Shown here in pieces: positions 1 through 61,507 of a stretch of DNA of 61,507 nt (position 1 is its first letter; the number at the start of each line of letters is the position of its first letter). A model generated the notes under the pieces. That model worked only from the letters and a program-made list of their open reading frames with translations. It made no database searches and was not told the origin of the DNA. The position numbers and the translations under genes are program-made. The stretch is from assembly GCA_035529855.1 (NCBI GenBank), contig DATKVX010000006.1:1-61507 (forward strand). Direction: 5' to 3'. The stretch comes from a bacterium. GTDB lineage: Bacteria; RBG-13-66-14; B26-G2; WVWN01.

Positions 1-38
1 TACATCGCGTCGGCCTCTGTATCGTAAGTTATTTTCAC
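1..38 (-). CDS. DUF2283 family protein, 5' end only
   Basis: Reading the minus strand from a GTG at 38-36 gives VKITYDTEADAM before the window ends. This matches the stereotyped start of DUF2283 proteins (MKITYDPEADALY). These are small proteins of unknown function. The start lies 9 nt after the stop of the gene at 48-542, so it is probably the last member of that minus-strand operon. Only 12 codons are visible, so the family call rests on a short but characteristic N-terminus. Confidence 0.6.
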   Translation of the reverse strand, partial: MKITYDTEADAM

Positions 39-47
39 GTAGCGATC

Positions 48-542
48 TCACATCCCCCACTTGATCTCGCGCACCAGCTCGCGGAACTCGGCCAGCGGGA
101 TGCGCCGGGGCCCCTCGGCGAAGCGCGCCAGCTCGAGCTCATCCTCCACCACGTCCGCGACGCCCCAGCGCGTATTCCAGAAGAGGAACGGCCTGTACAG
201 GCCGCCGAAGTCGCGCCGGCCGAAGACAACGTACTGCTCGCCGACCTTGAACTCGAAGGCGACGTCGTGCCCTCCCTCGCCCTCCTCGTCCGGGACGGCG
301 TACGTCGGCTCGAGCCATCCCTCGTTTTCGAAGTCGCCCCAGTAGACCTCGCGGACCTCGGCGCGGACCGGCCCCTCCGCCGGGACCTCGACCACCTTGA
401 CCCGCACGATGTTGGGCGCTTGGGCTACCGCTTCCTCGAGCGTGGGCACCGGTGCCGGGGGCCAACTCGCGGCCCGCCCGGGGGCCGACAGCATCGCCAC
501 CGCCGCCAACGGCCCGCAGATCTTTTTTAACCGAACCCCCAC
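48..542 (-). CDS. Secreted protein of unknown function
   Basis: A 164-residue protein starting at GTG 542, just after an AAGG-type ribosome binding site. The N-terminus (basic VRLKK, then a hydrophobic stretch ending in GRAASW) looks like a signal peptide. The mature part resembles small secreted proteins that sense or bind in the envelope: PNIVRVKVVEV, then VYWGDFENEGW and GEQYVVFGRR. I do not recognise a catalytic motif. It sits 17 nt behind the dehydrogenase gene and is probably co-transcribed with it. A much longer open frame runs upstream across the dehydrogenase gene, but that part is only its antiphase shadow. Confidence 0.7.
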   Translation of the reverse strand: MGVRLKKICGPLAAVAMLSAPGRAASWPPAPVPTLEEAVAQAPNIVRVKVVEVPAEGPVRAEVREVYWGDFENEGWLEPTYAVPDEEGEGGHDVAFEFKVGEQYVVFGRRDFGGLYRPFLFWNTRWGVADVVEDELELARFAEGPRRIPLAEFRELVREIKWGM

Positions 543-559
543 GTCCGCCTTTCCGGCCG

Positions 560-1555
560 TCAGTACCCCCGCTCCTTGTCTACTTTGGTGGGCGGCTCTT
601 CGCCGGCCAGGAACTTTTGGAAGTTGTCGACGAAGAGCTTCGCCATCCGTTCCCAGTAGTGGGGCGTTACGCCGGCGACGTGGGGCGAGATGATGACGTT
701 GTCCAGGTTGTAGAGCGGGTGGTCGGGGAGGAGCGGCTCTTTCTCGAAGACGTCCAGGCCGGCGCCGGCGATCCACCGGTGACGCAGCGCCTCGAGCAGC
801 ATATCCTCCCGCACCAGCGGCCCGCGCCCCACGTTGATGAGGTACGCCGTCTCTTTCATCAGGCGGAACTCGTCGACGCCTATTATGCCCCGCGTCTCGG
901 CGGTGAGGGGCACGCACAGCACGACGAAGTCGGCGCGGGTGAGGAGCTTGGCGAGGCCGTCGGGCGGGTAGACCTCGTCGACGTTCTCGACGGGGGCGCC
1001 GTGCCGGCTTACGCCGAGGACGTGCATGCCGAAGGCCTTGCCCAGGCCCGCGACGGCGCGCCCTATGTGCCCCAGGCCGACGACGCCCAGCGTCATGTCG
1101 TGCAACTCGTGTATGCTGTAGACGACTTCCCGCCGCGCCCAGCGCCGCTCGTGCTGGTTGGCCGAAGCGATAACCAAGCCCCGGGCGAAGGCGAGTATCA
1201 TCGCGAAGGCGTGTTCCGCCACCGGTTGGGCGTGGACGCTTACCGACGACGTCACCAAAACCGGGCTCTCCACCAGCGCCGGGTGGAGCGCGTCGTCCAC
1301 GCCCGCCATCGCGAAGTGAACCCATTTGAGCCGCTTGGCCTTGCGTAACAGCTCGGGCGCGAAGTGCCACACGATCGCGACGTCGACGTCGCCGATCTTG
1401 TCCTCGAAATCTTTCTTGCCCAGCGAACGCGCCAGCTGGTATCTGTCGGCCGGGATGTCGGTGGCGGCGAGGGCGTCGCGCAGCGCGCTGTAGGGGTCGG
1501 CGTCGTGCGAGAGCGCGACGACGATGTTGAGCGGCTCGTCCTTCTTGGCGGTCAT
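560..1555 (-). CDS. D-isomer specific 2-hydroxyacid dehydrogenase
   Basis: A 331-residue cytosolic NAD(P)-dependent oxidoreductase of the D-2-hydroxyacid dehydrogenase family, interconverting 2-hydroxy acids and 2-oxo acids. The Rossmann motif GLGHIG is at residues 160-165. The catalytic Arg lies in NVGRGP (about 244), the Glu in EKEP (about 273) and the His in SPHVAG (292), so the triad is complete. Length is normal for the family. The ATG at 1555 follows a GGGAGC ribosome binding site. The substrate cannot be told from sequence: the family includes glyoxylate/hydroxypyruvate, lactate and phosphoglycerate enzymes. The C-terminal domain lacks an ACT extension, which argues against a classical SerA. 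Confidence 0.9.
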   Translation of the reverse strand: MTAKKDEPLNIVVALSHDADPYSALRDALAATDIPADRYQLARSLGKKDFEDKIGDVDVAIVWHFAPELLRKAKRLKWVHFAMAGVDDALHPALVESPVLVTSSVSVHAQPVAEHAFAMILAFARGLVIASANQHERRWARREVVYSIHELHDMTLGVVGLGHIGRAVAGLGKAFGMHVLGVSRHGAPVENVDEVYPPDGLAKLLTRADFVVLCVPLTAETRGIIGVDEFRLMKETAYLINVGRGPLVREDMLLEALRHRWIAGAGLDVFEKEPLLPDHPLYNLDNVIISPHVAGVTPHYWERMAKLFVDNFQKFLAGEEPPTKVDKERGY

Positions 1556-1580
1556 ATTCGCTCCCGTCCTGCCGGCGGCC

Positions 1581-2081
1581 TTACTTCGTGAGGTTCCAAA
1601 TGAAATCGAAAAATTCCAGGTACTGCTTCGCGAGGTCGGCGTCGTCTATTACGACGAGGTCCGTCATCGGCGACGACGGCGCGTCCTCGATGAAGGGGTA
1701 GGAGCCGACGATGACGAAGCGCTCGTCCAGCACCAGGAAGCGGTCGTAGAGGTTGGATTGGCTGCGGTCGTACATGACCTCTACGCCGCCGCCTTTGAGG
1801 TGGTCGCCGAGGGCTTTACCCGTGAGCAGGTTTCTCTTGTCGCCGTCGATGATGACGCGGACGCGGCGTCCCCGCTGGGCGGCGAAGATGAGCGCGTCGG
1901 CCAGGTTGTAGTCGGTGAAGCGGTCCATCGCGACGACGACGTCGTTCTCCGCTTCGCCTATTATGACGCGAAGCTTGTCGCGCACCGAGACGTCCTGGCC
2001 GAACCACGTTACGATTTTCGCGTGGGCCGCGGCCGCGGCAAGCGCAGCTATGAGTATCGCGAGGGCGATTTTTTTCTCCAT
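1581..2081 (-). CDS. Exported phospholipase D-like protein with degenerate HKD motif
   Basis: A 166-residue single-domain PLD-like protein with a clear signal peptide (MEKK then an Ala-rich core, cleavage near residue 21). The fold signature is present: DVVVAMDRFTD, VRVIIDGDK, then VLDERFVIVGSYPF, which matches the region after the HxKxxxxD motif. The catalytic His is replaced by Tyr112 and the Lys by Arg114; only Asp119 remains. Family members with both changes are not expected to hydrolyse phosphodiesters, so this may be a binding or structural relative. It lies 25 nt upstream of the dehydrogenase and has its own promoter-like elements at 2100-2129. Confidence 0.75.
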   Translation of the reverse strand: MEKKIALAILIAALAAAAAHAKIVTWFGQDVSVRDKLRVIIGEAENDVVVAMDRFTDYNLADALIFAAQRGRRVRVIIDGDKRNLLTGKALGDHLKGGGVEVMYDRSQSNLYDRFLVLDERFVIVGSYPFIEDAPSSPMTDLVVIDDADLAKQYLEFFDFIWNLTK

Positions 2082-2099
2082 AATTTAATACCTCGCCGG

Positions 2100-2129
2100 A
2101 ATATAGCATAACAGAGCGCGCGGCCGCAA
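2100..2129 (-). promoter_or_regulatory. Putative promoter of the PLD-like gene operon
   Basis: On the minus strand, TTGCGG (2129-2124) and TATATT (2105-2100) are separated by 18 nt, just upstream of the start at 2081. The -35 side shares the block GGCCGCAACGGCGAT (plus-strand reading) with the promoter region of the gene at 2189-3793. Confidence 0.5.
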
Positions 2130-2137
2130 CGGCGATG

Positions 2138-2172
2138 TAAAAAGCGCGCCGGCTCGGCCGCTCCGGCGCGCG
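2138..2172 (-). terminator. Rho-independent terminator
   Basis: Stem GCGCGCCGG / CCGGCGCGC (2144-2152 with 2163-2171), followed on the minus strand by a T run (2143-2138). It lies directly after the stop of the membrane protein gene at 2189. Confidence 0.8.
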
Positions 2173-2188
2173 CCAAACCGGATGTCGA

Positions 2189-3793
2189 TTAAAAATCTGC
2201 GTCGGCGGGCATCAGGACGTATACCGTTTCGCCGGCGCCCGCGCCCGCGTACGAGCCGACGGGGCGCCCTCTAGCCAGGAGACGCTCGCCCAGGTCGCGT
2301 ACCGGCGGGCCGCCCAAATCGTGGAAAGCGTCGCCCCCGAAGTAAACCGGGCGGCCCCGTTTCAACTCGCCGCGCACCATCTCCTCGATGACCCGGGCGG
2401 CCCGTTCGCCGTCGCCCCGCCATCGGTTTACGACCCAGTTCGGCGACTGCGCCCGCCTAAGGCCGCCGAAGTACCGCGCGTGCGTTATCGCCGGCGAATT
2501 GGAGAGAAAGGCCAAGGCGTCTTCGGGAATGGTGCCGCCGAGGGCGAGGCCGGCGCGGTAGTCCGCGTTCGCCTCGAGCCGCGTTTGGGGCTTTATCCCG
2601 TCGCGCCAGTTGACGTTGGTCACTCCGAGCCAGGCCAGCGCGAGCGCGACCAGCGAAACGAGGTACCACCGCCGCCGCGCCGACACGGCGACGGCGACCG
2701 CGGCCAGGAGGCAAGCCGCCGGGACCAACCAGTATTCTACGTGATTCGGCAGCCACCAGGATATGAAGGCCGCGTACGTAAGGAACGTGACGCCGAGCAG
2801 GAGGAGGCCGCGGCGCGCGGGGCCGCGCACGAACCATAACGTTAGGTTCGTGCCGCAGACAAACACAGCGAGCCAAAGGGGCAGCGCCACGCGGAGGTGA
2901 CGCGCGTTCCCCTTCGCGAAGGGCGCCGCGAAATTGTCCCAAAAAGTGTTTACGTAAAAAACCCGCGCCAGGCCGTCGGCGGCGCCGAGGGCGTTGCGCG
3001 GCGAAAGGCCGCCCCACCGGTTCATGCGGGCGTAGAAGAAGAACCAATCCAGGTAGGAGCCGGGCGTCTTAAAGCGTATGACGGCCGCGGGGGCGGCGAC
3101 GTAGGCCAGCGCGACGACGGCGACGTACGCGGTCAAGAGGACGACCGTTTTTTTACCTCTCGCCGTTCCCGCCGTCAGTACGTATATTATCGCCGCGGGG
3201 AGGAGGAGGAAATTTATTTGGTGGCAGAGCGCGGCAACGGCGAGGACGCCGCCGCCGAGAGCCGCGGTTTTCGCGCCTCCGGCAGGGACCTTCGCGGCGA
3301 CGTAGAGGGCCGCGAGGGCCGCCGCCGCCGCGGGGACGTATACGCCGACGCTCGCGGCGTCCCTCCAATAGCAGGCCGCGGTCGCGAGGGCGGCGCCCGC
3401 GAGGAGTGCGGCCGCCCGGCCGGCGCCCAACGTTCGGGATAACATATACAGCGAAGCCGCGCCCAGGCCCCCGGCCGCCGCGGATACGAAATGCATGGGG
3501 CCCAACGGCCGCCCTGCGAAGCCCAAATGCCGGACGCACGCCAAGGCCGCCCGGCACAACGGGTCGTATAAAACGTGGTGGGGATGCAGCAACTGCGCGA
3601 ACGGCGCGCTTTCGACCGCCTCGGCGTAGCCCAGCGCGTCGTAGCTGTAGAAGACGTTCCGCGCGGCCAGGTACAGCGCGAAGGCCGCCAGGCCGAGGCC
3701 GACGCTTAGAACCCAGTCGAAACGGGGGCCCGCGCCGCGCGCGGCCTTTAATACGGAGCTCAGCCGGTTTTTAACCCGTTCCCGTTTTTCCAT
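2189..3793 (-). CDS. Polytopic membrane protein, glycosyltransferase (GT39/ArnT-like) candidate
   Basis: A 534-residue integral membrane protein with many hydrophobic segments spread from about residue 26 to 380 and a soluble C-terminal domain of about 150 residues. The layout fits C-type membrane glycosyltransferases that use polyprenyl-phosphate sugars. The first external loop has the acidic YSYDALGYAEAV motif, where such enzymes carry their catalytic Asp. The C-terminal region (ALAFLSNSPAITHARYFGGLR) resembles DUF2723-like proteins. Substrate unknown. The gene stands alone between a terminator and a promoter-like element upstream (3819-3848). Confidence 0.6.
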   Translation of the reverse strand: MEKRERVKNRLSSVLKAARGAGPRFDWVLSVGLGLAAFALYLAARNVFYSYDALGYAEAVESAPFAQLLHPHHVLYDPLCRAALACVRHLGFAGRPLGPMHFVSAAAGGLGAASLYMLSRTLGAGRAAALLAGAALATAACYWRDAASVGVYVPAAAAALAALYVAAKVPAGGAKTAALGGGVLAVAALCHQINFLLLPAAIIYVLTAGTARGKKTVVLLTAYVAVVALAYVAAPAAVIRFKTPGSYLDWFFFYARMNRWGGLSPRNALGAADGLARVFYVNTFWDNFAAPFAKGNARHLRVALPLWLAVFVCGTNLTLWFVRGPARRGLLLLGVTFLTYAAFISWWLPNHVEYWLVPAACLLAAVAVAVSARRRWYLVSLVALALAWLGVTNVNWRDGIKPQTRLEANADYRAGLALGGTIPEDALAFLSNSPAITHARYFGGLRRAQSPNWVVNRWRGDGERAARVIEEMVRGELKRGRPVYFGGDAFHDLGGPPVRDLGERLLARGRPVGSYAGAGAGETVYVLMPADADF

Positions 3794-3818
3794 TTTAATA
3801 ATTCCGGTTATTGACGGG

Positions 3819-3848
3819 AATATAACACAGCGGCGGCGCCGGCCGCAA
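3819..3848 (-). promoter_or_regulatory. Putative promoter of the membrane glycosyltransferase-like gene
   Basis: On the minus strand, TTGCGG (3848-3843), an 18-nt spacer and TATATT (3824-3819), upstream of the start at 3793. The -35 context is the same GGCCGCAACGGCGAT block seen at 2122-2136. Confidence 0.5.
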
Positions 3849-3920
3849 CGGCGATATTGGAACGGATAGCTTTGATATGTTTTTATTATGACAAATTTGG
3901 TTGTTTATAAAAAATAATAC

Positions 3921-3948
3921 TTGACAAAGTATAAATTTTCTTTAGAAT
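3921..3948 (+). promoter_or_regulatory. Consensus sigma-70 promoter of the beta-barrel gene
   Basis: TTGACA at 3921-3926, a 16-nt spacer and TAGAAT at 3943-3948, in an AT-rich block that contrasts with the GC-rich surroundings. Transcription would start near 3955, about 15 nt before the ATG at 3971. Confidence 0.85.
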
Positions 3949-3958
3949 ACTAAAGAAA
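3937..3958. promoter_or_regulatory. Operator-like palindrome over the -10 box
   Basis: A perfect 9-bp inverted repeat, TTTCTTTAG and CTAAAGAAA separated by AATA, covers the -10 hexamer and the predicted start of transcription. Position and symmetry fit a dimeric repressor site. No T run follows, so it is not a terminator. Confidence 0.6.
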
Positions 3959-3970
3959 GGGGGAAGTATT

Positions 3971-4635
3971 ATGCTTAGGAAATACTTCATATGGGCTTTT
4001 CTCGCCGTCGGCCTATTTTACGCCGGCGCGACGTACGGGATGGGGTTGGCGGTAGGCGTCTTCGGCGGTTACGCGGTGCCGACGGGGGGTATGGCCGCGG
4101 AAGAGGGGTTTGCGTTACGGGAGAGCGGCCAAATTTCAGGTAAGGTGCTCTTAAATGTGAATAATCGTTACAGTTTGGAAATCGGGACCGGCTACCACTT
4201 CGGATATCCCCCTTCTAAAAAAGATTATTATTGGGTGGAGGACACAAAAGCCGTAACGGTTACCGGGGGCGCGAATTTTAAAGTTAACTTGTGGAAAATC
4301 GCGTTATACGGTAGCGGCGGGGCCGGGTATTATTTTATCGATACTCGAGTAGTAAGTACGGTCGAAGAAGACGGTTTGGGGGGTTGGGCTTACCCCGTTG
4401 AGGTAAGTATAGACGGCGCCGGAATTTACTGCGGGGGGCGGTAGCCTACGAATTAGGCAAATTTAGTTTTAGCGTGGGGCCTCGTTTCAACTACATATTC
4501 AATAAAGGCACCCACGAAGGGACGATGGAGGAGACTGTCGGGGGTGTTACGATAAAGAGAGAAGTACCGGTTAATAAGAATTGGAACGATGCTTATTTTG
4601 AACTAACGGCCGGCGCGACCTACACCTTATTTTAA
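3971..4635 (+). pseudogene. Outer-membrane beta-barrel protein, frameshifted at a G6 run
   Basis: A signal peptide (MLRKYFIWAFLAVGLFYAGATYG) is followed by alternating amphipathic strands typical of 8-stranded outer-membrane barrels (YSLEIGTGYHFGY, NFKVNLWKIALYGSGGAGYYF). The frame from 3971 stops at 4442-4444. Adding one base in the GGGGGG run at 4432-4437 restores a frame that continues AVAYELGKFSFSVGPRFNY to a natural barrel end, ELTAGATYTLF, with a stop at 4633-4635. The intact product would be about 221 residues ending in an aromatic residue, as barrel proteins do. The cause may be a real mutation, phase variation, -1 slippage or a sequencing error. A GGGGAAG ribosome binding site precedes the ATG, and codon composition is less GC-rich than the neighbours. 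Confidence 0.8.
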
Positions 4636-4658
4636 TTTAACGTGAACTTCATGTTATT

Positions 4659-4685
4659 AAGCCGCCCTCGGGGGCGGCTTTTTTT
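4659..4685 (+). terminator. Rho-independent terminator of the barrel gene
   Basis: AAGCCGCC, a CTCG loop and GGGGCGGCTT followed by seven T, 24 nt after the restored stop at 4635. This supports 4635 as the true end of the gene. Confidence 0.9.
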
Positions 4686-4704
4686 CGGCATAAATAAGGT
4701 TAGG

Positions 4705-5556
4705 TTAGTCGCCCTTCCCGCCCTTCTCCCCTTCCGCCGGCGCCTCGCGGCGATAGGGCACCGGGACGTACTGCACCGACGGCTGGGAGCGCTTGGCCTG
4801 CGGGAAGTACGACATGAACTGATATATCTCGGTCGGCATCTCGTCCGACACCGCGAACCCCAGCTCCCGTGCCTCGTCGAACGTGATGGCGTAGTCGTGG
4901 GTCCACGTCCCCTTGGTGAGCTTAACCGCCAACTCGTCGGCGGCGTGGACTTCCATATGGCGCAGGAGTATGTTTTTAACGCGCTGGCGCAGCTGCTCGA
5001 GCGCTTTCCTCGCGACGTCGGCCATGATGAGGGTCTGGTCGTCCGTTTGGCCCGGGCGCTTGAGCTCGGTGACTTTGATTATCGAGGCCGCGGGCAAGCC
5101 GCCGATCTGCGGGTCGATGGGGCCCAGGACGGCGTTGGGCGCCATCACTATTTCGTCCGCGGCCAGCGCGATGAGGGTCCCGCCGGACATGGCGTAGTGC
5201 GGCACGAAGACGGTGACCTTGGCCGGGTGGCCGAGGAGCGCCGACGCGATCTGGTCCGTGGGCAGGACCAGACCCCCCGGCGTGTGGATGATGAAGTCGA
5301 TGGGCACGTCGTCGTCGGTGAGGCGCACCGCGCGCATGACCTCTTCGGCGTCGTTTATGTCTATGAAGCGCATGATGGGGAAGCCCAGCAGGCTCATCGT
5401 CTCCTGGCGGTGGACCATCGCAATTACGCGGCTCTTGCGGCGCCGCTCGATGGCGCGCATCGCGCCCAGCCGCCGGCTCTCCATAAACTTCCGCTGCAGT
5501 ACCGGCAGCACGAGCGCTATTACTATGAATATCCAAAATAGGTCGAGAAATTTCAT
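4705..5556 (-). CDS. SDH/SppA-like membrane serine protease (ClpP-crotonase fold)
   Basis: A 283-residue protein of the serine dehydrogenase proteinase (SDH) family, related to SppA. It has one N-terminal membrane helix (FLDLFWIFIVIALVLPVL) and then the crotonase-fold core. Family hallmarks are FIIHTPGG (oxyanion strand), HYAMSGGT with the candidate nucleophile Ser, and IVMAPNAVLGPIDPQIGG. It is likely tethered to the inner membrane and degrades peptides or membrane-protein fragments. It lies 36 nt downstream of the rhomboid protease gene on the same strand, so the two may work as a membrane proteolysis pair. The catalytic base was not assigned. Confidence 0.85.
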   Translation of the reverse strand: MKFLDLFWIFIVIALVLPVLQRKFMESRRLGAMRAIERRRKSRVIAMVHRQETMSLLGFPIMRFIDINDAEEVMRAVRLTDDDVPIDFIIHTPGGLVLPTDQIASALLGHPAKVTVFVPHYAMSGGTLIALAADEIVMAPNAVLGPIDPQIGGLPAASIIKVTELKRPGQTDDQTLIMADVARKALEQLRQRVKNILLRHMEVHAADELAVKLTKGTWTHDYAITFDEARELGFAVSDEMPTEIYQFMSYFPQAKRSQPSVQYVPVPYRREAPAEGEKGGKGD

Positions 5557-5592
5557 ATCGCCCTCCGCCGGGCGGCGTTTTCTTTCGTCGCG

Positions 5593-6300
5593 TTAGGGCG
5601 CCGTCTGGTAGCGATGGCGCCGGCACTTCGGGAAGATGCAAATCAATACCACGCCGGCGACGAAGCCGCCCAAGTGCGCCCACCAGGCGACGCCGCCGCT
5701 GGTCGCGCCCGCCAAGTCGAGTACGCCGGTGAACAATTGAATCAATACCCAGATGCCGAGGTAGATCCACGCCGGCACCTCTATGAACCAGGCGTAGAAG
5801 ATGACCGGTATCAACGTGAGGACCTTCGCTCTGGGGTAGAGCACTAAGTAGGCCCCCATCACGCCGGCGATGGCGCCCGAGGCGCCGATGGTCGGAACCG
5901 CGGACCCGCCCGATATCGCCGTCGTCAGGAACGCGTGGGCCAGCCCCGCGCCCACGCCGCACAATACGTAGAACAGGGCGTAGCCGAGATGGCCCAGCCG
6001 GTCCTCGACGTTGTCGCCGAATATCCACAGGAAGAGCAGGTTGCCGATTATGTGGATCCACCCGGCGTGGATGAACGTCGACGTGACCAGCGGTATCACG
6101 CCGGCGACGACGGACGCCGGCGCCGAGAAGTCCACCGCCATCAGCCGCGTCGGGACCAGGCCGTAGTGATTTATAAACCCCTCCAGCCGCCCGGGGCCCA
6201 TCGTCAGCTCGACGTAGAAGACGAGGGCGTTGGCCAGTATAATGGCGATGTTGACGAACGGGAACCGCTGCGCCCGGGGGCTGTCTTTGATGGGGATCAT
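5593..6300 (-). CDS. Rhomboid family intramembrane serine protease
   Basis: A 235-residue polytopic membrane protease. The N-terminus MIPIKDSPRAQRFPFVN is the typical start of the small bacterial rhomboid subfamily, so I chose the ATG at 6300 rather than the TTG six codons upstream. Motifs are FIHAGWIHIIGNLLFL (HxxxN in TM2), GASGAIAGVMGAY with the nucleophile Ser, and WAHLGGFVAG with the catalytic His. Both members of the Ser-His dyad are present, so it should be active. It cleaves substrates within the membrane; the substrate is unknown. It is first in a two-gene unit with the SDH-type protease. Confidence 0.92.
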   Translation of the reverse strand: MIPIKDSPRAQRFPFVNIAIILANALVFYVELTMGPGRLEGFINHYGLVPTRLMAVDFSAPASVVAGVIPLVTSTFIHAGWIHIIGNLLFLWIFGDNVEDRLGHLGYALFYVLCGVGAGLAHAFLTTAISGGSAVPTIGASGAIAGVMGAYLVLYPRAKVLTLIPVIFYAWFIEVPAWIYLGIWVLIQLFTGVLDLAGATSGGVAWWAHLGGFVAGVVLICIFPKCRRHRYQTAP

Positions 6301-6339
6301 GCGTTGGTATATTACCAAAAAACGCGCGCGTTATTAAGT

Positions 6340-6367
6340 AAAAAGACGGCCGGCTCGAGCCGGCCGT
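6340..6367 (-). terminator. Rho-independent terminator after the FlgT-like gene
   Basis: A perfect 22-nt palindrome (6346-6367: ACGGCCGGCTC and its complement) followed on the minus strand by CTTTTTAC. It ends the two-gene minus-strand unit 8153-6400. Confidence 0.85.
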
Positions 6368-6399
6368 GACTAAAGGAGGGTATCCTCCGATGCGCGTTC

Positions 6400-7248
6400 T
6401 TATTTGAGGGCCGCGAGCGCCTCGTCGAAGTAGGCGGCGTAGCTCGAGGCCAGGCGGACCAGGGCGTCCGCGGCCGCGGCCTCCTCGTCCTCGCCGAACC
6501 CCCGGAACTCAGCCGGGCGCGCCTGCCGCTCCGCCAGGATCTGGCCCGACGAGGTATCGACCGCCCGGGCGTTGCCCGCCGCGTGGGCGATGCGCAGGCC
6601 GGCGAAGGGGTTCTCGCCGACGTACGGCAGCTCGTCCCCGACGACGCCGGCGTCCGCCGTGGATACCTCGCCGTACAGTATCACCTGCGCCAGGTACCTG
6701 CGGCCCATCGTCTGGAGCTCGCCGCGCGGCAGCGTATCGGCGTCGGCGAAGTCCTTTTGGCCTTCGGCGCCGCCCAGGTAAGCCGCGTCCAGGCAGGCGT
6801 ACCCGGCGGCCACCAACCGCTCGCGTATTATCCCCTCGACGAGGCGGCTCTCGGCCGGCGCCGCGTCCTTGACGATGACGCTCACGACGACGGCGTTCTT
6901 AAGGCGGTCGAGCTCGGCCGCCAGGCCCAGGTCCTCGACGTCGCAGCTCAGCGTCACCTCGTAGAAGCCGTCCACCTCGCGCTCGCCGGTGACGACCTCG
7001 TTCGTGACGAGCCCCTTCGATTTCGTGTAAACCTCGTCCTCGATGAGCAGTTGATTCTCCAGCCGGACCGTGGCGTCGACGATGACGCCTACCGCTTCCT
7101 CCACCGCGCGGCGCCGCGCGTTGGCTCGAGCGGCCTCGCGGTCCGCCGCCGCGTCGCCGGTGGCCGGCGCGCGCCCCACGACGACGACGCCGTAGGCCGC
7201 GGCCGCGGCCAGCAACGCCGCCAGCAGCACGCCCGCCCGCGCGCGCAT
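6400..7248 (-). CDS. FlgT/LPP20-domain envelope protein
   Basis: A 282-residue exported protein with signal peptide MRARAGVLLAALLAAAAAYG. Residues about 30-110 (AREAARANARRRAVEEAVG, then LVTNEVVTGEREVDGFYEVTLSCDVE) have the pattern of the FlgT N-terminal / LPP20-type domain, in which repeated Ala-rich helices lead into a beta segment. A middle domain (VSVIVKDAAPAESRLVEGIIRERLVAAGY) resembles the FlgT/LpoB-like alpha-beta region. In Vibrio, FlgT builds the periplasmic ring of the flagellar basal body, but no flagellar gene is in this window. The ATG at 7248 overlaps the upstream stop (TGATG), implying translational coupling with the LPP20-like gene. A GTG one codon upstream is possible. Confidence 0.65.
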   Translation of the reverse strand: MRARAGVLLAALLAAAAAYGVVVVGRAPATGDAAADREAARANARRRAVEEAVGVIVDATVRLENQLLIEDEVYTKSKGLVTNEVVTGEREVDGFYEVTLSCDVEDLGLAAELDRLKNAVVVSVIVKDAAPAESRLVEGIIRERLVAAGYACLDAAYLGGAEGQKDFADADTLPRGELQTMGRRYLAQVILYGEVSTADAGVVGDELPYVGENPFAGLRIAHAAGNARAVDTSSGQILAERQARPAEFRGFGEDEEAAAADALVRLASSYAAYFDEALAALK

Positions 7249-8153
7249 CACTCGAGCCCCCGCGTCATGATGACCAGCCGGCCGCCCTTGAGAACGTCCG
7301 CTTGCGCGTCGAGCTGGAACAGGATGTCGACGATTTGAGAGGGCAGGACCAGGTCGCAGGCGTATTCGCCCACGGCCTTGAGGGCTTTTATAACCAGCGG
7401 CTGGGCGCCGGCGCCCTTCTCCTGCGCCTGCTCGAGCGTCTTCACGTACGACGCCACCCCCAGCGCGGACACGCGCGCCGGCCCGAGGGTCTCGGCGCCG
7501 TAGACGACGAAGCCGTCTTCGGTTAGAAGGGTGGGGGCGAGCGCCGGGTCGGCCGGGAGGCCGGTGGCGTCTATGACGACGCCGGTGTAGTCGCCGACCG
7601 ACGTGGGGACGGTTCCGGGTTTATAGGCCGGCGCGCCGGCGTTCGCCGCCGGGACCTCCGCCGCTAATGCGGCAAGGCCGCGCGCCGTAGTCATCGGCAC
7701 CGAGAGCGTTACGGCGCACAGTATGGAGCCGTCGTCCAACATCTCGTGGGAAACTTTGACCTCGTGGGCGTCGCGGACCAGGCCCCGCGTCTGCGTCGTC
7801 AGCGCGTCGCTCGTCGCGACCGCGCCGCTGACCGTCGTCCGGGAGTTAACCTGGACGCCGTATATCCGCTCGGCGAGTTTGCGGTAGGCGAGGGCGCGGG
7901 CCGTCTCCTCGGCCTGGCTCAGCGCGTGGGCCTTGCTCTGCGCCAGCGCGAGGTTGGCCGCGCCGACGGCGGTAACTTCTATATACCCGTCGGTCCAGTT
8001 GGTCACGGCGACGCCGCCCTCGTCTTCCTCGACGCCGGCGACCATTTCCTCGGCCGCGGTCGCCGCGGCCGCGGCGACTTCCTCCAGGACGGCCGCCCGT
8101 CCCCAGCCGGCGAGCAGCAATATAATAACGAATAAAGTTGCCTTGAAATGCAT
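7248..8153 (-). CDS. LPP20-family exported protein
   Basis: A 301-residue protein with signal peptide MHFKATLFVIILLLAGWGRA and a GGAGG ribosome binding site. Residues about 45-150 (VTNWTDGYIEVTAVGAAN, then AKAHALSQAEETARALAYRKLAERIYGVQV) follow the LPP20 lipoprotein-domain pattern, but no lipobox Cys is present, so it is probably periplasmic. The second half (ITGVVIDATGLPADPALAPTLLTEDG, VYGAETLGP) resembles the C-terminal part of similar LPP20 proteins. It is transcribed divergently from the CsgG/VWA gene at 8345 and coupled to the FlgT-like gene. Vibrio FlgP is the best known LPP20 protein; function here is inferred only as envelope assembly. Confidence 0.65.
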   Translation of the reverse strand: MHFKATLFVIILLLAGWGRAAVLEEVAAAAATAAEEMVAGVEEDEGGVAVTNWTDGYIEVTAVGAANLALAQSKAHALSQAEETARALAYRKLAERIYGVQVNSRTTVSGAVATSDALTTQTRGLVRDAHEVKVSHEMLDDGSILCAVTLSVPMTTARGLAALAAEVPAANAGAPAYKPGTVPTSVGDYTGVVIDATGLPADPALAPTLLTEDGFVVYGAETLGPARVSALGVASYVKTLEQAQEKGAGAQPLVIKALKAVGEYACDLVLPSQIVDILFQLDAQADVLKGGRLVIMTRGLE

Positions 8154-8344
8154 ATCGGCCTCCGGTGTAAGTGGTGCCGTCTTTACGTTTACGACCCTCC
8201 GGCGGGGCTAACGGTTTAACGCTCGCTTTTATTGCAGGTTAAACTATTCCCGGGCCGCCGCGGTCATATAGGCAAAGACGGCCTTATTAACCTCGGTAAC
8301 TTTTTCGGAACGGATATCAACGCCATAATTAAGAGGAGCGGCAT

Positions 8345-10216
8345 ATGAAAAAGGTATTAATATTCCTGGTAATTACGGCTTGCGGCGCGGCGGCTTCGGC
8401 GGTCGACGTATCCCTCGCCGCGGCCGACTTGGCGCCGATGAGCGTCGCGTTACCGGCCGGGGGCGGCGAGGCCGACTACAAAGACGCCGCGATCGCGGTC
8501 CTCCCGTTCGTCAACACCTCGAGTTCGACCAAGCTCGACTACCTCGAGCTCGCGCTGGCCAAGATGCTGGTAACGGACCTCAAGCAGTCGCAGAGCCTCA
8601 AGGTCGTGACGCGCGACAACCTCGACGACGTGTTGGCGGAGCTCAAGCTGGAGCGGTCCGCGCTGGTCGACCCGGCGAACGCGCAGAAGGTCGGTAAGCT
8701 CCTGGGGGCGGACCTCATCGTCGCGGGCTCCATCGCCGCGGTCTCGAACGCGCTCCGCCTCGACGCCCACGTCATCGACGTCGCGACCGCCGAGGTCGTA
8801 GCGGCCGCGAAGGTGGAGGGCGCCGGCGAGCACGAGGCGCTGCAGATGGTGGATACGCTCGCTATGGCCGTCATATCGGACCTGACCGGCGAGGCCATAG
8901 TCTTGAACTCGTACGACCCGCTGCACGGTTCCTTCGACCCGGCGCACTCCAGCGACGCGCTCACCTTCTGGCCCATCCTGGGGAACGAGTACGGCCTGGT
9001 GGGTACCGCCGCCACGGCCTACCTCGAGCTTAAATTCCGCGCCGGCGAGGTCCCGGCCGCCGTCACCAAGGACCGGCCGCCGCTGAACCTCTGCCTGGTC
9101 ATCGACCGCTCGGGCTCGATGAGGAGCGCGGGCAAGCTGGAGTACGTCAAGGAAGCGGCCCGGTACGTCGTCGACAACCTCGGCCCGCAGGACCGCATCA
9201 GCATCGTCGCTTTCGACTCCGACGTTAAGGTGGTCGAGAAGAATACCCGCGTCGAGAACAAGATGCTCCTGAAGTCTAAAATAGACGAGCTCTTTGCCGG
9301 TACCAATACCAACCTCTCGGCCGGCCTGGAGGAAGGCTACGCCCAGGCCAAGAAGGGCAAGAAGAAGAACTACCTCAACCGCGTCATCCTGCTCTCCGAC
9401 GGCCTGGCCAACGAGGGCATAACGGACCTCGAGAAGCTGGCCTCCATCGCCCGCGACTGGGAGAAGAAGGACGTGTACACCACCGCCATGGGCGTGGGCG
9501 CCGATTACGACGACCAGCTGTTGACGCTCATCGCCACCGGCGGCGCCGGCAACTACTACTACATCGACAAGCCGAGCGCGGTGCCTACTATCTTCGCCCG
9601 CGAGCTCTCGGGCATCGTCAACGTCGCGGCGAGCGGCATCGCCGTAGACCTGGCGCTGGAGCCCGGCGTCCGCGTGGCCAAGGTCCACGGCTACCAGTAT
9701 CGCGACCTGGGCGGCGGCCGCTACGAGATCCCGGTGGGCGACATCGCCTCGAGCCAGGAGTACACCGTCTTCGTGGAGCTCGAGCTGCCGGCGGTAAACG
9801 AGGAGAAGACCGTGTCCCTCGGTACCGTGGCCGTCCGCTACGACGACCAATTCGTTAAGAAGGCCGTAACGTCGCCCCCCACCCGCCTCGCGATGCACTT
9901 CGTGCCGGAGGTCGAGGTGGTGGCCGCCAACGAGGTTCCGGAAGTGGTCAATACCGCGTACCTGATGGAGAACGCCGCGGCGATGGACAAGGCCCAGCGG
10001 CTGGTCGCCGAAGGCCGGCGGGGCGAGGCCCAGGAACTTTTGAAGAAACAGAAGGAGCTGAGCCGCGACCGCGCGGCCTCGGGCCAGAGCCAGGCCCTCC
10101 TCGACAGCGCCAACGACATGGAGGAGTTGGAAGAACAGGCGGACGATGAGGACAGCCCCGACGCCGCGGTGATGAAGGCCGCAGGCGCCGCAGCCACCGA
10201 GACGAGATACCACTAA
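8345..10216 (+). CDS. CsgG/FlgO-like plus von Willebrand factor A domain exported protein
   Basis: A 623-residue protein with signal peptide MKKVLIFLVITACGAAASA and a GAGGAG ribosome binding site. Residues about 48-180 (AIAVLPFVNTSSS, VVTRDNLDDVLAELKLE, LLGADLIVAGSI) form a CsgG/FlgO/TolB-like domain. Residues about 247-430 are a VWA domain with an intact MIDAS: D254, S256 and S258 in DRSGS, Thr in TNTNLSAG and Asp in LLSDGLANEG. A beta-rich region follows, then a charged helical tail. Fusion of the two domains in one exported protein is uncommon. The divergent genes encode FlgT- and LPP20-like proteins, so the three may build one envelope complex. Confidence 0.8.
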   Translation: MKKVLIFLVITACGAAASAVDVSLAAADLAPMSVALPAGGGEADYKDAAIAVLPFVNTSSSTKLDYLELALAKMLVTDLKQSQSLKVVTRDNLDDVLAELKLERSALVDPANAQKVGKLLGADLIVAGSIAAVSNALRLDAHVIDVATAEVVAAAKVEGAGEHEALQMVDTLAMAVISDLTGEAIVLNSYDPLHGSFDPAHSSDALTFWPILGNEYGLVGTAATAYLELKFRAGEVPAAVTKDRPPLNLCLVIDRSGSMRSAGKLEYVKEAARYVVDNLGPQDRISIVAFDSDVKVVEKNTRVENKMLLKSKIDELFAGTNTNLSAGLEEGYAQAKKGKKKNYLNRVILLSDGLANEGITDLEKLASIARDWEKKDVYTTAMGVGADYDDQLLTLIATGGAGNYYYIDKPSAVPTIFARELSGIVNVAASGIAVDLALEPGVRVAKVHGYQYRDLGGGRYEIPVGDIASSQEYTVFVELELPAVNEEKTVSLGTVAVRYDDQFVKKAVTSPPTRLAMHFVPEVEVVAANEVPEVVNTAYLMENAAAMDKAQRLVAEGRRGEAQELLKKQKELSRDRAASGQSQALLDSANDMEELEEQADDEDSPDAAVMKAAGAAATETRYH

Positions 10217-10245
10217 ACTCCGCCCCCGCCCGCTCGTAAAACCAG

Positions 10246-10275
10246 CCCCGCGGCCTCAAGCCGCGGGGTTGATTT
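10246..10275 (+). terminator. Rho-independent terminator after the VWA gene
   Basis: CCCCGCGGC, loop CTCAA, GCCGCGGGG, then a short TTGATTT tail. It is 29 nt after the stop at 10216. The T run is weak. Confidence 0.65.
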
Positions 10276-10375
10276 ATCGGCGGCGGTGTGGTATCTTTCG
10301 CGCCGCACGAGAGGTATTTCACCCGCCTGCCGTCGCGTCGCTTTTTGAGCGGTACACTGTTTTTTTCGCGCGGAA

Positions 10376-11689
10376 ATGAACCAACCCACCATAGGCATAC
10401 GCCGGGAAGACGTCAACCCGTGGGAGCGGCGCGCGCCGCTGACGCCGCGGGAAGTGGCGCGCCTCGTCGCGGACGAGGGCTTGTCGGTCATAGTCCAACC
10501 CTCCGACGTACGCGTATTCGACGACGACGCCTACGCCCGCGCCGGCGCGACGGTCGCCGACGACCTGGGTCCGGGCGACGTCATATTCGCCGTGAAGGAG
10601 ATTCCGCCCGACCTTATACTCGCCGATAAAACGTACGTCTTTTTCTCGCACGTAATAAAGGGGCAACCCGCCAACATGCCGATGCTGCGGCGGCTCGTCG
10701 AGCGGCGGTGCTCGTTGGTGGATTACGAGCGCGTCGTCGACGACGAGGGGCGGCGGCTGGTCTTCTTCGGCCGGTACGCGGGCCTGGCCGGTATGATCGA
10801 TACGCTGTGGGCGCTGGGCCGCCGGCTCGCCTGGGAGGGGCGGGAGACGCCGTTTGCGGCGCTCAAGGCCGCGTGGGAATACGAGGACCTGGCGGCCGCG
10901 CGGGCGGCGGTGGCGGGAGTGGGCGAGCGCGTCGCGGCCGAGGGCGTCGGCGCCGGCCTGGCGCCGTTGACCGTGGCCTTCGCCGGCTACGGCAACGTCT
11001 CGCGCGGCGCCCAGGAGATATTGGACATCCTCCCGCACGAGGAGATAGCGCCGGGCGACGTGGCGGCGATAGCGTCGCGAGCCGAGCCGTCGGACAAAGT
11101 GGTTTATAAGGTCGTTTTCAAAGAGGAGGACATGGTCGAGGCGAAAGAGCCGGGCGCCGCTTTCGACCTCCAGGATTATTACGACCACCCCGAAAAGTAC
11201 AGGCCGGTTCTGGCGGCGTACCTGCCGCACGTCACCGTCCTCGTCAACTGCATCTATTGGGAGGCGCGGTATCCCCGTTTCGTAACGAAGGCCGACCTGG
11301 CGTCGCTCTACGGCGGCTCCCAACCGCGGTTGCGCGTCGTTGGCGACATAAGTTGCGACGTGGAGGGAGGCATCGAGGCGACCGTCAAACAGGTGGACTC
11401 CGCGTCGCCGGTTTACGTCTACGACGTCGACCGGGGCGAGGCGGTGGACGGCGTCGCCGGGAACGGCCCGGTCATACTCGCGGTGGCCAACCTGCCGGCG
11501 GAGTTGCCGCGGGACTCGTCGGCGTATTTCGGCGAGCGGCTCGAGCCGTACGTGGCACCCATCGCCCGGGCGGCCTGGCGGGGCTCCTTCGACGCCGTCG
11601 AGCTGCCCGGGCCCATAAGGGCCGCGACCATCCTCTACCGCGGCGAGTTCACGCCGCCTTACAAGTATATCGAGGAGTATATAAAGTAA
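10376..11689 (+). CDS. Lysine-ketoglutarate reductase (saccharopine-forming)
   Basis: A 437-residue protein matching the reductase half of the bifunctional alpha-aminoadipic semialdehyde synthase of animals and plants. It opens with the alanine dehydrogenase/PNT N-terminal signature (IGIRREDVNPWERRAPLTP), then VIFAVKEIPPDLI, the nucleotide-binding FAGYGNVSRGAQEIL, VNCIYWEARYPRFVT and GDISCDVEGGIEATV. It would condense lysine and 2-oxoglutarate to saccharopine using NAD(P)H. The partner saccharopine dehydrogenase starts 12 nt downstream, so the two halves of the eukaryotic fusion are separate cistrons here. The ribosome binding site is weak. Direction (lysine breakdown or synthesis) cannot be fixed from two genes. 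Confidence 0.85.
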   Translation: MNQPTIGIRREDVNPWERRAPLTPREVARLVADEGLSVIVQPSDVRVFDDDAYARAGATVADDLGPGDVIFAVKEIPPDLILADKTYVFFSHVIKGQPANMPMLRRLVERRCSLVDYERVVDDEGRRLVFFGRYAGLAGMIDTLWALGRRLAWEGRETPFAALKAAWEYEDLAAARAAVAGVGERVAAEGVGAGLAPLTVAFAGYGNVSRGAQEILDILPHEEIAPGDVAAIASRAEPSDKVVYKVVFKEEDMVEAKEPGAAFDLQDYYDHPEKYRPVLAAYLPHVTVLVNCIYWEARYPRFVTKADLASLYGGSQPRLRVVGDISCDVEGGIEATVKQVDSASPVYVYDVDRGEAVDGVAGNGPVILAVANLPAELPRDSSAYFGERLEPYVAPIARAAWRGSFDAVELPGPIRAATILYRGEFTPPYKYIEEYIK

Positions 11690-11700
11690 AGGCCGGGATT

Positions 11701-13023
11701 ATGCCGAAAGACGTATTAGTATTGGGCGCGGGGATGGTGGCGAAGCCGCTGGTCGACTACCTGCTGGCGCGGCCGGATTTCCGCGTTACGGTGGCGAGCC
11801 GCACGGTGGCCAAGGCCGAGGCGCTGGTGGCGGGACGCGAGCGCGGCCTCGCGCAGCCGCTGAACGTACAAGACGAGAAAAAACTCGACGCCGACGTCGC
11901 CGCCGCGGACCTGGTCATCAGCCTGGTTCCGTATATTTATCACGTCGCGATAGCCGAGCGCTGCCTGGCCCACGGCAAGCCGCTCGTTACGACGTCGTAC
12001 GTGAGCGACGAGATGCGCGCCCTCGACGACCGCGCGCGCGAGGCCGGCGTCTTGCTGCTGAACGAGATCGGCCTCGACCCGGGCATCGACCATATGTCGG
12101 CGATGAAGGTAATACACGCCGCGCAGCGCGAAGGAGGCCGCGTCGTTTCCTTTAAGTCTTATTGCGGCGGCCTTCCCGCGCCCGAGGCCGACACCAATCC
12201 CTGGGGATACAAGTTCTCCTGGAGCCCGCGGGCGGTCATTCTGGCGTCGCGCAACGCGGCGCGATACCTCGAGCGCGGCCGCGAGGTGAACGTCCCGGGC
12301 GACGAGCTTTTCGCCGATTGCCGCGCCGTCGACGTCCCGGGCGCCGGCGAGTTCGAGTGCTATCCCAACCGCGACTCGCTGCCGTACGTAGAGACCTACG
12401 GCTTGAAGTACGTCGAGACGATGTTCCGGGGGACGCTGCGAAACGCCGGGTGGTGCGAGACGTGGCTCGCTCTTTCGCGGCTCGGCTTCCTCGACGACGC
12501 GCCGCTAAACTGCGAGGGGTTGACGTACCGCGGGTTCTCGGCGCGGGCGTTGGGCGTCGACGCCGCGGACGCCGAGAGCGCGTTCGCGGCCCGGGCCGGC
12601 GTGGCGGAGGATTCGCCGGTTGTGGGCCGGCTAGAGTGGCTGGGCTTCTTTTCGGACGAGCCCGTTCCGCAGGCCGAGGCCGCGCCGATGGACGTCCTCG
12701 CCGAGCGGCTGGCCGAAAAGTGTCCCTACGGCGAAAGCGAGCGCGACATGATCGTGCTGCACCACGAGTTCGACGTCGGCTACGGCGGCCGCGGCGAGCG
12801 CGTCACGTCGACGCTGGTCGACTTCGGCGTACCGGGCGGCGACTCGGCGATGGCGCGCACGGTGAGCCTCCCCGCGGCGATAGCGGCGCGCCTGATTCTC
12901 GAGGGGAAGATTGCGCTGGCGGGCGTTCAAATCCCGGTGCTGCCCGAAATCTACGAGCCGGTCCTGGCCGAGCTCGAGCGTTTCGGCATCACGTGCGTCG
13001 AGCGTAAGGGCCCGCTCGAGTAG
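11701..13023 (+). CDS. Saccharopine dehydrogenase
   Basis: A 440-residue NAD(P)-dependent enzyme that splits saccharopine to glutamate and alpha-aminoadipate semialdehyde. The N-terminal Rossmann motif is VLVLGAGMVAKPLVDYL. Further family marks are VISLVPYIYHVAIAERC, TTSYVSDEM, LLNEIGLDPGIDHMSAM, SYCGGLPAPEADTNPWGYKFSWSP and the end PEIYEPVLAELERFGI. The start is the ATG at 11701; the same frame is open further upstream, but that part is the antiphase shadow of the reductase gene. It is co-transcribed with the reductase upstream. Confidence 0.92.
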   Translation: MPKDVLVLGAGMVAKPLVDYLLARPDFRVTVASRTVAKAEALVAGRERGLAQPLNVQDEKKLDADVAAADLVISLVPYIYHVAIAERCLAHGKPLVTTSYVSDEMRALDDRAREAGVLLLNEIGLDPGIDHMSAMKVIHAAQREGGRVVSFKSYCGGLPAPEADTNPWGYKFSWSPRAVILASRNAARYLERGREVNVPGDELFADCRAVDVPGAGEFECYPNRDSLPYVETYGLKYVETMFRGTLRNAGWCETWLALSRLGFLDDAPLNCEGLTYRGFSARALGVDAADAESAFAARAGVAEDSPVVGRLEWLGFFSDEPVPQAEAAPMDVLAERLAEKCPYGESERDMIVLHHEFDVGYGGRGERVTSTLVDFGVPGGDSAMARTVSLPAAIAARLILEGKIALAGVQIPVLPEIYEPVLAELERFGITCVERKGPLE

Positions 13024-13073
13024 TATCCGGTTGTTCTATTAAAAGTAGGTTGCGGGCGAGGTTTATTCGTCAC

Positions 13074-13107
13074 AAGAAAAAGCCGGCCTTGAACCAAGGC
13101 CGGCCTT
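13074..13107 (-). terminator. Rho-independent terminator of the YHS gene
   Basis: A 10-bp GC-rich stem (13082-13091 with 13095-13104) and, on the minus strand, a T-rich tail. It lies 21 nt past the stop of the small gene at 13128. Confidence 0.8.
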
Positions 13108-13127
13108 ATTTCGCCGAGAGTGACTCC

Positions 13128-13304
13128 CTAGCCGCCGCAGCAGCCGCTTTTTTTCTCCTCGCCGCCCAGGTACTTCTCCGGGTCGGCCTCGAAGGCCACT
13201 TTGCAGCCCGGCGCGCAGAAATAGTACGTCTGACCCTTGTATTCCGTCGTCGCCGGCGGGGTCGCCTCGTCGACGTCCATACCGCATACGGGGTCTTTCG
13301 CCAT
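13128..13304 (-). CDS. YHS-domain small metal-binding protein
   Basis: A 58-residue protein, easily missed for its size. It begins MAKDPVCGMDVDEATPP and has the YHS pattern YKGQTYYFCAPGCKVAFEADPEKYL, with Cys at positions 7, 30 and 34, and ends with an extra Cys pair (SGCCGG). YHS domains bind metal and are found alone or at the ends of metal-transport ATPases. A near-perfect AAGGAGGT ribosome binding site stands 9 nt before the ATG, and a terminator follows. It is a single-gene unit. A likely role is metal binding or trafficking; the metal is not known. Confidence 0.9.
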   Translation of the reverse strand: MAKDPVCGMDVDEATPPATTEYKGQTYYFCAPGCKVAFEADPEKYLGGEEKKSGCCGG

Positions 13305-13455
13305 TACGGGATACCTCCTTTTTGTAGGCCCCGTTTCCGTTGGAAAGAAACCGGACCCAGCGTTCGTTTAATTAATTAACTTAACGTGCCGTCTTTGTCA
13401 AAAGGTTTCCGGCCGTCGGCCGCGACTTCGCTTTGGGTCGGGCCCCGCGGCCTCG

Positions 13456-16062
13456 TTATTCGTACGCGACTTGTTGGGCCTCCACTTTGTCCACGTATAT
13501 TATCGCGTTACCGATATACTTCACTTTGAATTCGCAGACCGACTTTTCGAGCAGTTCGAAATCCAGCGCGAATTTTTTATAGTCCTGGCCGCTCGCGAGC
13601 GAGGATACGCTGAGCACTTTGGCCGTCGTCGGCTCCGGGGTTTCCCGCGTGCCGGCGGGGGCGATGGCCACGCTTATCTCCGCGGCCGGCGAGGACGACG
13701 CGGCGGCGCCGTCGGCGCGAAGGTAAAAGTACGCCCGGTATTCGCCGCGCTCCAGCTCCTCGTACGGGCCCCACAGGACCGTCTTCTCGTATAAGTTGTC
13801 GGCCGGCGAAACGCGCAGCGCGGAACCGCCCGAGGCGACGGCGTCCTCGACCTGGTTACCCATAAACGTCTTTTTCGTATCCTCGGCCTCGAACGTCCAC
13901 CAGCGGCCTACCCACCGCGGCTCGCGCCAGGGATACGGGAAGACGCACGCTTCGGTTACGTTTAACGGCGCGGCGCCTTCGTACGCGAGGCGGACGTCCC
14001 ACTTCTGCGGCGGCACCTTGAAGTTAAGGGTTATGTTTTGTTCGCCCGCCGCCGTTTCGGCGGTCGCGACGGCCTCCCCACCCGCGATTATTTTGACTTC
14101 CCCGGGGCCGGCCGCGGTCGCTTTTAGGCGAACGGCGTAGTTTTCGAAATCGCGGTTGTTCGGAGGCGGGAACGTAAGTTTTTCCCCCGGCCCGAGTTCG
14201 CGGCCCTGCGCCGCGTCTATCGACAGCCACTCGCCGCCCGCGACCCATACCGGCGTCGCGAACGCTGTGTGGTCGTCTTCGGAAATGACGCGCAGGTAAT
14301 AGTAGCTCGGCGCGCCGTCGTACCCGTCGTCGCGCCAGGAGAACGGGACGTAGCTGCGGCCCGCGGCGTCCGGTACCGTATACGCCGTTTCGCCGCCGCG
14401 GACAACTTCGAGCGATTTTATAACGCCCTCGGTCGCGACCTCCCCTTCGACCAGCGGCCGCTCCTTGACCGGGGTAATGCTCGCCATACCGGCGCCGTCG
14501 ACGGCGAGGTCGACGAAGTCCCGGTTGCCGGAGGTCGCGTAAACCCGCCGGTCGTACAGCGCGTCGAAGATCGCCTGTCGCGTATTTTCTTGGGCCAGAA
14601 ACGCGGTGATCCCGCCGATGTACCACATCTGCCGCATACGACTCGGGCCGCGGTTTTGCCCGGGCGCGCCGTTGTGGTTGTCGCCGCCGCCCACGAACCC
14701 CAATAGATGATACGAATTCAGCGCGTCCACCACGCCGCCGCCCCGCCACATGCGGCCTTTCCAAAACGGGTTGCCCTCGTACTCCGAAACGCCCCAGTGC
14801 GACACGATTTCGACGCAACGGGAGTACGCCGGGTCGACGTGGTCCCACCTGAAGCCGCCGAGCGTGTGGTGCGCTATCGTAATTACTTCGCCGGGCCGAT
14901 ACTTCGCCCACAACTCTTCCGGCGTATCCGTGGGGTCGTCGTACGCGCGATAGAACGAGCCGCCTTTGCCGCGCAAATATACGCACCGGTGGCCGTACCC
15001 GCCGGACCAGGCGTCGCTGGTCCACTCGTATCCCAGGAGCGTCACGAAGGCCGGCGGGTCGTTCTTGGCGTTGGTTATCGAGACTAGTTTGCCCCATTCG
15101 CCGCCGTACAGGTTTTCGGCGTGGTCGGTCAGGACCGTTACGTCCAACAACGCGACGTACCGGCCGTAATCGAAGTATTCGTCCGGCTGCCGCATGCCGT
15201 CCGAGAAAGCCGAGTGGCCGTGTACGTCGCCCCAGAATATGCGCCGCTCCCAGCTCGGGCGGCAGACTACCGGGTTGCTCCGGCCGGCGAGGCCGCCGCC
15301 GCGAACGTCGACGCGATATACCCCCGGCGCGGTTACGGAGAATCCGTCGAGCTCGAGGTAGTTTCCGTTTTGCTTTTTAATCGAGGCCGCCGCGGGCCCC
15401 GTTACCCCCTCGCCCGAGAGGGTGACGTCCCCCTTCCAAGGTTCGCCCGCGGGATTGTTGTTTTGGTCCAAGACCGCGACCTTGACCGCGAACGGTTCAC
15501 CGGCCGTAACGCAGGTCGGTGCCACGACGCGGAATTGGGCCGCCGGCCCGGCCGGGATGCGTACCACCGTCGCCCGGCCCTCGGCGATGGTAGGCCGTCC
15601 GCCGTCGCCGCCCGGCCCCTTCACGTACGTCGCGAAGGCCTTCTCGTCCTGGTTGAAGGGGTGGGTATGCTCGCGCGTTAAGAACAGCTTGAATTTCGCA
15701 CCGCGCTTCAATATACCTTTTTTCACGGTCGCCCGGATGACGTAACCGCGGGCACTCTCGATTTCGGCCGAGAAACCGAGCTCCGCCCCGCGCGGCGGTT
15801 TCCCGCTCAGGTAGTTTTCGCCGTTGGGGTCGTCGGTCTGCGGGAGGCCGAAGTGGAAAGGGATTTCGATTACGACCGCCGAACCCGCCGGCGCGTCCAC
15901 CGGCATGATAACTTCGAAAGTGATTTTAGGAATGACGGCCCCGGCGGGTAAAACGTCCGGCTTAATCTTTACCCACGGTTTCGCCGTTTCGGCCTCTTTG
16001 CCGCCGGCGACGGTGCTCGCCGTCGCGACCAGAAACGCACTTATTAGGATTTCGCGCCACAT
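13456..16062 (-). CDS. Exported DUF3604 (PHP-like) protein
   Basis: An 868-residue protein with an N-terminal signal peptide. The core has the DUF3604 hallmark motifs: FWGDVHGHSAFSDGMRQPDE and VTVLTDHAEN near residues 280-320, VTLLGYEWTS, TIAHHTLGG, VEIVSHWG and GGGDNHNGAPG. These His/Asp clusters resemble PHP-type metal phosphoesterases. Residues before about 270 look like two immunoglobulin-like beta domains, and the C-terminal 250 residues look like carbohydrate-binding beta domains. DUF3604 proteins have no settled activity; a metal-dependent hydrolase in the envelope is an inference. GGGGAG precedes the ATG, and a promoter (16100-16129) lies upstream. Confidence 0.85.
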   Translation of the reverse strand: MWREILISAFLVATASTVAGGKEAETAKPWVKIKPDVLPAGAVIPKITFEVIMPVDAPAGSAVVIEIPFHFGLPQTDDPNGENYLSGKPPRGAELGFSAEIESARGYVIRATVKKGILKRGAKFKLFLTREHTHPFNQDEKAFATYVKGPGGDGGRPTIAEGRATVVRIPAGPAAQFRVVAPTCVTAGEPFAVKVAVLDQNNNPAGEPWKGDVTLSGEGVTGPAAASIKKQNGNYLELDGFSVTAPGVYRVDVRGGGLAGRSNPVVCRPSWERRIFWGDVHGHSAFSDGMRQPDEYFDYGRYVALLDVTVLTDHAENLYGGEWGKLVSITNAKNDPPAFVTLLGYEWTSDAWSGGYGHRCVYLRGKGGSFYRAYDDPTDTPEELWAKYRPGEVITIAHHTLGGFRWDHVDPAYSRCVEIVSHWGVSEYEGNPFWKGRMWRGGGVVDALNSYHLLGFVGGGDNHNGAPGQNRGPSRMRQMWYIGGITAFLAQENTRQAIFDALYDRRVYATSGNRDFVDLAVDGAGMASITPVKERPLVEGEVATEGVIKSLEVVRGGETAYTVPDAAGRSYVPFSWRDDGYDGAPSYYYLRVISEDDHTAFATPVWVAGGEWLSIDAAQGRELGPGEKLTFPPPNNRDFENYAVRLKATAAGPGEVKIIAGGEAVATAETAAGEQNITLNFKVPPQKWDVRLAYEGAAPLNVTEACVFPYPWREPRWVGRWWTFEAEDTKKTFMGNQVEDAVASGGSALRVSPADNLYEKTVLWGPYEELERGEYRAYFYLRADGAAASSSPAAEISVAIAPAGTRETPEPTTAKVLSVSSLASGQDYKKFALDFELLEKSVCEFKVKYIGNAIIYVDKVEAQQVAYE

Positions 16063-16099
16063 TAGTCATCTCCCCTTTTACGCGCTGCGTGACGCCGTC

Positions 16100-16129
16100 A
16101 TTATAACTCAGCCTCGCGCCGCGTTCCAA
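16100..16129 (-). promoter_or_regulatory. Promoter of the DUF3604 gene
   Basis: On the minus strand, TTGGAA (16129-16124), an 18-nt spacer and a perfect TATAAT (16105-16100), about 40 nt upstream of the ATG at 16062. It is divergent from the rluA-type promoter. Confidence 0.65.
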
Positions 16130-16180
16130 TATAAACGTTAATCGATTTCGTAATCGGTTCGCGCGGGCCCGATGAAAAGG

Positions 16181-16209
16181 TTGCCGCGTACGGGGCGGGA
16201 TACTATAAT
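16181..16209 (+). promoter_or_regulatory. Promoter of the pseudouridine synthase gene
   Basis: TTGCCG (16181-16186), a 17-nt spacer and TATAAT (16204-16209), 36 nt before the ATG at 16246. Confidence 0.7.
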
Positions 16210-16245
16210 TCCCGGAGCGGGTTCTTCCGAGGGGCCTGAGACGTG

Positions 16246-17193
16246 ATGAAAGAAGGAGAGCGCAAGGAGGTCCGCCTCGTCGTCGACGGCGAGAACGCGG
16301 GGCAACGGTTGGATGCCTTCCTGGGGGTAATGCTCGGGGAGTACTCGCGGTCGCGCCTGAAGGGTTTCATCGCCGCCGGGGAAGTCGCCGTAAACGGCGC
16401 CGCGGCGAAGCCCTCGTACCGCCTTAGGGAAGGCGACGTGGTCGACGCGGCGATAGGCCCTCCCTCCGGGCCGCCGGTCGAGCCGGAGGATATTCCCCTC
16501 ACCGTTTATTACGAGGACCAGGACGTCGTCGTCGTCGAGAAACCGGCCGGGATGCTCACCCATCCCGCGGGGAGGGTGTACTCGGGAACGCTCGTGAACG
16601 CGCTGTTGCATCGCGTCGGCGCGCTGGCGCCCGTCGGCGGCCCCGCCCGCCCGGGGATAGTCCACCGTCTGGACAAGGGCACCTCGGGCGTGTTGGTCGT
16701 GGCCCGCTCCGAGCTCGCGCACAAAAGCCTGGTTAAACAGTTTTCGCGGAGGACCACCGGCCGGACGTACGTCGCGTTGGCCGCGGGTTCTCTCCCGCTC
16801 GAGGAGGGGACGATAGAGGCCCCCATCGGCCGCTCGAGCCGCAACCCGAAGCTCTTCGCCGTCAGCCCTCTCGCCGCCAAAGAGGCCAAGACGACTTTCG
16901 CCGTGCTGGAGCGTTTCGGCGGCGAGGCGACGCTGCTGCGCCTGCGCCTTTACACCGGCCGCACCCATCAGATCCGCGTGCACCTCGCGTACCTGGGATA
17001 CCCGGTTTTAGGGGACGAGACGTACGGCAAGCCGAGCGACGTCATCGACAGGCCCGCGCTGCATGCGCACACCCTCGCCTTCGACCACCCGGCGTCGGGC
17101 GCGAAGATGCGCTTCCTGTCGCCGCTGCCGCCCGATATAATAGCGGCCTGCGAACGGCTGCGGCGAGAAGGCGGGCCGGGCGGCGGCCGTTAA
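16246..17193 (+). CDS. RluA/RluD-family 23S rRNA pseudouridine synthase
   Basis: A 315-residue RNA-modifying enzyme. An S4 RNA-binding domain covers about residues 10-70 (NAGQRLDAFL, SRSRLKGFI). The catalytic domain has the signature PGIVHRLDKGTSGVLVVA with catalytic Asp143, and RTHQIRVHLAYLGYPVLGDETYG near the C-terminus. Most RluD proteins read HRLDKDTSG; here the residue after Lys is Gly, a tolerated variant seen in other members. It isomerises uridines in 23S rRNA. I use the ATG at 16246; a GTG one codon earlier is possible. Confidence 0.9.
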   Translation: MKEGERKEVRLVVDGENAGQRLDAFLGVMLGEYSRSRLKGFIAAGEVAVNGAAAKPSYRLREGDVVDAAIGPPSGPPVEPEDIPLTVYYEDQDVVVVEKPAGMLTHPAGRVYSGTLVNALLHRVGALAPVGGPARPGIVHRLDKGTSGVLVVARSELAHKSLVKQFSRRTTGRTYVALAAGSLPLEEGTIEAPIGRSSRNPKLFAVSPLAAKEAKTTFAVLERFGGEATLLRLRLYTGRTHQIRVHLAYLGYPVLGDETYGKPSDVIDRPALHAHTLAFDHPASGAKMRFLSPLPPDIIAACERLRREGGPGGGR

Positions 17194-17228
17194 TGGCGTA
17201 TTTTTTTTGTCGCCGCTAAAAATTACGG

Positions 17229-17257
17229 TTGACGCGGGTACGCGTTTAGGGTATACT
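17229..17257 (+). promoter_or_regulatory. Promoter of rho
   Basis: TTGACG (17229-17234), a 17-nt spacer and TATACT (17252-17257). The transcript would carry a leader of about 50 nt before the rho ATG. That leader holds no Shine-Dalgarno sequence but has the pyrimidine-rich stretch TTTTTCCTCC. Confidence 0.75.
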
Positions 17258-17313
17258 TCGAAAGTATCAGGGTATTTCTATCCTGCCATTTTTCCTCCAA
17301 ATACTCCCATTTC

Positions 17314-18570
17314 ATGTCGTTAAACTTAGCCGAACTCACCACAAAGACAACGGCGGAGCTTGCCGCGCTTGCACGCGAGATGGGCGTGACCGGCGCCTCC
17401 GGCCTGCGTAAGCAACAGCTTATCTTCAAGCTGCTCGAGACGCAGGCGACGCAAAACGGCCTTATCTTCGCGGAGGGCGTCCTCGAGACCATGCCCGACG
17501 GTTACGGCTTCCTGCGCTCCGGGGCCAACAATTACCTCCCCGGGCCGGACGACATTTACGTTTCGCCTTCGCAGATTCGCCGGTTCAGCCTTCGCAAGGG
17601 CGACACCGTCTCCGGCCAGGTACGCGCGCCGAAGGACAACGAGAAATATTTCGCGCTGCTCAAGGTCGACGCCGTCAACAACGTAGACCCGGAGCAGGCG
17701 GTCGAACGCAACCTCTTCGACAACCTGACGCCGATCTACCCCGACGACCGGTTTCACCTCGAGACCGCGGACGAAAATTTAACCCTTCGCGTGCTCGACC
17801 TGATGACGCCGGTGGGCAAGGGCCAGCGCGGGCTCATCGTCTCGCCGCCCCGCGCCGGCAAGACGACCATCCTGCAAAACTACGCCCACGCCCTCGCCGA
17901 GAACCATCCCGACGCAATCCTCATCGTCCTGCTCATCGACGAGCGACCGGAAGAGGTCACCGACATGGAGCGGTCCGTGCACGGCGAAGTCATCTCGTCC
18001 ACCTTCGACGAGCCGGCCGACCGCCACGTCCACGTCGCCGAGATGGTGCTGGCGAAGGCCAAGCGCCTCGTCGAGGCGGGGCACGACGTCGTCGTCCTGC
18101 TCGACTCCATCACGCGGCTCGCCCGGGCGTATAATACCGTTACGCCGCACTCGGGCCGCGTCATGACCGGCGGCATCGACGCCTCCACGCTGCAGAAGCC
18201 CAAGCGCTTCTTCGGCGCCGCGCGCAACATCGAGGAGGGCGGCTCGCTTTCCGTCATCGCGACGGCGCTTGTCGATACCGGCTCCAAAATGGACGACATC
18301 ATCTTCGAGGAGTTCAAGGGGACCGGCAACATGGAGTGCATCCTCGACCGGCGGTTGGTGGACCGGCGCACCTGGCCGTCGGTCGACGTCGCCCGCTCCG
18401 GGACGCGCAAGGAGGAGCTGCTCCTCAGCGAGGAGGAGATCAACAAAATCCGCCTCATCCGCAAGGTCCTGGCCGATATGAACGGCGTGGATGCCACCGA
18501 GATGCTCCTCGCCAAGATGCGCAAGACGAAGGACAACGAGGAGTTTTTGGCTAATTTAGAGAATTTGTAG
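17314..18570 (+). CDS. rho: Transcription termination factor Rho
   Basis: A 418-residue hexameric RNA helicase that ends transcription, of typical length. Order: N-terminal helical Rho-N domain (1-45), cold-shock-like RNA-binding domain around DGYGFLRS (62-69), Walker A SPPRAGKT (177-184), Walker [18 protein letters not shown]-loop region VMTGGID and the conserved end [28 protein letters not shown]. All key motifs are intact. It lacks an obvious ribosome binding site, which may mean leader-based control, as rho is autoregulated in several bacteria. It is monocistronic: a terminator follows. Confidence 0.97.
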
Positions 18571-18606
18571 GGAAGTATGGTACAATAGATTATCCCAAAA
18601 TGGTAA

Positions 18607-18629
18607 GGGCGCCGCGAGGCGCCCGTTTT
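18607..18629 (+). terminator. Rho-independent terminator of rho
   Basis: GGGCGCC, loop GCGA, GGCGCCC, then GTTTT; 36 nt after the rho stop codon. Confidence 0.8.
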
Positions 18630-18661
18630 CGGCGGTTATGGTTATCGAGGAGGGTTCGTAA

Positions 18662-19262
18662 ATGCGGACGACGGTTTTATACGCGGCGGCGCTGGCGGTA
18701 GCGTTGGCCGCGGCGGCGCACGCCGGCTTCTAAGCCTCGCCCGCCACCGTCGCCGTCTACGTCATCGGTTGACAGAGCCACCCGCTCGAGGGCGCCCGGG
18801 CGGTACTGGTGAGCGAAACCGCGGCCGATGAGCTCGGCGAAGGCCGGTACCGCTTCGAAGAAGCGTATCCCGGCGAGCATCGCCTCTTCGTCTACGCCGG
18901 CGTCGGCGACGTCTACGACGAGTCGTTCGCGACGGACGTGGCGTTCGCCTCGGCCGAGCTCGAGGTCATGTTATGTATATGCATAGAGACGCGCATGACT
19001 CGCCTCGAGGGCACGGTGCGGGACGCGCGCGGCAAGGCCGGTCAAATTCGCGGGCGTGGCGGTCCGCGAGCTCTTCCTGGATACTACCACCGACGCCAAG
19101 GGGCGTTACGAACTCAAGCTACCGCCCGGCAAGTGGGAGGTAATGGCCTGGGCCGACGGCGGCGCCGAAGATGAGACCTTCGCCTCGATAACCGTGACGG
19201 GGCCGGAAGACCCGGGCGAAGCGGAGGCGGAAGCTCGGTTGGATTTGAGACTCGGCGAGTAA
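18662..19262 (+). pseudogene. Broken exported protein with carboxypeptidase-regulatory-like repeats
   Basis: A gene-like start (GAGGAGG site, ATG at 18662, signal peptide MRTTVLYAAALAVALAAAAHAGF) is interrupted by in-frame TAA at 18731 and TGA at 18770, and by a frameshift near 19035-19050. Downstream, two copies of the carboxypeptidase-regulatory-like pattern remain: GEGRYRFEEAYPGEHRLFVYAG and, in the shifted frame, TTDAKGRYELKLPPGKWEVMAWADGG. The last frame ends at 19262, 2 nt before the aldo/keto reductase start. Three independent lesions argue for a decaying gene rather than a sequencing slip. The original product was probably a small exported beta-sandwich protein. Confidence 0.75.
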
Positions 19263-19264
19263 CG

Positions 19265-20401
19265 GTGCAATACCGCGACTTCGGCAATCTCGGATATAAA
19301 GTTACCGCGCTGGGTTACGGCGCCATGCGCCTCCCGGAGGACGAGGAAGGGAACGTCCGACGCGACGAGGCCGTCGCCGTAATCCGCGCGGGCATCGACG
19401 CCGGCATCAACTACGTCGATACCGCGCCGCTGTACAATCGCGGCCAGTCGGAAGAGGTGGTCGGCGAAGCTCTCGCCAACGGCTACCGCGAGCGCGTGTG
19501 GCTCTCCACCAAGAACCAGCGCGTCAACGACGACCCGGACGACTGGCGCCGCCGCCTCGACGAATCCCTCCGCAAACTCAAAACCGATTACGTCGACGTC
19601 TACCACCTGTGGGGAATAAGTTGGAAGGAGTTTACGGAGCACCTGGCGGTAAAGGACGGGCCGCTGGCGGCCGCGCGCCGCGCCCGGGAGGACGGCCTCT
19701 TCCGCCACCTATTCTTCTCGTTTCACGCGCCGCCGGAGGATTTCTTTAAAATAATCGATACCGGCGAATTCGTCGGCTGCACGGTCCAGTATAATTTGAT
19801 AGACCGTAAAAACGAAGCCGGCCTCGCGTACGCCGCGGCCAAGGGCCTGGCGGTCGTGATTATGGGGCCGGTGGGGGGAGGCCGTCTGGCCGGGCCGTCG
19901 TCGGTGCTGGAGGACTCAGGGTTTTCGGCCGCGAGCACCGCCGAGCTGGCGCTCCGCTTCGTCCTGGCCAACGCCCACGTGAGCTGCGCCATCTCCGGGA
20001 TGAGCAGCCGCGAGCAGCTGCGCGAGAACGTCGCGACGGCTTCGCGCGCGGACCGGCTGGACGAGGCCGAGGTCGCCCGCATCAACGAGAGCTTCGACGA
20101 GTACCGTAAACTCGCGGAACTCTATTGCCCCGGCTGCGACTACTGCAAACCGTGCCCGGAGAACGTGGCCGTTTCGCGGGTGTTGGCGCTTTACAACCTG
20201 GCTCGAGTTTACGGCCTGGAGGATGCGGCCAAGAAGCTGTACGCCGAGATAGGGCGCACCGGCTTCTTCGCCCGGATGAACAACGCCGCCGCCTGTACCT
20301 CCTGCGGCGAGTGCGTCGAGAAGTGCCCGCAAAAATTGGATATCCCGGAGGAGTTGGCCGCGGCGCACGCGGCGCTGGGCAATGGAAAAGGCGAACGATA
20401 A
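19265..20401 (+). CDS. Aldo/keto reductase with C-terminal 4Fe-4S ferredoxin domain
   Basis: A 378-residue protein starting at GTG 19265. The AKR barrel has the full catalytic tetrad: Asp52 and Tyr57 (NYVDTAPLYN), Lys83 (STKNQR) and His114 (DVYHLWG). The C-terminus carries two cysteine clusters, CPGCDYCKPCP and CTSCGECVEKCP, typical of AKRs that bind two iron-sulfur clusters. It is a cytosolic redox enzyme of unknown substrate; electron transfer to or from ferredoxin is likely from family architecture. Its end overlaps the CDF gene by 20 nt, and with dnaX and ybaB it forms a run of closely spaced plus-strand genes. Confidence 0.9.
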   Translation: MQYRDFGNLGYKVTALGYGAMRLPEDEEGNVRRDEAVAVIRAGIDAGINYVDTAPLYNRGQSEEVVGEALANGYRERVWLSTKNQRVNDDPDDWRRRLDESLRKLKTDYVDVYHLWGISWKEFTEHLAVKDGPLAAARRAREDGLFRHLFFSFHAPPEDFFKIIDTGEFVGCTVQYNLIDRKNEAGLAYAAAKGLAVVIMGPVGGGRLAGPSSVLEDSGFSAASTAELALRFVLANAHVSCAISGMSSREQLRENVATASRADRLDEAEVARINESFDEYRKLAELYCPGCDYCKPCPENVAVSRVLALYNLARVYGLEDAAKKLYAEIGRTGFFARMNNAAACTSCGECVEKCPQKLDIPEELAAAHAALGNGKGER

Positions 20402-21338
20402 TACCCGCTCCCTCTTGGCCGTTACGCGCCTGGCGGTATGTTCCAACGCGGCGCTGACGGCCGGCAAGCTCGTCGCCGGCGTCGCGATGTCCTCGGCCGC
20501 GGTGGTCGCGGAGGGTTTACATTCCGGCGTGGACCTCGTCGCGGCCCTCATAGCCTTTTGGGCGGTACGGAAGGCTCGGCAGCCCGCGGATGCCGACCAC
20601 GCCTTCGGCCACGGCAAGTACGACGCGCTCTCGGGCGCCACGGAGGGCCTATTGATTTTCGGCGCGGCTTTCTTTATAATCGCGGAAGCCTTCCGGAAGA
20701 TTATAACGGGGGGCGAGATCGAGAAACTCGGCCTGGGCGCCGCGGTCATGGCGGCGTCGGCGTTGATAAATTTCTTGGTGTCGGCGCAACTCTTCACCGT
20801 GGCGCGGCGGACCGGCTCGGTCGCGGTGGAGGCCGACGGCCATCATCTCCGCACCGACGTCTGGACGTCGCTGGGGGTGCTCGCCGGCATCGGCCTCATC
20901 AGGCTGACCGGTGTTCACATCCTCGACCCCATCGCGGCGTTCGTCGTCGCGGCGCTGATATTGTTTACGGCCTGGCGAATTACCAGGAAGTCCATCGGCG
21001 ACCTACTCGACCGGCGTTTGCCCGCGAGCGAGGAGAAGCGTATCGCCGAGATCGTAACCAAAGGCCACCCTCACTGGCTCGAATACCATAGGCTCCGCAC
21101 GCGGCGGGCCGGCGGCCAGCGCCACGTCGACCTGCACCTGGTCACGTGCCGCGACATACCGCTCGAGCTCGCCCACAGCTTGACGGAGGACCTGGAGGAC
21201 GACATACGGCGGGAGTTTCCCCGCGCCGAGATAATCACCCACGTCGAGGCGTGCGAGAAGGCGGAGAACGAGTGCGACGACGCTTGCCCGATGTACGATA
21301 TTAAGATGAAAGTCATCACCCGCGCCGAGGGGCGGTAA
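20382..21338 (+). CDS. Cation diffusion facilitator (CDF) transporter
   Basis: A 318-residue inner-membrane antiporter exporting Zn2+, Fe2+ or Mn2+ class metals. Metal-site motifs are GLHSGVDL (HxxxD in TM2) and GHHLRTDVWTS (HxxxD in TM5), with DADHAFGHGKYD in the loop between TM2 and TM3. The cytosolic C-terminal domain begins near residue 215. An unusual Cys-rich tail (ACEKAENECDDACPMYD) could add a metal-binding site. The start lies inside the end of the AKR gene, suggesting coupled translation. Confidence 0.92.
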   Translation: MEKANDNTRSLLAVTRLAVCSNAALTAGKLVAGVAMSSAAVVAEGLHSGVDLVAALIAFWAVRKARQPADADHAFGHGKYDALSGATEGLLIFGAAFFIIAEAFRKIITGGEIEKLGLGAAVMAASALINFLVSAQLFTVARRTGSVAVEADGHHLRTDVWTSLGVLAGIGLIRLTGVHILDPIAAFVVAALILFTAWRITRKSIGDLLDRRLPASEEKRIAEIVTKGHPHWLEYHRLRTRRAGGQRHVDLHLVTCRDIPLELAHSLTEDLEDDIRREFPRAEIITHVEACEKAENECDDACPMYDIKMKVITRAEGR

Positions 21339-22934
21339 ATGGCGGTTTCGGATTACCAGGTTTTCGCTCGGCGGTTCCGGCCGTTGGATTTCGCCGAGGT
21401 CGTAGGTCAGGAGGCGGTTACGCGCACGCTGGCCAACGCCGTCTCCGGCGGCCGCGTCGCCCAGGCGTACCTGTTCGCCGGGCCGCGGGGCGTGGGCAAG
21501 ACGTCGGTGGCCCGCATCCTGGCCAAGGCGCTCAATTGCAGCCGGGGCCCGACCGTGACGCCGTGCGGCGAGTGCGACAACTGCCGCGCCATCGCCGCCG
21601 GCAACGACACCGACGTGCTCGAGATCGACGGCGCCTCCAACCGCGGCATCGACGACGTACGCGAGCTGCGGGAGCGCGTCCGCTTCGCGCCGGGCCACAG
21701 CCCCTACAAGATATACATCATCGACGAAGTCCATATGTTGACGGCGGAGGCGTTCAACGCCCTCCTCAAGACGCTGGAAGAACCGCCCTCGCACGTGGTC
21801 TTCGTCTTCGCGACGACGCGGTTCGACAAGGTTCCGGCTACCATAGTGTCCCGCTGCCAGCGGTTCATCTTCCGGCGCATCCAGACCGCGGCCATAGAGG
21901 ACAAGCTCCGCGTTATTGCCGAGAAGGAAGGGCTGAGCGTCGAGCCGCGGGCGTTGTCGCTAATAGCGCGGCGGGCCGCCGGCAGCATGCGCGACGGCGA
22001 ATCCCTCTTCGACCAGGTTATCGCGTTCGCCGAGGACGAGATAACGCCGCACGACGTGGAGCGCACGCTGGGCCTGGTGGCGGCGGAGGCGGTGGAGAAG
22101 CTGGCGTCGGCGGTGTTGGCGGCCGACGGCGCGGGGGCGCTCCTCGCCGTGGACGCGCTGGCGCGGGAGGGCGCGGACCTGGTTCAGGCCGTGCACCAGC
22201 TCGTGGAATACCTGCGCGACCTTATGGTCCTGGCCGCGGCCCCCGACGAGCCGGACCTGGTGGACGTGAGCGGCGACGAACGCGAGAAGCTGCGCGCCGT
22301 CGCGGCCCGGCAGTCGCCCGCGACGTTGCTTAACATAATCAACGTCTTCCTGGAGGCCGCGGGGCCTATGTCGCGCGTCCTGTCGCCGCGGCTCGTTTTG
22401 GAGTACGCGGCGCTGAAGGCGGCCCGGATTCGCAACCTGTTGCCGGTGGAAGATTTACTGAAAGCTTACGCCGGTGAGGAGGAGCCGGTCGCGGCGGAGC
22501 CCCCCGGGGAGGTTCCGAAGGCCGGCCCGGCGCCCGGCGCCCCGGCGGAAGTTTCGAAAAGCCTCACCGAGACGTGGCAGCGCGTATTGGCCGCGCTGGG
22601 CGAGAGCGATAAGGCGCTGCGGGCGCTGGTCGCGCCGGCGCGGTTGATCTCGTTTACGGAGGACGAGTTCCGGCTGGGCTTCCCCGAGAAGTACCGCGTG
22701 AGCGCCGAGAAGGTGGACGATGAGGAGCGGCGCGCGGCGCTGGCCGAAGCCGTGGGCGCCATCTTGGGCCGGCCCGTGAAAATACGGGTGGAGCTCGAGG
22801 CGGGCGCGCCCGCGTCGTCCGCGTCGGAGGGTACGCTGTTCCGGGATATGCCGCTGGTGGCGGAGATACGCGACCGCTACGGCGGCGAGATAGTGGAAGA
22901 GAAAGAAGTCGCTGCCCCCGAGGAAGAGAGCTAA
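21339..22934 (+). CDS. dnaX: DNA polymerase III subunit gamma/tau
   Basis: A 531-residue clamp-loader ATPase. Motifs are YQVFARRFRPLDFAEVVGQE, Walker A GPRGVGKT (48-55), the zinc module (Cys67, 76, 79, 82), Walker B YIIDEVHML, TLEEPPSHVVFVFATT and sensor-1/SRC motif IVSRCQRF. Domain III and a linker rich in Glu, Pro and Ala follow, and then a tau-like C-terminal region (about 410-510). The ATG directly abuts the CDF stop codon and has a GAGGGG site. Followed by ybaB, the usual partner order in many bacteria; recR, often third, is absent here. Confidence 0.95.
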   Translation: MAVSDYQVFARRFRPLDFAEVVGQEAVTRTLANAVSGGRVAQAYLFAGPRGVGKTSVARILAKALNCSRGPTVTPCGECDNCRAIAAGNDTDVLEIDGASNRGIDDVRELRERVRFAPGHSPYKIYIIDEVHMLTAEAFNALLKTLEEPPSHVVFVFATTRFDKVPATIVSRCQRFIFRRIQTAAIEDKLRVIAEKEGLSVEPRALSLIARRAAGSMRDGESLFDQVIAFAEDEITPHDVERTLGLVAAEAVEKLASAVLAADGAGALLAVDALAREGADLVQAVHQLVEYLRDLMVLAAAPDEPDLVDVSGDEREKLRAVAARQSPATLLNIINVFLEAAGPMSRVLSPRLVLEYAALKAARIRNLLPVEDLLKAYAGEEEPVAAEPPGEVPKAGPAPGAPAEVSKSLTETWQRVLAALGESDKALRALVAPARLISFTEDEFRLGFPEKYRVSAEKVDDEERRAALAEAVGAILGRPVKIRVELEAGAPASSASEGTLFRDMPLVAEIRDRYGGEIVEEKEVAAPEEES

Positions 22935-22966
22935 CGGCCTACCGTTACCTCGGGGCGGAGGTGAAG

Positions 22967-23305
22967 ATGCTGGGAAATTTAGGCAACCTGGCTCAGCTGC
23001 TGAGGCAGGCCAAGGACGTCCAGCAGAAGCTGGGCGAAGTGCAACGGAAACTTTCGGCGATGACGGTGGAGGTCAGCGCCGGCGGCGGTATGGTCACCGT
23101 CGTCGCGAACGGCCACCAGGAGATTCTTTCCGTGAAGATAGACCCGGCGGCGGTGAAAGCCGACGAGGTGGAGCTCCTGGAGGAGTTGGTCCTGGCCGCC
23201 GTCAACGCCGCCCGTAAAAAAGCGGAAACGCTCGCCCGCGACGAGATGTCCGGCCTCGCGCAGGAGATGGGCATTCCGGAAGGTTTTAAGCTCCCGGGCG
23301 CGTAG
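22967..23305 (+). CDS. ybaB: YbaB/EbfC nucleoid-associated protein
   Basis: A 112-residue DNA-binding protein of the YbaB/EbfC family: a long N-terminal helix (LAQLLRQAKDVQQKLGEVQRKL), then MTVEVSAGGGMVTVVANGHQEILSVKIDP and a C-terminal helix. I prefer the ATG at 22967, which has a GGAGG site 6 nt upstream, over the GTG at 22961 that overlaps that site. Following dnaX is the conserved position for this gene. Confidence 0.93.
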   Translation: MLGNLGNLAQLLRQAKDVQQKLGEVQRKLSAMTVEVSAGGGMVTVVANGHQEILSVKIDPAAVKADEVELLEELVLAAVNAARKKAETLARDEMSGLAQEMGIPEGFKLPGA

Positions 23306-23334
23306 CCGTACGGCGGCGCGTTCGTCGGCTTTTT

Positions 23335-23361
23335 AAAGGGCCCGTGAGGGCCTTTTTTATT
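23335..23361. terminator. Terminator between convergent genes
   Basis: AAAGGGCCC, GTGA loop, GGGCCTTTTTTATTT, with a one-base bulge in the stem. It can serve the ybaB transcript and, with its A run on the left, possibly the convergent hydrolase gene ending at 23357. Confidence 0.7.
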
Positions 23362-24133
23362 TAACCTGGGCGGCGAGCCAATCGACCAGCGCGTCTTCGA
23401 AAGACGGTTCGGCGGCGAAGATCCTGGTCCCGTGGCCCGCGTCCGAAAACATCTTGAACGCGGCGTCGGCGGCGATCTCGTGGAGCTTCCCCACGGAGTC
23501 CGCCGCGTATTTGTCCTCGTCGCTGGCGACGAGGTACGCCGACCGGCCGCGGTATTTCGCCATCGCCGCGGTCGTCTCCAAGCCGTGGTAGTTGAGCCCC
23601 GGCGAGAGCAGGACCACCGCGCGCACGTCCGCGTCGTCCGCGCCGTAGTTCAGGGCGAAGTTGGCGCCGATGGAGGCGCCCACGATTACGAGTTTCGACG
23701 TATCGGCGCCCTTCCCGGCCAGGAAGTCTTTGGCCGCGGCCACGTCGAGCAGCGACGACTTGTGCGCTTCGTCGTCGAATTCGGCGTAGCGCCTGGTCTC
23801 GCCGTCTTGCTTCGTGCTGTCGCCGTGGCCTCGCGAGTCGAGCGCCAGGACGTTGAAGCCGGCGGCCGCCAGCTTGGCGCCGAAGCCGTCGTACGAGTGG
23901 CGGTCGGCTGTCAACATGTGCAGCAATATGGCCGCGGGTTTCCCCGCGCCCGCGTCCCGGTACGAAGCGTATATCTTCCAGCCGTCGGAAGTGGCGAACG
24001 ATACCGTCGTCGGCGCGGCGGCGTTTTCCGTAACGGCCACGGGCTCGGCCGTGGGCGCCCGCTCCTTGGCCTGGCACGCGGCGAGGAACGCCGCGCTGGA
24101 TAATATTACGGCGAACGTCGTAATAGTCCTCAT
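23357..24133 (-). CDS. Alpha/beta-hydrolase lipoprotein
   Basis: A 258-residue lipoprotein: signal peptide with lipobox LAAC (Cys20), then an alpha/beta-hydrolase fold. The nucleophile elbow GASIG places Ser154; Asp205 (ASDED) and His234 (AGHGT) complete the triad. The oxyanion region is LLHMLTADRHS. It resembles dienelactone-hydrolase and serine aminopeptidase-type hydrolases. It is likely anchored in the envelope and cleaves ester or amide substrates that cannot be specified. A strong GGAGGAG site precedes the ATG. It is a single gene, divergent from the bactofilin-like gene. Confidence 0.88.
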   Translation of the reverse strand: MRTITTFAVILSSAAFLAACQAKERAPTAEPVAVTENAAAPTTVSFATSDGWKIYASYRDAGAGKPAAILLHMLTADRHSYDGFGAKLAAAGFNVLALDSRGHGDSTKQDGETRRYAEFDDEAHKSSLLDVAAAKDFLAGKGADTSKLVIVGASIGANFALNYGADDADVRAVVLLSPGLNYHGLETTAAMAKYRGRSAYLVASDEDKYAADSVGKLHEIAADAAFKMFSDAGHGTRIFAAEPSFEDALVDWLAAQVK

Positions 24134-24185
24134 TTCACTCCTCCTGCGTTTTGGCCTCCGTACCGGCCCCCGCCTTAACGATTTG

Positions 24186-24215
24186 TTGTCGAATTCTACC
24201 CGCGTGTGTTATTAT
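24186..24215 (+). promoter_or_regulatory. Promoter of the bactofilin-like/deoC unit
   Basis: TTGTCG (24186-24191), an 18-nt spacer and TATTAT (24210-24215), 38 nt upstream of the ATG at 24254. Confidence 0.6.
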
Positions 24216-24253
24216 ATTTTAAATAAGGCGAAGGCGCAAGGGGAGCGACTATT

Positions 24254-25345
24254 ATGAAGAGAACGGCGCTTATTCTGACGGCGGCGCTCGTCGTAGTAGC
24301 GGGCGCCGGGGCGGCCGACTTCTCGGCCGATACCGTTAAGTCCGGCAACTACGTTCACGTCCCGGCGGGCGAGGTCCTAAAGGGCGGGACGGTCTTGGCG
24401 GGTTCCGTCGTCGTGGTGGACGGCGACGTCGACGGCGACTTGCTGGCGTTCGCGGCGTACGTGGAGGTGAACGGCAACGTCAACGGCGACCTCCTCGCGG
24501 CGGCGGCGACGATTATCGTCAACGGCCGGGTCGCCGGTTCGGCGCAGTACTACGGCGCCGCGGTAACCGACGCCGGTTCGACCGCGGGTTCCCTCGACGC
24601 GTCGGGCGCGGCGTTGTTCCTGCGGGGGAGCGTCGGCGGCGACGTGACGAGTTCCGGCGCGGCTACCTGGCTGGGGGGCGCTTTCGGCGGCGACGTCGAG
24701 GCCCGGGGCGGATACCTCGTCGTAGAGGACGAAGCCCGGGTCGGGGGCGACGTCTCGTACCGGGCCGAGGAGCTCGAGCTTTCGCCGGCGGCGGCCATAG
24801 GGGGGCGGGTGAAAGAGTTGCCCGAGCCCGAGCCGGCCAAAAAAGAGAAAAAGGGTTTCAATTTCGGCTGGTGGTTGATAAAGAACGTCTGGTCGGTCCT
24901 CGCCCTCTTCGTTTTGGCGGCGTTCGTCGCCTGGCTCCGGCCCGTTATGTTGACGGCCATACCGGATAACATCCGCGCCCGCCCCGTGGCGTCGCTCCTG
25001 CTGGGTTTAGCCGTTTTGGTCGGCGCGCCGGTGGCGGCCTTGGTACTCGCGATTACGCTGGTGGGCATCCCCTCCGCCCTGGTGTTGGCGGCGTTCTATC
25101 TGATGGCGCTGTACGCGGCGTACGTGTTCGCGGGCGTCTTCCTGGGGCGGTTGATAACGGCGCGGTTGTTCAAGGGGCGGGAGACGCCGGCGCTCTTCGC
25201 GGCGTTGGCGGGTATCGTGATATTGGTTCTGGCGGGCAACATCCCGTACTTCAAGGTATTGCTCGCCCTCGCGGTGTGGGTGTTTGCGTTGGGCGGCGCC
25301 GCGATCTACGCGTGGGAGATGCGCAAGACGCGGCCGCAACGTTAG
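24254..25345 (+). CDS. Bactofilin-like repeat protein with C-terminal membrane domain
   Basis: A 363-residue protein with a signal peptide (MKRTALILTAALVVVAGAGA). Residues about 40-190 are bactofilin/polymer-forming repeats of hexapeptide-like steps (VVVDGDVDGDLLAF, VEVNGNVNGDLLAA, LFLRGSVGGDV), giving a right-handed beta-helix. A Pro/Glu/Lys linker follows (ELPEPEPAKKEKKG), then about four to five membrane helices (residues 215-350). Bactofilins are normally cytosolic; here the signal peptide places the helix in the periplasm, anchored to the inner membrane. Function unknown: an envelope scaffold is an inference. It shares a transcript with deoC, 3 nt downstream. Confidence 0.78.
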   Translation: MKRTALILTAALVVVAGAGAADFSADTVKSGNYVHVPAGEVLKGGTVLAGSVVVVDGDVDGDLLAFAAYVEVNGNVNGDLLAAAATIIVNGRVAGSAQYYGAAVTDAGSTAGSLDASGAALFLRGSVGGDVTSSGAATWLGGAFGGDVEARGGYLVVEDEARVGGDVSYRAEELELSPAAAIGGRVKELPEPEPAKKEKKGFNFGWWLIKNVWSVLALFVLAAFVAWLRPVMLTAIPDNIRARPVASLLLGLAVLVGAPVAALVLAITLVGIPSALVLAAFYLMALYAAYVFAGVFLGRLITARLFKGRETPALFAALAGIVILVLAGNIPYFKVLLALAVWVFALGGAAIYAWEMRKTRPQR

Positions 25346-25348
25346 CGG

Positions 25349-26077
25349 ATGACGGTGAAACCGCGGACGGCGGTAGGCTGGCTCGAGTTCCTGCCCGGGA
25401 GGTTGGAGCAGACGTTGCTGGGTTACGACGTGTCCCGGGACCAGATAACGATACTCTGTGACGCCGCGGTGCGCGAGAAGTTCTACGCCGTCGTAGTCAA
25501 CCCCACGCACGTTCGCTTCGCCGCGGAGCGCCTGGCCGACGTGCCGGTGAAGACGGTGACGGTCGTCGGTTTCCCCATGGGGGCCAATACCAAGGCGGTG
25601 AAGGTCTTCGAGACGCGCGACGCGTTGGCGCGCGGCGCGGACGAATTTGACCTGGTCATAAACGTTTCGGCGTTGACGCACGGTTATTACGAGTTCGTCT
25701 GCGGCGAGATCCGGGACGTCGTGGCCGCGGCCGACGGCCGCCCGGTCAAGGCCATAATCGAGTGCGGCGCGCTTACGGCCAACCAGAAGGTGGTCGCCTG
25801 CGACCTCGTGTGCCGGGCGGGCGCGCATTTCGTCAAGACCTCCACCGGCTACGGCCCGGGCGGCGCGACGGAAGAGGACGTGCGGCTTTTGCGGAAGGTG
25901 GTCGGCGACGCCGTCGGCATCAAGGCCTCCGGCGGGATACGGTCGTACGAGCGCGCGCTCAACCTCATGTCGGCGGGCGCGGACCGCGTCGGTACCTCGA
26001 GCGGCGTCGTCATTATGGAGGGGTTGCGCTACGCGGTGAAGGCGGGCCGTCTGGGCGACGCCGTCGCGGCGAGATAG
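25349..26077 (+). CDS. deoC: Deoxyribose-phosphate aldolase
   Basis: A 242-residue class I aldolase splitting 2-deoxyribose 5-phosphate into glyceraldehyde 3-phosphate and acetaldehyde. Signature elements are VVNPTHV, TVVGFPMGAN, FDLVINVSAL with Asp101, the Schiff-base Lys163 in FVKTSTGYGPGGAT, and Lys192 in GIKASGGIR. All catalytic residues are present. It starts 3 nt after the bactofilin-like gene. It belongs to deoxynucleoside breakdown, but no other deo gene is in the window. Confidence 0.94.
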   Translation: MTVKPRTAVGWLEFLPGRLEQTLLGYDVSRDQITILCDAAVREKFYAVVVNPTHVRFAAERLADVPVKTVTVVGFPMGANTKAVKVFETRDALARGADEFDLVINVSALTHGYYEFVCGEIRDVVAAADGRPVKAIIECGALTANQKVVACDLVCRAGAHFVKTSTGYGPGGATEEDVRLLRKVVGDAVGIKASGGIRSYERALNLMSAGADRVGTSSGVVIMEGLRYAVKAGRLGDAVAAR

Positions 26078-26223
26078 CAGCAGCGCGGCGCCCCCTCGGC
26101 AACTTATCTGAGGTGAATTCCTTTACATTAGGGGAAGTGTTCCGTCGGCTTCGACCGGGGGTCGGTACGGCGGCTTTTTAATAAATTACCCGGGCCGCTC
26201 TTCGGTGCGGCCGGTTTGACGTT

Positions 26224-28224
26224 ATGAAGAGGAGAAGTTTTCTCGAGGTAACGGGCGCCGCCGGCGTATGGCTCGCCGCGGGCGGCCTGGGCGGCGTCGT
26301 GGCGTCGTGCGGCGAGCGGGGCGTGGAGCGGCGCGCCGCCCGGCGCGTGGTGGTGTTGGGCGTCGGCGGCATGGACGCCGGCGTACTCGAGCGTATGATC
26401 GCCGAGGGCAAGCTGCCCAACCTCGCGGCGTTGGCCCGGAGCGGTACGTTCGCGACCCTTCGCACCACGACGCCCGCCGAAAGCTCCGTGGCGTGGGCGG
26501 CGTTCGCTACCGGCGCCCGGCCGGGCAGAAACGGTATCTTCGGCCGGTTCGGCCGGGACCCGGATACGTATCGCACCGTCGCGGCGGACGTCTCGTGTGA
26601 ACCCGGGAGGCACCTCGGCGATTGGCCCGTCGGCGGGCCCCGCTGCCGCTCAAACCTGAGCGGCGAACCTTTCTGGCGGTACGCCGCGCGCGAGGGCATC
26701 GCGACGGCGGCCTTATGGGCCCCGGCCGACTTGCCGCCCGAGGAGGTGGAGGGCGGCGCGTTTATAGCGGGCGGCGACGTCCCCGACGCGAGCCTGGGCG
26801 CGTATAATTATCATTTCTTCGCCACCGACAAGTACTTCGCCGAACGCGATACCGCCGCCGGCGGGATATGGAGAAAGATAGCAAGGCGGGACGGCGTCGG
26901 CCGGGTGACGCTGGAGCCGCCGGCGTGTTTGGCGGGCCGCGAGCTCGAGATAACGCTCGAGCCGGAGACCGAGCTATATTTAAATATTTCCGTCGCGGGG
27001 CGGAAGCAGCGCGTGAGGACCCGCACTTACAGCCATTACTTCGCGTTCCCTTTCGGGCGGGGGGTCTTGGGCCGCGGCCGCGTTATGGGCAGGTTCTTCG
27101 TGGTTTCGTCCGCGCCCGAAATACGCGTGTGGTTGTCGCCGCTCGAGGTGGACCCGCGTAGGCCGCTCTTCGACGTGGCGGCGCCATCCCGCTTCGGCGA
27201 GGAGCTCGCGGCGGACGGGCCGTTCAGCACCCGCGGCCGGCCGCTCGACCTCGGCGCGCTGCACGACGGCGTCATCGGCCGGGGGCCGTTCGTGGGGCAA
27301 TACTGCTACCAAACCGAAGAAAAGAGGCGCCTGGGTTTCTGGGCGTGGCAGCGTTATAGGCCGGACCTCTTCCTCCTCTTCGATTACGGCCTGGACGAAA
27401 TCGCGCAGGTGTTTTGGCGTCATTACGACCCCTCGCACCCGGCCTACGACGCCGAGAAGTTCTTCACGTACGGCGAGGCCTTCGAGCTCGCGTACCGCTA
27501 CGTCGATGAGGCGCTGGGGAAATTTATAAAGGGAGCGGCCGGCGACGACGTCGCGTTCTTCGTCGTCTCGGCGCACGGCAACCGGCCTTTTCGGCGGGCA
27601 TTTTGCCCGAGTCGGTGGCTGCTCGAGAACGGTTATTTGGGACTTGCCCCCGGGGCAAAGCCCTGGGGCGTCGACGTGCCCACGCCGGAGGCCGCGCTCC
27701 GCCGGGGCCGGTACCGACCCGCGGTGGCGTGGGAGCGGACGCGCGCGTACGCCCAGGGATACGGCCAGATTTATCTGAACGTCAAGGGCCGCGAGAAGCG
27801 GGGGGCCGTCTCCCGCGGCGACGCGGAGGGTTTGAAGGCCGAGCTTCGGACCCGCCTCTTGGCCGTACGGGACGGCGCCCGAAAGGCCGTGGTCGCGGTG
27901 GGCGACGGCGACGAACTCTTCGCCGGGCCGCGGCGTTTTTGCGCGCCCGACCTCGTCGTCTCGTTGGCGGACGGTTACGGCGTCTCGTGGGAATCCGTAC
28001 TGGGGGGCTTCGCCGACGCGGTTTTCGCCGACAACCGCGGCGTCGTTTCCGGCCACCACGCCGCCGTAGGGCCGGACGCGGTGCCCGGGTTGATATTCTC
28101 GAATTTGAAGTTAGACGCGGCCGGCGCCGCGGTGGAGGACGTGGGGCCGACTATATTACGTACTTTAGGGCTCGAGCCGCCCGGCGGCGTCGACGGCGTT
28201 TCTATGGAGGTAAGGCCGCGCTAG
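26224..28224 (+). CDS. Tat-exported alkaline phosphatase superfamily phosphodiesterase
   Basis: A 666-residue protein. The N-terminus MKRRSFLEVTGAAG with a later VASC carries a twin-arginine motif and a possible lipobox (Cys about 29). The catalytic domain is of the type I phosphodiesterase/nucleotide pyrophosphatase group: VVVLGVGGMDAGVLERMI (first metal Asp), TTPAESSVAWAAFATGARPG with a Ser nucleophile candidate, FDYGLDEIAQVFWRHYDPSHPAY, FFVVSAHGNRPF and VSGHHAAVGPD near the end. It relates distantly to the gene at 47881. Activity on phosphodiester or sulfate esters is inferred. Its stop codon interlocks with the ispD stop codon on the other strand (CTAG). Confidence 0.8.
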   Translation: MKRRSFLEVTGAAGVWLAAGGLGGVVASCGERGVERRAARRVVVLGVGGMDAGVLERMIAEGKLPNLAALARSGTFATLRTTTPAESSVAWAAFATGARPGRNGIFGRFGRDPDTYRTVAADVSCEPGRHLGDWPVGGPRCRSNLSGEPFWRYAAREGIATAALWAPADLPPEEVEGGAFIAGGDVPDASLGAYNYHFFATDKYFAERDTAAGGIWRKIARRDGVGRVTLEPPACLAGRELEITLEPETELYLNISVAGRKQRVRTRTYSHYFAFPFGRGVLGRGRVMGRFFVVSSAPEIRVWLSPLEVDPRRPLFDVAAPSRFGEELAADGPFSTRGRPLDLGALHDGVIGRGPFVGQYCYQTEEKRRLGFWAWQRYRPDLFLLFDYGLDEIAQVFWRHYDPSHPAYDAEKFFTYGEAFELAYRYVDEALGKFIKGAAGDDVAFFVVSAHGNRPFRRAFCPSRWLLENGYLGLAPGAKPWGVDVPTPEAALRRGRYRPAVAWERTRAYAQGYGQIYLNVKGREKRGAVSRGDAEGLKAELRTRLLAVRDGARKAVVAVGDGDELFAGPRRFCAPDLVVSLADGYGVSWESVLGGFADAVFADNRGVVSGHHAAVGPDAVPGLIFSNLKLDAAGAAVEDVGPTILRTLGLEPPGGVDGVSMEVRPR

Positions 28225-28946
28225 CGGCCTTTTTTCTTGTGGGAAAGAACGGCCTCGGCCCGGGCGAGGTCTTCGGGGAAGGTTATTTTAAAGTTGTCGC
28301 GTTCGCCCTCGACGGATACGACGCGGCCGCCGGCTAGCTCCAGCGCCGCGGCGTCGTCGGTCACGTCCCACCGTTCGCGCGCCGCGGCCCGGTAGGCGTC
28401 GGCGACGGCGGCCAACTTGAAAGCTTGCGGCGTTTGCGCCGCGCGCAGAGCTTCGCGGGCCGGCGTGCTTTCGACGGCGCCGTCGTCGCCGATTCGCTTC
28501 AGGGTATCGACCAGCGCGACCGCGGGTACCGCGCCGTCGGCGGTCGCGAGCGCCGCCAGCAGGCGGCGCACCAGCGCCCGCGTCGCCAGCGGGCGCGCCG
28601 CGTCGTGGATGAGGACCGCGGCGTCGGGGGAGGCGAGTGCCGCGGCCGCGGCCAACCCCGCGGCGGCCGAGTCGCGCCGCGCCGCGCCGCCCGCGACGAC
28701 GGCCCGCACCTTTTCGAAGTCGTAGTCCGACGCGAGCCGGCGTAGTTTTTTTTCGGCGCCCGGCGCGGCCACCGCCACCACCGCGTCCACTTCTTCACAT
28801 TCCTCGAAGAGGGCCAGGCCGTAATATACCAGAGGGCGCCCGGCGAGGGGCGCGTAAATTTTGTCGCGGCCACCCATGCGGCTGGAGGAGCCGGCCGCCA
28901 GCAGCACGGCCGCGACGCGTACCGCTTGTCGCTTTACGTCTCCCAC
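28221..28946 (-). CDS. ispD: 2-C-methyl-D-erythritol 4-phosphate cytidylyltransferase
   Basis: A 241-residue enzyme of the MEP isoprenoid pathway, making CDP-methylerythritol from MEP and CTP. The start VAAVLLAAGSSSRMGGRDKIYAPLAGRPL has the nucleotide-binding loop (17-25) and Lys29. Later motifs are VLIHDAARPLATRAL, VPAVALVDTLKRI and AQTPQAFKL. It is last in the long minus-strand operon, starting at GTG 28946 only 3 nt after the yacL-type gene, a pairing common in bacteria. ispF, often next, is absent. Confidence 0.93.
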   Translation of the reverse strand: MGDVKRQAVRVAAVLLAAGSSSRMGGRDKIYAPLAGRPLVYYGLALFEECEEVDAVVAVAAPGAEKKLRRLASDYDFEKVRAVVAGGAARRDSAAAGLAAAAALASPDAAVLIHDAARPLATRALVRRLLAALATADGAVPAVALVDTLKRIGDDGAVESTPAREALRAAQTPQAFKLAAVADAYRAAARERWDVTDDAAALELAGGRVVSVEGERDNFKITFPEDLARAEAVLSHKKKGR

Positions 28947-28949
28947 GGC

Positions 28950-29954
28950 TCAGCTCGGGCCGGAGCTTACGTAGTCCTCGGAGCCGGGTATCTTACCGAA
29001 GATCATGCGCCCGGCCGCGGTTTGGAGTACGCTCGTTACGAGGACGTCGAGCCCTTCGCCGATGCGCGGCCGGCCGTTCTCCACCACGACCATCGTCCCG
29101 TCGTCGAGGTAGCCGACGCCCTGGCCGGCCTCCTTTCCCTCTTTCACTACCTGCACCGCCAGCATCTCGCCGGGAAGGACGACGGCCTTGAGCGCGTTGG
29201 CCAGGTTATTCAAATTTAGAATCTTTACGCCCTGGAGCTCGGCCACCTGGTTCAGGTTGTAGTCGTTGGTCACCAGGCTGGCGTCGAGGTCCTCCGATAG
29301 CCGGAGCAACTTTTCGTCCACCGTCGGTACGTCGGCGTACTCCTTGTCCAGTATTTCGACGCGGGCGAGAGCGGACTTTTGGATCTTGTTCAATATCTCC
29401 AAACCGCGCCGGCCGCGATTGCGTTTGAGGGGATTGGACGAATCGGCTATGAGCTGGATTTCCTTCAGAACGAATCGCGGGATGACGACCGTCCCCGGTA
29501 GGAAACCGGCCTCGATGACGTCGGCGATGCGCCCGTCTATGATGACGCTGGTATCGAGTACGTTGAGGATCGTACCGCCGCCCTGCCGAGTCCCGAGCGA
29601 AGCGAGGAGGGGCAAGTCGCGGAGTTTGGCCGCCCCCAACATCGTCCCGGTGTAGCCGCAGACCAGTACGATTAAGACGTACAGGTATTCGGGCGCCTCC
29701 ACCGTTTGCGATAGGGCGTAGGCGAGGAGGTTCCCGCCGATGAGGCCCGCGATGAGGCCCAACGTCGCCGCCACCAGCGTTTGAACCGAGTAACGCTCCA
29801 ACAGGATTTCGACCAGGACTATAAGGCAGCCGACGGCGAAGCCGAAGACCACTCCCCAGAAGGGCGCCGATTCCGCCTTGGATATGAAAGGCGCGAAGAA
29901 GTAGCCGACGACCGACGTCGCGGCTATAAGTAGGAATCTTAAAATGTGGAGCAT
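28950..29954 (-). CDS. yacL: YacL-like PIN/TRAM membrane protein
   Basis: A 334-residue protein with four N-terminal membrane helices (about 1-115), a PIN nuclease domain starting NVLDTSVIIDGRIADVIEAG (acidic Asp134 and Asp140, with TNDYNLNQVA later), and a C-terminal TRAM domain (LPGEMLAVQVVKEGKEAGQGVGYLDDGTMVVVE). This architecture is specific to the YacL/PilT-N family found upstream of ispD. Acidic residues of the PIN site are kept, so RNase activity is possible. Membrane-anchored; cellular target unknown. Confidence 0.92.
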   Translation of the reverse strand: MLHILRFLLIAATSVVGYFFAPFISKAESAPFWGVVFGFAVGCLIVLVEILLERYSVQTLVAATLGLIAGLIGGNLLAYALSQTVEAPEYLYVLIVLVCGYTGTMLGAAKLRDLPLLASLGTRQGGGTILNVLDTSVIIDGRIADVIEAGFLPGTVVIPRFVLKEIQLIADSSNPLKRNRGRRGLEILNKIQKSALARVEILDKEYADVPTVDEKLLRLSEDLDASLVTNDYNLNQVAELQGVKILNLNNLANALKAVVLPGEMLAVQVVKEGKEAGQGVGYLDDGTMVVVENGRPRIGEGLDVLVTSVLQTAAGRMIFGKIPGSEDYVSSGPS

Positions 29955-29975
29955 TTCGCTTTGCGGTCGGCCCCG

Positions 29976-30602
29976 TTAGGTCGAAAACAATTCGTACGCC
30001 AGGCGGCGCGCGATTCCCGCGTCGAAACCGCGGCGCGCGAGAAACGACGTAATCGCCGCCCGGCCCTTCCGTTCACCTTTGGCCCTAAACGCCTCGCGGC
30101 GGGGAGCGAGCGCTCGCCTCGCCAGCCCCTCCTCATCCTCGTCGACGTTTTCGGCGAGCGCCGCCTCTACCGCTTCGGGGGCGACGCCCTTGGCCGCGAG
30201 CTCCGCCCGCAGCGCGCGACGGCCTTTGGGTTTGAGTCGCACGCGGTCGCGGACCCACGCGCCGGCGAACGCCCCGTCGTCCACCAGGCCGCGGCTCGTC
30301 AGCAGCTTGACCGCGGCGTCTACGATGTCGCCTTCGTAGCCGTACCGCCGGAGGCGTTCTTCGAATTCGTGCCGGCTTCGCAGGCGGGAACGCAAGTACC
30401 TCAGCGCCCGGGCGTACGCGCCGTCCACCTCGGCGGCGAAGGCCATACGCCGCAACTCGTCTTCCGCGAGCTCTCGGCCTACCTCCAACCCTAGGTCGCG
30501 CGCGGCCGCCGCCGACAGCCCCACCGCGAACGCGCCGTCGACGAATACCGATACCCGGTCGGGGCGGCGTTTTTGGCGCTCGAGGGCCGTTATCGTGGTC
30601 AC
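29976..30602 (-). CDS. recX: Regulatory protein RecX
   Basis: A 208-residue RecA modulator made of tandem three-helix RecX repeats: AYARALRYLRSRLRSRHEFEERL, then IVDAAVKLLTSRGLVDDGAFAGAWVRDR and LKPKGRRALRAELAAKGV. It starts at GTG 30602, 7 nt after the recA stop, the standard position. It limits RecA filament growth in known cases. Somewhat longer than average because of a third C-terminal repeat. Confidence 0.92.
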   Translation of the reverse strand: MTTITALERQKRRPDRVSVFVDGAFAVGLSAAAARDLGLEVGRELAEDELRRMAFAAEVDGAYARALRYLRSRLRSRHEFEERLRRYGYEGDIVDAAVKLLTSRGLVDDGAFAGAWVRDRVRLKPKGRRALRAELAAKGVAPEAVEAALAENVDEDEEGLARRALAPRREAFRAKGERKGRAAITSFLARRGFDAGIARRLAYELFST

Positions 30603-30609
30603 GTCGGCG

Positions 30610-31659
30610 TTATTGGTCGGAGGCGGGAGCGTCTTCCCCCGCCGGCGGGCTTTCCGGGGCTCTTATTCCCAGTTCAGTCCGCAGCGTCGCCTCGAGCTCC
30701 CGCGCGAGTTTCGGGTTTTCTTTTAAAAATTTTACGGCGTTGGCGCGGCCTTGTCCCAACCGCTCGTCGCCGTACGAATACCACGTCCCCGACTTCTCGA
30801 CGATGTTGCGCGCCGCTCCCAGGTCCAGCATATCCCCCAGCGCCGATATCCCCTCGCCGTACACGATATCGAACTCGGCCTGGCGGAACGGCGGCGCCAC
30901 TTTGTTCTTCACGACCTTGACGCGGACGCGGTTGCCAACCGCGGTGTCGCCCTCTTTAATGGTGGCGATGCGCCGGATGTCGAGCCGGACCGACGTATAG
31001 AACTTGAGGGCGTTCCCTCCCGGCGTCGTCTCCGGGTTGCCGAACATGACGCCGATCTTTATGCGAATTTGATTGATGAAGACCACGATGGATTTCGTGC
31101 GCGAGATGACGCCGGTCAACTTCCGCAGAGCTTGCGACATAAGCCGGGCCTGGAGCCCCATGTGAGCGTCTCCCATCTCCCCCTCCAGCTCGGCGCGGGG
31201 CACGAGCGCCGCGACGGAATCGATGACGACCACGTCTACGGCGTTCGACCGGACCAGCTGCTCGACGATGTCGAGGGCTTGCTCGCCGGAGTCGGGCTGC
31301 GAGACCCAGAGCTCGTCCACGTCCACGCCCAGGGTGCGCGCGTACTCCAGCGGGAAGGCGTACTCCAAGTCCACCAGCGCCGCGTGGCCGCCCAACTTCT
31401 GCGCCTCGGCGATGAGGTGCAGCGCCAGCGTCGTCTTGCCCGAAGCTTCCGGCCCGAAGATCTCGACGATGCGGCCTCGCGGAATGCCGCCCACGCCCAG
31501 CGCCGCGTCGAGGCTCAGGCTCCCCGTCGGGACGACGTCCACGTTGGCCCGCGATTTATCGTCGCCCACGCGCATCAGGACCGTCTCGCCGTATTTTTTC
31601 TTTATCCCGTCGACGGCGTGTTGTAACGAAACGTCTCTTTCTTCACCTGCGGTCGCCAT
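30610..31659 (-). CDS. recA: Recombinase RecA
   Basis: A 349-residue DNA strand-exchange ATPase of normal size, with no intein. Walker A GPEASGKT is at 69-76 (most RecA have GPESSGKT). Other marks are [54 protein letters not shown], the L2 loop [30 protein letters not shown] and an acidic tail. GGGGAG precedes the ATG. A 76-nt gap upstream is the widest in the operon between pgsA and ispD and contains AT-rich promoter-like sequence near 31700-31730, so recA may also be transcribed on its own. No clear LexA box was recognised. Confidence 0.97.
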
Positions 31660-31735
31660 ATTTTCTCCCCGGGCAGAATGTGGAAATATCTTTTACCGCG
31701 TATATTAACATAAAACACGCGCTTCGAAAAACCGT

Positions 31736-32296
31736 TTAATCGCCGCCCAGGCGCCAACGCCCGATTTCCTCGTATATCGAACCCTCGGGCGTAAGGGTGG
31801 ATTTGACCAGCGCCACGGCCTCGAGTTGCTCCGCCGGCGCGGCGAATCCGTCGAGCTGCTCGATCTTCCGGGCCGCCGTCGCCGCGGCCCCGCGGGGTTC
31901 TTTGACCCGGCCTATCGTGAGGTGCGGTTTGAAAGGCCGCTTCTCGCGGGCGAAGCCCAGCGGCTCGAGCGCCTTATCCACCGCCGCCGCCAGCGCCCCC
32001 GCCGCCGCCGCGCCCTCGCCCAGGCCGACCCATAGAACGCGCGGCGCCCGGGTGTTGGGGAAGCAGCCGCAGTCCGACAGCGAGAGCGCGAACGGCTCGG
32101 CCGCGGCCGCGACCGCCGCCAGCGCCTCCTCAACCTTCGGTACCAGTTTCTCCTCGACTTCACCCAGGAACTTCAACGTCAGGTGGACGTTTTCGGCCGG
32201 GACCCACCGCACGCCGCCGCGCCGGCCGCTTTCGCACGCGTCGGCCAGCGACGCCCGGTGGCTCGCCGGGAGCTCCGCCGCTACGAATAACCTCAC
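31736..32296 (-). CDS. thpR: RNA 2',3'-cyclic phosphodiesterase (2H family)
   Basis: A 186-residue 2H phosphoesterase (2'-5' RNA ligase-like). Both HxTx motifs are present: HLTLKFLGEV near residue 38 and HLTIGRVKEP near 125. The N-terminus VRLFVAAELP is typical. The GTG at 32296 overlaps the cinA stop (GTGA), showing translational coupling, so the longer open frame upstream is only a shadow of cinA. The neighbour order cinA-thpR-recA is conserved in many bacteria. The biological RNA substrate is not established. Confidence 0.92.
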   Translation of the reverse strand: MRLFVAAELPASHRASLADACESGRRGGVRWVPAENVHLTLKFLGEVEEKLVPKVEEALAAVAAAAEPFALSLSDCGCFPNTRAPRVLWVGLGEGAAAAGALAAAVDKALEPLGFAREKRPFKPHLTIGRVKEPRGAAATAARKIEQLDGFAAPAEQLEAVALVKSTLTPEGSIYEEIGRWRLGGD

Positions 32297-33543
32297 CGCT
32301 TCTCTCCTTTCGCGCGCAAACGCAGCCGCAACATGTCGAGGGCGTGCTGCGACGCGCGGAGGCGGACCCAGCCGCGGCCGCCGCCGAAGGAACGCGTATC
32401 GCTCGTCGTCCGGCCTTCCTCCGCCAGCGCGAACCACGTCGTGCCCACCGGTTTCTCGGGTGTGCCGCCGCTCGGGCCGGCGACGCCGGTCACGGCCAAC
32501 GCGTACGTCGCGCCGAAGCGCGCCCGCGCCCCCTCGGCCATCTCGCGCGCCGTCTCCTCGCTCACCGCACCGCGGGTCGCGAGCGTCGCCGCCGCGACGC
32601 CCAACAGGTTTACCTTCGCCTCGTTGGCGTACGAGACGACGCCGCCGACGAACCAGCTCGAGGCGCCGGCGACGTCCGTCACGCGCTTGGCGATAAGGCC
32701 GCCGGTGCACGACTCCGCCAGCGCGAGCGTCTCGCCCCGCGCGTCCAACGCTTCGCCCACTACCTGCTCGAGCGCGGCGCCGTCTTCGCCGAAGAGGTGG
32801 GCGCCGAGCGCTTCGCGGATGGCTTTTGCGACCGGAGCCGCGCGCTCGCGAAACGTCTCCTCGTCGGGCGCGGCGCCCCATATGCGGAGGTTTACCTGGG
32901 CCGTTTGCGGGAGATAGGCGAGGTGGACCCCCGCGGGGACTTCCACGCCCGCCAGCCGCTCGGCCACCGCCGATTCCGGCAGGCCGGTGGCGTGGAGTTG
33001 TTTCTCGTAAACCCGCTCTCCGACGTAGCCTTTCTTCTCCAAAAACGGGACCAGGCCGTGCTCGAAGATGTACTCCATCTCGGCCGGCACGCCGGGCAGG
33101 AGACACAGTACGAAACCCGCCGGTTCGACGACGATGCCGGGCGCGGTCCCCAGCGGGTTGGCCAATACGTGGGAGCCCGCCGGGACGCGGGCCTGGCCCA
33201 CGTTGACCGCGGGCATTTCGATGCCGCGTCGTGCGAAGCGCCGCTCGATCTCTTTGAGCGTGGGCCGGTGCAGCACGAGCTCGAGGCCCAGGTGTTTCGC
33301 GACCGCGGCCAGCGTGCGGTCATCCTCGGTGGGGCCCAGGCCGCCGGTCATGACCGCGAGGGGCGTCAGCGCGCGCGCCTGCTCGAGCGCGGCGACGATG
33401 TCGGCGTCCACGTCCCCCACGACGAGTTGGCGCCGCGTCGCGATGCCGAGCGCGGCCAACCGCCGCGACAGGTACGCGGCGTTGTTGTTAACCGTTTTAC
33501 CCATCAAGAGCTCGTCGCCGATGGCGATGACGGTCGCGTCCAT
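32293..33543 (-). CDS. cinA: CinA family protein (NMN deamidase / competence-damage inducible)
   Basis: A 416-residue two-domain protein. The N-terminal molybdopterin-binding-like domain has AIGDELLMGKTVNNNAAYLSRR, GGLGPTEDD and GTAPGIVV; the C-terminal amidohydrolase domain has LALAESCTGGLIAKRVTDVAGASSWFVGGVVSY and YALAVTGVAGPSGG, with the conserved Ser of the nicotinamide mononucleotide deamidase site. It recycles NMN to nicotinate mononucleotide, and is linked to recA in many genomes. GGTGAAATT before the ATG is a weak ribosome site. Confidence 0.94.
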   Translation of the reverse strand: MDATVIAIGDELLMGKTVNNNAAYLSRRLAALGIATRRQLVVGDVDADIVAALEQARALTPLAVMTGGLGPTEDDRTLAAVAKHLGLELVLHRPTLKEIERRFARRGIEMPAVNVGQARVPAGSHVLANPLGTAPGIVVEPAGFVLCLLPGVPAEMEYIFEHGLVPFLEKKGYVGERVYEKQLHATGLPESAVAERLAGVEVPAGVHLAYLPQTAQVNLRIWGAAPDEETFRERAAPVAKAIREALGAHLFGEDGAALEQVVGEALDARGETLALAESCTGGLIAKRVTDVAGASSWFVGGVVSYANEAKVNLLGVAAATLATRGAVSEETAREMAEGARARFGATYALAVTGVAGPSGGTPEKPVGTTWFALAEEGRTTSDTRSFGGGRGWVRLRASQHALDMLRLRLRAKGEKR

Positions 33544-33558
33544 AATTTCACCTCGGCC

Positions 33559-35712
33559 TTATCGCAGCTCGAACGCCGGCGGCGGCGCCTGGTGGAAGCG
33601 CATCAGCGCCGCGCCTTCGGCCGCGAGTATCTTCCTTTCCTCGTCGCTCTTAGTATTCCGAAAAGCCCACTCCAGCGACAGCTTCGGCGCCTCGACGTGA
33701 ATGTAGTCGAGGTAAACGTCGCCGTTGCCCAGCGGGTACAGTTGGAATTCGTAACGGCGTTCCTTTCGGCACTCGAAAGCCACCGCCGCCCAGCCGTACG
33801 TCCCGGCCGCGGGGAGGTCGGCCGGCATAACGCGGCGAACGGCGACCGGGGCCGGCGGCCGGTCGTCGGGCCGTTCGACTACTACCAGCTCGGCGGCGGG
33901 TGCGAAGGGGCTCGCCGGCTCGCATACCGCCATGCGGTAGTTTACCTTTACGGCCCCCCGCGGCCAGTAATAGGGGCCCGCGCGCGCCATCGCGCCCAAC
34001 GGACCTTGCTCGGCGGTACAGTAAAGGGCCCGGCGGTTGCGCGCCCGCTCGTCGAAGACCGGGACGCCGACGTTGTAGTCGAAGGCGTCCTCCTCGAGCA
34101 CTTGAAAGGTCCACTCGAACGCTTTCTTGGCCGGGATAACCGGCGTTACCCCCCGCCTTAGCATAACGTAGTCGCCGTCGGCGTATACGCAGCCGTACTT
34201 CTCGTTTCTCAATAACTTGACGAGGCGTATACGGCTGCGGTGCTCCGAGACGACGGGCGGCGTCTTCCACGGTTCGCCCAGTCGCGCGGTGCATATCACG
34301 ACCTCGCGCGGCAGCAGCTCTTTTACGTATCGGAATTTATGAGGATGTAAATAGATGCGCCACCGCTCCGAGAAATGGGGTAGGAGGAACATCGACGCCG
34401 CGAGCGAGTCGTCTCGGGAAACGAAGCGTGCTACTTTCGGAAAGCGACGCACCCACGGTTCGACGTAGTACCACGACCGGTTGTAGCGAACCCCCAACGG
34501 CCCGAACGTCGCCGCCGACGCTACGCCGGCGAATATTAAATACGCCGTCGCGGCCCGCCGCGCCCATCCGACGGACCACCCCTTGCGGCCTACCCACTCT
34601 TCGACGCGCCCCCACGCCCGCACGGCGAAGTAGACGAGGAACGGGACCAGCGGCATCACGTACTGGTACTGGATGGCGTAGTGGCTGGGCACCCGCGAGA
34701 ACAGGGCGTACGTTATGGGCGTGACGTACGCCAGCCATCCCCATCCCGCGGCCGCCGGCAGGAACGCCCACGGCGTCAGCATGTGGAGCAGGTACGCCGC
34801 CCGCGCCGGGTCGGCCGCGCGCGCGAGGAAGAACGCCGGGTGACGAAACGCGTATTTGAGAAGGTCCACCGGCGAGCCGGCGACGCCGAAGGTATGCAGG
34901 ATGGGATTGGAGGCGAGGTCCGTGACGTCCATGAGCTGCGGGTAGATGACGTACGTCGCGGCGAGGAAGTGGACGAGCGAGAACGCGGCGACGAGCGCGC
35001 CCCAACGGGTTTGTTTCAACCCCAAGATGATGAACAGGCCCGCGGCGCAAGTGTACAGCGCCAGTTCCTCGAGTAGGAGGGTGGTGAGGAAGAAGCACAG
35101 CAGGCCGAGGCGGGGCCTGCCGGCCTCGAAGGCCCAAAACGCCCACAGCACCAGCGCCGGCGCGAACGTCCGCGGATGGAAGTCGTAGAGGGCGACCCAG
35201 TGTAACGACGCGAAGAACAGCGGCGACAGCGCGAACGCCAACGCGAGGTAGCGCGAGGCGGTGTGGCGGCGGGCGATGAGGTACGCCGGTACCGCCGCGG
35301 ACGCCAGGGCTAAGACCTGGAGGACGATGAGCGTGCGCGCGCTCGGAAACGCCAGCGACAGCGGCGAGAGCAGTTGGTTAACCAACGCGACGTGGTTGAG
35401 GTGGGGCCGGGCGAAGAGGACCGTCTGGTACAGGAAACCGCCCCGGCCGCCGGCCCAGAAGACGTGGTGTTGTATGCCCAGGTCCACCGCCGGCGCCCAG
35501 AACGCGTCGAACTTCTTATTGGCGAGGTAGATGAAGGTGACGGCGAAGGCCGCGGCCGCCGCGGCCAGCAGGAGCGCCGCCCGGGCGCGACTACGGTCCG
35601 GCGCCGCGGGGCGTCTAAACCTCGGCGCGAGCCAGGCGACGGCGGCGGCCGCCGCGGCCGCGGCCGCGACGATAACGAGCTGCCCCATTATATCGGCTGG
35701 CGCCGGCGACAA
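33559..35712 (-). CDS. DUF2079 polytopic membrane protein
   Basis: A 717-residue membrane protein with about ten hydrophobic segments up to residue 420 and a large soluble C-terminal domain. The first loop KFDAFWAPAVDLGIQHHVFWA and later YDFHPRTFAPALVLWAFWAFE match DUF2079, a family related to GT-C membrane glycosyltransferases. The C-terminal 270 residues resemble a beta-rich sugar-binding domain. I use the TTG at 35712, which has an AGGGGG site 4 nt upstream; the ATG at 35688 has no ribosome site. Its place inside a conserved housekeeping operon is unusual for this family. Confidence 0.8.
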   Translation of the reverse strand: MSPAPADIMGQLVIVAAAAAAAAAVAWLAPRFRRPAAPDRSRARAALLLAAAAAAFAVTFIYLANKKFDAFWAPAVDLGIQHHVFWAGGRGGFLYQTVLFARPHLNHVALVNQLLSPLSLAFPSARTLIVLQVLALASAAVPAYLIARRHTASRYLALAFALSPLFFASLHWVALYDFHPRTFAPALVLWAFWAFEAGRPRLGLLCFFLTTLLLEELALYTCAAGLFIILGLKQTRWGALVAAFSLVHFLAATYVIYPQLMDVTDLASNPILHTFGVAGSPVDLLKYAFRHPAFFLARAADPARAAYLLHMLTPWAFLPAAAGWGWLAYVTPITYALFSRVPSHYAIQYQYVMPLVPFLVYFAVRAWGRVEEWVGRKGWSVGWARRAATAYLIFAGVASAATFGPLGVRYNRSWYYVEPWVRRFPKVARFVSRDDSLAASMFLLPHFSERWRIYLHPHKFRYVKELLPREVVICTARLGEPWKTPPVVSEHRSRIRLVKLLRNEKYGCVYADGDYVMLRRGVTPVIPAKKAFEWTFQVLEEDAFDYNVGVPVFDERARNRRALYCTAEQGPLGAMARAGPYYWPRGAVKVNYRMAVCEPASPFAPAAELVVVERPDDRPPAPVAVRRVMPADLPAAGTYGWAAVAFECRKERRYEFQLYPLGNGDVYLDYIHVEAPKLSLEWAFRNTKSDEERKILAAEGAALMRFHQAPPPAFELR

Positions 35713-35721
35713 CGTTCCCCC

Positions 35722-36216
35722 TTAGGTGAAGACGTTTCCCAGTAAACCGGTCGCGCGGGCGATGGCCCGGGCGGCTTGGAGGATGAGGTTGGCGTATAAG
35801 GCCGCGACGACGTCGTCGGCCATTATGCCCCAGCCGCGCGGTAAACGCTGCGACCGCCCCGCCGGAAACGGCTTCAGTACGTCGAAAGCGCGGAAAAGGA
35901 TGAACGCGAAGACGGCGTACGCGAGGGTCTTGGGTAAAAAGGCGACGGCGACGAAGTACCCCGCGAACTCGTCTACGCACACGCGGCCGGGGTCTTTCTT
36001 TCCCCAAACCTCCTCGGCTACGCCGCCGGCCCAGACGGCCGCCGCCGTCGCCGCCGCGGCCACGCCCATTACGACGTAATGGTTGGCCGGGAGGAGCCAC
36101 CAGTAGACGGCCAGCGCGCCCAGCGTCCCTACCGTCCCGGGCGCCAGGGGCGAGTAGCCGAGGTAGGCCACCGAGGCCACGAACGTCGCGAGCCGCCGCT
36201 GTAGTTGTCCCGCCAT
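35722..36216 (-). CDS. pgpA: Phosphatidylglycerophosphatase A
   Basis: A 164-residue integral membrane enzyme that dephosphorylates phosphatidylglycerol phosphate. Family pattern: YLGYSPLAPGTVGTLGALAVYWW, DPGRVCVDEFAGYFVA and FRAFDVLKPFP, followed by RGWGIMADDVVAALYANL. The start at 36216 has a GGAG site and lies 7 nt after pgsA, which makes its substrate; the pair makes phosphatidylglycerol. Confidence 0.95.
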   Translation of the reverse strand: MAGQLQRRLATFVASVAYLGYSPLAPGTVGTLGALAVYWWLLPANHYVVMGVAAAATAAAVWAGGVAEEVWGKKDPGRVCVDEFAGYFVAVAFLPKTLAYAVFAFILFRAFDVLKPFPAGRSQRLPRGWGIMADDVVAALYANLILQAARAIARATGLLGNVFT

Positions 36217-36223
36217 AAGCTCC

Positions 36224-36808
36224 CTAACGGACGAAGACGTCCGCCAAGACTTGTCGGTTCTTCCAGAGGTACCACACGCCCGTGATGAGCGTTAGCACGA
36301 CCGCGACCCACAGCGTGAACGTGATCGCGCCGTCGACCACCGGGTCGAGGGCCCCCGGCCACTCATTTCCCAGCCGGTGGGCCGCGACCGAGTGGCCCAG
36401 TATCCCCGCGATGGCCGCCATCTGGAACGCGGTCTTCCATTTGGCGAGGGTGGTGGGGTAGATGTAAATGCCCTTCGCGCCGGCCACGGCGCGGAACCCC
36501 GTTATGACCAACTCCCGGACGACGATGGCGAGGACCATCCACAGCGGGACCGCGCCCAGGCCGGCGAAGCTCACCAGCGCCGTAACGACGACGACTTTGT
36601 CGGCCAGCGGGTCGATAACTTTACCGAAATCGGTTACGCAATCGAGCCGTCGCGCGAGGTAGCCGTCGAGGATGTCGGTGGCGATGGCGCCTATGAAGAT
36701 GAAGAACGCCGCCGTGTGGTGTGCGGCCGAGTTCGAGAGCAGGAAAACCAAGAATACGGGCGCGGACAGAATTCGAAGCAAGGTGAGTAGGTTGGGCCAA
36801 TTAAGCAC
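36224..36808 (-). CDS. pgsA: CDP-diacylglycerol-glycerol-3-phosphate 3-phosphatidyltransferase
   Basis: A 194-residue integral membrane CDP-alcohol phosphatidyltransferase. The catalytic signature DGYLARRLDCVTDFGKVIDP with DADK-type final Asp (LADK) is intact. The start MLNWPNLLTLLRILSAPVFL is typical. It makes phosphatidylglycerol phosphate, the substrate of the pgpA product just downstream. The ATG overlaps the end of rimO by 8 nt. Confidence 0.95.
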   Translation of the reverse strand: MLNWPNLLTLLRILSAPVFLVFLLSNSAAHHTAAFFIFIGAIATDILDGYLARRLDCVTDFGKVIDPLADKVVVVTALVSFAGLGAVPLWMVLAIVVRELVITGFRAVAGAKGIYIYPTTLAKWKTAFQMAAIAGILGHSVAAHRLGNEWPGALDPVVDGAITFTLWVAVVLTLITGVWYLWKNRQVLADVFVR

Positions 36809-38138
36809 GGCGCGCCCCCCGGGCCGCGCGCGCCACGAGCTCGTAGCCTTCCCAGCCGGCGATTTCGACGCGCGCGAAACGTCCCGGCGTAAGCTCCCCG
36901 GCGTCCGGGATTAGCGTGACGGGGTCGCCCTCCGGCCCTTGGAAGTACGTTCGCCCGACGGCGACCCCTTCCGGCGTAACGCGGTCGACGAGAACGTCGA
37001 AAGAGCGGCCGCGGAGCTCGCGGTAGAGCTCGGCCAATACGTCCTGTTGACGCAGCATCAGCTCCTCGCGCCGCGCGGCCGCGGCTTCGCGCGACGGCCT
37101 ATCCGGCAAGGAGGCCGCCGGCGTCCCCTCTTCCGGCGAGAACTCGAAGACGCCGACGTGGTCGAGGCGCGCCGCCCGGATGAAGTCGGCGAGCAGCTCG
37201 ACGTCGTCGTCCGTCTCCCCCGGGAAGCCGACGATGAAGCTCGTGCGGAACGCCGCGCCCGGGACCGACGCGCGCACGTGCTCGAGCCGGGCCAGCGCCT
37301 CCTCGGGCGTCCAAGCCGGCCGGCCCATGGCCTGCAGGAGATGGGGCGCGACGTGCTGGAGCGGGACATCGACGTAGTTGACGACGGCCTCGACGTCGGC
37401 GAACGCGCCCAGCAGCTCTTCCGTCAGCCGCGCCGGGTGCAGGTAGAGGACACGCAGCCACGGCACGCCGGCGCCGTCGAGCCGCCGCAGCAACGCCGCC
37501 AGGTTCAGGCCGCGGCCCAGCTCCTCGCCGTAGCGGCTCGAGTCCTGCGCCAGTAGTATAAGCTCGGCTACCCCTCGAGCCGCGGCGTACTCGGCCTCGC
37601 GCACGACGTCGTCGGCGTCGCGCGAGCGGTAGGGCCCGCGGAGCCGCGGGATGGTGCAGAAGGAACAGGGGTGGTCGCACCCCTCGGCGATTTTAAGAAA
37701 CGATACGTGCGGCGCGGTAAGGCGGGGTCGCTCGGCGACGCCGGCCAGCGGCGGCCGGGGCCGGCCGACGTCGATTACGCGCCGGCCCGACGCGGCTTCG
37801 CGTACCGCGTGCGCCAGCCGGGCCGCCGCGCCCACGCCCAGTACGACGTCTACCCGTTCGAACTCCCGGGCGAACGCGTCGGCCGCGAGTTGCGGCCAGC
37901 AGCCCGTCACGGCCAGCGTCGCGTCCGGTTTTATGCGCCCCGAAAGCTCGGCCAGTACCCGGCGTCCCTCGTCGCGAGCGGGGGCTATGAAGGCGCACGT
38001 GTTCACGAGGACGACGTCCGCGGCCTCTTCGTCCGGCGTCAATTCGTACCCGTCGGCGAGGAGCTCGCCCACCGCTACTTCGGCGTCGACCAGGTTCTTG
38101 GCACACCCGAGACTTATGACGGCTAGCGTCCGGCTCAC
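36801..38138 (-). CDS. rimO: Ribosomal protein S12 methylthiotransferase RimO
   Basis: A 445-residue radical-SAM enzyme. N-terminal UPF0004 domain AVISLGCAKNLVDAEVAVGEL and VNTCAFI; radical-SAM motif EGCDHPCSFCTIPRLRGPYRSR (CxxxCxxC); HVAPHLLQAMGRPAW; C-terminal TRAM domain ending EGYELVARA. LGCAKNLVD is typical of RimO rather than MiaB. It methylthiolates Asp of ribosomal protein S12. The GTG start overlaps the lolA stop (GTGA). The frame stays open far upstream but without RimO features. Confidence 0.95.
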   Translation of the reverse strand: MSRTLAVISLGCAKNLVDAEVAVGELLADGYELTPDEEAADVVLVNTCAFIAPARDEGRRVLAELSGRIKPDATLAVTGCWPQLAADAFAREFERVDVVLGVGAAARLAHAVREAASGRRVIDVGRPRPPLAGVAERPRLTAPHVSFLKIAEGCDHPCSFCTIPRLRGPYRSRDADDVVREAEYAAARGVAELILLAQDSSRYGEELGRGLNLAALLRRLDGAGVPWLRVLYLHPARLTEELLGAFADVEAVVNYVDVPLQHVAPHLLQAMGRPAWTPEEALARLEHVRASVPGAAFRTSFIVGFPGETDDDVELLADFIRAARLDHVGVFEFSPEEGTPAASLPDRPSREAAAARREELMLRQQDVLAELYRELRGRSFDVLVDRVTPEGVAVGRTYFQGPEGDPVTLIPDAGELTPGRFARVEIAGWEGYELVARAARGARRA

Positions 38139-38821
38139 GGACCGTTTTGTTCGTTCACGTCGACGATTTCGACCCCCGGCGGGACGTCGAAGGAGAAAAG
38201 GCTCGCCGGCAGGCCCGGGTTGAATTCGTACGCCGAGAACCGGTACGACGTGGAGTTGCGGGCGGCATCGTAGAAGTCGGCGCGCACCGCGACGAGGCGT
38301 TCGCGGTCGATCCACATCCGTATCTCGGGGAACGGCGCCGGTTCTCTCTTGGCGTCGAGGTGGAGCTCGTACGTCCCGCCGCCGGTTTCGGCGGCCAGCG
38401 CGACGTCGTAGTCGGCCGATAGGTTGTCGAGCGCCCGGGGCAAGTCGGCCAGGTACGAGAGGCCGGGGCCGGCGTAGCGGAGGACCTGGGTGCCGCCGGG
38501 GATGTAGACGTACATGTACTCGCCGTCGAAGACGATGGTCTGCTCGAGCGGCTCGCGGAACTCGACGCGCACCAGGTTCGGTTGGCGCGAATAGAGAACG
38601 CCGGCGCTCGAGGAGGTCTCGCCCAGGTGGGGCGAGGAGGTCGCCACGACGACGTCGGCCCGGAAGTCGTCCAGCGCTTTGTACCGTTTGGTGACGCGGG
38701 CGAGTAGCTCGTCGGCGCTTATCGACGGCGACGCGTCGTAAGGCCAAACCGCCGCGGTCGGAGCCGCGGCGTTCGCGACGAACCAGCATAGGAACGCGAA
38801 TTTATATAACGTCTTCGCCAC
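38135..38821 (-). CDS. lolA: Outer-membrane lipoprotein carrier LolA
   Basis: A 228-residue periplasmic chaperone that ferries lipoproteins to the outer membrane. Signal peptide VAKTLYKFAFLCWFVANAAA, then the LolA pattern: ELLARVTKRYKALDDFRADVVV, SAGVLYSRQPNLVRVEFREP, IVFDGEYMYVYIPGGTQV. I choose the GTG at 38821, with AGGA upstream, because it puts the signal peptide at the very N-terminus; an ATG at 38851 would overlap ftsK more deeply and lacks a ribosome site. Its presence indicates an outer membrane. Confidence 0.88.
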   Translation of the reverse strand: MAKTLYKFAFLCWFVANAAAPTAAVWPYDASPSISADELLARVTKRYKALDDFRADVVVATSSPHLGETSSSAGVLYSRQPNLVRVEFREPLEQTIVFDGEYMYVYIPGGTQVLRYAGPGLSYLADLPRALDNLSADYDVALAAETGGGTYELHLDAKREPAPFPEIRMWIDRERLVAVRADFYDAARNSTSYRFSAYEFNPGLPASLFSFDVPPGVEIVDVNEQNGP

Positions 38822-41078
38822 CGGGCCCCGGTCCTGCGTCTTCCAATTCATCCAGAGATTTAATGAGCACTTTCCGGCCTTTGGGGCCCTCGTCGGGTCC
38901 GACGATGCTGCGGAGCTCCATAACGTCGATCAGGCGGCCGGCGCGGGCAAAGCCGATGCGGAAGCGGCGCTGCAGCATCGAGACCGACGCTTTCTTTTGC
39001 GAGACGACGAGGGCGACGGCGTCGTCGAAGAGCTCGTCCTTCTGCTCGAGGTAGGTTCCGCCGGGCGCTTCCGCCTCGTCGGCGACCTCTCGTACGGACG
39101 TTAAACCCTGCGGCGCCGGCTGCTCGGCCCAGAACTCGACGACGCGGCCGACCTCGTCCTCGCCCACGTACGCCCCCTGAATTCGTTCCGGCTCGGCGGC
39201 GCCGGTGGGGAGGAACAGCATGTCGCCCTCCGGCAGGAGATGTTGCGCCCCCGTGCGGTCGAGGATGGTCCGGGAGTCCACCTGCGACGAGACGCTGAAG
39301 GCGATGCGGCTCGGGAAGTTGGCCTTGATGACGCCGGTGATGACGTCTACCGAAGGCCGTTGCGTCGCGACGACGAGATGTATCCCCACCGCGCGCGCCA
39401 TTTGCGCCAGGCGGACGAGCTGCTCCTCGACCTTGCGCGCCTTTTCGCGGACCATCAGGTCGTTGAGCTCGTCGACGACGACGACGATGTACGGCAGCGG
39501 CCGGCCCTCTTCCCCGTCGGTTCCCGCCGGAATCTTCTCCGCCAGTTGGCGGCGGCCCTCGTCCGCGGCGAAGAGTTTATTGTAGGCTTGGATGTTGCGC
39601 GCGCCCACCGCGGCGAGGAGTTTGTAGCGCCCCTCCATCCGCCGCACGACGGCCTTGAGCGCCCTCACGGCGTCCTCCATCTCGGTGAACAGCACCTGGT
39701 CGTAGCGCCGGTGCGGTACGTCCCGGAAGATCGAGAGGTCGACTTTTTTAGGGTCGATGATGAGGAATTGGACTTCGTCCGGCGTCGACGTCATCAAGAG
39801 CGACGTTACGACGGCGTTCAGGAATATGCTTTTGCCCGAGCCGGTGGCGCCGGCGACGAGGAGGTGCGGCATCCTGGTGAGGTCCGCCGTAACGACCTGG
39901 CCGTCGTGCCGCCGCCCGAGGGGCACGGTCAGCTTCGAACGTTGGACCTCTTTATAAAAGGCTTTGGTGCCGAGCAATTCGCGCAGGCCGACGCGGGAGG
40001 CCACCGGGTTGGGGACGTCTACCGCGACGGCGCCGCGGCTGGCCAGGCTGGTCACCGTTATGCCGGGTACGGCCATGTTGCGGGCCAGGTCTTCCTCCAG
40101 CGATTTCATGGCGCCGAACTTTTGCCCGGGCGCGAGCTCGACTTCGAAGCGGGAGACGCGGGGGCCGACTTTTATCTCGCGGACGCGGCCTTCGACTTTG
40201 TAGGAGGTGAGCGCGGCCTCAAGCCGCTTTTTGCAGTCGGTGAGATATTCCCGGGAGACCTCCTCCTTGGGCGGCTCGGGGGGTGCCAGGAGGTCGCGGG
40301 GAGGTAGTTTGTACGGGTGGGGGGGCCTGCGGCGGGGCGGGGGGGCGGCTGCGGCCCGCGATTCGGACGGCGGCGGCTCGAGCGGCTCGAGCGCCGGTTC
40401 CTCGACCAATTCGGTTCCGGCGGGCGGTGCCGTTTCGACCTCGACCTCCTCCTCGTAGAGCTCGCCCTCTTCGCGCCGGAATATGGGCGACGCGCCGCGA
40501 GCCAGCCATTTCGCGAAGCCGGCCGCGGCGTTTAGCAACCTTTTGGGCGAGACGCCGGCGACGGCCCACGCCGCGGCGACGACGAGCGCGGCTGCCGCAA
40601 GTACGAGGCCGAATACCCTCCCGACGGCGAACGTGACGGCGTTGCGGAGGAATAGGCCCACGGCGCCGCCCCGCGCGACCGCGGCCGCGAAGGTCTCCTC
40701 GCCTTCGCCCCCTACGGCGAGCGCCAACAGCGCCGCGCCCAGGAATACGGCCAGCATGAAGACGATGAGCCTGAACTCGCGCGCCAGCGATACGCCGCCG
40801 CGAAACTGGAAGAAAGCCCACAGGCCGAAAAAGACGGGGAGGGCGAAAGCCGCCCGCCCCAGCGTCTCGAGCAGCCAGAAGGAAAGCCACGCGCCGGCGA
40901 TGCCCAGTCTGTTGTGGATCGGTTGGCCGGCCGAAGCCAACCCCGTGGGGTCTTCGGCGTCGTGGGTCGCCAGGCTCGTCGCGCACGCCGCGGCGACGAC
41001 GACGAGAACGACGCCCAGTAGTTGACGGCCGTACTTGAATCCCGATTCCGTCTTTTTCTTGCCGCTTCGTCCGGCCAT
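38802..41078 (-). CDS. ftsK: DNA translocase FtsK
   Basis: A 758-residue septal DNA pump. About four N-terminal membrane helices lie within residues 18-180, then a short acidic/Pro linker, then the alpha-beta motor: VGPRVSRFEVELAPGQK, Walker A VAGATGSGKSIFLNA, Walker B IVVVVDELNDLMV, ATQRPSVDVITGVIKANFPSRIAF. The C-terminal gamma winged-helix domain is AVALVVSQKKASVSMLQRRFRIGFARAGRLIDVME, for directional DNA reading. It is compact compared with E. coli FtsK, like SpoIIIE. Start is the ATG at 41078, not six codons upstream. In the operon between uppP and lolA. Confidence 0.95.
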   Translation of the reverse strand: MAGRSGKKKTESGFKYGRQLLGVVLVVVAAACATSLATHDAEDPTGLASAGQPIHNRLGIAGAWLSFWLLETLGRAAFALPVFFGLWAFFQFRGGVSLAREFRLIVFMLAVFLGAALLALAVGGEGEETFAAAVARGGAVGLFLRNAVTFAVGRVFGLVLAAAALVVAAAWAVAGVSPKRLLNAAAGFAKWLARGASPIFRREEGELYEEEVEVETAPPAGTELVEEPALEPLEPPPSESRAAAAPPPRRRPPHPYKLPPRDLLAPPEPPKEEVSREYLTDCKKRLEAALTSYKVEGRVREIKVGPRVSRFEVELAPGQKFGAMKSLEEDLARNMAVPGITVTSLASRGAVAVDVPNPVASRVGLRELLGTKAFYKEVQRSKLTVPLGRRHDGQVVTADLTRMPHLLVAGATGSGKSIFLNAVVTSLLMTSTPDEVQFLIIDPKKVDLSIFRDVPHRRYDQVLFTEMEDAVRALKAVVRRMEGRYKLLAAVGARNIQAYNKLFAADEGRRQLAEKIPAGTDGEEGRPLPYIVVVVDELNDLMVREKARKVEEQLVRLAQMARAVGIHLVVATQRPSVDVITGVIKANFPSRIAFSVSSQVDSRTILDRTGAQHLLPEGDMLFLPTGAAEPERIQGAYVGEDEVGRVVEFWAEQPAPQGLTSVREVADEAEAPGGTYLEQKDELFDDAVALVVSQKKASVSMLQRRFRIGFARAGRLIDVMELRSIVGPDEGPKGRKVLIKSLDELEDAGPGPGGEDVI

Positions 41079-41244
41079 AATTAAAGCGCTTTGCAAACGC
41101 GCGTGTTGTCGGCCCTTGTAAGCGCGACCGGCGACGCCTCGGCGTCGCGCCGGTTAAACCGCCGCCCGTCGCCGGGAATTAGCTTGGTAGAACCGGCCCG
41201 GGCCGCCGTTTGGTCTATGCGGCCCGCGCTTCGCGAGGCCGGTA

Positions 41245-42018
41245 TTATATCAATAGGGCGAACAGGCCGAGGGCGGCACAGTACGCGCCGAACCAGGCGA
41301 ACCCGCGGCCTCGAGCCGAAGCGAGCACCACGTATATCGCCGCCAAACCCGCGACGAACGCCACGCCGAACGCCAGCGCCAACCCGGTCCAATCCCCTTG
41401 AAACGCCCTTATCTTCGTTGCCTCCAACGCCGCGGCTCCCAGGATAGCCGGCACCGAGAGGAGGAAAGAAAACGTTGCCGCTTCGGCGCCGGCGAGGCCG
41501 ACGAGCAAACCGGCGACGATCGTCATCCCGGACCGCGAGACGCCCGGCGCGATGGCCAGCGCTTGGGCCGCACCCACCGCCAGCGCCGCGGCGAAGGCCA
41601 TGTCCGCCAGCTTCGCGTCGCCGCGTCTTACAAACGACGACGCCGCCAGGACGCCGCCGGTGAATAATAGCGCTGCGCCGACGGCGCGGCTGCTTTCGAA
41701 TAGGAGCTCGATTCGGCCCTCGAGAGCCAGGCCGACGACGGCCGCGGGTAGCGATGCCACCGCTATGAGCGCCACGAACCTCAGCCAACCCCGCCCCCCG
41801 CCCGAGGCCGCCGAGAAAATCTCCTTCAAGCGTCGTCGGAAATAGACGAGGACCGCGAGGGCCGTCGCGACGTGCAACGCCACCTCGACGACGATACCCG
41901 GCGCGGCAATCCCTAAATATTCCTGGGCCAAGACGAGGTGCCCGGACGACGAAACCGGCAAGAACTCGGTCAAGCCCTGGACCAGGCCCAACACCGCGTA
42001 GCGTAAGTATTCGGGCGT
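41245..42018 (-). CDS. uppP: Undecaprenyl-diphosphatase UppP (BacA), probable ACG start
   Basis: A membrane phosphatase recycling the lipid carrier for peptidoglycan and other polymers. Both BacA signature motifs are present: QGLTEFLPVSSSGHLVLAQ and APGVSRSGMTIVAGLL. The first standard start codon in frame is GTG 41994, but the reading frame upstream encodes PEYLRYA, which fits the family N-terminus. A strong AAAAGGAG site lies 6 nt before an ACG at 42018, and an in-frame TAG lies a few codons above. With ACG as start the protein is 257 residues. The consensus promoter at 42045-42073 leaves only about 20 nt of leader, so initiation at ACG 42018 is the best fit. Confidence 0.85.
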   Translation of the reverse strand, partial: TPEYLRYAVLGLVQGLTEFLPVSSSGHLVLAQEYLGIAAPGIVVEVALHVATALAVLVYFRRRLKEIFSAASGGGRGWLRFVALIAVASLPAAVVGLALEGRIELLFESSRAVGAALLFTGGVLAASSFVRRGDAKLADMAFAAALAVGAAQALAIAPGVSRSGMTIVAGLLVGLAGAEAATFSFLLSVPAILGAAALEATKIRAFQGDWTGLALAFGVAFVAGLAAIYVVLASARGRGFAWFGAYCAALGLFALLI

Positions 42019-42044
42019 GTCAGACTCCTTTTCCTATTTTCGAA

Positions 42045-42073
42045 ATACTATCAACTCCGCTTGTCGAAGTCAA
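42045..42073 (-). promoter_or_regulatory. Promoter of the uppP-ispD operon
   Basis: On the minus strand, TTGACT (42073-42068), a 17-nt spacer and TAGTAT (42050-42045). Transcription would start about 42037, with the uppP ribosome site 5-10 nt downstream. Confidence 0.8.
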
Positions 42074-42150
42074 TAAGCAATAAAACTTTTGATATCTAAA
42101 AGGGATGTGGGTGTCTCCCGCCGGGATAAAGCCGCGGTTGAGGGGTTAGG

Positions 42151-44043
42151 TTATTGTACGTAGCCGAGGGCACGCAGCTCGGCGGCAAAGTCCTCGTCAA
42201 ACTCGGCGACTTCTTCTCGGGAGACGGTCTCTTGCCACAACGAGAGCGCTACGAACAAAGCGTCGGCGAGGGAAGACCGCGACAACAACGGGTCGTTCTC
42301 TTCCGGGTCGAGGAGTAGGTCGTAAAATTCGCCCGGCCGGGACCCGCCGTCGTGCGGTAGTATCAACTTCCAGTCTCGCCAAAAGACGCAGTCGCGCCGT
42401 TTCGGCTTGTAGTCGGGCGACGCCCCGAACTTGCTCCCGGCGTATATCAGCACGGCCTCCTCGCCCGGCGTCCGCAGGAGGCTTCTTCCTCGCATGTTGG
42501 CCGGCTTCGCAACGCCTGCGACGTCGAGTATCGTCGGCCCGAGGTCGAGCAAAGTTACCGGGTCCTTGAAGTCGCCGGCCGGCTCGCCCGGGACGGCGAC
42601 GAGCAGCGGTACGCGCAGGACCGTTTCGTATACCGACTTGCCGTGTTCGTACGTTTTGTGCTCCCAAAACTCCTCGCCGTGGTCGGCGGTAACGACGACG
42701 ACCGTCCGGCCGCCGGCGGCCAGCCGCGCCAGAATCGGTTCCAGCAGGTCGTCCATGAAGCGGCACTCGCCGTCGTAAAGGCGGTGGTACGCCGGCGCCC
42801 GCGTTTTGACCGCCGGGCGGTAATCGTTTACTAGTTCGGCGTCGGCGCCGCTATAATACCCCGGCGGCGGCGCGTACGGTGCGTGCGGGTCCATGAAGTG
42901 GGCCCATACGAATCGGGGCCGGCGTCCTCTCGTAGACGTCACGGTTTCGAGTTCGCGGGCCAGCCGTCGGCTGTACTCGCACGTCGGCGTCTTATTGAGG
43001 ACCTTCCTGAACGCGGGGCCGTACCAGTTGGTATCGTAGAAGCGGACGAGGCGTAATAGCGGCCGGTCCTCGGCGTAGTAGTAGTGGTCGAAGCCGTCCA
43101 CGACGTACGAGAACCGCTGCAAGAGCCGGTTGGCGTTTAGGGCGTACGTGTCGTACCCGGCGGCGTAGAGGAGGCGGGCCACGGTGGGGGGCCGGCGCAC
43201 GGGCGCGAGTAGGTGCCGCCGAGCGTGTACGTCGGCGTACTCGCCGGTGAAGACGGAGCCCATCGAGGGGATGGTCCAGGAGGCCGTCGCCCGGGCGTTG
43301 CGGTACGTTACGGCGTGGCGTTCGGCGAAGGCCGCTAAGTTGGGCATCAATTCCCGGTTAAATGCGTCGGCGCGCCAGGCGTCGAGTACGACGAGCACTA
43401 TATCCGGTCCGGGCGCTACGGGCCTGAACCGAGGCGCCGTTACGTGGTAGCCGACTAAGCCGGCGAATAGCAGGACGCCCGCCGCGCGGAACCACCGGCC
43501 TACTCGCGGCAGCCGCCGCCCGAGGGAGCGGAAGAGGAAACCCAACGCCGCCGCCAGGGGGATGGCCCCCGCTAAAAACACCGCCCAGTACGCCGCGAAA
43601 CCTACCGGGTCCCGGACGTCGAACGAGAGGAACCACCACTCGAACTCAAAACGTGCCGTAAGCGCGAGGACGAGCCACCCGGCCTCCGCGGCGACGGCAA
43701 GGGCGACGACGGCCGCGGCGCGCCAGCGCGCGCTCGAGGCGACGTTCTTCTCCCGGTTTACGGCGGCCGCGGCACTCCACGCGAGCAGCGAGGAAACGGC
43801 CGTTACGACCAGGTAGAACAAGGACCGGGTTAACGCCGACTCCCACAGGTCCAAAGGCCGCCATACGCCGCGCACGCCCCATACGTGGGTAATGAGGGCT
43901 TCCGCGGTACCCCACAACGCGGCTACCGCGGTGATGAAGGTGAGAGAATGCGCTTTTTTTAGCAGCCTCGCGGCGACGCTAAGCGGTTTAGTTCGGATAT
44001 AAAAAGGAGCCTTTATCCCGGCACCCTCGGTTCGGACGTGCAT
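42151..44043 (-). CDS. Membrane sulfatase-fold protein, Thr-type (paralog 3 of 3)
   Basis: A 630-residue inner-membrane protein with about five helices in the first 220 residues and a periplasmic alkaline-phosphatase-superfamily domain. Motifs: DIVLVVLDAWRADAF (metal Asp), ATASWTIPSMGSVFTGEYAD (nucleophile region), WAHFMDPHAPYAPPPGYY, VVVVTADHGEEFWEHKTYEHGKSVYE (metal Asp/His). The sulfatase CxPxR core is TIPSM here, so there is no Cys/Ser to become formylglycine and the likely nucleophile is Thr, as in phosphoglycerol or phosphoethanolamine transferases. Substrate unknown. It is last of three tandem paralogs, 9 nt after the next; the N-terminal 25 residues differ from the other two. Confidence 0.8.
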   Translation of the reverse strand: MHVRTEGAGIKAPFYIRTKPLSVAARLLKKAHSLTFITAVAALWGTAEALITHVWGVRGVWRPLDLWESALTRSLFYLVVTAVSSLLAWSAAAAVNREKNVASSARWRAAAVVALAVAAEAGWLVLALTARFEFEWWFLSFDVRDPVGFAAYWAVFLAGAIPLAAALGFLFRSLGRRLPRVGRWFRAAGVLLFAGLVGYHVTAPRFRPVAPGPDIVLVVLDAWRADAFNRELMPNLAAFAERHAVTYRNARATASWTIPSMGSVFTGEYADVHARRHLLAPVRRPPTVARLLYAAGYDTYALNANRLLQRFSYVVDGFDHYYYAEDRPLLRLVRFYDTNWYGPAFRKVLNKTPTCEYSRRLARELETVTSTRGRRPRFVWAHFMDPHAPYAPPPGYYSGADAELVNDYRPAVKTRAPAYHRLYDGECRFMDDLLEPILARLAAGGRTVVVVTADHGEEFWEHKTYEHGKSVYETVLRVPLLVAVPGEPAGDFKDPVTLLDLGPTILDVAGVAKPANMRGRSLLRTPGEEAVLIYAGSKFGASPDYKPKRRDCVFWRDWKLILPHDGGSRPGEFYDLLLDPEENDPLLSRSSLADALFVALSLWQETVSREEVAEFDEDFAAELRALGYVQ

Positions 44044-44052
44044 AGCTGACCT

Positions 44053-45912
44053 TTACTGTACGTAACCCAGCGCCCGGAGGTCCGCGGCGTCGGCGAAATC
44101 CGCTGCTCGAGCGGGCTGCATACCTTTGGGCTTAACCGCCTTCTTCCACTTTTCCAACTTCGCGCGTAGCGCTCGGGCCACGTCGTCTTCCGGGAGCCCG
44201 TTGCGCTCGCCCGGGTCTTGCTCGAGGTTGTAGTACTCGCCGGCCGCGTTCATCTTCCAGTGCTCCAGACTTAGCTTCCAAGGCCACAGTACGACGGCGT
44301 CTCGCCGCGGCGGTTGGTAGTCTTTCCGGTCGGTGTAATCGCTGCCTATGAAGATTAGTTTGTTTTGGCCCTCCCGGGGCGTCCCGGCGAGCGGCCGCCC
44401 GGGCATATCCGCCGGCACGTCGACGCCGGCGAGGTGGAGGAGCGTCGGCGTCAGGTCTATGAGGCTGGTGGGGGTGTCGGTCACGGCCGGCCCGCGCCCG
44501 GGTACGGCGACGATTAGCGGTACGCGCGTAACCGTTTCGTAGACCGACTTGCCGTGGCCGTACGTGTAGTGCTCCCAGAACTCCTCGCCGTGGTCGCTGG
44601 TTATAATCACGACCGTGTTGTCGGGGTCCGGTATCGCCTTGAAAACCCGCCCCAGGACGTCGTCCAGAAACGCGCATTCGCCCTCGTAGAGGCGGTGGTA
44701 GGCGTCGCCCCGCTCGCGCAGGTCGGGTTTATGGTCTTTTATGAATTTTTCGTCCGCGGGGTCGTAGTAGCCCGGCGGAGGGTTGTACGGCGCGTGGGGA
44801 TCCATGTAGTGTACCCACAGAAAGAACGGCCTGCGGCGCGGCTTGGCGAGGTACGACCGCGTAAGCCGCGTGATGGTGCGACTCGTCTCGGGCCGGTATC
44901 TTTTACGGGGAAGGTATTTTTGGCGAACCGGCCCGCAACACCAGTTGGTGCTGTAAAAATGTATCGCGCGGAGGCGCGGCCGCCAGTCCCAGTATATAAA
45001 GTAATCGAAGCCGGTGGTAATGGGCGTGTAGTGCTCCAGGACGACGTTGCCCACGACGGCGCCGGTATCGTACCCGGCGCCGCGCAGGTGCGACGCCGCC
45101 GTGCGGTGCAGGTCGCGCGAGGGGCGGGGCCACAACCGCGTCGCGTCCGGATAGTGGCCCGTAAAGCACGCCGCCATCGAGGGGTACGTCCACGGCGCGC
45201 ACGCCCACGCCCGTTCGTAAACGACCGCGTTTTTTTCCGCGTAGGCCGACAGCTTGGGCATGAGGTCGGGCCTGAAGGAGTCCGCTCGCCACGCGTCGAG
45301 TACGATAAACAAGATGTTCGGGCCGCGCGGTACGGGGCGGAGGGCGGGGACGACGAAGTGCGCGGCGACGAGAAGCGCGAAGCCGGCGACGCCGACGACG
45401 CGCAAGACCTTCCCGGCCCGCCGCCACCACCGCTTTCCCGCAGCGCGCCGGGCTAATAGGACGGCGAGGCCTATGCCCAGAACGGCGAACGCGAGCCAAT
45501 ACTCGAAGAACGGCGCCGGCTCGCGGAGGTTTACCGCCAAATCGCCTATTTTAACTTTGCCTTTGCGGAAGAAGCCGATGACGAGCCAACCGACGTTGGA
45601 CGTAATCAACGCGGCCACGGCCGCGGCGGCGCCCCACCGGCGAGCCGTATCCAGCACCCATCTGCCGGATAGGAGCTTTACGACGCCGGATATTACCAGC
45701 GCCGCGACGCCGGCGGCCGCGGAGAGCACGCCTACGGTGAAGCAGTAGAACACCGCGCGCCGGTACGCCGATTCGTAGACGAGGTCGCCCCACCACGTCC
45801 CGGCGGGGTGCCAGAAATAGTTGAAGACGGCCTCCGCCGCGCCCCAGAAGAACGCCAGGGCCAGGACGAATGTCGCCCACGCCAACACACTCTTTAACGT
45901 TTTAATAACCAC
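44053..45912 (-). CDS. Membrane sulfatase-fold protein, Thr-type (paralog 2 of 3)
   Basis: A 619-residue paralog with the same layout: N-terminal membrane helices (about 1-210), then the periplasmic catalytic domain. Motifs: NILFIVLDAWRADSF, CAPWTYPSMAACFTGHYP (TYPSM at the nucleophile site), WVHYMDPHAPYNPPPGYYDP, VVIITSDHGEEFWEHYTYGHGKSVYE, IDLTPTLLHLAGVDVP. Metal ligands are conserved and the nucleophile is Thr. It starts at GTG 45912 with a weak ribosome site, 41 nt below the first paralog. Likely acts on the same class of envelope or secreted polymer as its neighbours. Confidence 0.8.
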   Translation of the reverse strand: MVIKTLKSVLAWATFVLALAFFWGAAEAVFNYFWHPAGTWWGDLVYESAYRRAVFYCFTVGVLSAAAGVAALVISGVVKLLSGRWVLDTARRWGAAAAVAALITSNVGWLVIGFFRKGKVKIGDLAVNLREPAPFFEYWLAFAVLGIGLAVLLARRAAGKRWWRRAGKVLRVVGVAGFALLVAAHFVVPALRPVPRGPNILFIVLDAWRADSFRPDLMPKLSAYAEKNAVVYERAWACAPWTYPSMAACFTGHYPDATRLWPRPSRDLHRTAASHLRGAGYDTGAVVGNVVLEHYTPITTGFDYFIYWDWRPRLRAIHFYSTNWCCGPVRQKYLPRKRYRPETSRTITRLTRSYLAKPRRRPFFLWVHYMDPHAPYNPPPGYYDPADEKFIKDHKPDLRERGDAYHRLYEGECAFLDDVLGRVFKAIPDPDNTVVIITSDHGEEFWEHYTYGHGKSVYETVTRVPLIVAVPGRGPAVTDTPTSLIDLTPTLLHLAGVDVPADMPGRPLAGTPREGQNKLIFIGSDYTDRKDYQPPRRDAVVLWPWKLSLEHWKMNAAGEYYNLEQDPGERNGLPEDDVARALRAKLEKWKKAVKPKGMQPARAADFADAADLRALGYVQ

Positions 45913-45953
45913 GCGGTAAATCTTTTTTCCGTGCCGGCCTGTTGAAATAGTAG

Positions 45954-47807
45954 CTATTGGATATACCCTAGGGCCCGGAGGTCCGGCGCGGCGGCGCCTC
46001 CGTATTCGGGGTACCGACCCGTGCGCCTTACGTTACGCCGCCACACCCGCAACGCCTTGCGGAGGCGCCCCGCAGACTTATCTTCCGGTAGCGGCCTCAG
46101 CTCGCCGGGGTCGGCGGCGAGGTTGTAGTATTCGCCCCGTCGCCCGGGTTTTTGGTGAAACAGGATAAGTTTATAAGGCCAAATGATTACGGCGTCCCGG
46201 CGTTCCGTTATACGGCCGCGGAGCTTAAGGAAACAGCCCCCGATGAATACGGGCCGACGGTCTTTAACGACGTCTCCGTCAGTCGTTAAAAACGGCCGGC
46301 CCTGCATCGTCGGCGGCGGTTCGTAACCGCTGAGGGTGAGGAGCGTGGGCGCGAGGTCCACCAAGCTTACGGGCGTGTCGACCACGGCCGCGGCCTTAGC
46401 CGGTAAAAAGACGAGGAGTGGGACTCGCGTTACCGTTTCGTAGACCGATTTTCCGTGGTAAAAACCGTATTCTTGACTGTGTTCCCAGAACTCCTCGCCG
46501 TGGTCGGCGGTTATTATCGTAATGGTATCGGGCTCCGCGGCAAGGCGCGGGAGGATAGGTGCCAACAGGTCGTCCACGAACCGACATTCCCCCTCGTAGA
46601 GGCGCTTGTTGACGTGCCGTCGCCTTCTCAAGATCGGACGAAAGTCCAAAATATATTTCTCATCGTCCGGTAAGTAATAACCCGGGGGTGGCGTATAGGG
46701 GCCGTGGGGGTCCATATAGTGGACCCATAGAAAATATGGCCGCCGGTGAGGACGCGCCAGGTACGTGCTGAGCATACGGCTGAGGATCCGGCTGTCCTCG
46801 GAGATCCGCTTCCCGTGAAAAAGGCCTCGGACGGCCGAGCCGTACCAATTAGTGTCGTAGAAATGGATCCCGCGGAGGAGAGGCGACCAATCCGAAAAGT
46901 AAAAGTCCTCAAAACCTTCCGTTGTCGGGCTGTCTCGGTTGAGGACGCGGTTCGCGGAGAAGGCCGCGGTCTCGTAGCCGGCCTCGTATAAGATCTGCGC
47001 CAGCGTGGGGTTGCGTTTATCCGAGTCGGCGCGCCGGCGGAACTTGTGCGTGTCGTGGTATTGACCGGTGAACGTCGTCGTCATCGCCGGCAGCGTCCAC
47101 GTGCCGTTGGTCCACGCGCGCTCGAAGTATAGGCTTTTTTCCCGGCTGAACGAGTATAAATTGGGCATCAGCTCCGGCTGCAACGTATCGGCCCGCCAGG
47201 CGTCGAGGACAATGAGTATGATATTGGGGCCGTAGGGCCGCGGCCGCAGCATTTGAGTTGCGTGGTGCGTGACGACCGTCGCGAGAAAAAGCGCCGCGCC
47301 CGCCACCTGGAGGTATCGCGCCGTTATCCTCGCCCAGCGTCTCCTCCCCAACGCGAACGCGAGGGCGACGGCCACTGCCGCCCCCGCGAGCGCGAAGAAC
47401 CCCCAGTACTCGAAAAAAGGCGCCCGTTCCTGTATGTCCAGTTTAAAGAGGCCGACGTCGAGTTCGTACGAATCGATTAAGCCGAGGACCAGCCACCCGG
47501 CGTTAGAAGCTATGATCGCCGCGAGGGCGACCGCGCCGCCCCACCGGCGGCGGGCGGCCTTTACCGGCCGGCGCCGGAGCCGCCGTATTAAGCTCCCGAC
47601 GGCGACGACTACGAGGCCGGCGGCCGCCACGACTACGGCGTAGAAAACCACGCGGTTGTACGTCGAGGGGAGCCAGAGGTCCGTCCGCCACACGCCCTTG
47701 GGCGGCCAGCGGTAGTTGATAAAAGCTTCCGTCGCGCCCCAGAAGAACGCGGCGGCGGCGACGAACGCCGCCCACGATAACAATTTCCTAAGTATTCTGG
47801 GTAACAT
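45954..47807 (-). CDS. Membrane sulfatase-fold protein, Thr-type (paralog 1 of 3)
   Basis: A 617-residue paralog: helices within about 1-205, then NIILIVLDAWRADTL, TNGTWTLPAMTTTFTGQYHD (TLPAM at the nucleophile site), WVHYMDPHGPYTPPPGYYLP and ITIITADHGEEFWEHSQEYGFYHGKSVYE. Also metal-competent and Thr-type. All three copies end in a conserved LRALGYVQ/IQ tail, which suggests a shared structural end. The gene is 73 nt downstream of the phosphodiesterase-like gene start side and may be first of a three-gene unit. Confidence 0.8.
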   Translation of the reverse strand: MLPRILRKLLSWAAFVAAAAFFWGATEAFINYRWPPKGVWRTDLWLPSTYNRVVFYAVVVAAAGLVVVAVGSLIRRLRRRPVKAARRRWGGAVALAAIIASNAGWLVLGLIDSYELDVGLFKLDIQERAPFFEYWGFFALAGAAVAVALAFALGRRRWARITARYLQVAGAALFLATVVTHHATQMLRPRPYGPNIILIVLDAWRADTLQPELMPNLYSFSREKSLYFERAWTNGTWTLPAMTTTFTGQYHDTHKFRRRADSDKRNPTLAQILYEAGYETAAFSANRVLNRDSPTTEGFEDFYFSDWSPLLRGIHFYDTNWYGSAVRGLFHGKRISEDSRILSRMLSTYLARPHRRPYFLWVHYMDPHGPYTPPPGYYLPDDEKYILDFRPILRRRRHVNKRLYEGECRFVDDLLAPILPRLAAEPDTITIITADHGEEFWEHSQEYGFYHGKSVYETVTRVPLLVFLPAKAAAVVDTPVSLVDLAPTLLTLSGYEPPPTMQGRPFLTTDGDVVKDRRPVFIGGCFLKLRGRITERRDAVIIWPYKLILFHQKPGRRGEYYNLAADPGELRPLPEDKSAGRLRKALRVWRRNVRRTGRYPEYGGAAAPDLRALGYIQ

Positions 47808-47880
47808 TAATTAAAAGGGACGCCGGTACCCTGCGTCCCTGCGCGTAATTAAAACACAATTCCCGCGCGAAGGCAAATTT

Positions 47881-49257
47881 TTAACCTAGGGCCTTCCCGA
47901 TCATTTCCGGCGCCGGCTCGAGGCCGAAGGTTTTTAGCACCGTCGGCGCGACGTCGTAAATTTTAAGGTCGTCGCGGCGGCTCGAGACCACGCCCGGCCC
48001 CGCCCAGGCGAAGATGCCGAATTGCGAGTGGTTGGCGTCGTCGGGGCCGGTGTCGTTCTCGTGGACGTGGACCGTCGCGTTCCCTACCGAGCCGATGGAA
48101 CGCCAGTCGAGGTCGCCGAAGTAGACGATGAGGTCCGGCGCGACGTTGCCGACGACGCGGTAGAGCTCCTCCGGCCTGAACGCCCGGGTGCCGATGTTGA
48201 CGCCCCGCTCGTCCGTTATGGCCTCGAGTTTCTCCACGAGCTCGGTGCGCACTTTCTCGTAGTCGCCGGCGGGGATAGTGCCCTGGGGCTCGCGGCCCGC
48301 GACGTTTAAAAAGCACCGGCCGTAGTAGCCGCCGTCGCCCCAGGCCCGCGTCTTCTCCCAGTCGACGAGGTCGTACTTGAACTTCGTGCGCTCAGTCGCC
48401 GGCTCCTTGAGCACCAGGTAGCCCTCTTTTATCAGCCAGTCGTTGAAGCAGATGCCGCCGACCATGCTCTTGATGCCGTGGTCGGAGACGATCATAACGT
48501 GGGCGTCGTCCGGCAGCACCTCCAGGAACTCGCCGACCTTGCCGTCGAGGTAAACGTAATACTCTTTCAGTTTGCCCTTGTAGCGCGGGTCGTCCTCGTA
48601 GTTGGGATGCGTGGGGTCGAAGTACTTCCACATGCCGTGGTGCAGCCGGTCCGGCCCCATCTCCACGAACATCAGGAAGTCCCACGGCTTGTTGGTCGCG
48701 AGCCACCGCGCGACGGCGAAGCGGTTGGCGGTCATCTTCCACACCTGCTCGAGGAGGTAGTCTTTGTCGCCGGTGCGGAAGTCGCCGACGTCGATGATGT
48801 ACTCGCCGAACTCTTTTATTATTTCGCCCTTGAGCGAAGCGGGGTAGGTGAACTCGCTGTCGGCGTCGGGCGTGAGGAAGCAGGAGATGAGGTGGCCGTT
48901 GACCGGTTTGGGCGGGTAGGACGGCGGCACGCCGACGACGATGACCTGCTTGCCGGCGCGGCCCAGGATATCCCACGCCGCGTCGACGCGGACCGCCTGC
49001 GAGTTGGCGAAGAACAGGCCGTCGTAGGAGTGGTCGCGGCGGTTGCGGAAGCCGTAGAAGCCGAGCTGGCCCGGGTCCCGCGACGTCATCATGCACATCC
49101 ACGCCGGGACCGTGATGGCGGGGATGGTGGACTCCAGCGGCCCCCAGGTGCCGCGCTCCACTATCGATTTGATGTTCGGCAGCTCGTCCAGCCATTTGTC
49201 GAAGACGAGGACCGGGTCGGCGCAGTCGAGGCCTATGATAGCGAATTTAGGGGGCAT
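47881..49257 (-). CDS. Alkaline phosphatase superfamily phosphodiesterase/nucleotide pyrophosphatase
   Basis: A 458-residue cytosolic-looking protein (no signal peptide). Motifs of the AP/NPP group: FAIIGLDCADP (metal Asp), TIPAITVPAWMCMMTSRDPGQLGFYGF with Thr nucleophile candidate, FVEMGPDRLHHGMWKYFDPTHP, VMIVSDHGIKSM and HSQFGIFAWAGPG. Many uncultured bacteria carry this family near polysaccharide genes; the substrate is unknown. An AGG ribosome site precedes the ATG at 49257. A short relic of a copy of its 5' end lies at 50796-50906. Confidence 0.85.
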   Translation of the reverse strand: MPPKFAIIGLDCADPVLVFDKWLDELPNIKSIVERGTWGPLESTIPAITVPAWMCMMTSRDPGQLGFYGFRNRRDHSYDGLFFANSQAVRVDAAWDILGRAGKQVIVVGVPPSYPPKPVNGHLISCFLTPDADSEFTYPASLKGEIIKEFGEYIIDVGDFRTGDKDYLLEQVWKMTANRFAVARWLATNKPWDFLMFVEMGPDRLHHGMWKYFDPTHPNYEDDPRYKGKLKEYYVYLDGKVGEFLEVLPDDAHVMIVSDHGIKSMVGGICFNDWLIKEGYLVLKEPATERTKFKYDLVDWEKTRAWGDGGYYGRCFLNVAGREPQGTIPAGDYEKVRTELVEKLEAITDERGVNIGTRAFRPEELYRVVGNVAPDLIVYFGDLDWRSIGSVGNATVHVHENDTGPDDANHSQFGIFAWAGPGVVSSRRDDLKIYDVAPTVLKTFGLEPAPEMIGKALG

Positions 49258-49280
49258 CGTTTACCTCGGGTGTTCTTCCG

Positions 49281-49668
49281 TTATCGTAAGTTTTCGGTGA
49301 CGATTTTTATACAGGCTTTAGCCGTTTTCACAGCTTTCAAAACGTCTTTTCGAGAAGGGAATTCCGCTTTCGGTAAGCCGTTGACGGTATCCGGGTAACG
49401 TAGGGGAACGTAATATTTCGACAGCTTTTTCAGTTCCGCTGCTATGGCCGCGAATTCCCCCGCGCCGGCGAGCCGGGTCAACTCCACATAAGTTATGGGT
49501 TTTTGGGATGGCCTTGCCTTTCGCTAAGATAAACGCTTTTAACGCTTTTTCGGCCGCTTGCTGAGCGTCAATACAGGCGTTTACGTAATATTTTAGACTA
49601 ATCAGGCCTTGAGCCGCGCCGAGGTCCCTTCGCGCGAATTCGAGCCACGCTTTTTCTTCATCTTCCAT
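49281..49668 (-). pseudogene. HEPN domain protein, frameshifted
   Basis: Two frames together spell a HEPN protein of about 128 residues: MEDEEKAWLEFARRDLGAAQGLI, KYYVNACIDAQQAAEKALKAFIL and PKTHNL in one frame, then VELTRLAGAGEFAAIAAELKKLSKYYVPLRYPD in another. A single extra base near 49486-49490 (AACTTATGTGGAG on the minus strand) breaks it. The intact paralog at 50014-50403 shows the expected joining. HEPN proteins paired with MNT nucleotidyltransferases form toxin-antitoxin systems; here the toxin-type partner is probably dead. Its start overlaps the MNT gene by 11 nt. Confidence 0.8.
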
Positions 49669-49999
49669 AAATAACGCGCCCCTTTGCGAGAACTTCCTCC
49701 CGGAAGAACCGCCTTTTCTCGCACAACGCCGCGAACTCCACGGGCGTATAGACAAAAAAATCTATGCCAACGTGGGGGTCAGTTAGCGTTATAACGTCGT
49801 CCAGCCGGTCGAAGAACTTTTTGCGCGTTTTTTTTATAACCACCAAATCAATATCCGACCACTCGCCGATTTCGCCGGTGGCGAGCGAGCCGAAGATGAT
49901 TACCTTCTCCGCGCCGTACTCGTCTATGAGAAGCGGGAGGACGCGGGCGAGCTCCGCCTCCAGCGCGGCCTTCCGTTTTTTGTGTGCGGCGGTAATCAT
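49658..49999 (-). CDS. MNT-type nucleotidyltransferase (antitoxin-like)
   Basis: A 113-residue minimal nucleotidyltransferase. The motif GSLATGEIGEWSDIDLVVI is a complete GSx10DxD active site near residues 37-52, and Asp in VGIDFFVYT may be the third carboxylate. It starts at ATG 49999, with the partner HEPN gene following in the same direction. Known MNT proteins inactivate HEPN toxins by transferring nucleotides. Its paralog at 50375-50734 shares most of the first 55 residues and the C-terminus. Confidence 0.85.
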   Translation of the reverse strand: MITAAHKKRKAALEAELARVLPLLIDEYGAEKVIIFGSLATGEIGEWSDIDLVVIKKTRKKFFDRLDDVITLTDPHVGIDFFVYTPVEFAALCEKRRFFREEVLAKGRVIYGR

Positions 50000-50013
50000 A
50001 GGTAAACGCGCCT

Positions 50014-50403
50014 TCAAGATTTGACGATTGCGATTATAGTTTCGGTGATTTCTTGCGCCCGGGCGAGCGCATTTCGCGCTTCGTTCTCGTCCGAAAACCA
50101 CGATGGCTCGTCGCCCCCGATCAAGTCCGGGTAACGCGTAGGGATATAATACTTATTTAATACGTCGATAGCGTCGCGGTATGACGCGAGCGCGGCCTCT
50201 TCCAATAGTACGAAAAGTTCGGGAAGGTTGTGGGTTTTAGGTACGGTTTTACCGCGATACAAAAGAAGGCCCTTGAGCGCTTTTTCGACCGCTTGTTGCG
50301 GGTGGAAACACGCGTTCGCGTATAGCTCCCCCTCGAGCAACTTTTGGCACGCGCGGAGTTCGCGTTCCGCGAACTCAAACCACGGCTGCCATTCCGGCGT
50401 CAT
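50014..50403 (-). CDS. HEPN domain protein (toxin-like)
   Basis: A 129-residue intact HEPN protein: MTPEWQPWFEFAERELRACQKLL, ANACFHPQQAVEKALKGLLLYRG, KTVPKTHNLPELFVLLEE and KYYIPTRYPDLIGGDE. This is the Pfam HEPN group rather than the HepT/DUF86 group, and the classical RX4HXY signature is not evident. It overlaps the end of the upstream MNT gene by 29 nt, consistent with a coupled toxin-antitoxin pair. It could also be a nucleotide-binding accessory protein, since some HEPN/MNT pairs have other roles. Confidence 0.82.
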   Translation of the reverse strand: MTPEWQPWFEFAERELRACQKLLEGELYANACFHPQQAVEKALKGLLLYRGKTVPKTHNLPELFVLLEEAALASYRDAIDVLNKYYIPTRYPDLIGGDEPSWFSDENEARNALARAQEITETIIAIVKS

Positions 50404-50734
50404 ACACCACCCGCCCTTTCGCGACTACCTCTTCCCGGAAAAACCGGCGCCCCTCGCTCATTCGCTCGAACTCGGCCGGGCTATAAACGACGACGTCTGC
50501 GGCAAGCCGCGGCCTGGTGAGTCTCGCGACGTCGTCGATCCGGTTCATGGATTTCGTCTCCGTCTCTTTTATGATTACTAAGTCCAAGTCCGACCACTCG
50601 CCGACCTCCCCCGTCGCGAGCGAGCCGAAGATGATTACCTTCTCGGCGCCGTACTCGTGGATGAGGAGCGGGAGGATGCGGGCGAGCTCCGCCTCCAGCG
50701 CGGCCTTGCGTTTTTCGTGTACGGCGGTAATCAT
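50375..50734 (-). CDS. MNT-type nucleotidyltransferase (antitoxin-like)
   Basis: A 119-residue nucleotidyltransferase with GSLATGEVGEWSDLDLVII as a full GSx10DxD site. The first 36 residues differ from the paralog at 49658-49999 by only a few positions, while the middle has diverged (DDVARLTRPRLAADVVVYS). The C-terminus runs 6 residues longer. It precedes and overlaps its HEPN partner. The two MNT/HEPN pairs arose by duplication and then drifted apart. Confidence 0.85.
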   Translation of the reverse strand: MITAVHEKRKAALEAELARILPLLIHEYGAEKVIIFGSLATGEVGEWSDLDLVIIKETETKSMNRIDDVARLTRPRLAADVVVYSPAEFERMSEGRRFFREEVVAKGRVVYDAGMAAVV

Positions 50735-50795
50735 AGCGAAGGGCGCCCCTCGAAGCGCCCTCCATAATAACCCACGGCGCGCGGCCGGTCAACGG

Positions 50796-50906
50796 CTACA
50801 ACGACGCGCCGGCCCCCTTCGTCCACGCCGGCGCGGTATCGGGCCGGTTAGAGGCCGGGTCGGCGCGGTCGAGGCCGATTACGGCTAATTTGGGGTCGCT
50901 ATTCAT
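50796..50906 (-). pseudogene. 5' remnant of an alkaline-phosphatase-superfamily gene
   Basis: A 36-codon frame reading MNSDPKLAVIGLDRADPASN and then degenerate sequence to a TAG. The first 17 residues match the start of the gene at 47881-49257 (PPKFAIIGLDCADPV), and DNA similarity covers roughly 45 nt. It overlaps the end of the ion channel gene by 8 nt. It lies on the far side of the two MNT/HEPN pairs from the intact gene, so it looks like a flank carried or left by a duplication or insertion. Confidence 0.65.
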
Positions 50907-51666
50907 CTTCAACTCCGTCAGGTTCCTTGTCGGCGTCGTTCTCGTGCCCGTGGCGCTTTTCCTCGAGGCGCTCCGCTATCAATGTACCCACCAGGCCGCC
51001 GACGAGGACCGCGACGTACAGGACGCCTATGACCGACTCGAATACCGCCAATACCTGGGCGAAGTGCGTGAGCGGCGTGATGTTGCCGTAGCCGAGCGTC
51101 GTTAACGTCGCGAAGCTGAAGAGGACGAAGTCGGAGTAGTCGACGAGGCTGTTAGGATTGGTTTGTTCGCTTATGTGAAAGGACCCGGGTTGGAGCATCT
51201 CGAGCCAGAGGTACAACATCGTGAAGAAAAGGCCGATGAGGATGTACGCGCTTACCGCGCCCGATAGCTCGTCGACCGTAATCCGCCGGTAGCGGCTTAT
51301 CCGCGATAGTACCGCGACGATGGCGAAGCCGTAGAAAGCGGCCCACCCCGGGACAATGACGACTTTCAGCGCCGGGTTTTTAAGGTATAGAATATCAAAC
51401 CACGAAAGGCCCGCGAACAGCGAGAAGGCCGCGGCCACGGGTATGAATTCTTTCTTCTTTCGGCAGACGGCGTAAATCGCGAGCAAGAGCGCCGCCGTCT
51501 GGAATAGGTTGAAGACGCTGATGATGGCTGGTTTGTGGACGAAGAACGGATACGCGATCATAAGGGCGACCAGGACTATAAGCAGCCAGATGAGCCGGCC
51601 CTCGTGCCAGCGCTCGGGGTGGCGGGCTTTCGAAAAAATTCCGGTTTTCCGCGACGTTTTTCCCAT
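50899..51666 (-). CDS. Two-pore-helix type potassium channel
   Basis: A 255-residue membrane protein with several N-terminal helices and a C-terminal pore module: FATLTTLGYGNITPLTHFAQV contains the selectivity filter TLGYG (residues about 190-194), flanked by helices at 136-155 and 203-228. A short charged tail follows (EEKRHGHENDADKEPD). It conducts K+ across the inner membrane by family knowledge. No regulatory RCK domain is seen. The ribosome binding site is weak. Confidence 0.9.
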   Translation of the reverse strand: MGKTSRKTGIFSKARHPERWHEGRLIWLLIVLVALMIAYPFFVHKPAIISVFNLFQTAALLLAIYAVCRKKKEFIPVAAAFSLFAGLSWFDILYLKNPALKVVIVPGWAAFYGFAIVAVLSRISRYRRITVDELSGAVSAYILIGLFFTMLYLWLEMLQPGSFHISEQTNPNSLVDYSDFVLFSFATLTTLGYGNITPLTHFAQVLAVFESVIGVLYVAVLVGGLVGTLIAERLEEKRHGHENDADKEPDGVEDE

Positions 51667-51671
51667 TTCGC

Positions 51672-51824
51672 CTACGTGGCCGCCTTGGTATTTACGAACG
51701 CGACGGTTAAAGGGTTTACTTCGCCGCCTCCAGCAACAACTTCGCTACCTCGGGCCGGGTGAACTCGGGCCGCTTCGGCCGCTTCGATCATATGCCGCAA
51801 CCGGATGCGATCGTCATCGCGCAT
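51672..51824 (-). pseudogene. Truncated hepT remnant
   Basis: ATG 51824 begins MRDDDRIRLRHMIEAAEAA, identical to the first 19 residues of the intact hepT at 52198-52536. The frame then runs into unrelated translation of a copy of the sulfate adenylyltransferase 3' end and stops at 51672. About 289 bp of hepT is missing. The RX4HXY catalytic region is lost, so no toxin can be made from this copy. Confidence 0.85.
51720..51766. repeat. Copy 1 of the sat 3'-end repeat
   Basis: The minus strand reads EFTRPEVAKLLLEAAK then a stop, nearly identical to the last residues of the ATP sulfurylase (EFTRPEIAKLLLEAAKAAD). It lies next to the truncated hepT remnant. Confidence 0.85.
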
Positions 51825-52104
51825 ATTGTTCTACCGCCGCTGCCAGGACCTCGTCCCGGAAGTATCGGCTTAAGTCCCCGGCTGTCCGCAAATCCGCTTT
51901 ACGTCCAATTAATTCGGAAAGTTCCCGCTCCATACCGGCGAGTCTTATAAGACCCGGAACGTGTCCCGGTTCGAACTCAACCAGGAAGTCCACGTCGCTG
52001 TCGGGGCCGAAGTCCTGGGTCAACGCCGAGCCGAAGACCGAAAGGCTCGCGATGTGGTGCGTTCGGCAGAAAGCTGCGATTGGTTCTTGGGGTAATTCTA
52101 TCAT
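51814..52104 (-). CDS. mntA: MntA-type antitoxin nucleotidyltransferase (left copy)
   Basis: A 96-residue minimal nucleotidyltransferase with GSALTQDFGPDSDVDFLVEF, a full GSx10DxD site (Gly25, Ser26, Asp37, Asp39). It differs from the right copy at only three residues (Arg20 to Ser, and Asp-Val-Met to Glu-Val-Leu near residue 86). GGAGGG lies 8 nt before the ATG. In the HepT/MntA (type VII) system this protein adenylylates a Tyr of HepT. Its own HepT partner has been destroyed, so it is an orphan antitoxin that could still act on the intact HepT next door. Confidence 0.88.
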   Translation of the reverse strand: MIELPQEPIAAFCRTHHIASLSVFGSALTQDFGPDSDVDFLVEFEPGHVPGLIRLAGMERELSELIGRKADLRTAGDLSRYFRDEVLAAAVEQYAR

Positions 52105-52125
52105 GACCGTACCCTCCGGAGGCCA

Positions 52126-52190
52126 CGCTTTAATCCGCCGCTTTCGCCGCCTCCAGCAGCAGCTTCGCTATCTCGGGCCTAGTAAATTCC
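52126..52190. repeat. Copy 2 of the sat 3'-end repeat
   Basis: Translates on the minus strand as EFTRPEIAKLLLEAAKAAD and a stop, exactly the last 19 residues of ATP sulfurylase. It is followed directly by the end of hepT (stop at 52198). The DNA stays similar to copy 3 through the upstream mntA start region. Confidence 0.9.
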
Positions 52191-52197
52191 CGCGGTA

Positions 52198-52536
52198 TTA
52201 GCCTTTATTGGCCGCGGCCTTAAGCGCCGTGATGAGCGGCGGGAGTTCTTCTTTTACCGTCCGCCAAACGATATCCAAGTTAACGTCGTGGTAAGCGTGT
52301 ATCAACCAATTCCGCATGCCCACGATATCCGCCCACGGTACGGCCGATAGTTTTTTACGTACGTCCGGCGAGACTTTGTTCGCCGCCTCGCCTAGTACCT
52401 CTAACGCGCGTAAAACGGAGAAAGCGAGCATCTGGTCGGCACCGAAATCGTCTCGTGTTTTACCGGCCGTGAACTTGGTGGCCGCTTCGGCCGCTTCGAT
52501 CATATGCCGCAACCGGATGCGATCGTCATCGCGCAT
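52198..52536 (-). CDS. hepT: HepT-type HEPN toxin (DUF86)
   Basis: A 112-residue HEPN ribonuclease. The catalytic motif RNWLIHAY is a perfect RX4HXY (Arg75, His80, Tyr82), where Tyr is the residue modified by MntA in known systems. Other family marks are RIRLRHMIEAAEAAT and LEVLGEAANKVSPDVR. The ATG overlaps the end of the upstream mntA copy by 11 nt, so toxin translation depends on antitoxin translation. It cleaves RNA when free, by family knowledge. The gene ends only 8 nt from a repeat of the sat 3' end. Confidence 0.9.
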   Translation of the reverse strand: MRDDDRIRLRHMIEAAEAATKFTAGKTRDDFGADQMLAFSVLRALEVLGEAANKVSPDVRKKLSAVPWADIVGMRNWLIHAYHDVNLDIVWRTVKEELPPLITALKAAANKG

Positions 52537-52816
52537 ATTGTTCTACAGCCGCTGCCATGACGTCGTCCCGGAAGTATCGGCTTAAGTCCCCGGCTGTCCG
52601 CAAATCCGCTTTACGTCCAATTAATTCGGAAAGCTCGCGCTCCATACCGGCGAGTCTTATAAGACCCGGAACGTGTCCCGGCTCGAACTCAACCAGGAAG
52701 TCCACGTCGCTGTCGGGGCCGAAGTCCTGGGTCAACGCCGAGCCGAAGACCGAAAGCCTCGCGATGTGGTGCGTTCGGCAGAAAGCTGCGATTGGTTCTT
52801 GGGGTAATTCTATCAT
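52526..52816 (-). CDS. mntA: MntA-type antitoxin nucleotidyltransferase (right copy)
   Basis: A 96-residue protein with the complete GSx10DxD site (Gly25, Ser26, Asp37, Asp39). It is the intact partner of hepT at 52198-52536: a strong GGAGGG site, antitoxin first, toxin second, coupled by an 11-nt overlap. It lies 25 nt downstream of the sat stop codon and may be read through from sat. Family knowledge: it adds AMP units to HepT and silences it. Confidence 0.92.
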   Translation of the reverse strand: MIELPQEPIAAFCRTHHIARLSVFGSALTQDFGPDSDVDFLVEFEPGHVPGLIRLAGMERELSELIGRKADLRTAGDLSRYFRDDVMAAAVEQYAR

Positions 52817-52837
52817 GACCGTACCCTCCGGAGGCCG

Positions 52838-52902
52838 CGCTTTAATCCGCCGCTTTCGCCGCCTCCAGCAACAGCTTCGCTATCTCGGGCCGGGTGAATT
52901 CC
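52838..52902. repeat. Copy 3 of the repeat, the native 3' end of sat
   Basis: The last 19 codons of sat with the stop, the source of (or copy equal to) the repeats at 51720-51766 and 52126-52190. Confidence 0.9.
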
Positions 52903-54002
52903 ACGGGCGGCAGCTTCCCTTCCCGCAGCATCTCGCGGACCTTCGTCCCCGAGAAGAAGACGTGGTCGTCCTTGCCGTGGGGGCAGGTTTTGGTGGAGGC
53001 CATGTTGCCGCACTTCGTGCACCAGAACGCGTGGTCGAAGAACAGGGGCGTTATCTCGAGTTTGGCCGGGTCGAACTCCTTGAATATATGATGGGCGTCG
53101 TACGTGCCGTAGTAGTCGCCGACGCCGGCGTGGTCGCGGCCTACGATGAAGTGTGTGCAGCCGTAGTTCTTGCGGACGATGGCGTGGAAGATAGCCTCCC
53201 GCGGCCCGGCGTAGCGCATCGCCGCCGGGTTGACTACCAGGCACACGCGGTCGGCGGCGTAATAGCCGTCCATCAGGGCTTTATAGCACTCCATCCGGAC
53301 CTCGGCCGGAATGTCGTCGCTCTTGGTCGCCCCCACGATGGGGTGTATCATCAGGCCGTCGACGATTTCCATCGCGCACTTCTGCAGGTACTCGTGCGCG
53401 CGGTGGATGGGGTTGCGGGTTTGGAAGCCGACGACGGTATCCCAACCCTTCTCGTCGAACATCGCCCGGGTCTCGGCGGGTGACAGGCGGTACTCGAGGA
53501 AGCGGCGGTGGGGAATAGGCCGCGGCAGCGTTACCGGCCCGCCCAGCAAGACGTCGCACATGTTGAGCGTGGCCTTAACGCCCGGGTGGGCCTCGTCGTC
53601 GGTCCGGAAGACGGCGACGCAGCGTTCGCGCTTGTCGTACGTGTACTTCTCCTCCACCGTCATCACGGCCAGGACGTCGCCGCCCGGGCCGCCGGTCAGC
53701 GCGACCTCCTCGCCGAGCGCTATTTCGTCGGCGACCTCCGGGTCGACGCCCAACGTGATCGGTATGGTCCAGGGGAGGCCGCCCGCGAGGTGCATATCTT
53801 TGACGACGGCCCGGTAGTCGGCGCCGCTCATGAAGCCATCGAGGGGGCTAAGGCCGCCGTTGCCGATCATTTCCAGGTCCGAGGTGGTCCGCTCGTCGAT
53901 GGCTACTTTTTTAAGGGCGGCGGCGTGCGCCAACAGCTCGCCGGCCCGCTCGGGCGGTACGATGCGGTTTATCAGCTTGCCGCCGTGGGGGGCGATGGTC
54001 AT
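52842..54002 (-). CDS. sat: Sulfate adenylyltransferase (ATP sulfurylase)
   Basis: A 386-residue monofunctional enzyme making adenosine 5'-phosphosulfate from ATP and sulfate. Active-site motifs: QTRNPIHRAH (194-203, QxRNP and HxxH), GATKSDDIP, VGRDHAGVG and a zinc-type cluster Cys328, Cys331, Cys340, His342 (CTKCGNMASTKTCPHG) typical of the bacterial/archaeal homo-oligomeric form. I use the ATG at 54002 with an AGAGAGG site; the frame is open 20 codons further up. No APS reductase or APS kinase is in the window. Its 3' end has been duplicated twice downstream. Confidence 0.95.
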   Translation of the reverse strand: MTIAPHGGKLINRIVPPERAGELLAHAAALKKVAIDERTTSDLEMIGNGGLSPLDGFMSGADYRAVVKDMHLAGGLPWTIPITLGVDPEVADEIALGEEVALTGGPGGDVLAVMTVEEKYTYDKRERCVAVFRTDDEAHPGVKATLNMCDVLLGGPVTLPRPIPHRRFLEYRLSPAETRAMFDEKGWDTVVGFQTRNPIHRAHEYLQKCAMEIVDGLMIHPIVGATKSDDIPAEVRMECYKALMDGYYAADRVCLVVNPAAMRYAGPREAIFHAIVRKNYGCTHFIVGRDHAGVGDYYGTYDAHHIFKEFDPAKLEITPLFFDHAFWCTKCGNMASTKTCPHGKDDHVFFSGTKVREMLREGKLPPVEFTRPEIAKLLLEAAKAAD

Positions 54003-54052
54003 CGGAACCTCTCTTGTTTGATAAGGAGCGAAGTGTTTAAAATAATTCTTTA

Positions 54053-54081
54053 AATATAACATATCGGCCCTACCCGGTCAA
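54053..54081 (-). promoter_or_regulatory. Promoter of sat
   Basis: On the minus strand, TTGACC (54081-54076), a 17-nt spacer and TATATT (54058-54053), 51 nt before the ATG at 54002. Confidence 0.8.
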
Positions 54082-54177
54082 GGAGACGCCTGCCGGCGGC
54101 GCTGTTCTCGTATTCGTTTTTAATATAGGACGACGATTTCCGGGTTAATTATAGGACCGCCCGATTACGGCGGTTTA

Positions 54178-54206
54178 TTGTCGCAGCGCGGCCGATATGG
54201 TAGACT
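54178..54206 (+). promoter_or_regulatory. Promoter of the first PpiC-type gene
   Basis: TTGTCG (54178-54183), a 17-nt spacer and TAGACT (54201-54206), about 58 nt before the ATG at 54265. A small inverted repeat (ACCGCC...GGCGGT) sits just upstream. Confidence 0.65.
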
Positions 54207-54264
54207 TGTTACAATAATCACCGCCGATAGTATATTCCCGTTCCGCTTACCGAGGAGTATTCGA

Positions 54265-56067
54265 ATGTTGACCAAACGGGCTTTGGAATTATGGGCGTCG
54301 ACGGCGTTGGCGCTTATCGCCGCCGGCTGCGTACCCACCCACGACGAGGCCGTCGCCATCATAGACGGCGAGCACGAGATCACGGCCGGCGACCTCGAAT
54401 ATTACTACGAGCGCGGTTTGGCCGTTGGCCAGTGGTCGGGCGAAGAGGACCTGGGGCAGACTTTGCGCGACATCCTGGAGGCCGCTATAGACGGCAGGGT
54501 CCTGGAGCTCGAGGCCGAGCAACGGGGTTACGCCGACGAGCCGGTTATCCAGAAGGACCTCGCCGCGGCGCGGAGCCTGGCGCTCCGCGACTACATGCGG
54601 CGGCGCATCGAAGACGCGGTCGTCGTAACGGACGCCGAGGTTCTGGATTTTTACCAAAAGAGCGGGAAGCGGCGGATGTATTCGTTCGTCGAGGCCGAGG
54701 ACCCCGCCCGGGCGGAGGAAGCGTACCGGGCGCTCGAGGCCGGCCGGCTGTGGGAAGACGTGGTCGAGGAGTATTCCACGTTCCGGGGGTACACCGGCGA
54801 GGGCGGCGCGTGGGACGCACCGGTGGAGTACGCCGGCGACGAAGGGAGCGAAGCGCTGTTCGCGTTGGAGGTCGGCGAGTATACGCCGCCCATCGAGGAT
54901 ACCGGGGGCGTTACGTGGCACATCTACCGCTGCGACAAGGTAGTCCACGGCTCCGGCCTGAGTTTCGACGAGGCCAGGCGCGATATCGAGTACGCCGTCA
55001 AGGCGCGCAAGACGCGTGAACGGTTCGACAGCCTCGCGCGCGGGTGGCGCAAGGCGGCGCCCGTAAAACGCGACGACGAGTTGTGGCGGAAGGTATTCGA
55101 GGCGCCGTTCGCCGAGCTCAGGGCGGAGTACGCCGGCAAGGGCGCGGTCCTCTCGGACGCAGGGGGGGTGCCCGTTTACTTCGACGACGTCCTTTCTACG
55201 GTGGAGAAGTTCATGCTATTGCCGCCCGACGAGGTGGACCGGATGCGCGAGCTCAAGCCGTACCGCTACGAAGCGGTTTGGAACGACGCCCTGTCCCGAT
55301 TCGAGGACGAAGCCCTTCTGGAATACCGGGCGTTGAAGGAGGGTGTCGATAACCTACCGTCCTTCCGCCGGGAGATGGCGGCGCGCCGCGGCGACATGCT
55401 GATAGATATCCTCTACCGAGAGCAGTTCCTATCCCGTGTCCCGGAGCCGTCGCCTGAGGAGGTCGAGGCGTTTTACGAACGGCACAAGGAGGACTTCTAC
55501 ACCCCCGAGCGGGTGGAGGTCTACCTCGTCGCCATGCCCGACCGCGTCGAGCTCGAAGGTTTCTACGAAGAGGTCGAAGCCGGCGCGGACCTCGTCGTCA
55601 CCGGGGAAGCGCGGAACCGCGCGCGCGAAAAAGTGGCGCAAGAGCTTTATGAGCTCCCGCCGCCGGCTCCTCCCGAAGAACGGGAGTGGCTGGGCGTCGT
55701 CGCGATAACGGTGGACCCGGCGCAGGCCAACGCGCCGTCCGACCCGCCGTTTGCGGCCGAGCTCCGGCCCCGGGTGTTTCCGTTCGAGGGGCTCAACGTA
55801 CTCAGCGACGTATTCCGATTGAGCGACGGCCGATGGGCGTTTTACGAGCCGATTTACCGCCAGCCGCCGCTGCGGCGCGGCCTCGACGACCCGGAAGTGG
55901 CGTTTTATTGCGGCAAAGCCGTCTTCGAAGAAACCGTCAAGTCTCCCGAAACGTCCGCGGCGGCGGAGGAGTGGATACGTTCGCTGCGCGCGCGGCACAA
56001 GGTAACCGTCGACGACGCGGCGTTGGCGCGGGTCGCCGCGGCGCTGCGCCGGCGTTCGCGGCCTTAG
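54265..56067 (+). CDS. PpiC/SurA-like peptidyl-prolyl isomerase lipoprotein
   Basis: A 600-residue lipoprotein (lipobox-like IAAGC near residue 19) starting at ATG 54265 with a GGAG site; the open frame starts earlier but lacks a ribosome site there. It has a SurA/PrsA-type N-terminal region (VAIIDGEHEITAGDLEYYYERG), a rotamase-like segment (FVEAEDPARAEEAYRALEAGRLWEDVVEEYST) and a second helical/rotamase-like region (PSPEEVEAFYERHKEDFY, RVEVYLVAMPDR). It is likely an envelope chaperone for exported proteins. A paralog lies at 57437-59233, and both flank genes for secreted repeat proteins. Confidence 0.8.
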   Translation: MLTKRALELWASTALALIAAGCVPTHDEAVAIIDGEHEITAGDLEYYYERGLAVGQWSGEEDLGQTLRDILEAAIDGRVLELEAEQRGYADEPVIQKDLAAARSLALRDYMRRRIEDAVVVTDAEVLDFYQKSGKRRMYSFVEAEDPARAEEAYRALEAGRLWEDVVEEYSTFRGYTGEGGAWDAPVEYAGDEGSEALFALEVGEYTPPIEDTGGVTWHIYRCDKVVHGSGLSFDEARRDIEYAVKARKTRERFDSLARGWRKAAPVKRDDELWRKVFEAPFAELRAEYAGKGAVLSDAGGVPVYFDDVLSTVEKFMLLPPDEVDRMRELKPYRYEAVWNDALSRFEDEALLEYRALKEGVDNLPSFRREMAARRGDMLIDILYREQFLSRVPEPSPEEVEAFYERHKEDFYTPERVEVYLVAMPDRVELEGFYEEVEAGADLVVTGEARNRAREKVAQELYELPPPAPPEEREWLGVVAITVDPAQANAPSDPPFAAELRPRVFPFEGLNVLSDVFRLSDGRWAFYEPIYRQPPLRRGLDDPEVAFYCGKAVFEETVKSPETSAAAEEWIRSLRARHKVTVDDAALARVAAALRRRSRP

Positions 56068-56090
56068 GCCGGAAGGCTTTTACGCAAATG

Positions 56091-56118
56091 AAAAAGGCCC
56101 CGCGGATGCGGGGCTTTT
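56091..56118. terminator. Bidirectional terminator between convergent genes
   Basis: GCCCCGC / GCGGGGC stem (56097-56103 with 56108-56114) with A5 on the left and T5 on the right, between the PpiC gene and the convergent secreted-protein gene ending at 56135. Confidence 0.9.
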
Positions 56119-56134
56119 TACCCGGAAGGCTTTC

Positions 56135-57028
56135 CTAGCGGTAGAGCGACTTCACTTTACCCAGGCTGACGGGGACGACGACGGCGGCGCCGCGGGCTTC
56201 GACGTCGAATTGCGTCGCGTACATGCCGTCGTTGGTATACCAGCAGCCCCATACCGCCGCGCCGTAGACGCCCGGTTTGGAGGAATCGCCGTAGGCGAGG
56301 CCGTTGCCGTTGTTCGCCGGGACGGTCCAGGTCCGGATGAGCAACCCCCCCGGGAACGTCGTCATGCACATCGGTTGCCTGGCCGTCCAAGAGCAAGCTA
56401 CCAGGTACGGGCCTTTCCCGTTGTTACCGCGGTGGGCGTACGCCGCGCCGCCGACGGTAGTTATGACGCCGGGCCAACCGGCGCAGGTCCACCGGCCGGC
56501 TCCCGCGCCCGCGGTCGTATAACGATTGAACTTGCCGACGTCGGAGGAACCGTTGACGTAGTAATAATTCCCGTCCCAAAAGCAGTTCAAGGGGTAGGGC
56601 GACCCTCCGACCGAAAACTTCGTTACGGGCGAACCGCCCGTGGTTCGGAAGACGTAGAGCTTTCGGGCGTCGGCGTCGACCACCGACAGGTATCCGAACC
56701 CGAGGTGCGCCGGGTCCGCGCCGCGGGGTTTCAACGTCCCGTTCAAAGCGAACGAACTTACGCGTGCGCCGCCGGGGGTGAAGCGATAGAGGTAGTCCGT
56801 ACCGGAGGTGTACATAGCGCCGTACACGTACGACGGGTCGCGGTAGACGCCGAGCGCGAACGGTTCGGCAAGCGGCGACATCTTGAACGAGCTGATTACC
56901 GAGCCGATGCCGTCGGCGGGAGGCGCGGCGGCCGAGGGCGTCCCGCCGCCGCTCAACGCCACGGGCGGCCCGGCGTAAACCGCGCTTGCCAGAAACGCGG
57001 TAACGCCTATGTAAACTAATCCCTTCAC
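56135..57028 (-). CDS. Secreted repeat protein with LGKVKSLYR tail (paralog A)
   Basis: A 297-residue exported protein starting at GTG 57028 with an AAGGAG site. Signal peptide MKGLVYIGVTAFLASAVYA, then a repeated beta-rich pattern of about 40-residue units (SVISSFKM..., YLYRFTPGGARVSSFALNG, KLYVFRTTGGSPVTKFSVGG, FNRYTTAGAGAGRWTCAGW, MCMTTFPGGLLIRTWTVP), like a beta-propeller. It ends PVSLGKVKSLYR. About 60% identical to the gene at 60394-61287 and of exactly the same length. Function unknown; a cell-surface or secreted protein is inferred. Confidence 0.75.
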   Translation of the reverse strand: MKGLVYIGVTAFLASAVYAGPPVALSGGGTPSAAAPPADGIGSVISSFKMSPLAEPFALGVYRDPSYVYGAMYTSGTDYLYRFTPGGARVSSFALNGTLKPRGADPAHLGFGYLSVVDADARKLYVFRTTGGSPVTKFSVGGSPYPLNCFWDGNYYYVNGSSDVGKFNRYTTAGAGAGRWTCAGWPGVITTVGGAAYAHRGNNGKGPYLVACSWTARQPMCMTTFPGGLLIRTWTVPANNGNGLAYGDSSKPGVYGAAVWGCWYTNDGMYATQFDVEARGAAVVVPVSLGKVKSLYR

Positions 57029-57122
57029 ACTAAGAACTCCTTTCGGCCGTAATTTTAACGAACTCTCCGTACGTAATAACCTTCGGACTAAGCCGCGCTT
57101 CGTATCGTGCGTCGGCGCCCGT

Positions 57123-57221
57123 TTATTTCGATTCGGTGCCGGCCGCGGCGTCTCCGTTCACGCCGGCAAATGCCCCACCCGTCGCTACTACCGCTAGCGC
57201 TAAGTATTTTAATTTGTTCAT
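57123..57221 (-). CDS. Small exported peptide, 32 residues
   Basis: A short gene with a near-perfect GGAGGG site 3-4 nt upstream of ATG 57221 and a clean stop at 57123. It encodes MNKLKYLALAVVATGGAFAG plus VNGDAAAGTESK, a signal-peptide-like N-terminus with a 12-residue polar tail. The N-terminus resembles those of the secreted repeat proteins nearby (KYLKYAGISVLAASAAFA). It could be a real peptide or the leftover 5' end of a lost family member. It lies 94 nt upstream of paralog A on the same strand. Confidence 0.55.
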   Translation of the reverse strand: MNKLKYLALAVVATGGAFAGVNGDAAAGTESK

Positions 57222-57353
57222 CGTCCCTCCAATTGTTCGAAAAATTTATATCGCCTTAGCGATTGCATTTTATCACGGCCCCGTATTTTTTTAATAAATA
57301 AAAATGCGCCGCACAAAACCGAAGCTGAGTTGTATGTGGTCCCCGGGTAAACC

Positions 57354-57383
57354 TTGATTCGTGAGGAAATTATGTGTTATATT
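57354..57383 (+). promoter_or_regulatory. Promoter of the second PpiC-type gene
   Basis: TTGATT (57354-57359), an 18-nt spacer and TATATT (57378-57383), 53 nt before the GTG at 57437. Confidence 0.65.
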
Positions 57384-57436
57384 AACCTCTGATTTTTTAC
57401 CCGTCGCGACATCCGCGGCCTTCAAGGGGTGAGCTG

Positions 57437-59233
57437 GTGGAAAAATTAAATTTTTGCGTTATTTTCGCGGTGGCGGCGTTTTTGGCGGCCGCCGGGCCTT
57501 GCCTCGCCGTCGTGAACGACGCCGTCGCCACCGTCGACGGCGTACCGGCCGTTACCGTAGCCGACTTGATTTATTTTTACCGAATAAAGGCCGGCGAGAT
57601 GCCCTCTACCGGGAACGACGTCGAAGCGAGGGCGAGGGACATCCTGGAGAAACTGATTACGGCGGAAATTTTGGAGATCGAGGCGGCCGCCCGCGGTTAC
57701 GACCGCGACGCCTCGCTTGCCGCCAACCTCGACGCTTTCCGGAGTTCGGCCCTCCGCGAAAAAATGTGGCGGCGGGCGGAAGCGGGCGTGACGGTTACGG
57801 AAGACGAGGTCGTCGATTTTTATGACAAAAACACTAAATGGCGCATGTATTCTTTCTTCGAATCGGATGAGCCGGAAACCGCGGCCGAGGCCTATGAGGA
57901 GTTGAAAGCCGGCGTACCGTGGGAAGAGGTAGTCCGAAAATATTCGGCCGACGAGTATATCGCGGAGACCGGCGGGGCTTGCGAGATGCCGTTACCGTAT
58001 ACGGGGGATAATGCAAGCCGCGCCGTTTACGACACGCCGGCCGGTTCCTTTACGCCGGTGGTTGAGGACGAGAGCGGTTTGAAGTGGCGCATCTTCCGCG
58101 TCGACAAGGTGGTCCACGGACAGCGGGGTACGCTCGCGGAAAGGGAGGAGGAGATAAGGACCGCGGTCGGAAAGAGGAAGGCCGGAGTCGCGTTCGAGGC
58201 CGGCGCGGCGGAATGGCGCGAGGCCACGCCGGTCAAACGCAATCTCGACGTATTGAGCGCCGTCCGCGGCGGGCCGATGGTGGATGTTCGGGAGGAATAC
58301 TACGGCCGGGGGTTGGCTATATCGCGGTGCGGCGACGTTCCCGTCCTTTTCGACGGGTGGCTCGATTCGACCGAGACGTTGTTGGGGGTGGGCGGCGAGG
58401 CCACCGACCGTTATCGCCGGGAGAACCCTATCTTGTTCGACGGTATACTCTCCAAAACTTTAGAGGACCTCGAGAATTGGGCGCTGGCCGAAAATGAGGC
58501 GTTGCGCCTCGGCCTGGACAAAGACGACGATTTGACGCGCGAGTTGGCGAAGAAGCGCGCCGACTACCTTATATCGGCCCTGTACGAGCGGGACCTGCGG
58601 CCGCGGCTACCGTTCCCCACCGAGGAAGACATAGCGCGTTTTTACGGGGCCCGCGAGGAAGATTTTCAAAAGCCCGAGGTGGCGGAGGCGTACGTCGTTC
58701 TAATGCCGGATGAAGGTAAGCTCCGCGCTTATCACGCCGAGGTTGAGGCCGGCAAAGACCTCGTCGTTTCGGGCGAAATATACAAGAACGAGAAGAGGCG
58801 GGCCGAAACGCTGTTGGAGGAACAACCCCCGGTGCTCCCCCCGGAGAAGGAAGAATTTTTGGGCGTCGTCAAGATCGCGCGGGAGCCGGGGGCACTCGGC
58901 GACGAGGCCGCCGCGCGCGACGCCGAACTCGCGAAAGAGCTCCGGCCCATAGTATTTCAATATAAGCTGGAGGAGCTAAGTCGGGTTTTTCAGCTGAGGG
59001 ACGGCCGCTGGGGTTTCTTTAAGACGATTTATTACCGGCCTTTTGAGCAATTGACGTTGGAAGACCTTCACGTCGCGCGGGCCTGCCGCCGGCGCGTGGA
59101 GGAGGAAATTATTAATAGTCCTCAGGTGGTCGAGGAGACCCGCGCCTGGCTCGAGGAGTTGAAGGCGGGCCACGCCGTATCGGTCGACGACGAGGCGTTC
59201 GAGGCCGCGGTCGCTTATACAAGGAGTCGTTAA
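57437..59233 (+). CDS. PpiC/SurA-like exported peptidyl-prolyl isomerase (paralog)
   Basis: A 598-residue protein with a signal peptide (VEKLNFCVIFAVAAFLAAAGPCLA), GTG start and AAGGGG upstream. It has the same domain order and length as the gene at 54265: AVATVDGVPAVTVADLIYFYRIKAG, DILEKLITAEILEIEAAARGYDRD, FFESDEPETAAEAYEELKAGVPWEEVVRKYSADEY, a second rotamase-like region near residue 395. Unlike its paralog it has no lipobox after processing near AVV, so it is probably soluble in the periplasm. An envelope foldase is inferred; its neighbours on both sides are secreted repeat proteins. Confidence 0.8.
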   Translation: MEKLNFCVIFAVAAFLAAAGPCLAVVNDAVATVDGVPAVTVADLIYFYRIKAGEMPSTGNDVEARARDILEKLITAEILEIEAAARGYDRDASLAANLDAFRSSALREKMWRRAEAGVTVTEDEVVDFYDKNTKWRMYSFFESDEPETAAEAYEELKAGVPWEEVVRKYSADEYIAETGGACEMPLPYTGDNASRAVYDTPAGSFTPVVEDESGLKWRIFRVDKVVHGQRGTLAEREEEIRTAVGKRKAGVAFEAGAAEWREATPVKRNLDVLSAVRGGPMVDVREEYYGRGLAISRCGDVPVLFDGWLDSTETLLGVGGEATDRYRRENPILFDGILSKTLEDLENWALAENEALRLGLDKDDDLTRELAKKRADYLISALYERDLRPRLPFPTEEDIARFYGAREEDFQKPEVAEAYVVLMPDEGKLRAYHAEVEAGKDLVVSGEIYKNEKRRAETLLEEQPPVLPPEKEEFLGVVKIAREPGALGDEAAARDAELAKELRPIVFQYKLEELSRVFQLRDGRWGFFKTIYYRPFEQLTLEDLHVARACRRRVEEEIINSPQVVEETRAWLEELKAGHAVSVDDEAFEAAVAYTRSR

Positions 59234-59279
59234 AACGACTCCGATTTTTCCTACGGCGGCGATAAAGAAAACGGCAAAA

Positions 59280-59306
59280 AAAAGCCCCCGAACGGGGGCT
59301 TTTTCA
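59280..59306. terminator. Bidirectional terminator between convergent genes
   Basis: AGCCCCCG AA CGGGGGCT stem with an A8 run before and T5 after, between the PpiC gene and the convergent gene ending at 59327. Confidence 0.9.
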
Positions 59307-59326
59307 CTAAACTTTTCTCCTGGTTA

Positions 59327-60187
59327 TTACTTGAAGAGGGTCTTGATCGCGCCGAGGCTTTCGGGTGCTATGGTCACCAATCCTTCGATGTCGTATTCGT
59401 AAAGCCTCAAAGTGGGGCTGCGCAGCTCCCATACGACCCAGGCACCATTCACGCTGGACTTGCCACAGTCGCCGCCGCAGCCGTTGGTCTCGGCCCCGCT
59501 CCAGGACGCGATTACGGAACCGGTGGTGGTGCAGATGGCTTCGGTCGTGGCGCCGAAGTTGCTCGCCCAGATGTACGCGCCGCTCTCGCCTTTGGCGGCT
59601 TTCGTATAACCCAAAGCGCCGACGTATGTACCCATGCCGCCGATCACGATAGTGCCCGTAAGGGACCCGACGGTGGAGTATTTGTACGCGCTCGTCCTCA
59701 TGGAATAACTGTTCGCGTAGTAGCAACTGGCGTCCGGGTCATACGCGAGGTTCATCGGCCACGAACCCATCGACGAAGTATTGAACGAGCCTGCCACGGA
59801 GCCGGTCGAGTGGTTCATAAACGCGACCGTGTACGGCGAGTTGGCTTTGAGTATGGCGTAGTAGCCGGTGCCGAGGTGGCAGCGGCTCGAGTCGCGCCAT
59901 CCGCTTCCCAAGGAGATGTTGTGGCTCCGGATCAGGCTGCCGGCCGTGGTGCAGACGTACTGCGGGTTGTAGTACGTGTTGACGATGACGTACCCGCCGG
60001 TCTCCAAACACCCGCGGCCGTTAACGCCGGCCGGCGTAGTCCACGATTGGATGATCGAGCCCATAGCGTCGTTGCTCGTGATGGGGCCGGGTGCACTCCC
60101 CGGGATGCCCGCGGTATCTTCACTTACGGCGCCGAACGCCGCGCTCGCGACCAGCGCCGCAAGGCCTACGTATACTAATCTCCTCAT
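59327..60187 (-). CDS. Secreted repeat protein with LGAIKTLFK tail (paralog B)
   Basis: A 286-residue exported protein. AAAGGAG precedes the ATG at 60187 and a signal peptide follows (MRRLVYVGLAALVASAAFG). It consists of blade-like repeats, each with a TGS(V/L)I-x-SW or similar core: MGSIIQSWTTPAGVNG, TTAGSLIRSHNISLG, STGSVAGSFNTSSMG, TVGSLTGTIVIGG, TTTGSVIASWSGAE. It ends ESLGAIKTLFK. Cysteines near CGGDCGK may form a disulfide. It shares design and tail with paralogs A and C but is more distant in sequence. Function unknown. Confidence 0.75.
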   Translation of the reverse strand: MRRLVYVGLAALVASAAFGAVSEDTAGIPGSAPGPITSNDAMGSIIQSWTTPAGVNGRGCLETGGYVIVNTYYNPQYVCTTAGSLIRSHNISLGSGWRDSSRCHLGTGYYAILKANSPYTVAFMNHSTGSVAGSFNTSSMGSWPMNLAYDPDASCYYANSYSMRTSAYKYSTVGSLTGTIVIGGMGTYVGALGYTKAAKGESGAYIWASNFGATTEAICTTTGSVIASWSGAETNGCGGDCGKSSVNGAWVVWELRSPTLRLYEYDIEGLVTIAPESLGAIKTLFK

Positions 60188-60237
60188 TACTAATCTCCTT
60201 TCTCCTACCGTTTTAAATATTGTCCTTCTATAGCTAA

Positions 60238-60266
60238 ATACTAACCGTAAAGACTTCCCTTGTCAA
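60238..60266 (-). promoter_or_regulatory. Promoter of paralog B
   Basis: On the minus strand, a perfect TTGACA (60266-60261), a 17-nt spacer and TAGTAT (60243-60238), about 50 nt before the ATG at 60187. Confidence 0.85.
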
Positions 60267-60393
60267 GGAAAAAAATCGTGGGCCTTTTCGGGGACGGGGC
60301 TAACCGCGGGTTATCCGTTACCGTTTCCGGAGCGGCCGTACGACGTAAACGCGTCGCCGGCTCGAGTAACCGCCGCGGTTACGCGCGGCCCCT

Positions 60394-61287
60394 TCAGCGA
60401 TATAGCGATTTAATCCTACCGATACTCGCCGGCGCGACCGCGGGACGGGAGCGGGCGGCGACGTCGAACTCGAGCGCGTACTGCGACGAGCCCGTAAACC
60501 AGGCCGCCCATACCGCGTCGCCGTAGGCGGCGGGCAGGGAGGATTTGCCGTAGGCCAGGCCGTTGCCGTTCTCGAGCGGCGGCGTCCAGGTCCGCACCAG
60601 CGAGCCGCCGGGGAACGTCGTCATGCACATCGGCTCGCCGCCCAGCCAGGAACAGGCGACGAAGTACGGCCCGGGGGCGTTGTTGCCGTGCTCGGCGTGG
60701 GCGGCGCCGCCGCAGTACGTCATGCCTTCGGGCCAACCGACGCAACTCCACGTGCCGGCGGCGGCGCCCGTCTCGCCGTAGCGAGCGAATTCGCCGAGGT
60801 CGGACGGGCCGTTTACGTAATAATAGCTGCCGTCCCAGAAGCAGTTGAGCGGGAACGGCTTGCCCGCCACCGGAAAGGACGCCACCGCCGGGCCGCCCGT
60901 GACGCGGGATATAAATAGGTGTCGCTTCGTCGCGTCCACGAACGCCAAGTATCCGGCGCCGATGTGGGCGGGGCACGCGTCGCGCGGCGTCGACGTCCCG
61001 TTTAAGACGTACGAGCTTACGCGGGCGCCGGCGGCCGTGAAGCGGTAGAGGTAGTTTTGGCTCGAGCCGTGTATCAGGCCGTAGACGTACGACGGGTCGC
61101 GATAAATCCCGAGGGCGTACGGCTTCGCGACGCCCGTCATCCGAAACGAGCTGATGACGGCGCCGAAGCCGTCGGCGGCCGGCGCGGCGCCGTGAGTCCC
61201 GCGGCCCGCCGTCACCGCGTCCGGCGCTACCGCGAACGCGGCGCTCGCCGCCAAAACGCTAATACCGGCGTATTTTAAGTATTTTAT
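60394..61287 (-). CDS. Secreted repeat protein with IGRIKSLYR tail, probable ATA start (paralog C)
   Basis: The closest relative of paralog A (about 60% identity) and also 297 residues when read from an ATA at 61287: the product then begins IKYLKYAGISVLAASAAFA, a proper signal peptide. An AGGAGA site sits 7-8 nt before this ATA. The longer frame starting at 61365 is ruled out because that codon lies in the -35 box of the promoter and no ATG, GTG or TTG is in frame between the start of transcription and 61287. Beta-rich repeats (YLYRFTAAGARVSSYVLNG and others) and the end SIGRIKSLYR match paralog A. Confidence 0.75.
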   Translation of the reverse strand: MKYLKYAGISVLAASAAFAVAPDAVTAGRGTHGAAPAADGFGAVISSFRMTGVAKPYALGIYRDPSYVYGLIHGSSQNYLYRFTAAGARVSSYVLNGTSTPRDACPAHIGAGYLAFVDATKRHLFISRVTGGPAVASFPVAGKPFPLNCFWDGSYYYVNGPSDLGEFARYGETGAAAGTWSCVGWPEGMTYCGGAAHAEHGNNAPGPYFVACSWLGGEPMCMTTFPGGSLVRTWTPPLENGNGLAYGKSSLPAAYGDAVWAAWFTGSSQYALEFDVAARSRPAVAPASIGRIKSLYR

Positions 61288-61336
61288 CCCGTCGTCTCCT
61301 GTTTGTCCTAAAACCGTTAAAGGTCGCGCGTTTAAT

Positions 61337-61365
61337 ATTCTAAACGCGGAAGCGGCCGTTGTCAA
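61337..61365 (-). promoter_or_regulatory. Promoter of paralog C
   Basis: On the minus strand, a perfect TTGACA (61365-61360), a 17-nt spacer and TAGAAT (61342-61337), giving a leader of about 40 nt to the putative ATA start. Confidence 0.85.
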
Positions 61366-61473
61366 GAAGAGAAAAGGGCGCGAACGTCGCGGCGGCGCGG
61401 GTATTTCTGCGCCGGCCGGGGCGTTAATTTCGCCCGGAGGAGTAAATATTTCGGCATTATCCGGCCCTCATTT

Positions 61474-61502
61474 TTGACGGCGGCGTTTTTATCGGCTATA
61501 AT
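61474..61502 (+). promoter_or_regulatory. Promoter reading out of the window
   Basis: TTGACG (61474-61479), a 17-nt spacer and TATAAT (61497-61502) on the plus strand, for a gene beyond the right edge. The rest of 61366-61473 shows no gene. Confidence 0.75.
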
Positions 61503-61507
61503 TTTGA

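Follow-up and report, generated by a model that had tools for sequence, protein, structure and literature searches.

As judged from sequences and predicted structures, the C-terminal tail shared by three exported proteins in the window (the whole stretch of 61,507 nucleotides analyzed here) is a linear peptide that is conserved among Sec-exported proteins, and not the last blade of a propeller. Very probably, this peptide serves as a sorting-type signal in the general sense, because it is conserved, predicted to be disordered, strictly terminal and found on unrelated exported bodies. It reads approximately S-L-G-R-V-K-A-L-F-R and looks like a previously undescribed address label for the placement of secreted proteins. 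The tail marks 77–115 proteins per genome, a large share of the exported proteome in little-known phyla, and lets such proteins be recognized from sequence alone.

All three tail genes in the window are on the minus strand. Tail gene 1 (56135–57028) encodes a signal peptide, a beta-propeller body and a tail of residues 284–297 (56138–56179) ending in SLGKVKSLYR. Tail gene 2 (59327–60187, tail at 59330–59365, ending in SLGAIKTLFK) encodes a protein with 26% identity to protein 1, and tail gene 3 (60394–61287, tail at 60397–60432, ending in SIGRIKSLYR) one with 59%, which agrees with the claim of an earlier note on this DNA that a common tail is carried by variable exported bodies. In the ORF translations, the extended ends are VSLGKVKSLYR, ESLGAIKTLFK and ASIGRIKSLYR. 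The two large PpiC-type proteins named in the same note were also recovered as plus-strand ORFs of PpiC/parvulin-type periplasmic proteins, one convergent with tail gene 1 (54265–56067; Rotamase_2 PF13145, E = 9e-21) and the other with tail gene 2 (57437–59233; PF13145, E = 1e-9; PF00639, E = 1e-4). They share 40% identity, and the sequence ALIAAGC makes it possible that the first is a lipoprotein. The claim that each gene has its own strong promoter holds for tail genes 2 and 3, which have near-consensus promoter-like sites (TTGACA-17-TAGTAT at 60238–60266 and TTGACA-17-TAGAAT at 61337–61365, both on the minus strand), but not for tail gene 1, whose promoter-like site (57294) is weak. Promoter-like sites are in excess, with 9 found vs 1.8 expected.

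Tail gene 3 has an apparent ATA start (61285–61287) with AGGAG 8 nt upstream. We took this ATA as the probable start because the listed TTG start falls within the −35 box and because ATG occupies this place in the relative G006; the ATA seems to be a rare start codon, a mutation or an assembly error. Elsewhere in the window, three sulfatase-family genes follow one another on the minus strand (42151–47807), and small nucleotidyltransferase-like ORFs are repeatedly paired with HEPN-like ORFs (49658–52816). Two of the nucleotidyltransferase-like ORFs (51814–52104 and 52526–52816) are almost identical, and the putative pairs are likely duplicated modules of the MNT/HEPN toxin-antitoxin type.

The genome of the window, a Coatesbacteria-type MAG of 2.6 Mb in 135 contigs (97% complete), was searched at the DNA level for sequences encoding G-x-[VI]-K-x-L-[FY]-[RK-like]-stop, and the reversed pattern was used as a control. 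The search returned 77 matches vs 0 for the control, a frequency far above chance. Over 390 kb of this genome, a stop codon comes directly after the peptide in 76 cases, and a codon with A, C or G as its first base in none. The variants GKVKAIYR and GKVKAMYR are also present, so the count of 77 misses some tails; conversely, about a dozen of the matches are in short, frameshifted or non-genic frames, and the count therefore somewhat exceeds the number of intact genes. The consensus of the C-terminal ~14 residues in the phylum of the window is [VA]-x-P-[AST]-S-[LVF]-G-[RK]-[VI]-K-[AS]-L-[FY]-[RK]-COOH, in which G, [VI], K, L, [FY] and the final basic-type residue are fixed by the search pattern and are not independent conservation. 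Residues unfixed by the pattern are also conserved (P-12 in 91%, S-10 in 97%, V-14 in 78% and A-4 in 86%), and residues upstream of about −17 are far less constrained. The codons show synonymous variation along the tail, which places the selection on the peptide.

Many NHL tail genes (L055, L064, L040 and L067) have a palindromic repeat (GGGGCGACCGGC..GTCGCCCC, in many cases with AAGGGGCTTAAGCCCCTT) immediately after the stop codon. Tail DNA together with this repeat can also be found in non-genic places, for example right behind glycosyltransferase-like genes, as if the two had been copied as one unit.

In the AlphaFold model of protein 1, the propeller occupies residues ~40–283 (mean pLDDT 84.6, most of the body above 85), and the last 14 residues have pLDDT below 50. 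The tail columns nevertheless account for most invariant positions in the protein 1 alignment, with P286, G290, K293 and L295 invariant in 52 homologues. Sequence searches with Pfam gave no match for the three window tail proteins, and a Foldseek search of the PDB with the protein 1 model matched glutaminyl cyclase (3mbr, E = 3e-9) and NHL domains (E ~1e-8). A second family (L065), modeled with an unrelated beta-sandwich fold and having weak matches in the PDB, also ends in 15 residues with pLDDT below 50. The earlier note had held that a tail forming part of the last blade of one family would speak against a signal; that placement is rejected, since the tail is predicted to be disordered beyond the folded body in two unrelated folds and is found on many other bodies.

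Signal peptides, called by a hydrophobicity heuristic, are present on 48 tail ORFs of the genome of the window, in addition to those read through TGA. Inspection of the tail ORFs with the same heuristic revealed no convincing cytoplasmic protein with the tail. An iterative HMM linked all propeller types partly via the tail itself, and because of this drift the bodies were counted after removal of both the signal peptide and the tail. The 197 tail proteins with a signal peptide then fall into 28 body clusters, so that the genome-wide check suggested in the earlier note, a tail on many unrelated bodies, came out positive. Propellers carry most of the copies (136 of the 197 proteins are in one linked cluster). 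Pfam domains on the bodies include NHL, PD40, CBM96, plastocyanin-type cupredoxin, InhA-like MAM and Temptin_C, and many bodies have no Pfam match. Tail proteins are small on the whole, with a median of 262 aa in the genome of the window.

The tail is also found outside this genome. Its relatives include Candidatus Coatesbacteria bin961, bin3 and CSMAG_1259, as well as two MAGs labelled Zixiibacteriota with tail counts that agree with those of the same-genus genomes. Three congeners have ~105–115 matches each (control 0–1), and the numbers elsewhere are 12 in the same order, 10–11 in the same class and 0–6 in the outer family. Tails also occur in a second phylum, with 18 matches in a Krumholzibacteriia MAG and 25 in a further MAG (control 0). 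Across 78 genomes of this second phylum (Krumholzibacteriia), we found 666 matches, with 71 genomes positive and 39 having at least 5, vs a control of ~1 match per five genomes. The consensus there is V-x-x-E-x-x-S-[FW]-G-[SAGT]-[VI]-K-[AS]-L-[FY]-R, with E-13 in 26 and S/T-10 in 30 of the 32 sampled tail proteins, 27 of which have a signal peptide by the heuristic. A set of 27 tail proteins from the second phylum forms 15 body clusters, and one weak body match to Coatesbacteria was seen. The suggestion in the earlier note of a sorting or anchoring signal is thus supported, in that the same tail is carried by many unrelated exported bodies in two phyla and lies outside the last blade; whether it would sort or anchor is a separate matter.

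Some tail genes have an in-frame TGA after a first part that bears the signal peptide (L053 at G000:C82, L072, L074, L076, L087, L100, L120, L128, L131 and L147). In-frame stops of this kind are 18 TGA vs 1 TAA, and families show recurrent TGA contexts, namely PFxGC-U, CPG-U-GGG (beta-helix-like proteins) and U-x-x-C (thioredoxin-like proteins). A tRNA-Sec gene is found at G000:C31:3349-3442 (66.7 bits, above the cut-off), and a folding analysis for a bSECIS hairpin after the TGA gave no signal over the control (mean z −0.82 vs −0.90). By their sequences, several of these tail genes look like secreted selenoproteins, and a mutation or an error may account for the in-frame stops of L153, L177 and L183.

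We then scored type IX secretion system (T9SS) components, namely SprA, C25 (PorU-type) peptidases, the PorV family and type A CTDs, in 16 genomes. SprA-family proteins are present in all 16, with 13 above the curated cut-off, and the SprA of the genome of the window is truncated by a contig end. C25 peptidases and PorV-family proteins (6–14 copies) are likewise present in every genome, and type A CTD matches range from 24 to 120 per genome. PorV-family copy number showed no correlation with the number of tails. Type A CTD-like genes (L270:10556-12130 and L268) are found in the neighborhood of SprA in G005 and next to a cluster of tail genes in G000:C46. To judge from their gene content, these genomes thus very likely have a T9SS route that serves ordinary CTD cargo. 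The link between the tail and T9SS is one of co-occurrence, because all tested tail-bearing genomes also have SprA. No tail match was found in two genomes that do have SprA and type A CTDs, G013 and G007 (the latter 70% complete).

Taken as a whole, the best explanation is a linear tail sorting signal for outer-membrane placement with a T9SS-type translocon as its most likely reader, to which we give an even chance; the narrower proposal that T9SS reads the tail is more tentative and falls somewhat short of that. The Sec signal peptide seen in the sequences would bring the protein to the periplasm, where the disordered tail behind the folded or folding body may be recognized in the envelope, leading to outer-membrane export or surface placement. 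The most likely reader would be SprA with a PorV-family carrier, and the tail would then be a CTD-free miniature T9SS signal, mostly for small proteins. Such a miniature signal is credible because the CTD ends of P. gingivalis are essential and a lysine near the end is almost invariant. Truncation or replacement of the CTD end, whose last strand has a conserved lysine, blocks export, and the final residues are indispensable (PMC11285876). A deletion series in P. gingivalis showed that the final 22 residues of one CTD are needed for surface display (PMC3120885), and CTD structures show a near-invariant lysine close to the end (PMC10994853).

Alternatively, a dedicated receptor or enzyme independent of T9SS might read the tail for sorting or anchoring. 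This is possible but rather doubtful, and the same holds for an unrecognized phylum-spanning sorting pathway that would depend on neither T9SS nor exosortases and would use a receptor of its own to read the peptide S-[LFW]-G-x-[VI]-K-x-L-[FY]-[RK]. Genomes of one phylum have anywhere from 0 to 115 tails at constant T9SS parts, and the tail has neither significant similarity to CTD ends nor the CTD fold, all of which would suit a separate reader; but no candidate receptor was found, and type A CTD cargo points to a C-terminal signal route already operating in these cells.

The tail could also be a docking peptide instead of an export signal, holding the mature protein to a periplasmic or surface partner such as an outer-membrane protein, S-layer-like material or a PpiC/PDZ quality-control protein. 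Peptide-binding pockets would accommodate a C-terminal peptide that is short, disordered and fixed at its end, and PpiC genes adjoin some tail genes. Four full-length members of the window PpiC family are present in its genome, three of which have a convergent tail gene nearby (C6 twice and C7, with gaps of ~70–120 bp). Counting relatives, which are not independent, a tail gene, in most cases convergent, lies no more than 1.5 kb from ~7 of 14 PpiC loci. The chance expectation is ~10% (an estimate from ~1 tail gene per 31 kb), so that for this propeller subfamily the association is probably real. The dedicated foldases proposed in the earlier note are thus plausible for the window propellers, but do not extend to tail genes at large, most of which have no PpiC neighbor. 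With ~4 full-length PpiC paralogues vs 77 tails, PpiC proteins are too few to be dedicated partners of all tails, and the small soluble redox and sugar-binding bodies equally suit release or display; docking is therefore improbable. As to the sorting signal, the SurA/PpiC-like foldases beside some propeller genes might perhaps keep propellers transport-competent; the F. johnsoniae translocon includes a PPI subunit, which is a parallel only.

That the tail is merely a terminal element of a single propeller family which duplication and repeat-mediated copying of DNA have spread would fit the large linked propeller cluster and the tail DNA copied with its downstream palindromic repeat into non-genic places, but it is very improbable, and refuted as a full account, given that cupredoxin, CBM96, MAM and Temptin_C bodies are among 27 further body clusters, and given the independent bodies in the second phylum, the tail beyond the folded body and the synonymous codon variation.

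No NCBIfam or Pfam model matches the tail, and no description of it was found in the open literature, subscription literature being outside the scope of the search; open articles on T9SS in Coatesbacteria and Krumholzibacteria likewise yielded nothing on the tail. Like PEP-CTERM/exosortase and related CTERM signals, whose NCBIfam tail models also gave no match, the tail is a brief label at the C-terminus of many different exported proteins. PEP-CTERM, however, combines a transmembrane helix, a PEP-type motif and a basic cluster, whereas the tail has neither helix nor motif, its basic residue follows an aromatic one at the very end, and the listed C-termini have no hydrophobic stretch ahead of the tail. 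NHL tail proteins (L055:8219-9184) distantly resemble cyanobacterial ScyF (NF035926, 211 bits, below the cut-off), which has an NHL-type body but a PEP-CTERM anchor in place of the tail. The BAM beta-signal of outer-membrane barrels also has an aromatic residue near the C-terminus, but its proteins are barrels ending in the aromatic, as do the SprA-like and PorV-like proteins of the same genome, which end in F; the aromatic of the tail is at −2, followed by R/K, and the bodies appear to be soluble propellers or sandwiches. A further likeness is to the T9SS CTDs, both type A (TIGR04183 / PF18962) and types B/C, which also combine a signal peptide with a C-terminal signal on unrelated passengers, have a conserved Lys near the C-terminus and commonly a basic last residue (CTD proteins in these genomes have ends such as TKKMVVVK), and whose secretion parts occur in the same genomes. 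The tail shares the Lys and the basic end with the last CTD strand, but 23% of column permutations reached the observed end-aligned score, and homology to CTD ends is thus unsupported. None of the tail proteins scanned with NCBIfam and Pfam matched a TIGR04183-type CTD, and because of this failed domain test the tail proteins are not classed as T9SS cargo. A CTD is an Ig-like beta-sandwich of ~70–100 residues, whereas the tail consists of ~14 residues, predicted to be disordered, with the consensus S-x-G-x-[VI]-K-x-L-[FY]-R. If T9SS reads the tail, the accepted requirement of a folded 70–100-residue CTD must be relaxed; if it does not, there is a new sorting machine to be found.
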